Below, in pieces: positions 1 through 64,000 of a stretch of DNA of 64,000 bases. Position 1 is the stretch's first letter, and every line of letters begins with the position of its first letter. The position numbers and the translations under genes are program-made. Source of the stretch: Arbacia lixula (Eukaryota > Echinodermata > Echinoidea > Arbacioida > Arbaciidae); the NCBI GenBank assembly GCA_963669155.1, contig OZ022586.1, positions 23,207,379 to 23,271,378 on the forward strand, in the 5' to 3' direction. The notes below the pieces were generated by a model that saw nothing but the letters and a program-made list of their open reading frames with translations, ran no database searches and had not been told where the DNA came from.

Positions 1-345
1 GAAGAATAAGAAGATTAATGGCAAATCCCAAGGCAAAGGCAACAACCTTAAACAGGCATGTTCATCTAACAGCACATTTATTTATTCACTCACAGTCACT
101 GTTGTCTACATGTGTGTTGATTAAATTTGAAATTAAAAAAAAAAATCATTATCAAAATTCAAAATTAAATTATAATCTAAGTAGCCTATGTAACAAACTT
201 TTATACAGTCCCATTTACTAAGTAAGAACTGTCACGGCAAGAGTTCCATATGCACCCCCCATAGAAATTTAAAAAAAAATATATATATATACATTATTTT
301 ATATATATCATCATAATATAGCATAATTAGGAGGGGGAAGTGACA

Positions 346-600
346 AAAATTAGGTTTAGGGTTAGTTTTAGGGTTAGGTTTAGGGTTAAACGTCACGGGT
401 AGCTAGCCGCATAGACTTCCGGGGCTAGCCCGGCTCGGCTCAGGGCTCAGCTAGGCTAGGGCCTAGCTAATGACGGGTGCTAATGCACCGGCTAAGGAAT
501 TGTCTATGGTTAGGGTTAGGGTCAGGTTTAGGGTTAGGGTTAGGGTTAGGGTCAGGGTTAGGTTTAGGGTTAGGGTTAGGGTCAGGGTTAGGTTTAGAGT
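346..600 (+). repeat. Interstitial TTAGGG-like repeats
   Basis: Two blocks (about 346-390 and 508-597) of GGGTTA units mixed with variants such as GGTCAGGGTTAGGTTTA. They lie inside the TIR element and are degenerate, so they read as internal telomere-like repeats, not a chromosome end. The two overlapping forward reading frames of arginine/valine and glycine/leucine repeats here come only from the hexamer periodicity. Confidence 0.7.
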
Positions 601-740
601 TCAAATTCGTAAAATATGTGCCAAAACATTTTACTTACCGACCGTACGTGAGTAATCGTGATAACGCCCTCTACGACACTAACGAATTAACACATACAAT
701 AAATGACTAATAGCTTACAACACCCTAGGCTTTCATCTCG

Positions 741-812
741 TCTACGTGGTCTAGTGGAGAAGGCTATGGACTAACGACTCAACAATCGGAGATCAAATCC
801 CATAGTGGAGTT
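741..812 (+). other. tRNA-like relic, possible SINE head
   Basis: The segment contains an A-box-like TGGTCTAGTGGA and, about 36 bases later, a B-box-like GATCAAATCCC, which is the spacing of an internal RNA polymerase III promoter. The stem pairing is incomplete and the acceptor stem is not convincing, so I do not call a functional tRNA. It could be the head of a tRNA-derived SINE whose body continues towards 900. Confidence 0.35.
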
Positions 813-1161
813 TTGCAAAGTTTGAAATTTGACTTCCTCAGTGAATGTGTGTATGAAATGTGACTTGGTAAATAATATGAAGTACCATGTAATGGGGAGA
901 TCTAGAGAAAGTGAAGGATGGGTAAAGAGAGAGAGAGATAGAGAGAGAGACAAAGAGAGAGGTAATCACAATAAGTGACTTTTTAACGCTCATTTATTTA
1001 TTTTTAATTTTTTTATTTTTCACTTTTAACCCCCAAAAAATACCTCCCCCCATTTTTTACTCATCCCCCATCAAAAGAATCACCCTCTTTTAGACAGTAG
1101 GCTAATCAAAAAAAAAAAATTATGGGGGGGGGGGTGCATATGGAACTCTTTCCACTGTCAC

Positions 1162-3480
1162 AAGTGACAGACCTGTCACACACTGATTATGAAGAATCAC
1201 TTAACGTTAGCAACAGAAGGTGAAAACTGATAGCAACTTGCCTTGGCCCTTGGCTTGCATCTTCTATCGATACATATAGAGTGATAGTTCATATTGACAT
1301 CGTGCAGAGGTTTAGCATTTTGAACAAACACATTTTTCGATATGTGGGGCTGATAATTACCATGTCTCGAACACTCCAGTTTCTCTACCCCTCCTAACTG
1401 CGTAGAAAAAGCGTCCCATGCCGTTCACTCGGGAGACAGCTGCTGCTACCACTTGTCTGAGCATCAATTATAAATCAATTAATGCAAAATAACGAAAAAA
1501 ATGCCTGAATTAAAGTCTGTAAGGATTTTCTTGTACAGATGTTGATGTCTTTACTCCCATAACAGGCGCAAATTGGCAACAATATATACACAAGTTTGGT
1601 GAGCCAAAGCGGCTTAGCGCTATCCCACTCAGTGCGCTATCCGCGCACTCGCTCGCAATATAGCATGCTAACGTCAGCTAGATCATGGACCCTGTGTGTA
1701 GGAGGCACAATGACTCAAAAGAAAAAAAATATGTTTCGAGACTAAATAAATTGATTTTTTTCAATGAATGCTTTCATGCCCCTCAGGTGGATAACACCGC
1801 AATGATTATTAGAGATTTTTTTTTAAAGATTTGTTCTGAAAAAATATTCAGACACAATGAGGAAAGGAGGCTAAGCTTCATAAATTATTACGATTTTATT
1901 AATGGAAATTAAATTTATGGTGTGCCTAAAGAGAATTTGAGTTGAGATAAGTTTGTGAAATGAAAACAAGAGGAATTTATTTGGCACATTAGAAGTGGAT
2001 TTCACAACCTTTCATTGTTGCAATGACAATGACAATGACAATGCCGATTTTAAACAAAGTTTACGTAATGACAACACGACAAAAAGACAAATAAAAAAAT
2101 CTCCTAGCATTTTCAGCTCACTAGATATTTAAGATAAAATTTGCAAAGCACTGTTTTGATCAATTAATAATTACCATACATTATTATTTTCATTAGATTG
2201 GCACGAAATCTTCACGGAGAGGTGCCAATTTGACGATGCACATGAAAGTAATGGACTAAGTTCCTCACAATCGGTCTTTTACCACAGGCCGTCAATGTGA
2301 GTAATTGGACATATGAAAACTACACTTTGAATGCGAAAATCAGCAATTTTCACCAACAAATTACGACAAAACATATTTCGTCTCTTTGATGTGTTGAATG
2401 ATAAAGATACCGTTATGTTAATAAGACAAAATATTAACATCGTTTGAAGATGCAGATGGATAAATCTATGTCGTTACACAGGGTCGTATCGCGAAGTATA
2501 CACGAACTGTGTGTGAAGCTGCGGCTTCGCTCCACAATCAACAATACTGGGCCGAGTGGCCCCGTACCGTATGTGGAGTGCAGGTTGCAGGCAAATTGAT
2601 AGTTGAGACTGAGTACTAGAATCTAATAGCGACTTGCTTTTATTGCCATGATCCCACGGGTTTCGTCGTTGAAATGGTCACTTCAGAAGATGACCAATTG
2701 TATACATTACAGAATAACATTTGCAACAGAAAATAGGTAAACTTTCATGACTCGAAAGACAGTATCCAGAATTAATAATGGTAGAAAATCAAAACAAGAC
2801 TTGAGTCGAGAGATAAGTTGCTACATGTAAAGTGCAAGTCTGACATTTAATGAATGAGACGTGGTCGGCTTCGACTTTGTCACGTCACGACAGGGCTCAG
2901 GCTTCAGAGAAACTGTGATATAGGCCTAGGTCTAAGTGTGTGTGTGATAATTGTAGCTGTGACTGTCCTGATCATGCCAATGTCAATGATGTGTTGTCCA
3001 ACTAGTCTACATAGAGTCTACTGATTTTAGAGCTAAAAAGTGACAGTGTCAATTTATTAATTTTCATGCCTATGCCAAATTGTGAATTGTATCCTGCTGC
3101 AAAATAGAAAAATTCATAAAAAGTTGATGGCCAAATATAACATTATTTGATGGATGAAAAGGTTGCAGTGAAGCTGAGTCTGAATCTGACGTATGGTTTA
3201 GCCTGAATGTTGTACAAACAAATTGTAAAAAAAAATTCTTGCGAGAATCAACAGAAATTACTGACAGTTTAAAAAGTTTAAGCAAAATTGATTCTTTAAT
3301 TAAACTCTATAAACTTTTGAGCATTTGGTTATTTTACCTTATTTGGCAAAATAAATGTGTTGTTTAAGGCTGTGCCTGTGCCTTGTGGCAGAAAGTCCCC
3401 AAAGTGAAGAAGATGAATTGCTTGCACAGATTGTATTTTACTCAGAGAGTGTTCTTAAATGTCCTGTCATTTCTTCTCCA
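1162..3480. other. RPS7 upstream region, no gene supported
   Basis: No reading frame here resembles a conserved exon. The stretch holds a short (CAATGA)n run near 2025-2045 and unremarkable AT-rich DNA. The RPS7 promoter and probably a non-coding first exon lie somewhere in it, because a polypyrimidine tract and AG at 3471-3481 look like a 3' splice site 20 bases before the start codon. I cannot place the transcription start. Confidence 0.4.
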
Positions 3481-3501
3481 GTTTGACACACTCTGGCCAA
3501 G

Positions 3502-6279
3502 ATGGCGGTGTTCAGTGCTGGTGCAAAGGTGATCAAGCCTCAAGGAGAGAGCCCAGATGAATTTGAACTCATGGTATCACAGGTAAGGCCTCCACTCTCA
3601 TTTGCTTCTCATGCCAATGGAGTTATTGTGTAAATTGTCATAGAACCAGGGAAAAAAATACACAGGGGCTCGGGCGATCTTTCCCCTTGGAAAATGTTGA
3701 AAGAGCACCCAAAATTCCCACAGACAATGTAAAATTGTAGACAAATGGCTAATGTGTTCAAAAAGTAGCCCCTCAAAATGTTGAATTAATGTTTTCCTTG
3801 CATAGAACTACAAAGAATGTTAGTTTTATGGGGATGGAACTTGTTTTCATACAAATGTCACTTTTTGTCACTTAATTTTCCCCTTATTTTATAGCTCCCT
3901 GCTTTTTCAATTTCCTTGTTCCTCCCCCTCTCTCCTTCCCTTTCCCTTTGTCTGTCCCTCCCCCCCCCCCCCCCCTGTTCACTTATCTCATCTCTCCCAC
4001 CATGTTCTGTCCCACGATCCTCACAGAACTCCCGTAAATCCAGAGGGAAAAGCTTAAAGTAATATGCATGGCTATTTTTCAACCCTGATGCCATGAAATA
4101 AACATTCAGCTTTGCTGGTCATTTCACCCTTTGAGATAAAGCATGTGTTTGCAGGGGTTCTTTGAGTTATTCACAGAAATTCTGTTTGTCCATTTGGGGG
4201 ATAGATCGCCCTGACCATCTGTGCCACTGCTTCACTGCTTCATTGCTTCATTTTACCTCTGCCTCTCCCTCCAGGCTCTGATCGAGCTGGAGTCCAACTC
4301 TGAGCTCAAGGGGCAGCTGAGGGAGCTGTTCATCACAGGAGCCAAGGAGCTCGATGTTGGCAGCAACAGGAAGGCGGTCATCGTCATGGTTCCCGTGCCA
4401 CAGCTCAAGGCATTCCAGAAGATCCAGGTCCGCCTTGTCAGGGAGCTGGAGAAGAAGTTCAGTGGCAAGCACGTCTTGTTCATCGCTCAGGTCAGGGTCA
4501 CTCATTCATGAATGCATGCTAGGAATTTTCCTTGTTTATCCGTGTGTGAAATATCACGAGAACCTACAAACACACAAGGCAACTCTATCCACTGTAGCAT
4601 TGAATTTTTCATGTCAGTTATGGTGTATGATAATAACGCATACTATGCAGGTCAGGCCAACTATAAGTACACAAGGCAACTCAAACTACCCATACCAAAG
4701 TTTAATAATCTCCCAGTTATGGTGTGTAATATGCTGTATGAAGATATTTAGTGACAAAAATTCATGCTCAAGACTTGTACAAAGTCATTTATGTCAACAC
4801 TTTTCTTTGTGACTTCAAATGCAAAACTGTACCAAATGTATCAGTGTTTTTGGTAACTAGAGTCTGATGTATATTTCAACTAGTGCAATAAAGATGTATT
4901 ATTTGCTGCTCTGTACCCCTACAGAGGAGAATCCTGCCCAAGCCCACGAGGAAGTCCCGTAACAAGAGCAAGCAGAAGCGCCCTCGTAGCCGAACCCTGA
5001 CCATGGTCCACGACAACATCCTAGAGGACCTTGTCTTCCCATCGGAGATTGTTGGGAAGAGGATCCACATCAAGCTGGACTGCAGCAGGAACATCAAGGT
5101 CCACCTGGACGTCAGCCAGAAGACACAGATCGAGCACAAGGTGCGTTTAGTTCAGTGAAGAAATTACACAGGGGACCGTCTACATTACCCTGCAATGCAG
5201 AAACGGGCCCCCACAAATTACAAAAGAGCCATGGTAAAAAAAAATAAAGAAATCCCATAGGGCATAATGCAAAACACATTTTCGTGCATTTGTTTCATGA
5301 CATCAGTCTTGAGATGTAGCCTCTGCAAATTAATGTTCATGTCGCCACCACGAAGAAAACGTGCGTCAAACTCTCTTTATTTGTTGTTTGTTTGCTAACA
5401 CGTTAGCCTAAAGTATGTGAAGGGCCAGTCATGTGTGTATGTTGGTGATAAAACATTGAAGAAGATTGAACCTCAGCAATAGTGGACAAATTACAGTCTG
5501 GGTCGCAGCGATGTAGCCATCCTCAAAACAAACATACTTTTCTTCTAATGATGTGATAGTAATGCACAACACGGTTTCAGGTGTCCCTGTCATGGCAACA
5601 GGCTTAAAAAATAGCCCCACAAAGGTTTTCTTTGCCAGTCGTGCAATGCAATGCCAAAAAAACCAGGGTGTGGAGTGTCATGACATCAGGCTGGAGAAGT
5701 GTTCCTTTGGACCTCATCTTGTAACGAGTTGCAGTTAATCTGAATCGATTTAAAGTTTAATTCCTGCTCTCTAATGTGCAAAGTTGCGAGTTATATCAAT
5801 TGCACTTCTTTACAAGGCAGGGCCATGGTGTTAGTGATGACAAGCAGGTCCTTTTTCAAATATCCACCCAGCAGCAGCTCTTGGTAGAGACATGTCTCAA
5901 AAGCCTAGTCTGCTGTTTACTCTATAGCATGAGTGCTAAAACAGGACATTTGTTAGATACGTTCAGGTACTTAAAGGTGGTTTTGAGGTCTTACAAAATA
6001 TTATTTAACATGTCCAGCCAAGAAGTGTTAACAAATGAACATTAAATATAATTGATTTGGAATAATGCCTAAATTCTGAAACTGCAGGTTGTTTGTACTA
6101 GTTTGTTTATTACAAACGTCATATCTTGGTTGTAGTTTCAACGAGTGATTTATGACAATTCATTAATAACATTTGTCCTTTTCTCTCTTTTGTTCCGTCA
6201 GACGGAGACCTTTGCCTCAGTGTACAAGCAGCTGACAGGAAAGGACGTCACGTTTGAGTTCCCTGAGACCACCATCTAA
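3502..6279 (+). CDS. RPS7: 40S ribosomal protein S7 (eS7)
   Basis: Structural protein of the small ribosomal subunit, needed for 18S rRNA maturation. Coding exons are 3502-3582, 4275-4490, 4925-5140 and 6202-6279. All introns are GT-AG and all junctions fall between codons (phase 0), giving 591 nt and 196 aa; the human protein has 194. Recognisable family blocks are [20 protein letters not shown] and [15 protein letters not shown] (exon 2), [13 protein letters not shown] and [15 protein letters not shown] (exon 3), and [12 protein letters not shown] at the C-terminus (exon 4). The ATG lies in CCAAGATGGCGGTG, a strong TISU-like context. An AG at 3480-3481 suggests that a non-coding exon is spliced on upstream. 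AATAAA at 6354 follows the stop by 75 bases. The gene is intact, with no frameshift or unusual splice site. Confidence 0.97.
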
Positions 6280-6353
6280 GCAGGCACTGAAGCAGGCAGA
6301 CAGAGGCAGAGTGTACAAAGATCTTACTGACATGCCAACAACATAGCGTATGT

Positions 6354-6359
6354 AATAAA
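6354..6359 (+). terminator. RPS7 polyadenylation signal AATAAA
   Basis: A canonical AATAAA stands 75 bases after the RPS7 stop codon, in TGTAATAAACTCACAGG. A short 3' UTR of this kind is usual for ribosomal protein genes. The cleavage site itself is not identifiable by eye. Confidence 0.7.
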
Positions 6360-6548
6360 CTCACAGGCTTGATACAGGCCAAACAAACTTATATGTGTCC
6401 TCTAGTTACTTCGTTTGTGTGGACTTGATATTCTGCTGTGAGAGTTAGCGGGGTAGTCACTAGATGATCCTTTATGCTTTGCTGGGAAGTGTTGTTTCCA
6501 TGTGCGGTGAAATTAATCCATGTGCGATGCACAATCACTATGTGGACT

Positions 6549-6682
6549 AGGGCCCTGGTTTATGAAGAATTGTGATTAATTGCAACTTGACTTGCAATTG
6601 ATGTCAATTGTAACTGTTGCTTAGAGAAAGATGACTTGCGAACGATTCAGATTAATCGTAATTTGTTATAAGACAGGGCCCC
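6549..6682. mobile_element. Small palindromic MITE (family also at 54657)
   Basis: The left half starts GGGCCCTGGTTTATGAAGAA and the right half ends TTATAAGACAGGGCCC, so the ends are inverted repeats with TGTGATTAATTGCAACTTG-like inner sequence mirrored imperfectly. The same terminal motif with a longer centre recurs at 54657-54848. No coding capacity. The target duplication is unclear. Confidence 0.6.
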
Positions 6683-6824
6683 CATTGGTGGTGTTTGAGT
6701 TTAAGTGTTTTATACACTAGTGACCACCCTGAGTGCCATTGCATCATGGGATTGTCTGAGGGGAAGGAACATTGTTGCAACCATTGTCACTGGGAAATGA
6801 GTGACTGCATCGTGCATTGGTGAT

Positions 6825-7080
6825 AAGTGAGAGGGAGACTAAGTCATTTGTATGGGAAAGATTGAGGGAAGCGAGATGGAGAGGAAGAAAGAAATGGAGA
6901 GTGTGTGTGCTGTTAAAAGGCACAGATTATTATTTGAACATTGTGTCAGAAAAGGATCTGGAAAGATTGAGAGAAGAGTACAAGAAAGAGTGGGATGGAG
7001 AGAGATAGAGTAAGTGAGAGGGAGAGAGCAAGCAAGGTGGTAGTGAGTGATGAGAGAAGAAAAGGAAAAGGTAAGTGAGA
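6825..7080. repeat. GA-rich low-complexity tract
   Basis: Purine-rich sequence (GAGAGGGAGA-type runs) covers most of this stretch downstream of RPS7. Reading frames here are compositional artefacts. Confidence 0.7.
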
Positions 7081-7141
7081 CTGTGTGGATAATGAAGAGA
7101 AATGGATATGCTGTCAACATGGGAAACAGAGATACACACTA

Positions 7142-8944
7142 CAGCTTACTCTCGATATAACGAGGTCGTCGGGACCAGGGCTTTTTCCTCGTTATAACGA
7201 AACCTCGTTGTATCCAAACAGGATAAAAAACAATAAAATACATTGAAACATGTGTGCTTGTGTGTTCATTGTGTTTTACATGTACTATGTTTTCATATCC
7301 ATAGCCGTCTTGGAAACATGTGTTATCAAACTGAAAAAAGGAATTGGAAACATGCGTTTTCAAACTGAAAAGGGGATTCATTTTTGCTCAACACATCATC
7401 CTACCTTGATATATTTTGACGTTTTGATAAGTAATTGCATTCAATGAATTATAGACCATTCCTGATACGATGGGTGTTATTTTGCAGTAAATTAACAGGT
7501 CAATTTTTATCGTAATCTTCTGGGCAAGAAAACATACGGTTTCGTTGTTTGGACAAACAAGAGAATAGGCGGCGCAACGGATTGAACGGCCGGGATATGA
7601 GGGGAAGATGGAGTTAGATAAGAGCGTCTCGCTCGTCTGATAGGTTTTGCACAACGACGTAGCAACACCGTCATGATCGGCACTTTCTTTGTGGGTCATT
7701 CCAAAATTATTACGAGGGGGGTTCCATGTAGAAGATTAACGCTGCCCTGCATGCTTATACATGTATTTCATTTCTTATCGTGATGATTTCCAGCGGTATT
7801 CTAATTTCAGGAAGAATATTTTATTATCTCTTCAAATCTTTCATTGTCATATTTTAGTGTGTGAAATATACTTCACCCGTCCGAGATCACATTTGTTTTT
7901 GTCAAGAAACCCAATCAATCGCTGATCATCAGACACACCCCCAATTTAGCACGCATCGTGTCAATGATTGCCGCGATGGGATCGGACTTGCAAACCATGT
8001 GCCCCGCCATGTGCTTTCAATGTACGTACGCTGTGCGAAGGAGTGATGTATGAGATACTGTGCACCCCCAATTCAGCACGCGTTATATCATAAGCCCTGT
8101 TCATATACCATATACCGCTATTATTACCGATGCACATCGGTAAGCAAGTTTCCAGCGAGCCGCAAAAGCACCGTTCATATACACCCCCAAAAGTCGTAAT
8201 GTTGCGGTGTTTTGGACAGCTGGAGTCTGTCCAAACTAATGATGACGTGTTCCGCTCAGCCATACGAGCGGTAGGATTAGCGACCCACATGCCAGAGCGC
8301 GATGCAAAAGGCGCAACATTTACGCCTATTTTGCGGACGCAGTTTATAAGATTCACTTACCGCAATATTGCGGTATTATTACTAGGTCTCGATCCGCGAA
8401 AAAGCCGCAAAATAAGCGCAAAAAAGGAGGAAGCAAATACCGCATTATTTGAGCGATTCCCGTTCATACACGCAGCTATCGGTAATGCATCGGCAAAATT
8501 GCCGCAAATGTTGCAGCTTTTTCGCGGATAGGCGGTGTATATGAACGGGGTTATTGATTGCCGTGATGGGATCGGACTTGGAAACCATGTGCTTTCAATG
8601 TACGTAAGCTGTGCGATCGCGAAGGAGTGATGTATTAGAAACTGTGCACATGCTCCCGTTGTGTGGACGTGTATTACGAGATGTGTGTGTGGCTCCTTGC
8701 GGTGCCGATGTTTTCATGTCTCAATTTTTCCTTCCTCGTTGTAACGGGACGCAATTGTTATGTTTTTCTTTGTCTTGGGGTGAACAGAATAAGCTCGTTA
8801 TAACGAAATCTCGTTGTAACCGTGCTCGTTGTAAGCGACGTGTTGCACCATAGGTTTGCATGTAGCAACTTTTGGGACCGAGAGATTTCTCTCGTTATAA
8901 CGGAACCTCGTTATATCCGTGCTCGTTGTATCGAGAGTAAGCTG
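7142..8944. mobile_element. pogo/Tigger-like DNA transposon relic (1.8 kb)
   Basis: The left end CAGCTTACTCTCGATATAAC is mirrored by the right end, whose reverse complement reads CAGCTTACTCTCGATACAAC. Each end is flanked by TA (7140-7141 and 8945-8946), the duplication expected for the Tc1/mariner/pogo group. Further CTCGTTATAACGA-type subterminal repeats occur at 7176-7215, 8790-8830 and 8885-8935. No transposase survives, so it is a deletion derivative. TIRs starting CAG with TCGATATAACGA recall Tigger-type elements (established family feature); membership here is inference. Confidence 0.75.
8091..8553. mobile_element. Nested TIR element inside the Tigger-like relic
   Basis: The left edge AGCCCTGTTCATATACC and the right edge GTATATGAACGGGGTT are imperfect inverted repeats. 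The ~460-bp interior is rich in GCGGTAATATTGCGG-like palindromes. Two ~80-bp near-identical segments (7967-8050 and 8558-8634, starting TTGCCGCGATGGGATCGGAC) flank it. They indicate a local duplication around the insertion that is far longer than a target duplication. The 133-codon frame across it is not a recognisable protein. Confidence 0.5.
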
Positions 8945-8946
8945 TA

Positions 8947-11900
8947 CATGCAAATGGTGCCATCGGCTGATGAAGGGTTTTTATGTATGAACATGGTTCT
9001 CGGCTACTCGCATCTCTGAATTCTTTCTGTGTGTTACTCTTTCCTCTCTTATTTCCGTTTTTCTTTCATTATTTTGCCTCTTTCCATTTGTCTCTCGCCC
9101 CCCCCGGTTATTCCTTTCACCATTTTTTTTTTCTCTTTGGGGAGACCCAAATCTTGATGAAACGACACATCTGTGTGCATAAAAAAAAAAATTAAATGAA
9201 TGCAACTTCTATCCCTTTCTCAATCATCAACATCACTGTCATTCTCAGTACAATTGCAAACTCTCCCCGACTCCATTCAATACATTCAAAATTTGTAGCT
9301 AATGCCGCCCTGTCGCATGAACGAGAATGAATGGAGAAGTCTCACATGGATGTATCCTTCGTTTTTATTATAAAAGGTCATGTACAAAGTGGACTAAAAC
9401 TTCACATACATCAGATGTTGACTATCAAGTCGCATCAATTAAAATCAAACTACAGTATTTCACAAAAAGAATACCAAAAGGTGATGTCACAGCATGTCAA
9501 TACAACTGGTTCTACACTCTAGGCAGATCAAGCTCATGATGGCGATTCACCAAGAATACTTGATGCAAGCCCCGTCAGACTCCTCAATTGAGTTCTACTG
9601 TTCAGAACCAGGCAAAAACATGCAATTGATGTGACATCATAGCTTGGGTTCTCTCTACTCCAGGCAACACATTCATCCAATCATATTATTCCAGCTGTAA
9701 TACCAACACAAGTCTTATTAGCAAATATACTGTATACTTCTTTTACAAATCATGTGTGAAACAAAAATGCAAATTTGAAGCAGCTGCTAGTGATAGCTTA
9801 TGCTGTGTTCCTCATGATTAAAGGGATTTCCGCAAGGTGCAATTCAGATCTGAGTTATGTTAATGCTGTGTTGTACTTCATTTTGACAGCATTCTATGAA
9901 GATGCAACACATATGTGAAATAATTATAATTGACCACTATCTAGATTGCAACAGATACAATAGTCTTTGCAAACAAACAAAAAATGATTTCAAAAACTAC
10001 AAAATTCACTAAAATCATGATGGATCCATATCAACAGGTTTGAGTTCTGTTCAGTGTCTATAATCTCCATTAGTTGAGCATTTCAAGTGATCCTGAAATC
10101 AAATGAGAATGAGATTTGTGCTCACACTAGAGCCAACTTGGTTTCAATAGGTCACAACATGGGGCTTGTTGCTTTGTTGGGCAAGCAAATAACAGAAGAA
10201 TGCATGCCATATTGTAACCGCATGAAGCCGAGTTGGCCCAAATCTGTATATGTATGGCTCTGGTTCATGCAGGAGGGTGCTGCCATCATGGGCTGACATC
10301 AGCACACGAGTGCGTTTCATGAACATTTTTCGTCTGACAAGCTGTCTTTTTCCGACAGTTACCATAGTAACAGTCAGAGGCTAGTGCCTCTCAGCCAATC
10401 TAAACCGAGGATTTCACTGAAGTTGTCAGCACTGACCAAATGGTCAGTGCTGACAACGTTCATGAAACGCCCTCCAGGTCTTGATTCATACAGGCAACAT
10501 TGTCATATACGACATATAAATACATGCAACACAAAATTACACATTTAACAATACAGTGTATTATATTTCATCACATCTATATGATTGAAAGGCGCATAAT
10601 TAAGTGAACTTGTTATCAACTTGTACTCCTCTCTGGTTAGTCAAAATGTCCAGCGATATCCACACAAAATTAATGGGAGATCGCAGGACTACGTGAAATG
10701 GTCGAGTTTCTTCCTATCAAAGCTGTAACAATATCAAGTTTCAATTAAAAATTATCAGTTGAAAAGCCCATAAAACCGCAGTAGTAAGCCACAAAATGAA
10801 TGATGTAAGAAATTTCAATGAGGAGAGAATGTGTAAAAGACTACAGGGCCCATAATAATGGCAGTGCTGTTCTTGTCTGATTTCAGGATCATGCAAAGGC
10901 AGTCTCATAAAGATAAACTGGTCCATGAAGTTATCGATTTGAAACAAAACCGGGACCACAGAGTGGTTGTGATTTGAGGTCCCATTATCTTTACCACGAC
11001 TATCCCTTAGTAGCAGTCGCGTGAAATTGACTACACTCTTACACTATTGGCTTTTATTGGTACACCGACTACACCGATATCCGGGTGGAGGGGGAATGGT
11101 GTATGGCTTCATGTTCTAATCCCATCTTTCCTCATCCCATTGTGTCTGACTGCTTCCTGAATTGTGTTTTTTTTACCCACTCACCATAAAGATGGCCAAG
11201 CCGGACATGGGGTATACGAATAGTATTATAGTGTAACCAATCTCACGTGAATGGGTCTATACCTTAACCATGACTGAAAATGTCACTGAGATTTCTCTGT
11301 AACAGCTCTTGATGCTCTTCAAATCTTTACTGTAAATTAGAGCACTGCATCACAGGTGAATGTCTGCTGCATGATCAATAGCACTGCTGAGGTATACCTG
11401 GCATATCACCAGTTTCCCATTTAGTCTGGACCAGGCAAAATAAACCTGGATCACTTAGATCCAGAGTGCTGTTAGTTACTGCAAAAATGCCTTACATATC
11501 TTATGTGGTAACCACTGTATAAAATGTGTGATTGCAGTACCTGTCAAGTTAATTCTTCAGTTTTCTTCACCTCATAAAAGTTACTTTAAAAAATGGATTT
11601 ACACATATGATACAGCTTAGTTTATACCGGTAGATAATAAACTAGCATGTTACAAACCAATCCAAAAGTTGCTCATGAACATTTTATTTGTATTACCATT
11701 CAAATATTTGTTTCCTTTTTAAAAACATGACACGATTTGCTGCCTGGAATGATGTGAATTCATCAAATTCTATTTTAACATTAAACATTTCTATATACAG
11801 CGTGAAGGACTATAGTCAATATAAAACACTCCCATTCCCCTCCACAATGACTAGCTACTCAAAGTGTCAGTCAACACATCTTCACATGCACTCTCCAGAA

Positions 11901-13065
11901 AAAATAAAACCCTAAAAACAAGCAAGATGATTTCAACAAAAATCAAATTTAGACAATTAGAGTAGAGCAGGTATTGAAAATTGGCAATTTACGATGTCTA
12001 CCACTTTTCATCAATTTGCTCTCCTGAATCTGATGTTTCTGCTTTCAAACAAAACAATGATTTCATGGGGGTAGGTTCTCCAGTGAACGGGCAAGCAGAG
12101 CTCAACTTTCAAAGACAGTTAGTGGCAGTTTGCTCATGCACAGGACCCAAAGACACAGAAATAGTTTCCCTACATTCCTAAATAAACATTCAAAGTAGAT
12201 GTAGACTGGAAGCATGACGTATTCATGATGCACAGCAGGTGGCAGCGTTCAGACTAAATTGAAATGCTATCATGATTTTTAAAGCTAGTACTCTGTTCAG
12301 AATTATCCATGCCAGTTTGTATGAAGCATAACTTAACAGCAGGATAATTATGCTACATCATTAGGATGGCTGACCGTCAATCATCTCTAATCTACCAGGC
12401 TTGTCAGTTTATCCCTTCTGGACCTCTACATTACAGGACGTTACATATCCTGGCATCAAACGTCCACTGTGTAACTTGCTTTCAGTTGCTCTTGAGTAAG
12501 GCACAAAACACAACATACACTTGTGAGGCTATTGCTACGACACATTTCACACCATACACAGACACGGACAGACAGAGACAGACAGACAGACAGACTAAGG
12601 GCAGGTCTGTGAGCCGAGGTGCTGGATGACCGCTGCTGACCATCGGAGTGACCATGGGACAGGTGAAGGGTGCTGACATTGAGGGCGCTATAGTCCATCA
12701 CAGAAATCCACTGCTTCTATTCTCTGGAGTGCGAGGCAAACTATGAGGGCAGTGCTTGATATCACGAGATGATCTGGACAGAAGAAAACAACAAAAAACA
12801 AAATGCATTTGATTTTTACACTGGGTGATCAAACCCCAGCAATGCCAAAAAAAAAAAACCCTGTGAATAACATAAGAATCCCTACAAAAATCCTCAAAGG
12901 GAGACAATACATTACATGCTCAGGCTTCAAATTTATACCATTTCTTGTTCCTGCTTGTCTACAATGTGCCTCCTATGGCAGCCTTTGATACAATCTTTCC
13001 CAGGTAAGGGAACATGTCACACATTCGTAGAGACCATCTAACCCTAACCCTAGCCCCTAGCTCCA
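8947..13065. other. Intergenic / DEK 3' flank, no gene supported
   Basis: Apart from the MITE at 10308-10472 I see no exon or RNA gene. There is a C/T-rich stretch at 9030-9140 and a (GACA)n run near 12565-12595. Part of it may be 3' UTR of DEK, which reads leftward; TTTATT (AATAAA on the minus strand) occurs near 11683. Confidence 0.45.
10308..10472. mobile_element. Palindromic MITE with a perfect internal hairpin
   Basis: Ends are inverted: GAGTGCGTTTCATGAAC on the left and GTTCATGAAACGCCCTC on the right. Inside, 10422-10457 is a perfect palindrome with two 17-base arms (GTTGTCAGCACTGACCA and its complement) around AA. There is no coding capacity. This is a typical foldback or MITE structure. 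Confidence 0.65.
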
Positions 13066-13317
13066 CTCTGTTCTCATACCTCTCTCACTGTAGCCTTGAT
13101 GAAGTCCTTCTTGTGTTGTAGAGGGTGTTCAGGGTACATGTCATACACATTCCTACAAATCATCTAACCCTAACCCTACCTCCTAGCTCCACTCTGTTCT
13201 CATACCTCTCTCACTGTAGCCTTGATGAAGTCCTTCTTGTGTTGTAGAGGGTGGTCAGGGTACATGTCATAGACATTCCTACAAACCAGCTAACCCTAAC
13301 CCTACCTCCTAGGTCCA
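13066..13317 (-). repeat. Two 126-bp tandem copies of the DEK terminal coding end
   Basis: Units at 13066-13191 and 13192-13317 repeat the sequence that begins at 13318 within DEK coding exon 10. Each carries an intact 25-codon copy of the DEK C-terminal end (NVYDMYP...ATVREV, stop) plus ~45 bp of 3' flank with CTAACCCTAACCCTA. A partial, more diverged copy precedes at about 13010-13065. The copies are almost identical, so the duplication is recent. Confidence 0.85.
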
Positions 13318-13325
13318 CTCTGTTC

Positions 13326-16300
13326 TCATACCTCTCTCACTGTAGCCTTGATGAAGTCCTTCTTGTGTTGTAGAGGGTGTTCAGGGTACATGTCATACAC
13401 ATTCCTGCAGACCATCTTCATGGTCACCTGCTCCAGGTTGGCATTTTCCAGGATCTCCTTTATCTTCTCCTTCAGCTCCTTGTCCTGGAGGAGCAATCAT
13501 GGGAACACACCCTTCAACATCATCCATACTTGCATGTATGTAATGTTATGATTTAGTATGTTTATGTTTATGTTTATGGTTATGTTTTATAATTCTCATT
13601 TTATGTATGTTGTAACTACTTTTGAACCAGTGGAAGAGGAATTTCCTGTAAAGGATAAATAAATTACATTCTACTCTATAATACCAACTTCAATGCGTGA
13701 CACATGGCTTTACTGGTACACCAAACAGCGTGAGCTGTAATCAAGGGATTCTTTTTTCTTAATGTGATGAAACTAGCACATTGAACTATGTCTAACATAG
13801 AGATAATTATTTATAGTCCCCCAAATACCCTGATCCCCCATGTATATGTTTGCACTGAATTTTTGTCTGACCTTTGACCTCTAAGGGATTTGACCTGAAA
13901 TCTTGTTTGTAAATCAATTATATTTGGCTGAATGTGGCAAATTTTACCTCATTATTGTATATAAATTCAACACATTTCTGTGAAAGGTTAATTGACATTT
14001 GACCTTTCTCTTTTCAGATTTAAGATCAAATGTCATCAGCTGACTCATGGGATTACCAGTTCCTTGAATTACATGCATGCCTAAAAGAAAACAAAAGCAG
14101 TAATAATGAGACTGAAGGAGATTTCATGAGTGGTGGAGTAAACAAGCGTGAGGCTTGCAATCACTTTTTGGACCAGACGCTTGCACGACATGCATGTATA
14201 CCAAGTTTGATATTAGTCTGTCAAATGCTGTTCACAATATTGACACAGTTATTCCCAAAACAAAATACTCCTGGCCAATAGAGTGCTGAAGTGTGTTATC
14301 ATATGAGCATTATTGTCAAGCCAACTGGTTCTAAGCTATGCAGGTAGAGTGAGGAGCTGTGATCACAGCGGGAACTCTACTTGGAAGTACCCGATACCGG
14401 CCCGCTGGAGAATATCGGACCAGTCAAGTGATTTTGTTTAGAACCAGTTGTCTTGACAACATGCTCATATGACAACACGACTTTGGTACTCTATTAGTGG
14501 ATGAGTGATAAAAATCAGCTACTCACAGTGGGTGGTGCCTTGACCTTCTTCATCAGCGGCTCGTCATCTGAACTGTCATCATCATCTACAAACAAAGGAG
14601 AGAAATTATACAGCACACAATGCATTAGTATTGGGAAGAAAATGAATCAATGGGAATGGAAACATTTCAAGTATTATTTCAGTTTTAAAGAGTGAAACAT
14701 AGAAACACACATCAGAAATAGAAGATAATTAATAACATATGGTTAAGGACATATAAGTGACTCTTAAATGAAATCATGTTTAGAGTGTTTTTCTGTTAAA
14801 AACATATGCATCAGGAAAAAGTGCTTTACAATCAGGATTTCTGTAAGGCCAAAAAAAAAAAAATAGAAATACAAATATGATTACATACTCTCCACAAATT
14901 ATTGTTTTTTACTTAAAAAATTCCAAGTTGCAACCACCAGATCCAATCTTTCAAAGGTGTTATTCTTAACATGTCTATTTTCAGGCACATTTCACATGAT
15001 CTCAACCCTGAACTTTTCTCACCGATTTCATCTAGTTTCCTCTTCTGCGGCGTCTTCTTGGCTGACTTGACTGGGCTGGCTTTCTTGGTCTGTTTGGTTG
15101 GTGTCTTGACAGAGATCTTCTTCTTCTTGGGTTTGGCCTTGGCTTTGGGTGTGTCCTTCTTGGCCTTGGGAGTCGACTTGGTCTTCGACTTAGTCTTCTT
15201 GGGCTGCACAAAGAAAACCAAAACTCCCCAAGTTATGAGGTGTCTAGGAGAGCCTAAATTAGTACTTCAGAATGTCCTAGGACGGTCCTAATGAGGGTTT
15301 GATAAGATCTCGACCGTTGATCATGCGATCGCGACGAAAATTGGCACACGTACGTCACCGATGACGTAATCTCCACAATTCATTTGTCAATTGCACCAAT
15401 TTCAGTCCGGACACTCTTCTTAGGATTATTATCAAATAAGGATTTTAAAAAATGGCACTATGAAGTTTTTTCTTATGTATTTCATTGTTTTTTTTAATTT
15501 CTTATGTATTTCTTTTTTTTACTTTATGTTTTCATTATTTTTTCGATCAAAATCGTTGGCAACACTATTTCAGTCATAAATAACATGAAATCTATTGTTT
15601 TTCATCAGTAAAAATAAAAATAATGACACATTTATGAATTTTGGCTAGATGCAGACTTTGCATTGGATTTGTACATGAAATCACGTTTTTGAGCAATTTT
15701 TGGTCTGACATGCACACTGTCATGTAACTTCGGAACTGCGTACCACCGTGTCGCAAATTTGGTCCTCAAAGTTGCATGAGACTTGGAGGAAAAAAGTCAT
15801 GAAACGTCGCAGCGCAATCTTTTCACGTCACAAATTTATCTCGAACTAGAGCAATTCGACTGCCACGCAGTCGATAAATATGCCTCCGCCTCTTTGCTAT
15901 TCTCAGAAAATGTGTATGTTTGGTGGGCAATGTACCATTGCTCCTATGTGAAATGAAAACATCACATTTTCTTTTTTCACGTTTAGCTAAGTTTGGCAAT
16001 GTTCATTGACTTTTGACCTCTTACTTCTTTGACTTCCAATCTAACCAGTCTAAATCCATCCTTGCATCAAGTTTATTTAAAATTAGCCAATTTGGGGTGA
16101 AGTTTATTGACCTTTGACCTTTCAGGAATTTTACCTAAACTTCACCAGTCTACTTCCATAAAGTGATACATCTCTGTAACTAGGTTTGGTTTGAATTGAA
16201 TCATTAGTATTGGATTCAATATGAAAAATATCTATTTGGGGGCAATTTTTAGCCAATTTTGGCAAAGTTTATTGACCTTTGATCCCCGACGTTTGAGAAA

Positions 16301-19300
16301 TTTCACCAAAAATGTCATCAGTCTAGCAGTGATACATCTTTGCACCATGTTTGGTTGGTATTGCTCCATTGGATTTGGATATATTTTAAAAATTATCACT
16401 TTGGGGGCAATTTTTAGCAAATTTTTGGCAAAGTTCATGGACCTTTGACCTTTGAACTCTCAGGAGTTTTACCTAAACTTTCACCAGTTTACCTCCATGA
16501 AGTGATACATCTCTGTACCATGTTTAATTAGAATTGTGACATTGGATTTGGATTTGGAATTATTGTGAAAAATATCAATTTTTGCAAAGTTCATTGACCT
16601 TTGACCTCTGACCTTCCAGGAATTTCACCAACAATGTCACCAGTCTACCCCCAAGTAGTGATCCATCGTTTCACTATGTTTGGTTGGAATTGCACCATTG
16701 GATTTGGATTTATTGCGAAAAATTTAAAGTTTGGGGCAATTTCTAGCCAATTTTGGCAAAGTTCATTAACCTTTGACCTCTGAACTTTCAGGAATTTTAC
16801 CAAAAATGTCACCAGTCTATCCACTAGTAGTGATCTATCTTTGTACCATGTTTAATGGAAATTGCATCCTTGGATTTGGATTTACTGTGAAAAAGGTCAA
16901 TTTTTGGCAAATTTTCACCAATTTCATTGACCTTTGACCTCTGACCTTTCAGGAATTTTACCAAAAATGTCACCAGTCTATCCCCAAGTAGTGATCCATA
17001 TTTGTACCATGTTTAATGACAATTGCATCCTTGGATTTGGATTTAGTGTGGAAAGGGTCATTTTTGGGCAATTTTTACAAAGTTCATTGACCTTTGACCT
17101 TTGACCTCAATCAGATTTGACAATAATTTTACACACTTCATTAGTTTTATGCAATACATACATGAACCAAGTTTGAAGCAAATCTGCTTGACGGTTCTCA
17201 AGATATTGCCTAAACGGACGGACGGACGGACGTACGGACGGACGGACAGACGGACAACCCGAAAACATAATGCCTCCGGCCACTTCGTGGCGGAGGCATA
17301 AAAATGTCGAGGGGGAGGGGGGAAGGGGGGGGGGGGGCTGTTTCCCCCCCCCCCCCCCCCCACCCCCCACCCAGGCTATTGATGGTAACTTTGCTACAAA
17401 TGGCAACTTTGATGAAAACCTTGACTTTGGTTGGCAATGTTGACAGAGTTACCATTAATGATATATTTCATGCAATGGGGCCCTAGACTCACTCAGGCTT
17501 GTGTGCAGATTGTTTCACCTCTTTACTTTTTGCAATAGAAATAAAGAGTTATTATGACAACACATACTGTATAGCGCCCTCACCTTCTCTGAGACGCTGG
17601 TATCACCCTCCTCCTCCTCATCTCCCTCCGTGCCGTCCTCCATCGTGGTGTCTCCGTCTTCGCTGGCCGTCGAGGCATCTCCTCCTGCCTTGGGCTTTTT
17701 CTTCTTCTTCTTGGCAGAGCTCTTGGGCATCTTGGGCTTTGACTTCTTGGACGGCCGCCCCTTTTGACCTGAGCAGCAACCGAACATAGACACAATGTTA
17801 GGACTTGACCTTGACCTGTAATTTTTGACCTCTTTTACACAAAATCTAATCTGACCTCAATTTTATTATCATGTCATATATTACTAGTTTGTATACCAAG
17901 CTTGATGAAATTTGGTCAATAATTTCTTGAAATATCACATAGAAGAGATTCGGACAGATGAAAGAATGGACAAATGGTCAACCTTGAAACATAATGCCAT
18001 CTTGCTCCTTTGTAGCTTAGGCATAAGAGGCTTAAAAGTGATCTGTTAATCTGTCTGTAGCTTACCTTTAGAGGGCACGGTCCTACCGGAGGGTGTTGGG
18101 TTGGAGCAGAAGGCCATGATCCTATCCATCATCATATCCTTGGTTCCTTTCTTCTCCACATCCAAGATGGTACACAGCTCCTTCATGCCTTCCACAGTGA
18201 ACCTAGCAAACACAAAGTCAGGGTTTCAGATGGTACACAGCTCCTTCATGCCTTCTACAGTGAACCTAGCAAACACAAAGTCAGGGTTTCAGATGGTACA
18301 CAGCTCCTTCATGCCTTCCACAGTGAACCTAGCAAACACAAAGTCAGGGTTTCAGATGGTACACAGCTCCTTCATGCCTTCCACAGTGAACCTAGCAAAC
18401 ACAAAGTCAGGGTTTCAGATGGTACACAGCTCCTTCATGCCTTCCACAGTGAACCTAGCAAACACAAAGTCAGGGTTTCAGATGGTACACAGCTCCTTCA
18501 TGCCTTCCACAGTGAACCTAGCAAACACAAAGTCAGGGTTTCAGGTTGCTAGTTTAGGGATTTTCTGCCACTGATAAGAACATGATATCAATTTAAAACC
18601 AAAGTTGCAGAGTATATTTCATCAAATTCTACCTTCATGCCCTCCAGTTTGAACCTAGCAAATGCACACATTGCCAATTTAGGGATCTTTCACAAGACAA
18701 AATGATTTGGTTCAATTTGCACTCAATGCTTCAGGCAGTTTATCCTGCCCATCGCCTGCTGTGAGGCTGTGCCATGTTAGGGTGATTTAGCCTCCAAAAT
18801 GCACACCAGAGTTCCTGTGGATAACAAAAGAGCCCCTCTAAACATCAATTCAAGGCATGGTTCGGTGTGTTTGTTCCATGACATCAGGCTTGATCAGCAG
18901 CACCTGCAAACCATTGTTCATTTCCCCATGGGAAGAATGCGCAGAGACTTACTTGACAAGGAGAGCCTCTCTCTTTGCATACTCTGGATCATCTTTCTCA
19001 AAGTTAAATCCACTGAACAGTCTGATGTTCTTCTTCGTGTCTCTGTGATCCTGTAAAAAAAAAAAGAAGAAGAGATTTGATCAGTTCCATGAAACCATAG
19101 GATAGCCGCGTCCAATAAAAATTTGATTGTTTGGGTAATAAGCTCATACAATAATCAGTAGTTGGTTTATAATTAAAATGTACAATCTTCATAATTCATG
19201 TATTTCATTCAAAAGGCATGATGTGTATTTTTTTGTCTTTAAGAAGGCCTCCACTCATCTTACTTCTTAATATCCCCAAAGCAGATGAAGAACCTAAATG

Positions 19301-22300
19301 TAACTTTTACGCTGCATTCTCGCTAGAGTTCAACGCTAGTGTTGTCGTGAACTACTCCTGCAGTATGCTTCTCAGAGTATTTAGAAAACTCAAACACACA
19401 CATGTAACACATAATCACATGGTAGAATAACATCACTACCAAGAAGTACAACAATAGAAGCAATATTATACAATGTTGTGATTCAATCCCGAGTACTAAG
19501 AGCCTTCATGCACACATACTGACATTCAATGTACACAGAGAGAGACAGATTCCACAGATTTTGAGTAACAGACTGTGGACAGTAAGCTCTCTCTGTGTGT
19601 GCAGTTCAGTGTTGTCCAAAAGCGAATCTTTGCAGGCCATAGCATTAAGGCCAGAAAGAATTAGAAATGGACTTGAAAGAAATTGACAGTATTCATACAA
19701 ATCTCATCCATCGCTTTCGTAATAAATATACATGTAAGCAAAGCATTTTCAGGTCTCAATTAATTTTGTCTGCAAAGGGGAAATACTACTGACTCAATCA
19801 CATTATTGACAGCATTATTTGAACTGATCTTACCAACATTTCCTATTGCCGGAGCACCCCAGGACTTCCTCATGCTCTCCTGAGGACATACGGTACTTAC
19901 CTTGATTATCCTCCCAAAGAGGAACTTGTGGAGTGGCTTGAGGTCCTGGATCTTGAATTTATCCAGCTGGTAGGCAACTATGGGAAATGGAGGAGGGCGG
20001 TTTTTAGAATGCAAACAGTGGAAGTCCTAATTCACGGCATAATATATTATATTAATGCAATATTTCACAACTTATGTCTTAGAATATGACAGGGATAATA
20101 ACATCATACAGCTCACAGAGAAAACCAATTTCATATTAGGCGCTACATGAATACAAACTATCCTTATCACTTCTTTATCTGAAAAGTCAACTCTAGCTCA
20201 ACTTACTGACTTCGATCTCTCCCAACTTGGTTCCCTTGCCAACGGGAACTTCAAACTTCTTCTCTGGAGTCTTGGGTGCCTCCACCATGACCAGCCTCTC
20301 GGTCTTCTTCCGGTCTCGCTTTCCCGTCATGATCTGGACGGGCGCCTCCACCGACCCCACTGTACACAAAGGAGAGGGGGGAGGAGGGAGGGGAGGAGGG
20401 GGAGCAAGTTTGATTATGTTAACTCATTCTTTACTGAGCACGCACATTTGCTTTGCTTTTCTCCTCTCAGATACTGAGCAGCGCGACTACCATGCAATCT
20501 GCAGGACAGACAATAGATAACAGGCTATAAATAAACTGCTAACAACTTTTAGGGTGCGTTTAAGCCACATCCATTTGGCTATATTGCAGTTCCAATGCAA
20601 ATGATGACAATCGAACTGGACTAGGGCTATCGAATCCTGAAAATTTGCCATGAGGAACAGGTTATTGGGTACGACTTCTTTTTGAAAGTGTGATGAAGGT
20701 CTAATGATTAAAAGTAGGGCAAACACAAAAAGTAAACTTGAGTGCAGACTTTAGCTCTGTGATGCTGTCCCAACTCCAGCTTCCAATAACTCCCCAGACG
20801 AGTATTCCCGAGGCAATCAAATAGGATTACGCATCAAATTATCAGTTTTATCAACTGTGTAGTCATTGTGAAAAAAAAATTCCCATAAAGCATCCTTTAG
20901 GTTAATAGCAATGTGAGGCATTTGAATGTAACATGTGACACGTCTCTGGATTCTGACCAACTTACAGGGTAACTCCTCTTCATCTGATGACTCTTCTTCC
21001 TCATCGTCCTCCTCCTCCTCTTCCTTCTTTGTAGCTGCTCCATCCTTGCTATCGCCCTCCTTCTCGGCAGCCTTCTCTGCTCCCTGTGCCTCTGCCTCAG
21101 CCTCTTGGTCCTCCTCCTGCGCAGAAAGACGTATCATTATATATTCACCATCTCAGTACTAACCATAGTCCCATGTCCATTACTACAATGTTTAAATGAT
21201 TATTGCTTTTGGGAATGAGAGCCAGACTTTGACAATGTAATGGAAGCGCAACAGGCCAGTAAAACCTTTGTGAGTATGAGTTAAAGGGATAGTTCACCCT
21301 GAAATTAAGTTTGTTTCAATAAAACCAGAAACATGAAAGAAGCATAAACATCATGTTTTGATGACAATCCGTCAAAGGATTAAAAAAAAGTTGTGATCTT
21401 TGACTTTTAAAGTTTTGTTGTTGTTTTTTTAAACATCCATTTTCTCAAGGATGTGCATCCTTTTTGCATATGATATATATCAGAAGTATGTTTTTAAACA
21501 CATAACTGTATAAAAAAAATCATTCCATTGTCAAAAACACAAAAATAGCAAGTTATGTAGAGCACCTTGCATGTGACGTCACAAAATTGAAATCTCAAAA
21601 GATCTGACAAACAATTTTACAGCAAGATTCACAACGAACTATTGTCCATAGACTGTGTACAACGGATAGATCGTCTGCGCACAGCGATTCGGAGACCGCT
21701 GATTGGGCAATCGCGCAGATCACGTCATGACCACGTGGTTGCCTTCGGACTGCGTGTGGAAGTATCGATAGCGATAACGATATCCGGTCACATTGTGTAC
21801 GCAGGAAATGGTCTTGGTTCCTGATCGGATCGCTCTAGTATCGATCGAAAATTATCAAAACTCTGCAATTTCATGCATATTGACTGACGGTCCTAAAACC
21901 CGGAAGCCAATTGACTTTGTACACGTTGCGATAGACTCTACAAATTCCAACAAACACCATGCGGGGGTGACGCTAATTCGTACGATTTTGACGGAAAAGC
22001 AAGAAGCAATCGAAATTCGCTTAGGTACCTGTGTGGTATCAGTGAGAAAATAGATCCTCTGAGAATACCTTTCAAAATTCATATAAAATATAGGAAAGTG
22101 AAATTCTAGGTCGATTTTGGGACGAGGTGATGGAGAATTTCACACTTGTTTTGGTGGAATACTGTGTGGGGACATAGAACACAACGAACTATTGTCCATA
22201 GACTGTGTACAACGGATAGATCGTCTGCGCACAGCGATTCGGAGACCGCTGATTGGGCAATCGCGCAGATCAGGTCATGGCCACGTGGTTGCCTTCGGAC

Positions 22301-24518
22301 TGCGTGTGGAAGTATCGATAGCGATAACGATATCCGGTCACATTGTGTACGCAGGAAATGGTCTTGGTTCGTGATCGGATCCAGTATCGATCGAAAATTA
22401 TCGAAACTCTGCAATTTCATGCATGTTGACTGACGGTCTTAAAACCCGGAAGCCAATTGACTTTGTACACGTTGCGATAGACTCTACAAATTCCAACAAA
22501 CACCATGCGGGGGTGACGCTAATTCGTACGATTTTGACGGAAAAGCAAGAAGCAATCGAAATTCGCTTACCTGTGCGGTATCGGTGAGAAAATAGATCCT
22601 CTGAGAATACCTTTCAAAATTCATATATAAAATATAGGAAAGTGAAATTCTAGGTCGATTTTGGTACGAGGTGATAGAGAATTTCACACTTGTTTTGGTG
22701 GAATGCTGTGTGGGGACATAGAAGGCTAGCCCCGGGACTGCTCCCGCGCAGCGGGAGCGTCCTGAGGGCTCGCCCCCGATTTCCCGGCATGTCGGGTGAG
22801 ATTAATGAATAATCGACCCGTGCACATGGATGAATTACTCATTTCAAGTATATTTATCACAGTATATGAATGGTTGAATGTAACTTCCATATGTCTGAAG
22901 TAAGAAAATGATGGAAAATACTGAGTAACGTTACCAATTTCCCCTTCATGTGTCTGTCTAATCATGGTCTAACAAAACGAAGTCCCTTCCAGACTGCCAT
23001 CTTGGCTGTTTAATAACTTCGACTACTTCGTAGGCATGCGCAAAGTAATATTCATGATGATGACGCTTTCGGTCTGATGACCGTATTTAGCGCTATTGAT
23101 GAATATGCATGAGAAAAGTGATTTTTTATTGTTTTGATTGTGCAAATTATCAACCTGATTTTCATTAATTGTGTCATTTAAAGTGACCAAAATATGATTA
23201 ATTTCTATGTTATAAACTTCAGTGGCGGATCAAGGATTTTGTAAGAGAAATAGTTCCGAATCTTCCAACTTTCCTATAATACCGTGCACCACTGCACCAT
23301 CACTGAAATCTAGCTTAGCGGGATGGCGTTATTCGGTTGAAAAAAGTGGCTCTTAAAAACAAAACAAAACAAAAAATTACGGACAAACATAAATATGCAA
23401 AGTATAATAAATGCTCCAAAAATAAAATTCTAAATTTAATGAAATAAAAATTGGAATATAAAATCTGTTCCAATAATAATGAAAAAAGAAAAAAACAACG
23501 ATGTGAAAAGAGTGCTACGGTAATGGATTGTTGTTGAAAACGTAACACACACGAATCGTATAGAGAACTGGCGCATGCGCGTAAACTTCAAAAAGTCGGC
23601 AATCTTCAGATACATGTTTCCCAGCTGCATTAATTCTGACCGCCGTACGATGGGATGTTTTCAAGAAAAAAAACCCATCATGGACTAAATTCATCTTCAA
23701 AACAACTACGGAAGTATTCATGTAAGTATTCTCCGTAAGTGTGTCCAATAGCTTTAAGTTCTGCGCAATATAATTGATGATATTTTACCAACTTATCACT
23801 GCTTATCTCGACTACCTTGCACCAATGCTCGGTGCAACGCAGCCCGCTCACTGCGTGAGCGGGCTGGTCGCAGTAAATAGAAGGCTTGCACTGCGCATGC
23901 TTACTATATTTTCATTCATAAATTGGCTCTCGGCAGTGGCTGGATGATGTCATGTAATAAGCAAAAATGTACACGACCGCTAGCTACCGCGCTCCGCTAT
24001 ATCTGTTGTACACAACTTGTCGATGTGAGATTCCAGCCCACCAACTTTTTGTCCTAGTCCTAGAAATAACATCCACTCTAATTATGTTTTTATTATGATA
24101 TGAATGTCCTCAATACAAAATAAGAACATAATTTTGTTGTGGCGTAGGGGTACCCACAATATAGCAAGCTCAGGTGCTAGCTGCAATGCCTGGTATGATA
24201 TTGCTACATGCAGCAAGGAGCAGGGTTATGAAGCTCGAGCACCACATGCGCGGCGGAAATCCTCGCTCAACGAGCCCGGTCGTCCATGCAAGGTACGGCG
24301 CAGCTGCTGCCTGGCACCTAGATCTGGTTTTGCCCGGGCTCGTTTTCGTTCTGATTGTACCATGTTTGGTACCATAATTCTAGTTCATTCTCATCCATAA
24401 GAAAGATATTTCGATGCCCAGAGTTAATTAAAGTGTACACACTAACAGAGAACATCTTACTAACCTTCTTCATATCTTCCACGGTGCCTCCGTTCGGTTT
24501 TTCTTCGGCGTCAGACAT
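13326..24518 (-). CDS. DEK: DEK chromatin-associated protein
   Basis: DEK is a DNA-bending chromatin and splicing-associated nuclear protein. Coding exons, in order on the minus strand: 24465-24518, 20966-21116, 20207-20359, 19901-19977, 18953-19050, 18066-18202, 17584-17768, 15023-15203, 14527-14585, 13326-13484. Phases join without error to 1254 nt, 417 aa (human about 375). After an acidic N-terminus come GKRDRKKTERL and GKGTKLGEIE, the LHKFLFGR segment, LFSGFNFEKDD, and the SAP-type DNA-binding region (exon 6, from FTVEGMKELCTILD to PSGRTVPSK). Lys/acidic linkers follow (exons 7-8), then DDDSSDDEPLMKKVKAPPT and the C-terminal DEK domain (exon 10, NANLEQVTMKMVCRNVYDMY). The order and motifs match human DEK. 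The stop is a TGA after ATVREV; GTATGA there could also be a weak donor to a further exon. Introns hold a Helentron-like element, a MITE and a 550-bp duplication. Confidence 0.94.
13520..13680 (+). repeat. Possible 3' tail of a retroelement in DEK intron 9
   Basis: The stretch (TATGTTTATGTTTATGGTTATG, split across variants) ends in TTCCTGTAAAGGATAAATAAAT, the style of a LINE or SINE 3' end with a simple-repeat tail. No coding part is attached. The assignment is weak. Confidence 0.3.
14277..14495. mobile_element. Palindromic MITE, copy 1 (second copy at 61774)
   Basis: Inverted ends AATAGAGTGC / GTACTCTATT. The next blocks are also mirrored: CATATGAGCATTATTGTCAA on the left and TTGACAACATGCTCATATGA on the right, followed inward by AACTGGTTCTAA on both sides. 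The centre contains GATCACAGCGGGAACT and GAATATCGGACC, which recur in the second copy near 61850-61905. About 220 bp, non-coding, in a DEK intron. Confidence 0.8.
15846..17304 (-). mobile_element. Helentron-like (pearl/HINE-type) non-autonomous element in DEK intron 7
   Basis: Read on the minus strand, the 3' end has the hairpin CGACTGC-GTG-GCAGTCG, then AATTGCT and a terminal CTAG before T, as expected of Helitron/Helentron 3' ends (hairpin plus CTRR). The 5' end has the ATGCCTCCGCC...GGAGGCAT fold and a (CCGT)n microsatellite (17215-17258 on the plus strand). GGCGGAGGCAT near the 3' end forms a subterminal inverted repeat with the 5' end. The body is ~160-170-bp direct repeats, each with TGACCTTTGACC (16006-17105). 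It is homologous to 51606-53108, in opposite orientation. There is no replicase gene. Confidence 0.8.
17305..17376. repeat. G-run / C-run palindrome
   Basis: TCGAGGGGG and longer G runs (13 G) are followed by CTGTTT and C runs (18 C). The same arrangement is found next to a lone Helentron-like 5' end at 48402-48445. It may form a hairpin or G-quadruplex. It abuts the 5' end of the Helentron-like element and may belong to a longer version of it. Confidence 0.7.
18167..18544 (-). repeat. Six 63-bp tandem copies of the DEK exon 6 3' splice site
   Basis: Exactly 6 x 63 bp, differing at only one visible base (copy 2, CCTTCTACAG). Each unit, read on the minus strand, holds 27 bases of intron ending in TTTGCTAG plus the first 36 bases of DEK coding exon 6. 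The copy at 18167-18229 supplies the acceptor that I use (exon starts at 18202). Using any upstream acceptor would run ...ACC ATC TGA, a stop in frame. Because 63 is a multiple of three, a spurious plus-strand reading frame stays open for 157 codons. A diverged relic of the unit lies near 18630-18670. Confidence 0.93.
21284..21630. other. Probable dispersed-repeat fragment in DEK intron 1
   Basis: It begins TTAAAGGGATAGTTCACCCT, which resembles a TTAA-flanked transposon end, but I cannot find the matching opposite end. AT-rich, no coding potential. Confidence 0.3.
21631..22724. repeat. 550-bp tandem duplication in DEK intron 1
   Basis: 21631-22180 and 22181-22724 are nearly identical direct copies starting ACAACGAACTATTGTCCATA and ending near GGGGACATAGAA. 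Differences are a few substitutions and small indels. The unit has several short palindromes (ATCGATAGCGATAACGATAT) but no supported gene; paired reading frames on both strands are mere copies of each other. Confidence 0.88.
22725..22900 (-). repeat. Dispersed repeat with GC-rich hairpin (related copy at 39945-40115)
   Basis: It contains GCTCCCGCGCAGCGGGAGC (perfect hairpin), GGGCTCGCC and GTGCACATGGATGAATTACT. On the opposite strand the same order of blocks (ATGAGTAATTCATTCATATG, GGTCGATTACACAG, GGCGAGCCCTCAGGG, AGTAGTCCCGGGGG) occurs at 39945-40115 inside the GACGTC element. This is an unclassified mobile repeat. Confidence 0.6.
23842..23868. repeat. Perfect 12-bp-stem hairpin
   Basis: CAGCCCGCTCAC-TGC-GTGAGCGGGCTG. 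Degenerate relatives are at about 39955-39985 and 34938-34975. It is probably the end of a small dispersed element. Confidence 0.6.
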
Positions 24519-24562
24519 TGCACTCGCACACGCTTTGCACGTAAATGAAGGGCTACTTTTCC

Positions 24563-24573
24563 AAAATGGCGGC
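24563..24573 (+). promoter_or_regulatory. YY1-type motif AAAATGGCGGC upstream of DEK
   Basis: AAAATGGCGGC matches the YY1 core (AANATGGCGGC, established). It lies 45 bases upstream of the DEK start codon, where YY1 motifs often sit close to the transcription start of housekeeping genes. GCGCGCGC follows at 24580. Function is inferred. Confidence 0.5.
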
Positions 24574-24649
24574 ACCCATGGCGCGCGCGTGTTAGCCAAT
24601 GGGGAAAGCTGAGGGAACACGATCAAATCTTTACATAGCGCCATCTGCG

Positions 24650-27600
24650 TTATAATATCTTACAGGACTTATGTACATGTATTAGTAGAGTGTATTCTGA
24701 AAACGGGGTGGTATAAATTCTGAAAATCCACTAAGAGATTCGTGTTATATCCCCACAAGATAACATTGCACCTTGACTATGTTCTCTTTGGTATTTTGAC
24801 ACACATCTGCAGACAAATCTTAACGAATATTGATAAGCACTTGATCAGCGCATCATTCTCTGACAAGTCTACGGCAGTCAGTAAAGAACTTTCTTTAAAG
24901 TCTCTAAGACTTGCAAACTTTTAAAACAAGAAAGCTGCTGGCCTGACGTCATAACACGACAGTGACTGCCCATAAAGGGGCATTATCCTAGACAATAATT
25001 GATTCTTTTGACAAACACAAACTTGCATCAGCAAATGATATACATGTAGGGCCTACATGTATAGCAAGGGATGCAATAGAAGTGTTGACCTATATGGGCC
25101 TAGGTGTTTGCGTTTGAAGATAGGATTGGTTCAGTTATATCTTCCTTTATGCTGTAACTTTATACTGTTTCATTCTAAGTGCATTTCATAAATAACTTTG
25201 TATCACTTTTGTTGCCTCGGGCAATTGATTTCTAATTCATATATGTAAAATATTTAATACATGTAGTAGGGCCTAACCTGGCTCACCAACATATATGCTT
25301 CCTAATTACCTAAATTTTTATATACCTAATTAACAGTGCCGTCACCAGCTTTTAAGGGGGTTGGGGTGCCTTTTAGAAATAAAAAGACAAAACTTTCCAA
25401 CTTAGTGGTGTGGGCGGTGCAGACATGAGATGTTCGAACTGCAACCCCCCCCCCCCCCCCCCCCCCTTCGGCGCGACGCCATGCTCAAGATGTTGATTTT
25501 TTTATATTCGTCTGATATATTAGGTCTAGGAAAGTGGCCAAGCTATAATGTAAGATAAAAGGTAATTGGTAGCGATGGCAGTACTGGTCTGTGGTGACCA
25601 CAGGTTACATTCTCATTTTCTTTCAGGATCATGTGAAGGAATCGTCTCTAAAGTTTAGAGTTGTTGGAATCTTATGTGACTGCGACCTGAATAGCAAAAT
25701 GGTTATGCCATACCAGGCTACAATTACACTCCCTTACATAAAACAACTTTCAAACAAATTATACAAAGCATAAAACACTCTTTCAAAAAATAATAACAAA
25801 TATAAAACATTATTTTAGTCACTGACAAAGGAGACAAAAGGACATCAATAATTATCATACAAATAATACTATTTATTTCCTTTATTCAACATACTAATCA
25901 GTACATGATTATGATGTGTCATTATCATACAGCACAGCTTTCAACAGTTGTGTCTAACATTTCAAAATGTGCCTGCTTGCATGCTACTGTACCGGTAACC
26001 GCCATATATTTTGTTGGGTTTCTATTTTTGCGAATTTCGCAAGTCGGGTGCTATTTATGAAATCGACAACACGCAAAAATGTTGACTTTGATCCTGACAT
26101 GAATATGAATGCAAACATGTACTTCTTGTGCATGTACAAGTACTCCATGATCACAAATTTAATCACTCATGAAATTGTCGAGAAGTCACGATTGGCGAAA
26201 AAATCAGACCCGCTAAATACATGGCGTATACAGTATATAGCATACATATATGTAAATGTATTCTATATTTCTTTGTGGAAAACATGTCAGGAAACAGGAA
26301 ATCAAAACATTTTAACTTCCAAATATGGACAGAAATGTCAAAACGGAAATAGTCAATTGGAAATAACAATCACATAATGTTTGGTTTTGCACTTTGTTTT
26401 TACCACATCTTGATTGGCTGATGACAGGTTATTCCATGATTCAATATCATTTTTCTATACAACATGTCCTCACTTGATACACAGATCTAGTATTGAGAAA
26501 TTTGGTTTCTTGCACATTCAAATGACCACTTCCCATGTGCATTCACTATGTAGTATGCTACAAGAACTGTGTACTACGCTTTCAAAAATTACATGTTCGA
26601 TTGCCCTTCTTAAGTTTCCCAAGTGGTATGAAAGTCATGGATGTCAAGTACTCTTTTTGTCCACTCAGTTCAACAATAGGTCATGTGCAGATTTCAAGAC
26701 ATTCCTGAACAGTGACAGCTGGCATTCTGGTGCTATGGCTGGCAAGCACAGACCTGCCTAGTTGGGTCACAATTCCCTGCTCAGTTATACAACATGTCAG
26801 ATGTATACAATGTATTCGCAGAATTACAATAATCATAAAATATTATTGATACCTTGTTTAATACAAAACATGTACATGTACATGTAGTTATATAACATTT
26901 GTCTGATACTGTATATCATTCCTATCATTGTACGGATATAAACATAATGATGTACAGTGATGCACTGAACAAGCAACACGATCCCTTGATAGCTCATGAG
27001 TGAAATGCTGTATATAGTACATGTAGCTACTTGTATACATTATTTGAACAAAATACATATGAAATGAAATATGACAAGTTCTTTTTACTGAACTAGGCAT
27101 TTAATGTAACAAATAGAGTTAGATCATTTCTATACATGAAGAGTCTCTAACAGATCTGTCAAACATTCAACATCACTCTGATCTAATTGTTTTTGACAGC
27201 TTCATCATAAACCAGCTTTGGGAGAAAAATTGGTTCTTTAATTAATTTTGACTGAGTAGATTCAACAGCTACAAGGCCTCAATTAACTGTATGCTACGAA
27301 GTCTAACATTTGCCATCACATTCCCCTGATTGCTTTATGCTGTTTCATTAACTCTTTCAGTGCCGTATGTCTATTCTATCACCAGCAATACATATACATA
27401 TATAGAGCAGCATTTTGCCAGGCAGAGGAAGGGTTAAATGGCTTTACATCAGTCAGATTGCTACATCAGAATGGTGTTTATTTATACAGATGTATAACAC
27501 TATGATGCAAAGTCAGAGTTTTTGTTTGCTTCATCTGCTGCATCACCTTCATCAGGCCAGAAGATCTTCAATCCCCTTCAGGCATTGTTTGTAGACCTGA

Positions 27601-27700
27601 CTCTTGATTGTGATGTGATGGCTCACTATATGAGGTTCACATCAGTTTGCAGCTGGACAGTTCTCGATTGGTTATAACAATGAACTCTCTGTTAGTTTCC
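24650..27700. other. Intergenic region between DEK 5' and LTV1 3' ends
   Basis: No conserved exon seen. It contains a poly-C tract (25445-25466) that is part of a dispersed repeat, and AT-rich sequence with many TACATGTA palindromes. TTTATT (AATAAA on the minus strand) at 27477 is the nearest plausible LTV1 polyadenylation signal; others occur near 25870. Confidence 0.4.
25335..25495 (+). repeat. Dispersed poly-C repeat, copy 1
   Basis: AGTGCCGTCACCAG, then GGGGGTTGGGGTGCCTTTTA, AGACAAAACTTTCCAACT, a run of about 22 C and CGACGCCATG. Related sequence occurs at 56085-56165 (first half) and 43885-43992 (second half with poly-C and GACGCCCATGA). Confidence 0.55.
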
Positions 27701-27714
27701 TTAGTCAGTTGTAA

Positions 27715-27970
27715 GGCCGATGTTATAGGGTCGCAAGTCCTTGCAGATGAGTTGCTCTGTATCCACAGACTCAGCTCATCAGATGAAGATGCTGATGTTA
27801 TAAGGTCTTAAGTCCTTGCAGATGACTAGTTCCATACAGGCTGACTCAGTTAATCAGACCCTGAGGCCAATGTTATAAGGTCTCAAGTCCTTGTTAATGA
27901 GTGGTTCATCATCAACTATCAAGTCAGTTCCTCTGACCAAAATATTAGTGCTATAAGATCTTGATTCCCT
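27715..27970 (-). repeat. ~76-bp imperfect tandem repeats over the LTV1 stop codon and 3' UTR
   Basis: GTTATAGGGTCGCAAGTCC (27722), GTTATAAGGTCTTAAGTCC (27797), GTTATAAGGTCTCAAGTCC (27872) and GCTATAAGATCTTGATTCC (27950) recur at 75-78-bp spacing. The last copy is the end of the LTV1 coding sequence (ATCAAGATCTTATAG on the minus strand), so the 3' UTR looks built from copies of the coding end. Confidence 0.6.
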
Positions 27971-30900
27971 GCATGTTCTGTCGCACATTCTGCATCACTT
28001 TCTCCTGTCTGATCTCTTCCTGCTTGAAGATTTCTTTGTTTGCCTTCTTCTCCACGCGCCTCTCCTAAGATAAAGAAGAAAAAAAAAGAACACAAGATCC
28101 TTGAGATGAAATAAAACTGATTACTTATCTTAATATTTCAGTGCATTTGTGCTGTGCCTGTTTGATGTTTATTCATATGGTGGAAGTGTTATTAAAGAAA
28201 AATCCAGAAGACTGGTGCATTTCCATCTGATACAGACAGGTGATATTGAAAGTGATTTGCATGGGAAAATCAACTTGACAAATGAAGTCTCAAAGAGAGT
28301 ACCGAGTTATCCTTATGAGAGAAATATCAAACATTCATCCTGAGATAGCAGAAGTACAAGTTTGAGTTTACAGACAATATGGGGATGGAGAATTCAATGT
28401 CTGCCCTACGTGTTGTAATTGAGGAGTGGTAGGACAGAGAGATGTACATCTATCCCAAGACGTTTGAAAGAATAAGACATGGAGATCATTTAGCTGGACA
28501 GCGGTAGGAAGGATCTGTGGTTGATAATGGTCCTGTACCGGGATAAAACAGGCAAATACACAATTCCCCTTAAAAACGTGATAATTCATCAACATTCAAT
28601 CTTTTTGTCCAGATCTATAATGTCATGGTAACAAGGGATTTATCGCAGAACTCTGCAGACATTCTGCTGGAGAGAAGCAGCTCTGATTAATGGCTTACCC
28701 GTCTGGCTTGCTGTACGGCTTTCTTCCTCTCTCTCTTCTCCTCTGCACTCTCCTTCACTCCTTTCTTCCTATTGCCCGCTATGACTGGAGCCGGAGCATC
28801 CTCACGCTCCTCTCTCTCCTGCTGTCTCCTGGTCGGACCACACGAGGGCAGCACATTCAGTGGCATTCCAGACTTCTGTGACAGCTTGATCTGGCCATGC
28901 TCAGAACTTGCATGGTTGGTCTACCAAAAACCCAAATAACATCAATTTTAGAATCACACATACATTTTTAGATATGTGCACATACATTTCTAAATGTATG
29001 CCTATACAATAATGCCAATTGGTGAGGGATGGTGCTTGATATATGAAATGTTGATTGAACACACCATTTCATAACAAACTGTGCATATTTTTGTTGTGCA
29101 CTGAAGGAAAATAGGTAAAATGTGATTTTAATGAGTTGTGGCAAATTTGTAAATCATATCTCTTTCATGCTTTACATAACATCGTATAATGCAGAGCGTA
29201 GTGTAGGGTGTTCATTATATGATATCAAGCTTGAAGAGTAGCCCCAGAAGTATATATTTCTAGCTGTATTTTGTTTGTCAGAGAAGGAGTCAATAAGCCG
29301 TTTACATACCTCTCCCTTCTTCCTCCTCTGTTTGCTGGGCTCCTTGATGGTGGCTGGGTGGTTGTACAGAGTGGAGTAAGTGCTGAGGATGGACTCACAA
29401 TCCCATCGCTCCTTCTTCTCCTCTATATACATCCTCATCATCTCCTCCTTCTCCACCTCCTCCTCCATCTCTTCTTCTTCTTTATCATCATCACCTCCAT
29501 CCTCCTTGGACCGGTGGTCAGATGCTTCTGGCTCTAACTCATTCATTGTTCTACAGCAATAGATAGATAGATAGATAAAACAGATAGAATATGAGTATCG
29601 TTCATTGTTCTAAGGTGAATTGATATATAAACCAAATGAAATATCAATACCATATTTCATTGTTGTAAAGGGATATTTAACAGGTGAAATAGTGATATCA
29701 GTTATTGTTCTATAGCATGATAAATAAAACAGGTGGACTTAATATGTCATTGTTCTTCAGCAATATACTTTACAGGTGGATGTTACAATAGGGCATGTAG
29801 ATTTCACATTACATCACAATCACAGTCACAGTCACAGTCACAGTCCTGGCAATCTAAAGCTCTCAATCATGTTTGCCTGTATGGCTCACCTGACTCTGGT
29901 TGCCTCTTCAAACTCCTGCATGGCCTGCTGCAAGACCAGGCTCTCCTCAGGCATGTGGCCTTCGATCTCATCCTGGTCCAAGGCCCCAATCTCAAGGTCA
30001 TCGTACTCCTCGTAGATCTGAGCAACAAGAAGGAAGAGTCTTGCATTTAGTACTTGGCCATAACAAAAAGTATCAGTATGTAGTGAGCATCATGTGTGTA
30101 ATGTATAATGTATGTGCGCATACATGTATGTTTGTATGGATGGATGTACCAGTAAATGATTAAATGAGCAGTTGACACCCTTAACAAATTGTAGTCAGTT
30201 TGAGTACAGTGGGGGAAGTGATCATTAAGGTACGAATGTTTGAAGCACATTGAATTAGTGATATCTGATACAAGGAGTTGATTCTTAATTGTCCATGTCT
30301 CTGAGATCACAGCATTGTCCATTAGATGAAGATGCCATTGTGCTTCACACAGCTATACATGTATTACTTTCATGAATGTATTTCTCCTCTTCCCTGCATT
30401 TACTGAATACAATTCGTGATGGGACTGCTCCATTAATCTTCTCAGTACCATGGGTGACTTTCCTGTGAAGTAAGACAAAAGTTTTTTTTTTTTGGGTTGG
30501 TACAGAGCAGGCTAAAAGAGTGTAACCTTTTAAAAGCACAAAATTACCCAGAATACACACAACAACCACATACTGAAGAAAATAAAGTTACATGTGAGTG
30601 AAGGAGTCAGCAGAAAGGGCAAGCCTTAAAGAAGTCAACCTCATTTAAAATTACAAGTCAGATTTTGCTCTAAAAATCAAGGTCATTTCTTTTTTAAAAT
30701 TCACAAAATAAGTTTGTTATGACTGCTTCTCTCAGTTCCTAACATTGCCAGCCCCATATCATCACCAACTCTGTTTCTTGCCTATGGGACTGAGAGCGTT
30801 GAACGGTGTCATGACTGACTTACTTTCTCAAAGCGGTCGTCCAGCAGAGTGAGTCCATCATTCCTCTTCATGACGGATGAGGTGAGGGAATAGTTGGTGA

Positions 30901-33900
30901 AGCGGGACTTGGTCTCCTCAGAGCTGAAGGATCGCTGGTCGTCATCGTAGTCCAGATCATCACTGTCATAGTCCTCCCCACTCTCCTCTCCTTCACTGTC
31001 ATCGTCATCGCTATCGTCCTGCTCAGCCTCCAACCCAGGTCTGCAATCAAGGCAGTCTCTTAGGTTATCAACTGACTACTGTGAATGAATTACAAATGCC
31101 TTAAGAAGTACAAGCAATCACTTGGTATTTTTATAATATACTGGATTATGTACAAAATATGGGAAATTACTTTCAGTGAACATAATAAAATAAATCAAAT
31201 TTTTTGCTTCAGACTTGTCTAAGATCTTTTTTTTTTACAACAACAAGACAATTTGCAACCTCTAAATCCATGATATATATATTTTTTAAAATGTGAAAAT
31301 ATGCTCTAGCTTACCCGCTGACTGACTTGTTGCTCTGAGCAAACATAACAAAGTCATCTTCCAATTCATTGTCGGGATCACCAAAGTCAAAGTCATCGTC
31401 CATGGCAGCAACGATGTCTGGGTCCAAGTCTAGCCTCGGTCCTGGCAGAACAAAGATCACAGACATTATGATAAAAGCTCACTGAGCTCCTTTCTTTCTC
31501 TTCCTTCCTACATCTCTCACCATCCTCGCATCCCCTTGTCTATCCTTTCTCTTTCATTGCCTCCACTTTATTCCACGTTCCATCATGCTTGCTCTTTTTC
31601 CTTTTTTCACCCCTCTCTCTCCCTCCTCTTTCTCTCTCTCTCTCTCCTCCTATCCCTCATATATTTCTCTCCTATTCTTTTATCCTGCCTTCTCTCTCTC
31701 CCCCCTCTTTCCTTCTCCCTCTCCTCCTATCCCATCATATACTTTCTACCTTTTCACCCCACCCTCTTCATTAGTCCCCTATTTTGCTGCTATTCTATTC
31801 TGATGCTTTTCCATTGCCCAAGGTTTACCTGATATAGGAGCAGCCCTGTTGAGAAGACCGATGTCCTCTTCCTGCTCTGAAGCGAAGACATTGGCAGGCA
31901 GCTGCAATCTGGCATGGGGCTGCTGGACACAGGGCAGGGGGAAATTGAAATAAATTCATTTGCAGGAGCTACTTATAAAATACCTCAACATGTCCAATTC
32001 ACTATCCCTCTTGTACAGAGTTAAAGGGCATACTGTACTGGGAAGACAAAAAAACCTTCAAAAGGTGATCATGAGCAATCTTCTTGCCAATAGTCTTAAA
32101 TTCATGTATTGTCCAAACTTGGTGAAAATTATTTGCCCTCAAATGATCAACATTTGGATTAATTAGTGATTAAATAACAAATCCTCCAATTGTTCGGCCC
32201 GAACAATTTGAGGATTTGTGATTGAAATAAAAACAAATAACTTTCAGCACATTTCTAAAATGGACAATACATGAATTGAAGACCATTGGCAAGAAGATTG
32301 CTCACGATCACCTTTTGAAGGCTTTTTTGTTTTCCCAGTACAGTATGCCCTTTAAGATTGATATCAATCACATTCATTATGAGGCAAAGCCCTGATGTCA
32401 TGAAACAGCCAACCTGAAACCAGGAATATTGATTATACTATATTGAGGAAAACAAAAAACATTCAGAGGCTTTTTTCTATCATGCACAGGGCTCAGTTTT
32501 GAATTGCAAAGTCTCAATTGCCCTAAACATCTGTGTATTGTTTGCACTTAGTAGACAGGAGCAGAGAAGGCCAAGGAAATCTAAATAAACATCTTAAACC
32601 AAAACCACATAATACAACAAAGAAAATGAATAGAGGAATCAGAAACAGAAAATGAATGGAGGGAAGAGACTGTAGGAGATCCAGGCAGGGGAAAAAGAGG
32701 TTCCCCCTCTATTTGTTGAGAATCACACCCTGAACATACAAGTTAAGACACCAAGATCTCATTCCAGTCTAGCCCCCTCTTTTTTCAAATTATGTTCCTC
32801 ACCGATGCCATGCTTGTACATGGTCAACAACAATTGACAGAAGAGAGTGAGATTTGTAGGTGAAGATGTATCAGCCATTTTATCAAGCGGCGACTTCACA
32901 CAACATCACATTACAACAGGTGCCTCACCCACTACTAAATCCTGGATATGCGGCTGAGAGAAGATAATATCTCACCTTCCCCTGAGTGAGGTCCTCCACA
33001 TCAAAGTGGACAGACTTCTGTGGTTTGGGTGGAGCATCCCGTAGTGTGACCGCAGGTGCTTGGTTCAGCTCCCAGGCGTTCTCTGCATCGGGCGCTCGGA
33101 GGTGCTGCAAGTAATCGTAGTCATCCTCGTAGTAGATGCCGTACTTGTGCTGCTCATCCACCTTGGACTGCTTGCTCTACAGGGAATTAATAAGAATGCA
33201 GAATTTGATGAGCAAGCAGAAGACTGATTCACCCTACCCTGGTTCACCCTACCCTGGTAAACCCTACCCTGGTTCACCCTACCCTGGTTCACCCTACCCT
33301 GGTTCACCCTACCCTGGGTCTCCCTACCCTGGTTCACCCTACCCTGGTTCACCCTACCCTAGTACCCTGGTACACCCTACCCTGGTAAACCCTACCCTGG
33401 TTCACCCCACCCTGGTTCACCCTACTCGGGTTCACCCTACCCTGGTTCACCCTACCCTGGTTCACCCTACCCTGGTTCACCCCACCATGGTTCACCCTAC
33501 CCTGGTTCACCCTACCCTAGTTCACCCTACCCTGGTTCACCCTACCCTGGTTCACCCTACCCTGGTAAACCCTACCCTGGTTCACCCCACCCTGGTTCAC
33601 CCTACTCGGGTTCACCCTACCCTGGTTCACCCTACCCTGGTTCACCCTACCCTGGGTCTCCCTACCCTGGTTCACCCTACCCTGGTTCACCTTACCCTGG
33701 TTCACCCTACCCTAGTTCACCCTACCCTGGGTCTCCCTACCCTGGTTCACCCTACCCTGGTTCACCTTACCCTGGTTCACCCTACCCTAATTCACCCTAC
33801 CCTGGTTCACCCTACCCTGGGTCTCCCTACCCTGGTTCACCCTACCCTAGTTCACCCTACCCTGGTTCACCCTACCCTGGTTCACCCTTCCCTGGGTCTC

Positions 33901-35247
33901 CCTACCCTGGTTCACCCTACCCTGGTTCACCCTACCCTGGTTCGCCCTACCCTGGTTCACCCCACCCTGGTTCACCCTACCCTGATTCACCCTACCCTGG
34001 TTCACCCTACCCTGGTTCACCCTACCCTGATTCACCCTACCCTGGTTCACCCTACCCTGGTTCACCCTACCCTGATTCACCCTACCCTAGTTCACCCTAC
34101 CCTGGTTCACCCTACCTTGGTTCACCCTACCCTGGTTCACCCTGGTTCACCCTACCCTGATTCACCCTACCCTGGTTCACCCTACCCTGATTCACCCCAC
34201 CCTGGTTCACCCTACCCTGATTCACCCTACCCTGGTTCACCCTACCCTGGTTCACCCTACCCTGGTTCACCCTACCCTGTCTGTACCTTGTTATTGGGGT
34301 TGTCGACCTGCTGCAGCACAAACTTGGAGCTCTCATCGTCAGCCTGGAGCGGGTCCCGCTGACTGCGGTGAACCAGGCTAAAGGTCACCGCACTCTTCTT
34401 GTCTATGAACTTCTTCTTCTTTCCAGGCTGTTGAGGAAGAAAACAAAAAAAATAGAAAAAAAACATCACTGACTTGAAAATTGCAATAATGTTAAAGAAA
34501 ATGTCTGATAATACATGTAATAGAGTCAATAATAGAGTCAAGATGACACTTGTCTAACCAGGCCGCAGTCACGCCAGGTGAGGTTGTTGTTGTAGCTTGG
34601 CAAGAGCACTGTCTGTGACTATCCTGTGGGACTCAATCACAAGAAGCAATGTTGGCCATGGTTCTATGAAGCCCATGTTTGTTTTTTCCATAGGATTATT
34701 ATATGAAATGTAGCTGCCAAATATTGTTGCGAAACTCTGACTGTACCCACCTAAAAACTGGGAACGAGAACATCATTTTTGTTTATTTCAATATTATTTT
34801 TTCTGGGATCCTCCAACTTCTTTTCCACAGACCAAAAGTAGATCTCAGTCCAAAATGTTGTCATTTTGTCAACATTGTTGATGCATCTTTTTGAAAAAAA
34901 AACAACTAAAAAGTTAGTCTTTAACTTTATGTGCGACCTTCCTGCGACCAGCCAGCTCACATGGTGAGCGAGATTGCTAGATGAGAATGCCATACTCCAT
35001 CCATAACATGCCATCAACAGTTCTACAATTCTGGCAGAGTGGCACTGCAAAAATGCCAAAGAATCAACAATACAACATTGACATACACAATTATCGATGC
35101 ATGGGACAAGGCTGAGTGTGACGAGTATCACAAAGACTGTGTCGCAATCGACTCTGGAGGAATTATTTGAACTGAATTACTGAATCAGGATTTGGATATA
35201 TTGATAGTGTATATAAACCAAATAAACCATCAGTTGATTCTTACCAT
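27951..35247 (-). CDS. LTV1: LTV1 ribosome biogenesis factor
   Basis: LTV1 joins pre-40S particles, helps place uS3 and is removed before export/maturation is completed (family knowledge). Coding exons on the minus strand: 35245-35247 (ATG only), 34287-34427, 32976-33176, 31829-31922, 31315-31441, 30824-31040, 29890-30017, 29310-29550, 28699-28920, 27951-28064. They sum to 1488 nt, 495 aa (human 475). Diagnostic blocks: KKKKFIDKKSAVTFSLVHRS and QRDPLQADDES (exon 2), YYEDDYDYLQHL (exon 3), NVFASEQEEDIGLLNRAAP (exon 4), RLDLDPDIVAAMDDDFDF (exon 5), SEETKSRFTNYSLTSSVMKR (exon 6), YEEYDDLEIGALD (exon 7), ERWDCESILSTYSTLYNHP (exon 8), KSGMPLNVLP (exon 9), ERRVEKKANK (exon 10). All introns are GT-AG with consistent phases. 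Exon 4 has a tandem NAGNAG acceptor (31922 or 31919). Confidence 0.95.
32025..32351. mobile_element. Palindromic MITE with TTAA target site (Kolobok/piggyBac-like)
   Basis: A 327-bp near-perfect foldback. The left arm from AGGGCATACTGTACTGGGAA is repeated inverted at the right, ending GTATGCCCT. TTAA flanks both ends (32021-32024 and 32352-32355), the duplication of Kolobok and piggyBac elements. The centre is the palindrome CAATTGTTCGGCCCGAACAA. It lies in LTV1 intron 3 and has no coding capacity. Confidence 0.85.
33222..34277. repeat. 15-bp minisatellite (TTCACCCTACCCTGG)n in LTV1 intron 2
   Basis: About 70 tandem units with a few variants (GTAAACCC, GGTCTCCC, TTCACCCCAC) fill the intron between LTV1 coding exons 2 and 3, ending about 10 bases from the exon 2 donor. 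Since 15 is a multiple of 3, both strands stay open for long distances (a 408-codon HPTLV-type frame on the plus strand, NQGRV-type frames on the minus strand). These are not genes. Confidence 0.95.
34428..35244. other. LTV1 intron 1
   Basis: Separates the lone start codon (35245-35247) from coding exon 2. It contains a degenerate CAGCTCACATGGTGAGCGAG hairpin near 34950 related to the hairpin at 23842. No other feature is visible. Confidence 0.6.
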
Positions 35248-35544
35248 TTCGAATTATTAACTCAAGATCTTTAACAGCGATATTTTTCAGTTTTCCACTA
35301 TTTTATCCCGACCGGGCAATCTGGCTCGTGCGCTGTGTAAAATGAATAAACATAACGAGCTATTCTATACATGAGGTGTGCAACATGACATTGTGCTATG
35401 GTAGCTTCACAGAGTTGACTTTTAACTTAGTGCAAAACTCCAAGATGTTTGATAATTTGATAACATCCCTGATAGCAGACTGACGTCGTAAAGACGTCGT
35501 GTATATGTCATAAACTCGTCAACACGTCGTACGTCTTAAGGCGA

Positions 35545-38300
35545 CCATATTATGACGTCATAATGACGTCTATAAATGACCAAAAAATCTTACATTTTTG
35601 CCTGACCATATTATGACTGTGTAACGACGTCATAATTACGTCTTTAAATGACCAAACAAATCCCACTTTTGCACGACCAGTTGATGACTATGTTACGACG
35701 TCATGATGACGTCATAAAATGACCAAACAAATCCCACTTTTTAACAACAATATTACGACTATTTTACGACGTCATGTTCACGTCTTAAAATGACCAAATA
35801 AATCTCTTATCGCACGACCAGAATCTGACTATAATACGGCGTCAAAATTACGTATTTAAATGATCAAATTTTTCATTGTATGACCAGAATCTGACTTTCA
35901 TTCGATCGACATCTTAAAAGACGTATCCACTTTCTGCATGACCATATCATGACCATATAACGCCATCATAATGACGTCGTTGAATGACCAAACAGATCAT
36001 GTATTGTACGACCAGAATCTGACTTAAATACGACGTCATATTGACGTCTACAAACGACCCCAAAATCTCACTTTTTGCACGACCATTTTTTGACTATTTT
36101 ACGACGCCATGTTGACGTCTTTAGATGACCAAAGAAATCTCTTATTGTACGACCAGAATCTGACTTAAATGAAACGTCATAATTACGTCCTTAAATGAAC
36201 CAAAATCGTACTTCTATGCACGACTTTATTATGACTACGTTACGACATCAAAATGACGTCTTTAAATGATCAAAAACATCTCTTATCTTTAGACCAGAAT
36301 CTGACTATAATACGTCAGAATGACGTCTTTAAATAACCCTAAATCTAACTCTTTTTTGCCCGACCATATTATGACCGTGGTACGACGTGAAATTACGTCT
36401 TTAAATGATCAAAGATTTTCATTGTATGACCAGAATCTGAGTTTCATTCGATCGACATCTTAATGACGTATCCCACGTACTTCCTGCATGACCATATCAT
36501 GACTACATAACGACATCATAATAACGTCTTAGAATGACGTACCAAACAAATCATGTATTGTACGACCAGAATCTGACTTAAATACGACGTCATATTGACG
36601 TCTACAAATGACCCCAAAATCTCACTTTTTGCACGACCATTTTTTGACTATTTTACGACGCCATGTTGACGTCTTTAGATGACCAAAGAAATCTCTTATT
36701 GTACGACCAGAATCTGACTTAAATGCGACGTCATAATTACGTCTTTAAATGAACCAAAATCGTACTTCTTTGCATGACTTTATTATGAATACGTTACGAC
36801 ATCAAAATGGCGTCTTTAAATGACCAAAAAAAATCTCTTATCGTACGACCAGAATCTGACTATAATACAACGTCAGAATGACGTCTTTAAATGACCCCAA
36901 ATCTTACTTTTTTTGCCCGACCATATTATGACTGTGTTACGACGTCAAAATTACGTCTTTAAATGATCAAATTTTTCATTGTATGACCAGAATCTGACTT
37001 TCATTCGATCGACATCTTAAAGACGTATCCCACTTTCTGCGTGACCATATTCATGACTATATAACGACACCACAGTAACGTCTTTGAATGACCAAACAAA
37101 TCATGTACTGTACGACCAGAATCTGACTTAGATACGACGTCATATTGACGTCTACAAATCATCCAAAAATCTCACTGTTTGCACGACCACATTTTGACTA
37201 TTTTACGACGCCATGTTGACGTCTTTAGATGACCAAAGAATCCCCTTTTGTACAACCAGAATCTGACTCAAATGTAACGTCATAATTTCGTCTATAATGA
37301 ACCAAAATCTTACTTCTTTGCACGTCTTTATTATGACTACGTTACAACATCAAAATGACGTCTTTAAATGATCAAACACATCTCTTATCTTTAGACAAGA
37401 ATCTGACTATAATACGTCAGAAGGACGTCTTTAAATAACCCCAAATCTTACTCTTTTTTGCCCGACCATATTATGACTGTATTACGACGTCAAAATTACG
37501 TCTTTAAATGATCAAATTTTTCATTGTATGACCAGAATCTGAGTTTGATTCGATCGACATCTTAATGACGTATCCCACTTCCTGCATGACCATATCATGA
37601 ATATATAACGACATCATAATGGCGTCTTTGAATGACGTACCAAACAAATCATGTATTGTACGACCAGAATCTGACTTAAATACGACGTCATACTGACGTC
37701 TACAAATGACCCAAAAATCTCACTTTTTGCACGACCACATTTGGACTATTTTAAGACGCAATGTTGACGTCTTTAGATGAACAAAGAAATCTCTTATTGT
37801 ACGACCAGAATCTGACTCAAATGCAACGTCATAATTACGTCTTTGAATGAACGAAAATCTTGCTTCTTTGCATGACTTTATTGTGACTACGTTACGACAT
37901 CAAAATGACGTCTTTAAATGATCAAACACATCTCTTATCGTAAGACCAGAATCTGACTATACGTCAAAATTACGTCTTTAAATGACCCCAAATCTTACTC
38001 TTTTTTTGCCCGACCATATTATGACTGTGTTACGACGTCAAAACTCCGTCTTTAAATGATCAAACAACTCTCTTTTGTATGACCAGAATCTGACTTTCAT
38101 GCGACATCATAATGACGTCTAACAGTGACCAGAAACATCTCACTTTTTGCATAACCATATCATGACTAAATTGCGACGTTATAAATGACCAAATCTTATT
38201 ACACTGTACACGGAACAGAATCTGACTCGTATACGATATCATGATGACGTCTATGACCAAAAACATCCCACTTTTAATATGCACGACCATATATTATGAC
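35545..38300. repeat. Higher-order satellite, ~550-bp period of ~80-bp GACGTC units
   Basis: The basic unit is about 75-85 bp and reads TGACGTCTTTAAATGACCAAA, ...ATCTC, ...ACGACCAGAATCTGAC, ...TACGACGTCA. Variants recur in a fixed order: the marker ATTCGATCGACATC appears at about 35900, 36446, 37003 and 37548, and a related one at about 38098 (spacings 545-557). The array therefore has a higher-order period of about 550 bp (some 7 units). It decays past 38300 to about 38830. Confidence 0.85.
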
Positions 38301-39604
38301 TAAATTATGATGTAAAAATGATTTCTATAAATGATCAAACAAATCTCTTAAAAATCTATCTTTGATACGACATCATAATGAAGTCGAACAGTAACCAGAG
38401 ACAACCCTCTTTTTCCATGAATATTATGACGAAGTTATGACGTCATAATGACTTATATAAATGAAAAAAAAATCCAATTTGTTGAACGACCATATCATGA
38501 CTATGGTGCGACGATATAATGACGTCTTTGAATGATAAAAAAAAAATCAGGTATTGTACGAGCAGAATATAAATACGCCATATAAAAATTACAGTAAAAT
38601 CTCACTTATTAGCGCAACCATATTATGATTATGAAGATGTGATGACGTTTTATAAGAATTATCCCAAAATCTTACATTAATTTTTCACCACTATATATGT
38701 TACGAAAATGACCTTAATCTGTCATCTGTCATAAAATTTTACGCCTTTCATTCCCAAAATATGTCCGTGTTATAAGACCATTAAATGATCAATGACAAAA
38801 TGGTGGCAAAATAACGCCTATTTAAAAACAGTATGTCCATGTTGCATGTCATTTTTTTTTTTTTTTTGGGGGGGGGGGGGAGGTACAAACCATGGTAAAT
38901 GCAAGTAGATACCACATGAGGAATTTCCCTCAAATAATAGAACTTAAAGCAAAATTATGGCAATCGCTAGATTTTGAGGTTTTATGCTGGCTGTCTCAGA
39001 CCTATAGCCTAGAGACCGTTGAAGCTATATGCATGCATGAGGACCATGTTTCACTATATTTCACATAGGTCATCGATATTACACATGTGATTCGATCCTG
39101 CCGAGTTTTATGACTTTTACAAATGGGACATCGACCTTTCTTTAAACCTGATAGCGGAACGACGTCTTTAAGACGGTCTAAATTGGTCATAAATTTGTCA
39201 TACGTCGAACAGACGACTACATTACGACGTCTTTATTTAATTCATTTCGCATAAGAAAAAACACATGTATACATGCAGTCAACCTTTTAAAAACGTAACA
39301 TACAAAATACAAACATGAGAAGAAAAAAATGAAAGCACAAATAAACATACGTAGGGATACAAGTAGAGGTGTAACGTCTTTACAAACAAATTAATAAAAT
39401 ATGATGTAACATTATTTTTATAACCCCCTCTTTGATTTGACCCTTCGGACATACCATCATCCACCCTAATTTAATCGCTGCTCATATTACATGACTGTAC
39501 TACATGTATAGTAGTCGCCGGTGTCAGGCTAGGACTAGGAGCGCGCATAGATTGTCTCACGTCTCAAATACCTAGTTATGTTCTTGCGACGTCATGGCTT
39601 GAAA

Positions 39605-41420
39605 GACTTCAGAGCTTGCTGATATATCAAAATCCCCAGGAAAAGACAGAATGAAAGAAGTCCGAAGTGAAACAGTAGTAAGGGTGAGTTCATTGGCATA
39701 ATTTGTCAGTCCCATGTGTGTAATTTGGTGTTGGGATTGTGAAATACACGTACTGTCACAACTGTTGCTAATGCTGGCCTATATTTCATTAGTTGTTTGT
39801 TGACTTAAATGCGAAATAGATGTTGGAGAGAATAGAATTGATTAAATTAATCAAGCAAAGATGCATTATAGTTCAATTAGTATTCTGCAATACCCGCAAC
39901 TGTAAACTGTGCGTAGTAGGGCCTACCTTGTCAATAACAACATCTTCCTGCAACCAGCCTGCTGACGCAGTGAGCGAGCTGCATAGTCATTCATATGTGA
40001 TAAATGTATTGCACATGAGTAATTCATTCATATGCACAGGTCGATTACACAGTAGTCTGAATGATGGCGAGCCCTCAGGGTGCTCTCGCTTTGCAGGAGT
40101 AGTCCCGGGGGTTACAAAAGTAAATTTGCTCTAACTAGGATAATGAATGCTTTTGCGGTATTTAGGTAATTATAATTTGTTGTGTTTCATTCAAATTCCA
40201 GTTAACGGCCAGCCGTCGGATGCTGTCATCCATCACACAGCTATTGCAACATGTGCAAAGCAGCAATCCTTGACAAGTGGGACATTGTGACATCTTCCTG
40301 AGTTCATTAAGGATTCCAACCAAGAGCGTCAAAATGCATTCATAGCAGCACCATTCTAAGGCAGCATCATTCTAAGGCAGCCTACATGTAGTCATATGTC
40401 GCTGAGGATCTGCATGACAAGCCCAAAAGAGAGTATAGCTACATTCCCACATTCTATGTAAGTATTGGAAAAGAAATGAATGGATTTTTCTTTTTAAAAT
40501 CTTCCACTAATGCATAATTTATACTTTTCTTAGGGAATTTATACTTAATAGGACACGGGTACTACTGAGGTTGTGCGCGCTTATTGAATAGCCATTGAAA
40601 CCCGTGTAGTAGCTGAGATGAAAGAACAAACGTTAGGTTTTGCAAATTTTGCGCCATAAAATTGGTTTTAAATCACATATTAACCTCACTGAACCCTACC
40701 TTTCCCATACCATGACCCTAATCTAGTCCAGATCCTAACCTTTATCGAATTCTGTGGAATTTAAGCTGCTAATTCATGAGCAAAACCATAAAAACCGAGA
40801 CATAGTTGTGGACAAGTATAAGGTGGTCTGCATTGGCAAATTCATACACAGACATGGGCTGGAAAATGCATGGTGAACTATAGACCTGCAATCGTGACAC
40901 CATCTATTCATAAGTAATGAGAGACATCGCTCAAGAAAGCTCATAGGGCATATGGCGAGCAGGATCTGTGTTTTGTAAAAGAAAATCAATTGTTGCATTT
41001 TAATTGCCAGCTAGGTTACCCTTTTCATGCATGACTTAATATTTTCAAATTATGTACTCATTGCTTAAACATTTCAGTCTTCTTCTTACAGTGATTTTCT
41101 TTTCTTTTTGGGTGATGTCTTTCTCATGTTTTCTTTTTTTCTTTATAATTGCTGTTTTCATTGCAGTAGAGTTATTTTCTTTCTTATTTCCACCCCCACC
41201 CCCTCCCTTTTCTGATGCAGATACCGAACGCAGAGTGGGGGAGGAGTTGAAGTGTGTTCAGCCGCATTTCACAGCATCTTTGCTCTGGAGAGAAAAGGAA
41301 CCAACATCATTAAGTCTGTTAGGTCAAACAGCAGCAACCCAGACTGGAAAAGAGAAGTGGTCATTAGAACCGAAGATGTGAAGGAGAAGATAAAAGCTCA
41401 CACAAAAACAATGTGAAACG
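39605..41420 (+). pseudogene. Decayed, exon-like coding remnants in the core of the GACGTC element
   Basis: Three segments look like exons. 39608-39673 ends ...GTAGTAAGG before GTGAGT. About 40201-40458 follows TTCCAG and ends at a GTAAGT, with readable pieces such as HLPEFIKDSNQERQNAFI and DLHDKPKREYSYIPTF broken by stops and frameshifts. 41220-41416 follows TTTCTGATGCAG and reads GGGVEVCSAAFHSIFALE...TNIIKSVR to a TGA. The last piece faintly resembles the VC-x-x-x-F motif region of transposon-encoded or transposon-spread proteins. I cannot name the family; the frame is broken, so it is non-functional as read. Confidence 0.35.
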
Positions 41421-42785
41421 ATATAGCAAATCACATTATGGATGGGACCATGGTGGTCCCCAGTGTAGAACAGGGTAAACACGCATCTGCTCCAGAAAGT
41501 GATTGTGACCCACACACATTTTTACTGCACCAACCATTAAATCACTATCAGTCTACACGTTCCATGCGTCCAGCACAGCTATCTGACAAAAAGTGACATT
41601 CTGCTCTATTGAGCTGCCTTTACAACAGTTTATGGTACCCCTAATGAATATTATGACATCATGGATCTGCACCCATTGATTTGTCAATGTTGTAATCTTT
41701 ATTGCTTGTCAACCTGTACTCTACATCTACATTCAACTGAAGTAAATGATATCGATGAACATAACATTTCACGTCTTCGAATTGCTGTATTCAGTATACC
41801 CATGTACAGGTTGAATAGTGTTACTAAATGTTGCTAAATTATAAAGATTGATAAGATATGAAAATTTATGTAAAATACATGCTATGCAGAATTCTTCTAA
41901 ATTGCATTTTTATGACCTATAGAGATTACTCTTCTACCTACCTAAGAAATACATTTGATCAATAAACAATTTAGCGCCTTTCTAAGTTTACGTCAATATT
42001 ACGATGTCGATAAGATTTATTCCCATGACCAATAAATACTGACTTCTTGTATGACCATAGTATAATGTAATATTTATGTCATTATTTAAATGTCATCATA
42101 TCAACGCCAATGTTACAATCTCAATATGATGTGTTTAAATGACCAACACATCTCTACTTGTTGCATGACCGCAATATGACGTAATATTCACGTCATTATG
42201 ACGTCTTTAAAAGACCAACTAATCCTAATCCCATCCTATCCCGGTCTAATCCTAAGCCTAACCTGAATTTATACCAGTAGTTGATTACTTTCACTTAAGC
42301 AATTACTGTTCACCCAACTGGCGCAGTATGTTATCTACATGTGCATGAAAAACTTGAAAAACTTGAAAAACAGCTGAGAGGCTAATGAATATTCATGGCT
42401 GCAATAGGGGTATTGACTTGTGTCATATTTTTGTACTTTTGAATAGATTAATTGTCATATAACTAGACAAAAGGAATATTTAAGCATACATTTCAGTAAA
42501 TGTTTTGAAGTTTAGACATTGAAAAGGAAATGCCACCAAATTGAGTGCAGACAACAATAATTACAACAAAATATTAATCTTTAGTTGTACTAACCAATAT
42601 TTTGTGATCCATATTACCGGACTACTATATAAAGTGAGTGTGCTGAAAGACAGGATAGGTATAGGATAGGAATAGGATAGGATAGGATTAGGGTATAGTA
42701 AGGTTAGGAAATGTGTAATACATGTATGTGCATGAGTGTATGTATGATTAGTCATGTGAGATTATATCATTCCATTATAATTTTT

Positions 42786-43440
42786 TTCATACAGGTCATA
42801 AACATTACGTCAACGACGGCTTTAAGACGTGACTAAGACGTCATTTTATAATGTCGTGAAAACGTCATTATGTGACGTCATGATGACGTCAAAATGTGAC
42901 GTCTTATTTGACGTCGTGTGCTGTTGCAAAGTCGCGTCTTTACGACGTCATTTTGTGACGTCGTTAAGACGTCATTTTATGACATCGTTAAGACGTCATT
43001 TTACGATGTTGTAAAGACGACATTATGTGACGTCACAATGACGTCAAAATATGACGTCTTATTTGACGTCGTGTGCTGTTGCAAAGTCACGTCTTTAAGA
43101 CGTCATTTTGTGACGTCGTTAAGACGTCATTTTACGATGTCGTAAAGACGACATTATGTGACGTCATAATGACGTGAGACACGACATAAAAAAGATGTAA
43201 TTAAGACGTGATATTTACCAGTTTTCGGTCATTTAAACAGCATTTTCGTGTTTAAAAGACGTCTTAAAGACGTCGTATTTTAACCGAAATGACGTCAAAA
43301 TGACGTAAAAATATGACGTCTTTTTTGACGTCGTGAGCTGTTGCAAAGTCGCGTCTTTAAGACGTCATGTATATGACGTCATAAAGACGTAAGACACGAC
43401 TTCCAAAAGACGTAAAATTGACGTGATTTTTACCAGTCTC
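42786..43440. repeat. Right-hand GACGTC/AAGACGTC array
   Basis: Dense units such as GTTAAGACGTCATTTTATGA and TGATGACGTCAAAATGTGAC, with a ~185-bp block starting GACGTCATTTTATAATGTCG repeated two to three times (GTGCTGTTGCAAAGTC at about 42918, 43070 and 43330). Many copies contain the full TGACGTCA palindrome. Confidence 0.85.
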
Positions 43441-43884
43441 TGCTATCAGGGTGCAGTGGTTCATTTTTAGATTATTGTTTTTTTTCATATAGTATCAAAT
43501 GTACCTCAATCATCATGTATTGTTGTAATGAGTATCCAGTTCACTAGCTGTAAATCAAGTTTGCTATGGCCTATATACAGTATGAATCAATTAACGAACA
43601 AAATATAAAATATTGGAATTGCATGATACGTAAATATATACATTTATGTATAAATATCATATATAAATATCATCGTGTGACCAATCGTAAGCAACTATAC
43701 TGTTCTTATCTTTTAAATCATCAGCTCTATCATACTTTGAGGAAAACATGTATATTATGGTAAAATAAATTTGTATAATTATATTAGCTGTTGTGATGTA
43801 AGAGGATATTTTGGCACTGATGCACCCTGTGAGAGAAATTATATTTTATATTTCATTTCGTATGACTAGAAGCCAAGAATATAA

Positions 43885-43992
43885 AAAGACAAAACTTTAT
43901 TAACAATTCCACTGTTATAGGCATATTATTTGCGGGTGGTGGCGCAAGCCCCGCCCCCCCCCCCCCCCCTTTCCCTGTCGACGCCCATGAAT
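43885..43992 (+). repeat. Dispersed poly-C repeat, copy 2
   Basis: AGACAAAACTT, GGGTGGTGGCGCAAG, a run of C (43954-43970) and GACGCCCATGAA. It shares order and sequence with 25390-25490. Confidence 0.5.
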
Positions 43993-44289
43993 TTATATAT
44001 TTGCTAGTATTGTTAGCAGGCTTGCATGGGCATTAACGCGCGGGCATTAACGAACAGCAGCCTAATACGTTTATTTTTATCCACCGTGACGTCAAGTTTG
44101 TATCAAAATTCACGACAATATAGGGGGTTAGTTCATGATTTATTAAGGCCTATATTCGAACTTCGAAATGAGTTATTATTTTTTTTTTTGTTAACTGAAG
44201 TTACACTTCTAGTTGATTCTTAAGCTATGTTCAAAGTTGTGGTACATGTGTACTGCCGTGTTTTATTTTGAAAGTTGAACACGATCCAC

Positions 44290-44799
44290 ATGTACATACA
44301 TGTGGGACCTGCCAACTCACCTTTTCTTCTTCCTATCTTTTTCTGTCATTTACCAGCTTTTAATAATCCTCGCTCTCTCTCTCTTCCGACCAGCCCTATA
44401 CCCTTTTATATCTCGCCCCCCCTCTTTTGTAAATAAGCCTCTTCTCCCCACCCTTTTCATTGATTTAGTGAACCATGTTAATACCTTAAGTTGTTTAGTT
44501 AATTGTTTTAGTTCTCAAGTGTCTTTGTGTTCTGCCTAAAAAGATATTTATTGTATTAATGTTTGTACTACATGTATGAAATCAGACTGGCCGTTTTTAA
44601 CATGTTATTGCTCATGAGGGACCTGACTTTAACAAGCTATGCTTTCATAAGGTCTCCTCGTCTTTCTATCTTCTCTCTGATGCAACATTTAAACTTGTTC
44701 CATATTACTGTTTCTTTATGTACACTGTCACTCGTTGTTAATCTGTAAAATTGTATCTGAAGAAAGACAAATAAACTTGAACTTGAACTTGAACTTGAA
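44290..44799 (+). mobile_element. Probable 3' end of a retrotransposon with (ACTTGA)n tail
   Basis: The segment ends ...GAAGAAAGACAAATAAAC followed by four ACTTGA repeats (44773-44798). An AATAAA-like motif plus a hexamer tail is the usual 3' terminus of some non-LTR elements and their SINEs. Upstream sequence is T/C-rich, with no recognisable reverse transcriptase. A 5'-truncated insertion is inferred. Confidence 0.45.
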
Positions 44800-45288
44800 T
44801 ACATGAGGATGCCGCAGGAATTTTTGAGCGTAATATTTCTTAATCATGAAGGTAGTCGCTAGATTTAGCTACTATGATAGTCTCAATTCAAAAAATACTT
44901 TCTATTTAATCAGCTATATCACACTAAATAACTTTTTAATCTGCCTTTGAATGTAGTTTACATGATAAATCAATAATGATTAACAGTTTTATATTCATTT
45001 TTGTATGTTTTGTCATTTTTTTTATAGAAAAACAAGCCTTTTGCGTTATTTGCTTAAAACAATTTTACTTTTTTTATGACGAGCTAGGCTACGACCTTGG
45101 CAATGTTGTACACGTCGCGTCGGCCTACTTGTACAGGCTAGCAAGGCGTAGACAGCTACGTGGATATACGGATAGGCCTACATGTATCTAATGCAATATG
45201 TGCGAAAGTGACGTGTGAACTCAAAATCAAGCAGACGAAGTATGACATTCCACTCGCAACTTCACCGTATGAACACAAGGCGAACATA

Positions 45289-48200
45289 ATGTCACTCGAA
45301 TCACAGCCACCTCTGAAGATTATTCTCGACTCAAAGAATGACCCGTATCCGAAAACGTCGCAATGGACCGAGTAAGTACTCGGACTCTTTTTGTTGACGG
45401 CCCATGCATGCCATGGGCATGGGCATTGCATTGCCATTGCATTGGCATAGCCAAGCCCATCTCTTGTCTATGACTTGCCCGGTCAGTTGATCGAGACAAT
45501 GCCATTGAATGTCACTGTGCATTTTGAATTGTGAAATTCATGTGAATGTACTTCAACTGTGTGAAACTGCATGATTAAGTAGATCAAGGTTAAATAAAAT
45601 TAATAATTGAATGTCTGTTTACAAACAATTTTTTAGTGAAACGTCAGAAAATTAAAAATGCTCCTCATTTCAAATTCAAGAAGACTGGTCACGTCACCCA
45701 TGGCCATGCTGGTACTAATACTATGTCTATGCTATGGCCGAGAACCAGGTTTATCTTGATTAAATCATAAACCACTTATTAAACTTGTTTTGACATGTTT
45801 GAAGGTAGACTTTTGAATTTCACATTCAGGTCCGCTGCGCGCTGTGAGGGATGACGTACGGTCGGTGATAGTGTCACTGATTAATATTGTTTGTGGTTCA
45901 TAAATAAATACAATCCATAATACCACATGGGTGACTATTTAATAAGACTACATTCATGAAGTTATCAGTATTGTACTGTTGTTAATGTTTAATATTGAAC
46001 AGAACTTGAAAAGAGAAGGAGCCGCAGTTTTAAACCACGGTATATTTTGTCCAGTTATTAAGCATGAAACATGATACTTTTTAGGCTGAAGCATTATGTT
46101 TCATGCTGAACTGGAGAAAATATATTGCGGCTTAAAACTACAGCTCCTTCCCTTTCTTTTTTTTCCCTTTCCCGATGCCAATGCCTTTGAGCTGGAGTGT
46201 ATGACATTCTATTTGGTGTTTCACTTCAATTTTGTATTGAGGAGAACCAACAATGGGTCCATATAATTTAAAAGCCCCAATGACGTACTAAGCATCTTCA
46301 TGCCAGTGGTAATTAGAGAGTTCAGTTAACTTCATTTAATTTTAGCAGGGTGACCCACTTCAGTCATAGGCTGTTTTTTCAGGGGGGATGTACAAGAAAA
46401 AAGACTTTACACATAAAATTTAAACATAGAGCTTGTATCAAAATAAAATGTTAAAATAAACAAACAAAAACGAAACTTAACGAAACAAGCAAACAGAGGC
46501 AAGAAATTTACATACACAAAAGTCATTTAAAAGACGAAAACAAACATGTATTAAAGAAAAAAAATGAAAACAAATGATATAACTAAATGCTTTGTGACAA
46601 TCAGATACTCAAAAGGCAAGGCAATTAACTCACTGTTTGTGTGTGTTTGTTTCTGCCTTCAGCTCAGAGCGGCGAGTATGGACAGTGCTGCTGTTTGTGA
46701 TGACAGCCATGGTATTCTCAGCAAGGACCATCGTCCCTCTTGTTGCTGTCAATGTCTCCAAGGAATTTGGCTGGGACAAGACAGACACAGTAAGTTACAT
46801 GAAAAAAACAACAGCAGTCTCAGGGCTTTAACCCCTGCAATGCTAAGTAGATGGTACGTGGTGATCGAGTCACAGAGCAATAACAATTAAAAAAAGTGAT
46901 GTTTGATCCATCCATTGTCTGAATGTTCAGAATGAATACATAAAGCCTGATGTCATGAAACGAATGCCTCAAATCCTGTTGTGCATTGTCAAGTTTGAGG
47001 ATTCAAATAGGAAGAAATGTTTTCTGAGGAAAGAATCAATGTTTTAGAGTCATGGAGTAATGTAAAGACATACGGACAAATCAGTGCAGAAAGTGACATG
47101 GCACTCTTCATCTCATAAGTGCTAACATGAAACTTATTGGAATGGATGAGGGATTGTGTGATATTGTCTTGATTTTTTTTTTGATAGTAACAAATGTGCT
47201 CAGTTCTTTTATATCCTTCATTAATATATTCCAGTTCGTTGATTGGTTGAAAGGGTGTCACATGACCACAAATAGATGAACTATTTGGAGGAAGAGAGCT
47301 CAGAGGGAAGAAAAGTACTATTTCGTGACGTCATGTCAAAAATAGTAGCCCTTTTCCCTCTGTCTGGATATCAATTCATCCCGGGTAATGCGCGACACAC
47401 AAAATCTGCGCAATACATTTCTTTCCAGCTGCTTTTTGGCATTTTAGCGGAAAAATTTGAGACCCTGGGGGAACTCTCATGGTGTTGCGGCCAAGGCGCA
47501 ACTCGAATTTCCGTTGGTCTGGTCAAGCCGCAGGAAATAGCAAAAACTTCTGAATCGGACTCCTGCATTCGGAGCCTAGAGCATGGACAGTATTACAAGG
47601 TCCATGGTAAGGACTAAATTAATGACCAAAGAATATATTAATGAAGGATGAAAAAAAATATTTCGTAATTTTTATTTGGGATCTTTGTGGAATCTATTGG
47701 TCCCCTCGGTGAAGTGGAGGGCGTGCGATACCATTTTCCCTCGACCTCCGGTCTCGGGGAAAATAGCACCCCACGCCCTCCACTGAACCTCGGTGCAAAT
47801 AGATTCCACAAGATCCCTCATGGTAATGAAATATTTGTATGCTATCCCCATTTTTCTGTTGTGTTCCTATGTCTCTTTTTCATTCCTCTTTTCCTTTCTT
47901 CTTCACATTCCTTTCAAAATGCCTGCCCTTCTTGTTCTCCATCTCACCTGATGTTGTCTTCCTGTCCCAGGGACTGGTGCTTGGCTCCTTCTTCTGGGGC
48001 TATCCCATTGCCCAGATCCCGGGGGGGATGATGAGCGATAGGATCGGAGGGGATTACGTCATTGTCCGAGCAGCTTTCATCTGGAGCATCGTCACCTTGG
48101 CTACCCCGTTCGTGCCCTACTTCTTTACTTCTAAGTCTGGGACCATCATGTCAATGACGTTTCTTCGCTTTCTGATGGGGCTTATTCAAGGTAAAGGAGA

Positions 48201-51200
48201 AAGATGGACAGTTATATCATCAACTTTCTGATTGGTTATACAAATATTGAATGGAGGACAGTTATACCATTGACTTTGTGAAGGATCGTACACAGGCTAT
48301 TGATGGGTTAGGATAGATTTTGAAGGGGTTTATAGTTATGCTATTTACTTTTTAACATGTCCTATTGGAGGTTGAACTTGTCTTAACCCTATCTAGCTCA
48401 GGGGAGGGGGGGGGGGGACAAAAACAGCCCCCCCCCCTCGACATATTTATGCCTCCGCCACGAAGTAACCTTTCTCTGTATAAGACATTGTTTAACCATT
48501 TGACTCCACTGTTTAGCTGTGGTATTCAGGGTGACTTTTCTCTGTATAAGACATTGTTTAACCCTTAGACTGCATTGATAGTTCATTGTTTAGCTCTGTT
48601 ATTCATGGTAACTTTTTACTGTATAAGACATTGTTTAACCCTTTGATTGTACTGTTTAGCTGTGGTATTCAGGGTGACTTTCCTCTTGTAACACATTGTT
48701 TAACCCTTAGACTGCATTGATAGTTCATTGTTTAGCTTTGTTATTTATGGTAACTTTTTACTGTATAAGACATTGTTTAACCCTTTGATTGTACTGTTTA
48801 GCTGTGGTATTCAGGGTGACTTTAATCTTGTAAGACATTGTTTAACCCCTTGACTCCATTGTATTAGCTGTGGTATTCAGGGTGACTTTCCTCTTGTAAC
48901 ACATTGTTTAACCCTTAGACTGCATTTATAGTTCATTGTTTAGCTCTGTTATTCATGGTGACTTTTTACTGTATAAGACATTGTTTAACCCTTTGATTGT
49001 ACTGTTTAGCTGTGGTATTCAGGGTGACTTTCCTCTTGTAACACATTGTTTAACCCTTTGACTACATTGCTGGTACATTGTTTAGCTCTGTTATGCATGG
49101 TGACTTTTCTCTTATAAGACATTGTTTAACCTTTTTACTCCGCTGTTTAGCTGTGGTATTCAGGGTGACTTTCCTCTTGTAAGAATTTGTTTAACCCTTT
49201 GACTTCTTATTAGCTGTGGTATTCAGGGTGACTTTCCTCTTGTAAGACATTATTTAACCCTTTGATGGTACATTGTTTAGCTCTGTTATTTGTGTGACTT
49301 TTCTCTGTATAAGACATTGTTTAACTATTTGACTCCACTGTTTAGCTGTGGTATTCAGGGTGACTTTCCTCTTGTAACACATTGTTTAACCCTTTGACTA
49401 CATTGCTGGTACATTGTTTAGCTCTGTTATGCATGGTGACTTTTCTCTTATAAGACATTGTTTAACCTTTTTACCCCGCTGTTTAGCTGTGGTATTCAGG
49501 GTGACTTTCCTCTTGTAAGAATTTGTTTAACCCTTTGACTTCTTATTAGCTGTGGTATTCAGGGTGACTTTCCTCTTGTAAAACATTATTTAACCCTTTG
49601 ATGGTACATTGTTTAGCTCTGTTATTTGTGTGACTTTTCTCTGTATAAGACATTGTTTAACTATTTGACTCCACTGTTTAGCTGTGGTATTCAGGGTGAC
49701 TTTCCTCTTGTAACACATTGCTTAACCCTTTGACTGCATTGATGGTACATTGTTTAGTTCTGTTATTCATGGTGACCTCTTTCTTATAAGACATTGGTCA
49801 ACCCTTTAACTCCACTTTCCTCTTGTAAGACAGGACTGCATTGATAGAAAAACTTTGATATTGCCATTTTTGTCTCGCCCACCGGAGGTGAAGGCGAGAC
49901 TAAGGGATCCAAATGGCGTCCGTCCGTCGTCCGTCCGTCGTCCGTCCGTCGTCCGTCGTCCGTCACAAATGTTAAAGTTTACCTGCAAGACTCTCTTTTG
50001 ACAAATAACTTCACATGGGTTGCTTGGATTACAACCTAACTTGGGTCATAGATGCACTGGGGGTACCTTCATGTTATGGTACCGTTGGAGGTCACAGGAT
50101 AAGGTCAAAGGTCATTTGAGGTCATACGTTAAAGTTTACCTGCAAGACTCTCTTTTGACAAATAACTTCACATGGGTTGCTTGGATTACAACCTAACTTG
50201 GGTCATAGATGCACTGGGGGTACCTTCATGTTATGGTGCCGTTGGAGGTCACAGGATAAGGTCAAAGGTCATTTGAGGTCATACGTTAAAGTTTACCTGC
50301 AAGACTCTCTTTTGACAAATAACTTCACATAGGTTGCTTGGATTACAACCTAACTTGGGTCATAGATGCACTGGGGGTACCTTCATGTTATGGTGCCGTT
50401 GGAGGTCACAGGATAAGGTCAAAGGTCATTTGAGGTCATACGTTAAAGTTTACCTGCAAGACTCTCTTTTGACAAATAACTTCACATGGGTTGCTTGGAT
50501 TACAACCTAACTTGGGTCATAGATGCACTGGGGGTACCTTCATGTTATGGTACCGTTGGAGGTCACAGGATAAGGTCAAAGGTCATTTGAGGTCATACGT
50601 TAAAGTTTACCTGCAAGACTCTCTTTTGACAAATAACTTCACATGGGTTGCTTGGATTACAACCTAACTTGGGTCACAGATGCACTGGGGGTACCTTCAT
50701 GTTATGGTACCGTTGGAGGTCACAGGATAAGGTCAAAGGTCATTTGAGGTCATACGTTAAAGTTTACCTGCAAGACTCTCTTTTGACAAATAACTTCACA
50801 TGGGTTGCTTGGATTACAACCTAACTTGGGTCATAGATGCACTGGGGGTACCTTCATGTTATGGTGCCGTTGGAGGTCACAGGATAAGGTCAAAGGTCAT
50901 TTGAGGTCATACATTAAAGTTTACCTGCAAGACTCTCTTTTGACAAATAACTTCACATAGGTTGCTTGGATTACAACCTAACTTGGGTCATAGATGCACT
51001 AGGGGTACCTTCATGTTATGATGCTGTTGGAGGTCACAGGATAAGGTCAAAGGTCATTTGAGGTCATACGTTAAAGTTTACCTGCAAGACTCTCTTTTGA
51101 CAAATAACTTCACATAGGTTGCTTGGATTACAACCTAACTTGGGTCATAGATGCACTGGGGGTACCTTCATGTTATGGTACTGTTGGAGGTCACAGGATA

Positions 51201-54200
51201 AGGTCAAAGGTCATTTGAGGTCAGGGATACAATTCTTTTGCGTAGCAACGGAGATCGCGATATTTCTGGTTATTTTCGCAAGTGGGCGAGACACAATATT
51301 GCTAATGCCTTGTTTAATCCCCCGGGCTATATAGGGTTAAGGCCCCTAAACATTTAAACCCTGAGAGTGAGGGAACGTATTCCAAACAAACACTATATAC
51401 TGGAGAAAATTATTCACTTGCATGAATGCTTCTAACTTAATTCGGAGGTGCTACATCCTAAAAGAAGTTCCATTATCATTTGTTGCTACTGTCAAAGCTA
51501 GTTTTTTTTCCACCATCATTCCCACTTTGCTTTGGCTCATTACAACTGTTACAAATTGTGTTTAGAGCCTAGACTTAGAAAGTAGGCTGACAATCTGTAA
51601 GTATGTTTTTATGCCTCCCGGAGGCATTATGTTTTCGGGTTGTCCGTCCGTCCGTCCGTCCGTCCGTCCGTCCGTCCGTATGTCCGTCCGTACGTCCGTC
51701 CGTCCGTCCGTCCCGAATCCGTTAAGGCAATATCTTGAGAACCATTAACCAGATTTGCTTCAAACTTGGTACATGTGTGTATTGCATGAAACCAATGAAG
51801 TGTGTAAAATAGGGGTCAATTCTGATCGAGGTCAAAGGTCAAAGGTCAATGAACTTTGTGAAACATTGCCCAAAATTGACCTTTTTCACAATAAAGCCAA
51901 ATCCAAGGATCCAATTCTCATGAAACATGGTACAAAGATGGATCACTACTTGGGAATAGACTGGTGACATTTATGATACATTTCCTGAAAGTTCAGAGGT
52001 CAAAGGTCAATGAACTTTGTGAAACATTGCCCAAAATTGACCTTTTTCACAATAAAGCCAAATCCAAGGATCCAATTCTCATGAAACATGGTACAAAGAT
52101 GGATCACTACTTGGGAATAGACTGGTGACATTTATGATAAATTTCCTGAAAGTTCAGAGGTCAAAGGTCAATGAACTTAGCCAAAATTGGCTAAAAACTG
52201 CCCCAAGCTTTATATTTTTCACAATAAATCCAAATCCAAGGATGTAATTCTTATGAAACGTGGTACTAAGATGGATCACTACTTGGCAATAGACTGGTGA
52301 CATTTTTTGGTGAAATTTCTGGAAGGCCAGAGGTCAAAGATCAATGAACTTTGTAACAATTTGCTAAAAATTGGCCCCAAATTGATATTTTTCACAATAA
52401 ACCCAAATCCAATGGTGCAATTAACCAAACATGGTACAGAGATGTATCACTTCATGGAGGTATATTGATGGAAGTTTGGGTAAAATACCTGAAAGGTCAA
52501 AGGTCAATGAACTTTGCCAAAAATAGCTAAAAAATTGCAGCCAAAGTAATATTTTTCAAAATAAATCAAGATCCAATCATGCAATACCAACCAAACATGG
52601 TGCAAAGATGGATCACAACTTGGGGGTAGACTGATGATATTTCTGGTGAAAATTCTCAAAGGTCAGAGGTCAAAGGTCAGTGAACTATGCCAAAGTTAGC
52701 TAAAAATTGTGCCAAATTTAACATTTTCACATTGAATGCAAAACTAATGGTTCAATTAGAACCAAACATGGTACAGAGATGTATCACTTTATGGAGGTAG
52801 ACTGGTGAAAGTGTGGGTAAACTTTCTGAAAGGTCAAAGGTCAATGAACTTTACCCCCAGATTGGCTAATTCTACACAAGTTTGATACAAGGATGGCTTT
52901 AGACGGACTGATTAGATTGGAAGTCAAAGGTCAATGAACATTGCCAAACTTGGCCAAACATGGAAAAACAGAATATGATATTTTCATTTCACATAGGAAT
53001 TAAATGGTTCATTGCCCAACAAACAGGTTTTCTGAGAATAAATGTAAATAGAGCTAGCAAAGAGGCGGAGGCATATTTATCGACTGCGCGGCAGTCGAAT
53101 TGCTCTAGTTTTTTTTTTTAGGGGAACAATTTTTTTCCCTTTGTGTATTTAATTTTTGCCTTACTCTTTGTTACCTTCCTCGTATAGGTGTGCACTACCC
53201 ATCACTCACCAGTCTCTTGAGTCAGAAGGTTCATGCTGATCAGAGAGCATACGTCATGTCCTGTGTCTTTGCATCTAGCTCACTTGGGTAAGTCACCACT
53301 GACAAACTTTTGTATGATTAAGGATCCTGCCTAACTCTATGAAGATTTGTTATTGAATGAAAATTCTTCCTAACTCTATGAACCTTACCTGGCATTGACG
53401 AGCTACCACATGAATAAAGGTCTTGCCTAACCCTATGAACAAGTCTTCTTACTGAACAAAATTATGCCTAACACTATGATAAGATTAAAGTACTTTCCCC
53501 TAGAGTGTAATCCTTTATTTCAGCTCGTGCATACATAAGGGCTGCAACAGATTGTGTGATGACATTTATATGGGATTTGGGTGATAAATCAGTAATCTTG
53601 CAACCAACTTGAATGCCAATTCGTGTGGTCCTCAGATTCTGCCTGAAGTCACAAATTTTCTTTGTTTATGTCCCTTTTGAAAGGCCTGTACAACTAAGAA
53701 AGATGCAGCTGGGGGTCAGACATGTTTTTGAGATCACATAGTGCCAATGATTTTAACTGTACCACAAATATCACTCAATATTGGTTTGATATGTCATCCC
53801 AATAAGGGAATCTAACAAGTTTTGTGTGACATTCATGCTTGTGTAATATTAATCTATATTGCACTCTTTCTTGCCTTTCTTTTCTCCCTGCCTCCAGCAC
53901 CCTGCTAACAGGTGCGATAGGCTCCATCATCATGGACCACACAAACTGGCACTACGTATTTTACTTCTTTGGGGGTGTGGCCCTCGTCATAGCAACCATT
54001 ATGAACTCACATTCCAAGAAGCAGCGTAGGAAAACCTTCTTCTCCTTCCAGAACGGGCGAGCAGGGACGAGGAAGGAGGATGATGAGAAGAAGAGTCTGC
54101 CTGTCATGAAGCTCATTACCCAGAAGCCTTTCTGGTAGGTCAACAACCTGTAGCAAAGGTCAATGAACTCTGCAGAAGAATAGCTTTTTCAAAAGAACTA

Positions 54201-57200
54201 GATATCTGGATAAGCCAATGTCAAATAAAGCTGATCTAAATATCAATATTAACCAAGCATTATATAAATATGGATTTCTTCACATCAGATATTTACGTCA
54301 AATGTGTCAGTGCCCAAAGCCAATTAATGTTTTCAAAAAAGGCAAGAAATGTAAACAATTATCAAATTTTAACCGAACACAATACAACAATGTATGTACC
54401 GTTGTATGGAGATTAGCTAATGAAATATAGGGTAAGATCTATCACAGGTCAAATCTTTGAATTATTTCATTTCAGCACAGACCATCTGGGAGAAAAAATT
54501 GATTACATTTTGTAATAAATCCATCGGTGCTGTCACATCAAAGGTCAATGCGCTTACCTTTATAATGATAAATAAGTTTATGAGTGTGGCAAATTGATTT
54601 AATCATACATGTATTACGCGATATAGGTTGTCTTGTTACTAGCTTCAAACACCAAGGCCCTGTTTTATGATAAGTTGTGATTGATTGAAATTGACTTGCG
54701 ATTTATACCAATCGTTACATTAGAGCTACATTACAGGCTGTAGCCACGAGCACAGGTGAATGCTGCTTACTTGCTCACTGTACATGAGAGATAGGGGTTT
54801 GGACTTGCAATCGATTCATATCAATCACAACTTTTTGTAAGATGGGGCCAGATCTATCCCGATCAGGAGGAGAGTTGAACTTCCTCTTTCTCTCTTCACT
54901 CCCTCACAGGGCGATGGCATTTAGCCACCTGTGCGTCATTTTTTCATTCTTTATTCTGATAAATTGGATGCCCACATTCTTTAAAGAAGTATACCCTCAG
55001 GCCCAGGTGAGTGTGCCGAGTCCTCACCTTGCATCCTGCTCAACAACTAATCATGGAATCTTCTCTTTCCTCCCCGTTTTTTTGGTTTCTCTCTCTGTTC
55101 CTGTCTGCTTTGGTCCATCTGTTCCCTTCTCCTTTCTCCTGCATTAGCCTTCTTTTCTCTTCCTTCTCCTTCCTCTCCCATTCTCTGTCTGCAATCTCTT
55201 TTGCTTCCTCTCCTTCTCCTTCCTCTCTCCTTTCTATTCCTCCCTTCTCTTTGTATCTATATCACTTAATCTTGTTTTCATGCTGTGCTTGTTTGTGGTG
55301 TTCCCTCCTCCTGTGGCCCTAATCTGTCCTGCTTGTTATTTTGCTGTGTTTGTTTGCTGTTTATCATGCCTCATCTCTTTCTGTCTCTCATTCTTACGAT
55401 GCTTCCAATGATTTGCAATCTTGCTTCCTTTGTGGCTGAAAATCGCTGCCTTGCTTGCTCTCTGATCATTGCTTTCCTATGTTTCCTATCACTCTATCCA
55501 TTTATCTGTTTATGTGTCTTTCTCCATCTGTCTTTCTACTATCCACCCTTCTATCTCTAAGTCTCTTTCCATCTTTCCATGTACAATCTTCATGTACAAT
55601 ATGTCTATATACAATCTATGAACTATGTACTATCTATCCATCTATCTCTCTATCCGTCTATCCATCTATCATCTTATCCATCCATCTTTTTATCTGTCAA
55701 TCTACTTTTGTATCCATCCTTCTCTCTATCTATCCATCTATCCTATCTATCCATTTTTTCCATCTATTATCCTATCCCCCCCTCCAATCTACCCTATGTA
55801 TCTATCTCCCTATCTATCGATCTATTCTATCCGTCTCTCTATCTCTCTATCCCTTCATTTCTTTTCCTCCCTGTCTATAGGGGTATTCTGATAGGTCACA
55901 ATGCTCTGAATTTTACGATGTGGCTCATACTGTCGTGGATGCCCACATATTTCAAAGAGGTCTTTCCTGCAGCCAAGGTAATAAGAAGCTCATGTTTCCA
56001 TTGTGAAATTCATTCAAAATCAAATTTGCTGTTTCCCTATTCAAATTCATTTTCATTAAAAAAAAGAAAAGAAAAAGCAAATATAGTGCCGTCCGTCGCC
56101 AGATTTTTTCAAGGGGGATGCCTTTTGGGAAAACAAGACAAAACTTACCAACTCCAATGTCAGGCAGTGGACTTGTATATTGCACTAATGTAGGCATGTC
56201 AAGTATTCTGATCACTTCACCATTTGTGCACCATTATTGCAGTTTTGGACAAGTACTAGACATAATACTCCATAGGGCTGCTATTGTTCAAGCAGACCAA
56301 GGGCTACAGGTGGTGGAGAGTAGAGGAATTGGTAGGAGACATTTAATCTTGGCAGATTCTGTTTGCTGCCCTCACAAGGGCATGGTCATGTTTGCTTTCA
56401 ATGTCAGCATCAGTGTGAGAGGATTCATTCACATGATCATGAAATGAAAAGACAATGGGGATTGGGGTTATCATAGAATGACTCGGTGATGATCATGAAA
56501 TGAAAAGACAATGGGGATTGGGGTCATCGCAGAATGACTCGGTGATGATCATGAGTGTTTTGACCTTCACCACTACCATCCTTTATCTTTCATCTGCACA
56601 ATACTGGTGTTGCAATATCTTGCATGACAAGTTTCATTGGGTAATTTGAAATTCTGTCCAGTCCTGAAATCAGATATGGTTTCCTCCAGGTGCCTTGCCC
56701 AAACAGTAAAAAAAAAGAAGAAAAAAAAACCTGTGAAAAATGTATTTTTATCATCAGGTATTTGGATCTAATGCCCAGCATGGTCAGATGTGTTTCTTTC
56801 GTGAAATGACACAATATTATTTGGCCAAACACTTGATACCTAATTAACACTTATTCTTTAAGAACAAAATAAACTTGTTTTCAAAAACTTTTGTATGCAC
56901 TTTGAAAAAGTCACCATACTTTATTCCAAAACAAGTTGAATACAATACAGTATCTGAGATCAAGCTTTCTTTGTTTTCAGTACGTTTAGCATACTTCTTC
57001 TAATCATTTGATACTTATCCTTTTTCTTATCCTTCTTGTACTCTTCCGGTTCTTTACATTCTTTTCTTGTTTTTGTCACCTCATTTTTTCAAACCCTGAC
57101 ATCCATCATATTAAATCTCTGGTATGCTGAAGGTCCTCTTGTCTCAGAGGGTAGCTTTCTTTCTGTCTTGATGTTGGTTTACTGCATGTGATATTAAGAC

Positions 57201-57266
57201 AAATTGCATGATATATTGTACATGTTATGTTTCACTTCAAATTATATTATGTTATATTTCATTGCA

Positions 57267-57297
<31 letters not shown>

Positions 57298-59424
57298 TTT
57301 TTATTATTTTTTTTTTACAAAGTATGGATGTCATTTAAAACGAGAATTCAATGACAAATGATTTCTTTTATACAATGATATTTCATAGTCCACCATGTGC
57401 TAGTCCTCAAAAGGACTGTTTGGTGTTATTCTTTGTAACCATTCGAGTACCATAGATGCATGAAAGGTGTAATAAGTCAAAGCCCTTCTCTATACTTGGT
57501 TCTTAAAGGATTAAGCATGGCAACATTTAATTTATCTTTGACATCATAGTTGTGTTCAAGTCCGGGGCTGGCACCTCTGATGCTTTACATAGTCCTCCAC
57601 ATTTCTATAAACTTGTGATTTCTCTAAAATCTTTAGCACTGTATGTGTACATATGTTGTGATATGGAGCCTGTTCCTACTGAACAGAGATTTGTTTCTTT
57701 CCCCCTTCCCCTCCCCCCTTAAACTATGGCAATATGTGTTTTCTGCTGTACGTTGCAGCCTTGTTTCTCTCCCCCTTCCCCTCCCTCTAGAATCTATGAC
57801 AGTATGTATGTGTGTGTGTGTGCATATATTGTGATATGAAGCGTGTTCCTAATGACAGTTTTTTTCTCCCCTGACCAGGGCTGGGTGTACAACGTGCTTC
57901 CCTGGCTGGCAGCCATGCCTGCCTCGATAGCAGGGGGTATACTGGGGGATTCCCTCATCGCTCACAAAGTGCCTGTAGGAATCTCAAGGAAGATCATGCA
58001 TGTAAGTATCAGGGTGGTATTCTAAAGATTGGCTTATCTCTTGTTGTTTCTTTATGAGATCATAGAGTGCTAATATTGTTGTAAGTTGGTTTTCTAAGAA
58101 TGATTGTATCTCTGTACAGACCACCTCTCTTTTATCTTTCAAACACCCGTTTGTTGAGACACAACCAATCAAAATTGAATGTTTGAAGGGGCCTGCGTCT
58201 GTCAGCTAATCATAAACAAAGTTTATAAACACCACAGTATGTAGATATAAAAGAAAATACTGTTAAAAAAAAGGTCAGAATATAGGAACTTGAAATTGAT
58301 GTTAAATGGCTTTATATTGACCTTGTCAGTTTGTATGGATTGATTAGACATTACGGTTTCATTCCTCTATTGATCTCCCAGACGATAGGTATGGTTGGCA
58401 TGGCAGCAGCGTTGATAGGGGTGGGGCTAACAGACAGCTACTATGCATCGCTGATTCTCCTGATCCTAGCGGTCATGGGTCAAGCTACCACCAATAGCAG
58501 CATCCCACCCAACGCACAGGACATTGCTCCCAAGTATGCTGGCTCTGTCTTTGGTAAGCTGGCCTCAGGGACACAGGCTGGTCCCCAGGGCAGAAAACGT
58601 GTGATAGAAACGTTATGCATGCACTGTGCAACTGGTTTAGAAAGTTATTGTGTGTCAAGTGATAATTGAGTGCACCACATGTTAAGTCACTGCAAGCCAA
58701 GTAGTAGATGACAGGTTTGAATCCTACTGCTTCAAAGAATTTTCTTACCCATTTTTCATTCATTTACGAGATGAAGCATGAGATCTTTACTACTGTGAGT
58801 AAGCCAAAATGTATCTCCTCATCAACCTGTTTGGTTGATGGTGTTTTTATAAGATTTCTTACTGATGAGAAAATGACATTCTAGTCTTTTAGGATTTTGC
58901 CCTAGAGTTGCAAGGAGAGAAATTACAGTGCTTAGAAATGTGAAGATGGGTTTTTGGCCCATTTGTGGTGCAGGTTATTTATCAATATTGCCACAAATCT
59001 CAAATGCAGTAACACATTTATATACTCACTCACTTTTGATCACTTTTATATGCTGGGCTCTGTGCGAGACAGTAAGTCATGTGAATATTGAATGCTGAAG
59101 GAAAATTACAGTACATTCTTATGGCAGTGAGATATCTTGAAAAGGGCATTATTAGTGATGGCGTTTTTTCCAGTCAACCATCCTTGATGATTTGTTGACA
59201 CATTAATTCCCTACAAATGAACTGCTTATAATACTTGTGTTTCCCCCTATCCAGGTATCGTCAATGCTATGGGAGCAGTGCAGGGCTTTGTAGGGACGTA
59301 CATCGCTGGCTGCATCCTGCACTCCACCGGGAGCTGGTCGGCCGTCTTCAACATGTCAGCTGGCGTCTGCCTCCTTAGCTGGATCTCATTTACTCTCTTC
59401 TCAGTAGGCACGCCCATCATCTGA
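45289..59424 (+). CDS. SLC17A9: SLC17A9-type vesicular nucleotide transporter (MFS)
   Basis: Twelve-helix carrier of the SLC17 family; SLC17A9 (VNUT) loads ATP and other nucleotides into secretory vesicles. Coding exons: 45289-45371, 46663-46789, 47971-48190, 53188-53287, 53898-54134, then either 54910-55006 (6A) or 55881-55977 (6B), 57879-58001, 58382-58553, 59255-59424. Each isoform is 1329 nt, 442 aa (human 436). Motifs: SARTIVPLVAVNVSKEFGW, LGSFFWGYPIAQIPGGMMSD then RIGG (loop 2-3 signature), FLRFLMGLIQGVHYPSLTSL then LSQKV, GTLLTGAIGS, WMPT(F/Y)FKEV, NVLPWLAAMPASIAGG, PNAQDIAPKYAG, GTYIAGCILHSTGSW. These align with human SLC17A9 from memory. The start is the first in-frame ATG; the frame is open upstream but has only GTG there. 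The N-terminus is short and polar. Paralogy within SLC17 is likely A9 but not proven. Confidence 0.92.
47272..47625. other. Intronic segment with likely transposon debris
   Basis: An open frame of 113 codons (47276-47617) has no recognised domain. It contains CGTGACGTCATGTC and CCCGGGTAATGCGCG and does not fit the transporter's splice pattern. Origin unclear. Confidence 0.25.
47668..47824. mobile_element. Foldback element in SLC17A9 intron 2
   Basis: Left arm GGGATCTTTGTGGAATCTAT, GGTGAAGTGGAGGGCGTG; the right arm is its near reverse complement (CCACGCCCTCCACTGAACC, AATAGATTCCACAAGATCCC). The loop carries CTCGACCTCCGGTCTCGGGG. Non-coding MITE-like palindrome. Confidence 0.7.
48402..48470 (+). 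mobile_element. Orphan 5' end of a Helentron-like element
   Basis: A G-run, ACAAAAACAG, a C-run, CTCGACATA, then TTTATGCCTCCGCCACGAAG. The last part equals the 5' terminus of the elements at 15846-17304 and 51606-53108, but the rest is missing and 71-bp tandem repeats begin at once. Confidence 0.6.
48471..49815 (+). repeat. ~71/142-bp tandem repeat array in SLC17A9 intron 3
   Basis: Units of the type GCTGTGGTATTCAGGGTGAC, TTTCCTCTTGTAA, CATTGTTTAACCCTTTGACT recur. The phrase TGTGGTATTCAGGGTGAC occurs at 48518, 48661, 48803, 48869 and 49011, i.e. spacings of 143, 142, 66 and 142. This indicates a dimer of about 142 bp made of two diverged monomers of about 71 bp. Confidence 0.85.
49868..51305 (+). 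mobile_element. Helentron-like element with eight 157-bp repeats
   Basis: The 5' part is GTCTCGCCCACCGGAGGTGA, a fold with GGCGAGAC, then a (CCGTCCGTCGT)n microsatellite. The core is eight 157-bp direct repeats (starts about 49969, 50126, 50283, 50440, 50597, 50754, 50911, 51068), almost identical. The 3' part is GTGGGCGAGACACAATATTG then CTAA before T. GTCTCGCCCAC at the 5' side and GTGGGCGAGAC at the 3' side form the subterminal inverted repeat typical of Helentrons and their pearl-like derivatives in marine invertebrates. It is a different family from the element at 51606. Each repeat holds AAGGTCAAAGGTCATTTG then AGGTCA. Confidence 0.78.
51606..53108 (+). mobile_element. Helentron-like element, second copy of the 15846-17304 family
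   Basis: The 5' end is TTTTTATGCCTCCCGGAGGC then ATTATGTTTTCGGGTTG and (CCGT)n (51643-51712). The core has about eight ~165-bp repeats containing GAGGTCAAAGGTCAATGAAC (for example 51829, 51995, 52158, 52495, 52663, 52827). The 3' end has GGCGGAGGCAT, the hairpin CGACTGC-GCG-GCAGTCG, AATTGCT and CTAG at 53105-53108 before T. Non-autonomous, in SLC17A9 intron 3. Confidence 0.82.
54657..54848. mobile_element. Palindromic MITE (same end family as 6549)
   Basis: The left arm GGCCCTGTTTTATGATAAGT, TGTGATTGATTGAAATTGAC is mirrored by the right arm AATCGATTCATATCAATCAC, AACTTTTTGTAAGATGGGGCC. It lies in SLC17A9 intron 5, just upstream of exon 6A. Non-coding. Confidence 0.7.
54910..55006 (+). CDS. 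SLC17A9: SLC17A9 alternative exon 6A (membrane helix 7 region)
   Basis: 97 nt between CCCTCACAG and GTGAGT. Its first base completes the TGG codon split after exon 5 (TG|G), and it ends on a codon boundary. It encodes 32 residues after that Trp: AMAFSHLCVIFSFFILIN then WMPTFFKEVYPQAQ. The SFFILINWMPTFF part closely resembles the human SLC17A9 segment SFFILLSWLPTFFEE as I recall it. Skipping both 6A and 6B, or including both, would shift the frame. Confidence 0.9.
55007..55880 (+). repeat. Pyrimidine-rich, CTAT-repeat intron between exons 6A and 6B
   Basis: Strongly C/T-rich over its whole length, with TCTTCCTCTCCC-type runs (55060-55260) and degenerate (TCTATCTATCCA)n from 55545 to 55850. 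The long forward reading frames here (141 and 204 codons) are low-complexity artefacts; the second merely runs into exon 6B. The stretch may bind polypyrimidine-tract proteins (inference). Confidence 0.8.
55881..55977 (+). CDS. SLC17A9: SLC17A9 alternative exon 6B (membrane helix 7 region)
   Basis: 97 nt between TGTCTATAG and GTAATA, with the same length and same phases as 6A (first base completes TGG, ends on a codon boundary). It encodes GILIGHNALNFTMWLILS then WMPTYFKEVFPAAK after the split Trp. By my count 12 of 32 residues equal 6A, nearly all in the second half (WMPT, FKEV, P, A). The N-terminal half is divergent: NFTMW instead of IFSFF. HNALNFTMW recalls the H-x-x-x-N-W-T-F type helix of sialin-like SLC17 members (from memory). 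Confidence 0.9.
56085..56165 (+). repeat. Dispersed poly-C repeat family, partial copy 3
   Basis: AGTGCCGTCCGTCGCCAG, AAGGGGGATGCCTTTTGGGA and AGACAAAACTTACCAACT correspond to the first half of the repeat at 25335. The poly-C part is missing. Confidence 0.5.
56435..56546 (+). repeat. Two 56-bp tandem copies in SLC17A9 intron 6
   Basis: GATCATGAAATGAAAAGACA begins at 56435 and 56491, with a third start, GATCATGAG, at 56547. The two copies differ at two or three bases. Confidence 0.85.
57267..57316. repeat. (AT)n and poly-T tract
   Basis: A (TA)n run is followed by T-rich sequence. Simple repeat in the intron before SLC17A9 exon 7. Confidence 0.8.
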
Positions 59425-60101
59425 CACCGGTTCAAACTGGTTACAGCTAGATCAGACCAACCACATCTAGATCAGGCCAGTCAGAACTGGTCATACATGA
59501 CACCTATACTAGTGAAGTATTTTGTCACAAACAATGCAAGCCTTCATACTTAGCCGAAATCCAAGCTTGTTTTGTAATGTTGAATGTGAGCATGGATCTT
59601 TCAGTATGAGTCCTGTCGTAGCAAGAAATATGTCTTCAAGTTGGACCAATCATAGCTCACCTAATCTTGATGTGTTTCTTGAAGGAAGGTTCATCGTATC
59701 ACCTGATCGTATTCTCCACTGCAGAGCTTTCCTACAATCCTGTACCAGCAGCCCTGGAAATATGTGTGGGGTTGTTTCAAATTAAGGGCAATTCACATTT
59801 TTCATCACAACTTATTCTAAATGGAAAGAGAATGGCCATGATATACCTGCTCACTCTGTTCCTATTCCTATTTCAGTGGATGGACATAACACTCTTCTAT
59901 TGTGAGCAGGTTCATTAATTCTGTATGTGCCATTCTTGTCTTATTGCACCAAAGCTACCAAACCCCCATAGAGCAGTATGTGATGTGAAACGAATAGGGT
60001 TGTGCAGCATGATGTACTATGAGGAAACTGTACGGATGACAACCTAGCTATCAGCTCTTTGCATTTGCAATGCAAGATGCAATGAACAGACAGTGTCTGG
60101 T

Positions 60102-60541
60102 ATTCTAAGAAGCACATGTAGACAAGACTTAGGATCCTATGGGAACAATGTCTATGATTCTAAGAAGCACATGTAGACAAGACTTAGGATCCTATGGGAA
60201 CAATGTCTACGATTCTAAGAAGCACATGCAGACAAGACTTAGGATCCTATGGGAACAATGTCTACGATTCTAAGAAGCACATGTAGACAAGACTTAGGAT
60301 CCTATTGGAACAATGTCTACGATTCTAAGAAGCTCATGTAGACAAGACTTAGGATCCTATTGGAACAATGTCTACGATTCTAAGAAGCACATGCAGACAA
60401 GACTTAGGATCCTATTGGAACAATGTCTACTATTCTAAGAAGCTCATGTAGACAAGACTTAGGATCCTATTGGAACAATGTCTACTATTCTAAGAAGCAC
60501 ATGTTGACAAGACTTAGGATCCTATTGGAACAATGTGATGG
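60102..60541 (+). repeat. Eight 55-bp tandem repeats downstream of SLC17A9
   Basis: Units starting ATTCTAAGAAGCACATGTAG recur every 55 bp from 60102 (60102, 60157, 60212, 60267, 60322, 60377, 60432, 60487), with single-base variants (CACATG/CTCATG, GGGAAC/TGGAAC). They begin ~680 bp after the stop codon, so they may lie in the 3' UTR. Confidence 0.92.
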
Positions 60542-60828
60542 TCTTGGGTTGCAGAAAGATGCCATATGGTCACTTAAGAATACTCCATGTTTCAGAGACA
60601 CCATTAATATTTTAAATTGTAATCATCAAAGTTCAGTCCTACAATTTTTAGAAGCAAAGCTTAGCCCCTACATGTATGTAAAATACTTCATTACAATCGC
60701 TCAATTTGTTGACCAGTCTTCCTGTTAATCTTCAGTCGGGCTGTTGGGCACTGGGAGCTAAAACACATTCCATTCTAGGAGACACAGGGGAAGCACAGTT
60801 GTGTAGTTCAAAGTGGAAGGCAGTACAA

Positions 60829-61176
60829 AGGGCCGATGATATGTTAGGTATACCTCTGTACTGCTATTGATCTCACAGCTGGGATGCATGTGTGATTCCT
60901 TTGCTGCACATACAACGGGCCGGTGATATGTTAGGTATACCTCTGTACTGCTATTGATCTCACAGCTGGGATGCATGTGTGATTCCTTTGCTGCACATAC
61001 AACGGGCCGGTGATATGTTAGGTATACCTCTGTACTGCTATTGATCTCACAGCTGGGATGCATGTGTGATTCCTTTGCTGCACATACAACGGGCCGGTGA
61101 TATGTTAGGTATACCTCTGTACTGCTATTGATCTCACAGCTGGGATGCATGTGTGATTCCTTTGCTGCACATGCTA
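60829..61176. repeat. Four 87-bp tandem repeats
   Basis: ATGTTAGGTATACCTCTGTA recurs at 60841, 60928, 61015 and 61102, exactly 87 bp apart. Copies 2-4 are identical as far as I can see. 87 is a multiple of 3, so a minus-strand frame of 130 codons stays open. I regard it as an artefact. Confidence 0.92.
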
Positions 61177-61773
61177 CAGGCCGTGCTCGGGCAAAGGTCC
61201 ATTTTAGACCAGCAAGAGCTGTCTTGGTGTGCTTGTGTTTGCTAGTCTAATTCAGCATTATGTTGGTAATCTCTAGAACTAGACTTGTGATGCTTTCATG
61301 AAGGTTACTTCTTCTATGAAGACAAATTGGTTTGTATGAGTACAGCTTTTCTTTCAAACATGTGTTGCAGTATTTATTCATCGTAATGAAGGTAATTGAT
61401 TTTGTATGTTTCCTCTGTATGTAACATGACTTGCATCCTTGGCAGTACTAAATGCCTCAAGATGTGATGCGATGTTGTGCTATATGGAATGCGTCAGGAA
61501 CTAAAAATTTGAATCACATTTTATTTCCTGCAAATGGAAATAGATTGTATATTTCAAGTTATGTCTGTAACTAAAGGATGTAAATAACTTCTTGCATTCT
61601 CCCAACAAAAGTCTTCAATGTATGATAATCAAATGCACACAATGTGCATGAGGAATAATATGTGTGTGTGACGTCATGAGATTTATTTATTGTAACTTAG
61701 ATGGAATGATCCTCATTAGTCAGAGCTGGGACCTTCAAGGGGAGTTCATTGGCATGCATTGGCCAGGTTATCC

Positions 61774-61993
61774 AATAGAGTACCGTCATTTGAGCATTAT
61801 TGTCAAGACAACTGGCTCTAAACAATGCGGGTAGAGTAAGTAGCGGTAATCACAGCGGGGACTGTAATTGGGATTGCCCGACACTAGCCCGATCGACAAT
61901 ATCGGACCGCTAAACCTCTCCCTGGAGTGAGTTTGTTCAGAGCCAATTGTCTTGACAACATGTTCATATGACGACAACACTTCGTTGCTCTAT
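61774..61993. mobile_element. Palindromic MITE, copy 2 (first copy at 14277)
   Basis: Left AATAGAGTAC, GAGCATTATTGTCAAGACAA; right TTGTCTTGACAACATGTTCA then TATGAC and GCTCTAT. The centre shares AATCACAGCGGGGACT and CAATATCGGACCG with copy 1. About 220 bp. Confidence 0.8.
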
Positions 61994-64000
61994 AGAGGCA
62001 TCCTCGTCAATCCCAAGTTTCAAATTACGCACTATTTGGGAGACCAATTTTGCTGGCCCAGGTGACAAAATAGATTGCTTTTTTGTGGTGTTTCTTTTGC
62101 TAGCTTGATGTCCGTCTTGAGTTCGCGTAACTGCTTCAAAGCTGCCTTGCATTTTTGCTTGCTATTTGCTTGTTTTGGTCTAATAACGACATGATTCAAA
62201 CTTCAGGGGAATTCCCCTGATGGGAAATTTACAGGCTATTATATCATGTCAGCTTTGGGCTCGTGCAGACTCTCCTATCATTGGAGCTCCAAGCCTCTCA
62301 CTTGACTGGACGCTAGCTTCCATATGCCAAAGTAATTTTGCCAAATCATATGTGTTTGTAAAGCATTGACTTTACTGAGGAACAGAGAATTAATTTGTGA
62401 TCTGTGGTGTATCGTGACATGTCAGTAGGCATGTGTGTACGCCACGTTCCTGTTGACACAGGGAAGCTTGCTTTTTATCTGTTGATGAGCAAGTTGCTTG
62501 TCGGTCTATTAGAGACCTATCTACCATTAGTTCTAGGTGTCTGTAATGATGCTACTAACTGTTTAGGCTGATGTATTATACAGTAAGTCGTAAAACAGCA
62601 CACCACAATACACTGTAGCTGTATTACTGCATTGATTTGATTGGAAATGGCTGATATTTCTGATATGTAATTGCTTTATACCTTTGTAATACCAAATAAT
62701 TGATCTGAGTCCAATAATTCAGCATTTTGTTGATTTGAATAACCCTTTGATTGAAAATCAGCTGCCTTGCAATAACAGAATGTTTTTGTGAAACTGTGGA
62801 AGTAGTACAATGAGACATTCCGCTGTCAAGCAGAGTACTATCTGTGAGTCACTAGATATGTGAGCTTCTCCTTGTGTTCTAGCCATCTTGATTACTTATA
62901 ATACAGCACCAACTCTTGACCAAATCTAGCAGAGTGACCATGCAATACAGTTAAATCTCAGATTGCTGTACTTACTGGGCAACTACATGTACTTAACTTT
63001 TGAATGAACAAGTTTTTGTTTGATACTTTCAGTCATGTAAGCTTGTTGTGTTGTTTATTTCTCTCATGGATGCATTGTTTCCTTCAATCAGTATTATAGC
63101 ACAAGCTCAAACACATGCATGAAGGCATGGGGGAGTGGAAGATGTACTTTTTAATGCATTTATACTGAATTCTTCTCCTTTACCCAATGTGCATGTACAT
63201 TAGGTGGTTGTTTTGCCATGAATCGTAAGGAAAGGAGAACAGGAATTTGTGTAACTTTGTTGTGAAGTACAATAACAGTGGAGTCCAACTAAAACCTGTT
63301 TAATCTAGATCAAAGCAAGACCAGACACGTCCATGCAATGCAATATTATGTTTTATTATTATTTAACTGGACCTTTATGTTTTACTTCTGCTTCATTCAA
63401 CATTGTAGAGAATTTGAATATGTCTGAAAAATTGTAACACTTGCTTTAACTCTCTAAAGGCAGCCTGTCCCTTTTGGAGACCTAATTCTGAAAGTTCCCT
63501 GAGTTTGTCATCATTTCAGAGAGGGTGGCTATATAACCATTCCCTAGAATCAAAGCTTAATATTTGGGTTTGAGGAAATAATCTTTGTCAATTGATCAAG
63601 CTTTCTTTTTTTTCGTACCACAAAAATAGTCAAATTTCAGTGAAAACAGTGAGATTTTCATTTATATTACGGGAGTTATAGTACCTCTGACCTTAAAATT
63701 TCACAGTTGGTATCCGAAAAATACATGCTAAATACCTGTATGTGCAAATTTTCATGAAGTTTGCAGATGTTTATAAAAGGGACGGGCTATCTTTAAACAT
63801 GTACCTAATTCTTTTCAAACTTCTACTAATAATTGTCAAAATCACAGTCGTGGTAATTACGAGGCTGACTGGCACATCTTGATCTACATGTATGTACAAT
63901 GATGTATGGCACATCTTGATCTACATGTATGTACAATGATGTATGGCACATGTTACTATATTTCTATTGGTGAGGGGTTCTTTTATACAGGGTGGTAGTC
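61994..64000. other. Right flank, no gene supported
   Basis: AT-rich sequence without recognisable exons, RNA genes or transposon ends. The only repeat noted is a 37-bp direct duplication (TGGCACATCTTGATCTACAT, at about 63870 and 63907). Confidence 0.45.

Follow-up and report, generated by a model that had tools for sequence, protein, structure and literature searches.

The locus examined here raises the question of whether a single SLC17 gene of the echinoid Arbacia lixula carries two versions of one transmembrane helix (TM7) as alternative exons, and whether the choice between them would yield two different carriers. The window, by which we mean the whole 64,000-nt stretch of DNA that was analysed (23207379-23271378 of contig C11, in a genome of 607 Mb and 590 contigs), holds on its plus strand a gene spanning 45289-59424, whose nine coding exons give a 442-residue protein with either version of exon 6 (6a or 6b, Table 1). 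Both isoforms are open from the ATG at 45289, which is preceded by in-frame stops, through the TGA at 59424; AG/GT is present at every internal splice site, and the difference between the isoforms is confined to residues 257-288. Intron 3 is full of tandem arrays (48471-52852), with units of about 336, 208 and 142 bp at 48471-49816, eight 157-bp units with a 98% match at 49971-51223, and units of 161-171 bp at 51832-52852.

Table 1. Features of the SLC17 gene (positions in the window) and ADP-ribosyl cyclase regions of the same genome (contig positions)
Feature	Position	Strand	Basis or details
Exon 1, coding part with ATG, 83 nt	45289..45371	+	open frame, gtaagt donor, upstream in-frame stops
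Exon 2, 127 nt, TM1 region	46663..46789	+	splice sites, continuous frame
Exon 3, 220 nt, reaches TM4	47971..48190	+	gene model; aligns with sialin and VGLUT2
Exon 4, 100 nt	53188..53287	+	gene model
Exon 5, 237 nt, constitutive, 3' end TTC TG	53898..54134	+	gene model
Exon 6a, 97 nt, TM7 version a, AMAFSHLCVIFSFFILINWMPTFFKEVYPQAQ	54910..55006	+	acceptor cctcacag, donor CAGgtgagt
Intron 6a-6b, 874 nt, 76% pyrimidine, CTAT array 55630-55851	55007..55880	+	composition and tandem-repeat analysis
Exon 6b, 97 nt, TM7 version b, GILIGHNALNFTMWLILSWMPTYFKEVFPAAK	55881..55977	+	acceptor gtctatag, donor AAGgtaata; DgoT and sialin matches
Exon 7, 123 nt, constitutive	57879..58001	+	gene model
Exon 8, 172 nt	58382..58553	+	gene model
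Exon 9, coding part 170 nt, TGA stop	59255..59424	+	gene model
ADP-ribosyl cyclase region	C20:5140092-5140331		PF02267
ADP-ribosyl cyclase region	C15:17171957-17172997		PF02267
ADP-ribosyl cyclase region	C15:10426256-10426519		PF02267

The initial annotation had placed two homologous exons of equal length between exons 5 and 7 and proposed that only one of them can be used per mRNA. The boundaries given for both exons are exact, with AG before and GT after each. Exon 5 ends with TTC TG, either exon adds the G that completes the same Trp codon, and both stop at a codon boundary ahead of exon 7. Spliced translations agree with the proposed dependence on frame: with both exons included the protein is cut off after residue 399 by a stop in exon 8, and with both skipped it ends in exon 7 after residue 272. 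Since the frame is intact only with a single copy, splicing would take one copy per mRNA; the frame logic can be read directly from the exons, and their exclusive use would be its expected outcome. Adjacent, homologous, equal in phase and each provided with its own splice sites, 6a and 6b have the layout of tandem-duplicated exons, and the mutually exclusive architecture is borne out in phases, splice sites and frame as far as genomic sequence can reach. We therefore consider a mutually exclusive exon switch in this SLC17 gene very likely.

The two exons are identical at 52 of 97 nucleotides and at 12 of 32 encoded residues, and the encoded segments have a BLOSUM62 score of 83. Chance similarity is ruled out, since the maximum among 100,000 shuffles was 32, and so is the side-by-side assembly of two alleles, because 52/97 is far too low an identity for alleles. 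No third copy was found when the window was searched with both exon peptides, and the whole genome has two exact matches to the pattern TGGATGCCNACNNNNTTYAARGARGT, one in 6a and one in 6b. The flanks, up to 500 nt on either side of the exons, show weak matches at most, which makes the duplication an old one.

The gene had been described as an SLC17A9-type vesicular transporter, and the family part of this description stands. The protein matches sialin (E = 2.6e-48), VGLUT2 (1.7e-36) and DgoT (8.4e-25), and both isoforms match MFS_1 (PF07690, 178.4 and 175.2 bits). These three are also the best solved relatives, at 168.3, 129.3 and 90.8 bits, respectively, for isoform b and 163.2, 126.0 and 71.8 bits for isoform a. 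TIGR00894 scores higher for isoform a (170.5 vs 162.6 bits) and TIGR00893 for isoform b (165.7 vs 160.8 bits), all below the curated cut-offs. In TM4 the alignment places a Met (residue 139) and a Gln (residue 143) in the columns of sialin E171 and E175, two residues that may sense protons according to the sialin literature consulted. Human SLC17A9 presumably has Met and Gln at these positions as well, and we take its TM7 to resemble exon 6a. With the subfamily part of the description resting partly on this resemblance to the human protein, the gene is probably an SLC17A9/VNUT-type vesicular anion carrier gene. A TM4 without both sialin-type Glu residues would be consistent with the predicted membrane-potential-driven transport of nucleotides into vesicles.

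Exon 6 spans TM7 and the loop that follows it. As had been noted, the loop end is kept, with W-M-P-T and FKEV conserved, whereas the helix half is divergent: 10 of 14 residues are identical in the loop half and 2 of 18 in the helix half (Fisher p = 0.0008). The earlier placement of TM7 in the transport path is in line with published SLC17 work, which assigns this helix to substrate contact and gating. In DgoT, Gln264 touches galactonate and TM7 bends over the substrate as a gate (PMC6532931, PMC11649914). R314A/R322A/R326A in VGLUT gave no significant Cl– or glutamate currents (PMC6057745). In sialin, Tyr301, Phe305 and Tyr306 are part of a hydrophobic cavity hosting the inhibitor Fmoc-Leu-OH, Y306A and L309A considerably reduce transport, and locking involves TM7.

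Aligned to these proteins, the 6a/6b residues are H/H at sialin H298 (DgoT Q264), V/L at Y301 (VGLUT2 R322), I/N at N302, S/T at T304, F/M at F305, F/W at Y306 (DgoT W272), I/L at L309 and W/W at L311 (DgoT W277). The VGLUT TM7 Arg of PMC6057745 was assigned to the Y301 column on the strength of the alignment, where VGLUT2 has no other Arg in TM7. The changed residues are thus on or beside published TM7 sites, namely the sialin cavity and gating positions, the VGLUT Arg and the flanks of DgoT Gln264. Judged by their spacing, sialin positions 298, 302, 305, 306 and 309 would lie on one face of the helix, so that the swap would repaint this face while retaining the residue aligned with the substrate contact.

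Our main reading, to which we assign a probability of roughly 0.6, is that the TM7 exon of an SLC17 gene, likely of SLC17A9/VNUT type, was duplicated long ago, that each mRNA receives one copy, and that two functionally different carriers are made. Either choice would retain the His aligned with DgoT Gln264, the W-M-P-T end and the FKEV loop, and would exchange the pathway-side residues at sialin positions 302, 305, 306 and 309. Given these exchanges the two proteins, with all else in common, should not be alike in gating, affinity or the substrates they prefer, and a change of substrate or gating through the TM7 swap is plausible. Alternative use of the exons might instead tune assembly, stability, voltage or chloride gating or localisation rather than the choice of substrate. 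Such tuning would fit the role of TM7 as the gating helix in DgoT and its help in locking sialin, as well as the presence in both versions of the His aligned with a substrate-contacting residue. The changed positions include ones that line the sialin cavity, however, and we regard this alternative as rather unlikely, although it deserves to be kept in mind.

The two copies were also compared with their relatives by exchanging the exon alone in a TM7-TM8 fragment and holding the remainder constant. Against DgoT the fragment scores 30.2 bits with 6b and has no match at E ≤ 1 with 6a; the scores for 6b and 6a are 39.7 and 32.2 bits against sialin and 26.0 and 21.9 bits against VGLUT2. The BLOSUM scores of 6a/6b with the solved structures are 44/57 for sialin, 24/61 for DgoT and 39/40 for VGLUT2. 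For six other SLC17-type TM7s of the same genome they are 52/72 (C5), 46/38, 35/22 and 28/19 (C19a, C19b and C19c), 43/44 (the VGLUT-like C17) and 30/29 (C13). The comparison is mixed in that the three C19 loci favour 6a and C17, C13 and VGLUT2 are near ties. On these scores 6b is closer than 6a to DgoT and sialin. We suggest that 6a may be a VNUT-type helix and that 6b may retain more of an older, DgoT-like SLC17 helix.

If one of the copies were a relic or hardly used, a single carrier would be made. We compared the exon pair with a simple neutral-decay simulation run to the observed divergence, 20,000 times from each exon. An open frame survived in 29% of the runs that started with 6a and 33% of those that started with 6b, an open frame together with AG/GT in about 2.9%, and the observed similarity of 6a and 6b was reached in 0 of 20,000 runs in either direction (maxima 69 or 71). 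For this one genome, and within so simple a model, we infer that selection has kept both as TM7-coding exons. The relic reading can point to the weak donor of 6b (AAGgtaata), which is third lowest of the nine donors under a rough weight matrix, the donor of 6a (CAGgtgagt) being the highest. Against the outcome of the simulation, and with both versions recognised as TM7 of SLC17 proteins, we consider it very unlikely.

As for how exclusive splicing might be achieved, steric exclusion is unlikely because the intron between 6a and 6b is long enough for splicing. The premature stop lies 243 nt before the last junction upon skipping and 56 nt before it upon double inclusion. A distance of 56 nt is near the usual limit for mRNA decay, and decay could remove the skipped mRNA and perhaps the double-inclusion mRNA. 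These stop positions would also suit an on/off control in which double inclusion or skipping gives unproductive mRNA and less protein, but both exons yield complete proteins that differ from each other, a property for which a simple poison exon would have no need, making this the most improbable of the alternatives. RNA pairing did not stand out in a crude and weak test, in which 45 of 60 shuffles for introns 5-6 and 26 of 38 for introns 6-7 reached the observed energy; the duplexes span most of the introns, and introns 5-7 had 1 shuffle only. The strand bias of intron 6 is matched by 3 of 2188 overlapping background windows, and its tetramer density, part of which is the CTAT array, is reached by 95 of 2188. 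This pyrimidine-rich intron is a lead for a PTB-type control region.

The genome was further searched with the TM7 peptide from C5, which returned eight places: exon 6b, six SLC17-type TM7s (one each on C5, C17 and C13 and three on C19, the one on C17 being VGLUT-like), and one on C2 that was dropped because of a stop inside it. SLC17-type TM7s are hence present elsewhere in the genome, and a second TM7 exon was found at 0 of these 6 loci in the 10 kb around each. Eight weak second-exon matches in the six 10-kb stretches (E 0.001-0.045) were discarded because all of them break off before the Pro-(Thr/Ser)-Tyr end of TM7; one of the eight, at L047 4580-4630, is TM7-like in its first half only. 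Among the 24 matches listed in another search of the genome, the present gene accounts for nine and a paralog for two; five coincide with the six loci or lie close to them, and eight mark further SLC17-like places. The count of second TM7 exons covers the six loci. The paralog shares contig C11 with the gene (643137-650471, minus strand), and its exon 3 is 59% identical across 73 residues (57% in the genome search). A 60-kb stretch yielded no match to exons 6-9 of the paralog and contains a run of 5000 N (636050-641049) after exon 5. The start of its exon 5 (TLVNGFVGSLLLER...) is present in ~4 tandem copies (C11:643445-643842, minus strand), some with AG before them.

An Rfam scan of the window at the gathering threshold and a tRNA scan each returned 0 matches. 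A ribosomal protein S7e exon is present on the plus strand at 4215-4508 (PF01251, 102.7 bits). Several repeats have open frames: a tandem repeat at 18050-18571 has two open frames on the plus strand (one example being repeats of DGTQLLHAFHSEPSKHKVRVS), a short-period tandem array at 33136-34359 has two simultaneous open frames of SPYPG and LVHPT type (408 and 265 codons), and 60761-61246 on the minus strand is an open frame of near-identical 29-residue repeats (PVVCAAKESHMHPSCEINSSTEVYLTYHR). The stretches 37001-38700 and 42800-43430 are rich in ACGTC/GACGT and by eye look like a diverged repeat family. Outside the window, COX1 on contig C590 scores highest under the echinoderm/flatworm mitochondrial code (PF00115, 502.1 bits with table 9, 501.3 with table 4 and 493.7 with table 5), albeit by a narrow margin over table 4, and its two AAA codons stand at sites where Asn is conserved, which points to an echinoderm.

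Mutually exclusive exons are already known in other carriers. The gene of the sodium-potassium-chloride cotransporter, SLC12A1 (NKCC2), likewise has mutually exclusive exons, which encode a transmembrane helix and alter ion affinity, but both the family and the helix are different. In humans, 236 tandem duplicated exon substitution events in 214 genes have been described, enriched in ion transport genes and mostly ancient, and a third mutually exclusive exon of SLC12A1 is mentioned in the same report (PMC9741552). These events also involve adjacent homologous exons, of which each mRNA carries one; the unit that would be swapped here is the TM7 of an SLC17 protein. The literature searched (titles and abstracts, with few subscription papers covered) holds no report of mutually exclusive exons in SLC17, including SLC17A9. 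SLC17A9/VNUT belongs to the same family, to which the present gene adds two alternative TM7 exons. The solved relatives sialin, VGLUT2 and DgoT have other substrates (sialic acid, glutamate and galactonate), and the portions of the structural literature examined make no mention of an alternative TM7 for them. What would be new here is the unusually clean swap of TM7 within SLC17.

The acidic cortical granules of sea urchin eggs contain ADP-ribosyl cyclases, and transport and inhibitor work describes a transporter that brings β-NAD+ in and a separate one that takes cADPR out (PMC2581485). Neither transporter had been identified when that paper appeared. The ADP-ribosyl cyclase domain (PF02267) gives four matches over the cut-off in the present genome, in at least three separate regions (Table 1). 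That the TM7 swap produces two vesicular nucleotide carriers, one of which serves in eggs as the β-NAD+ importer or the cADPR exporter, is a long shot. If the switch is confirmed, the gene would be a candidate for the missing carriers of nucleotides in the vesicles of echinoderm eggs. It would also amount to a natural helix-swap experiment, in which TM7 is exchanged while the remainder of the protein is constant and the residue aligned with the substrate contact is fixed, and as such would trace the preference of VNUT-like proteins for substrates and anions to particular residues of TM7.
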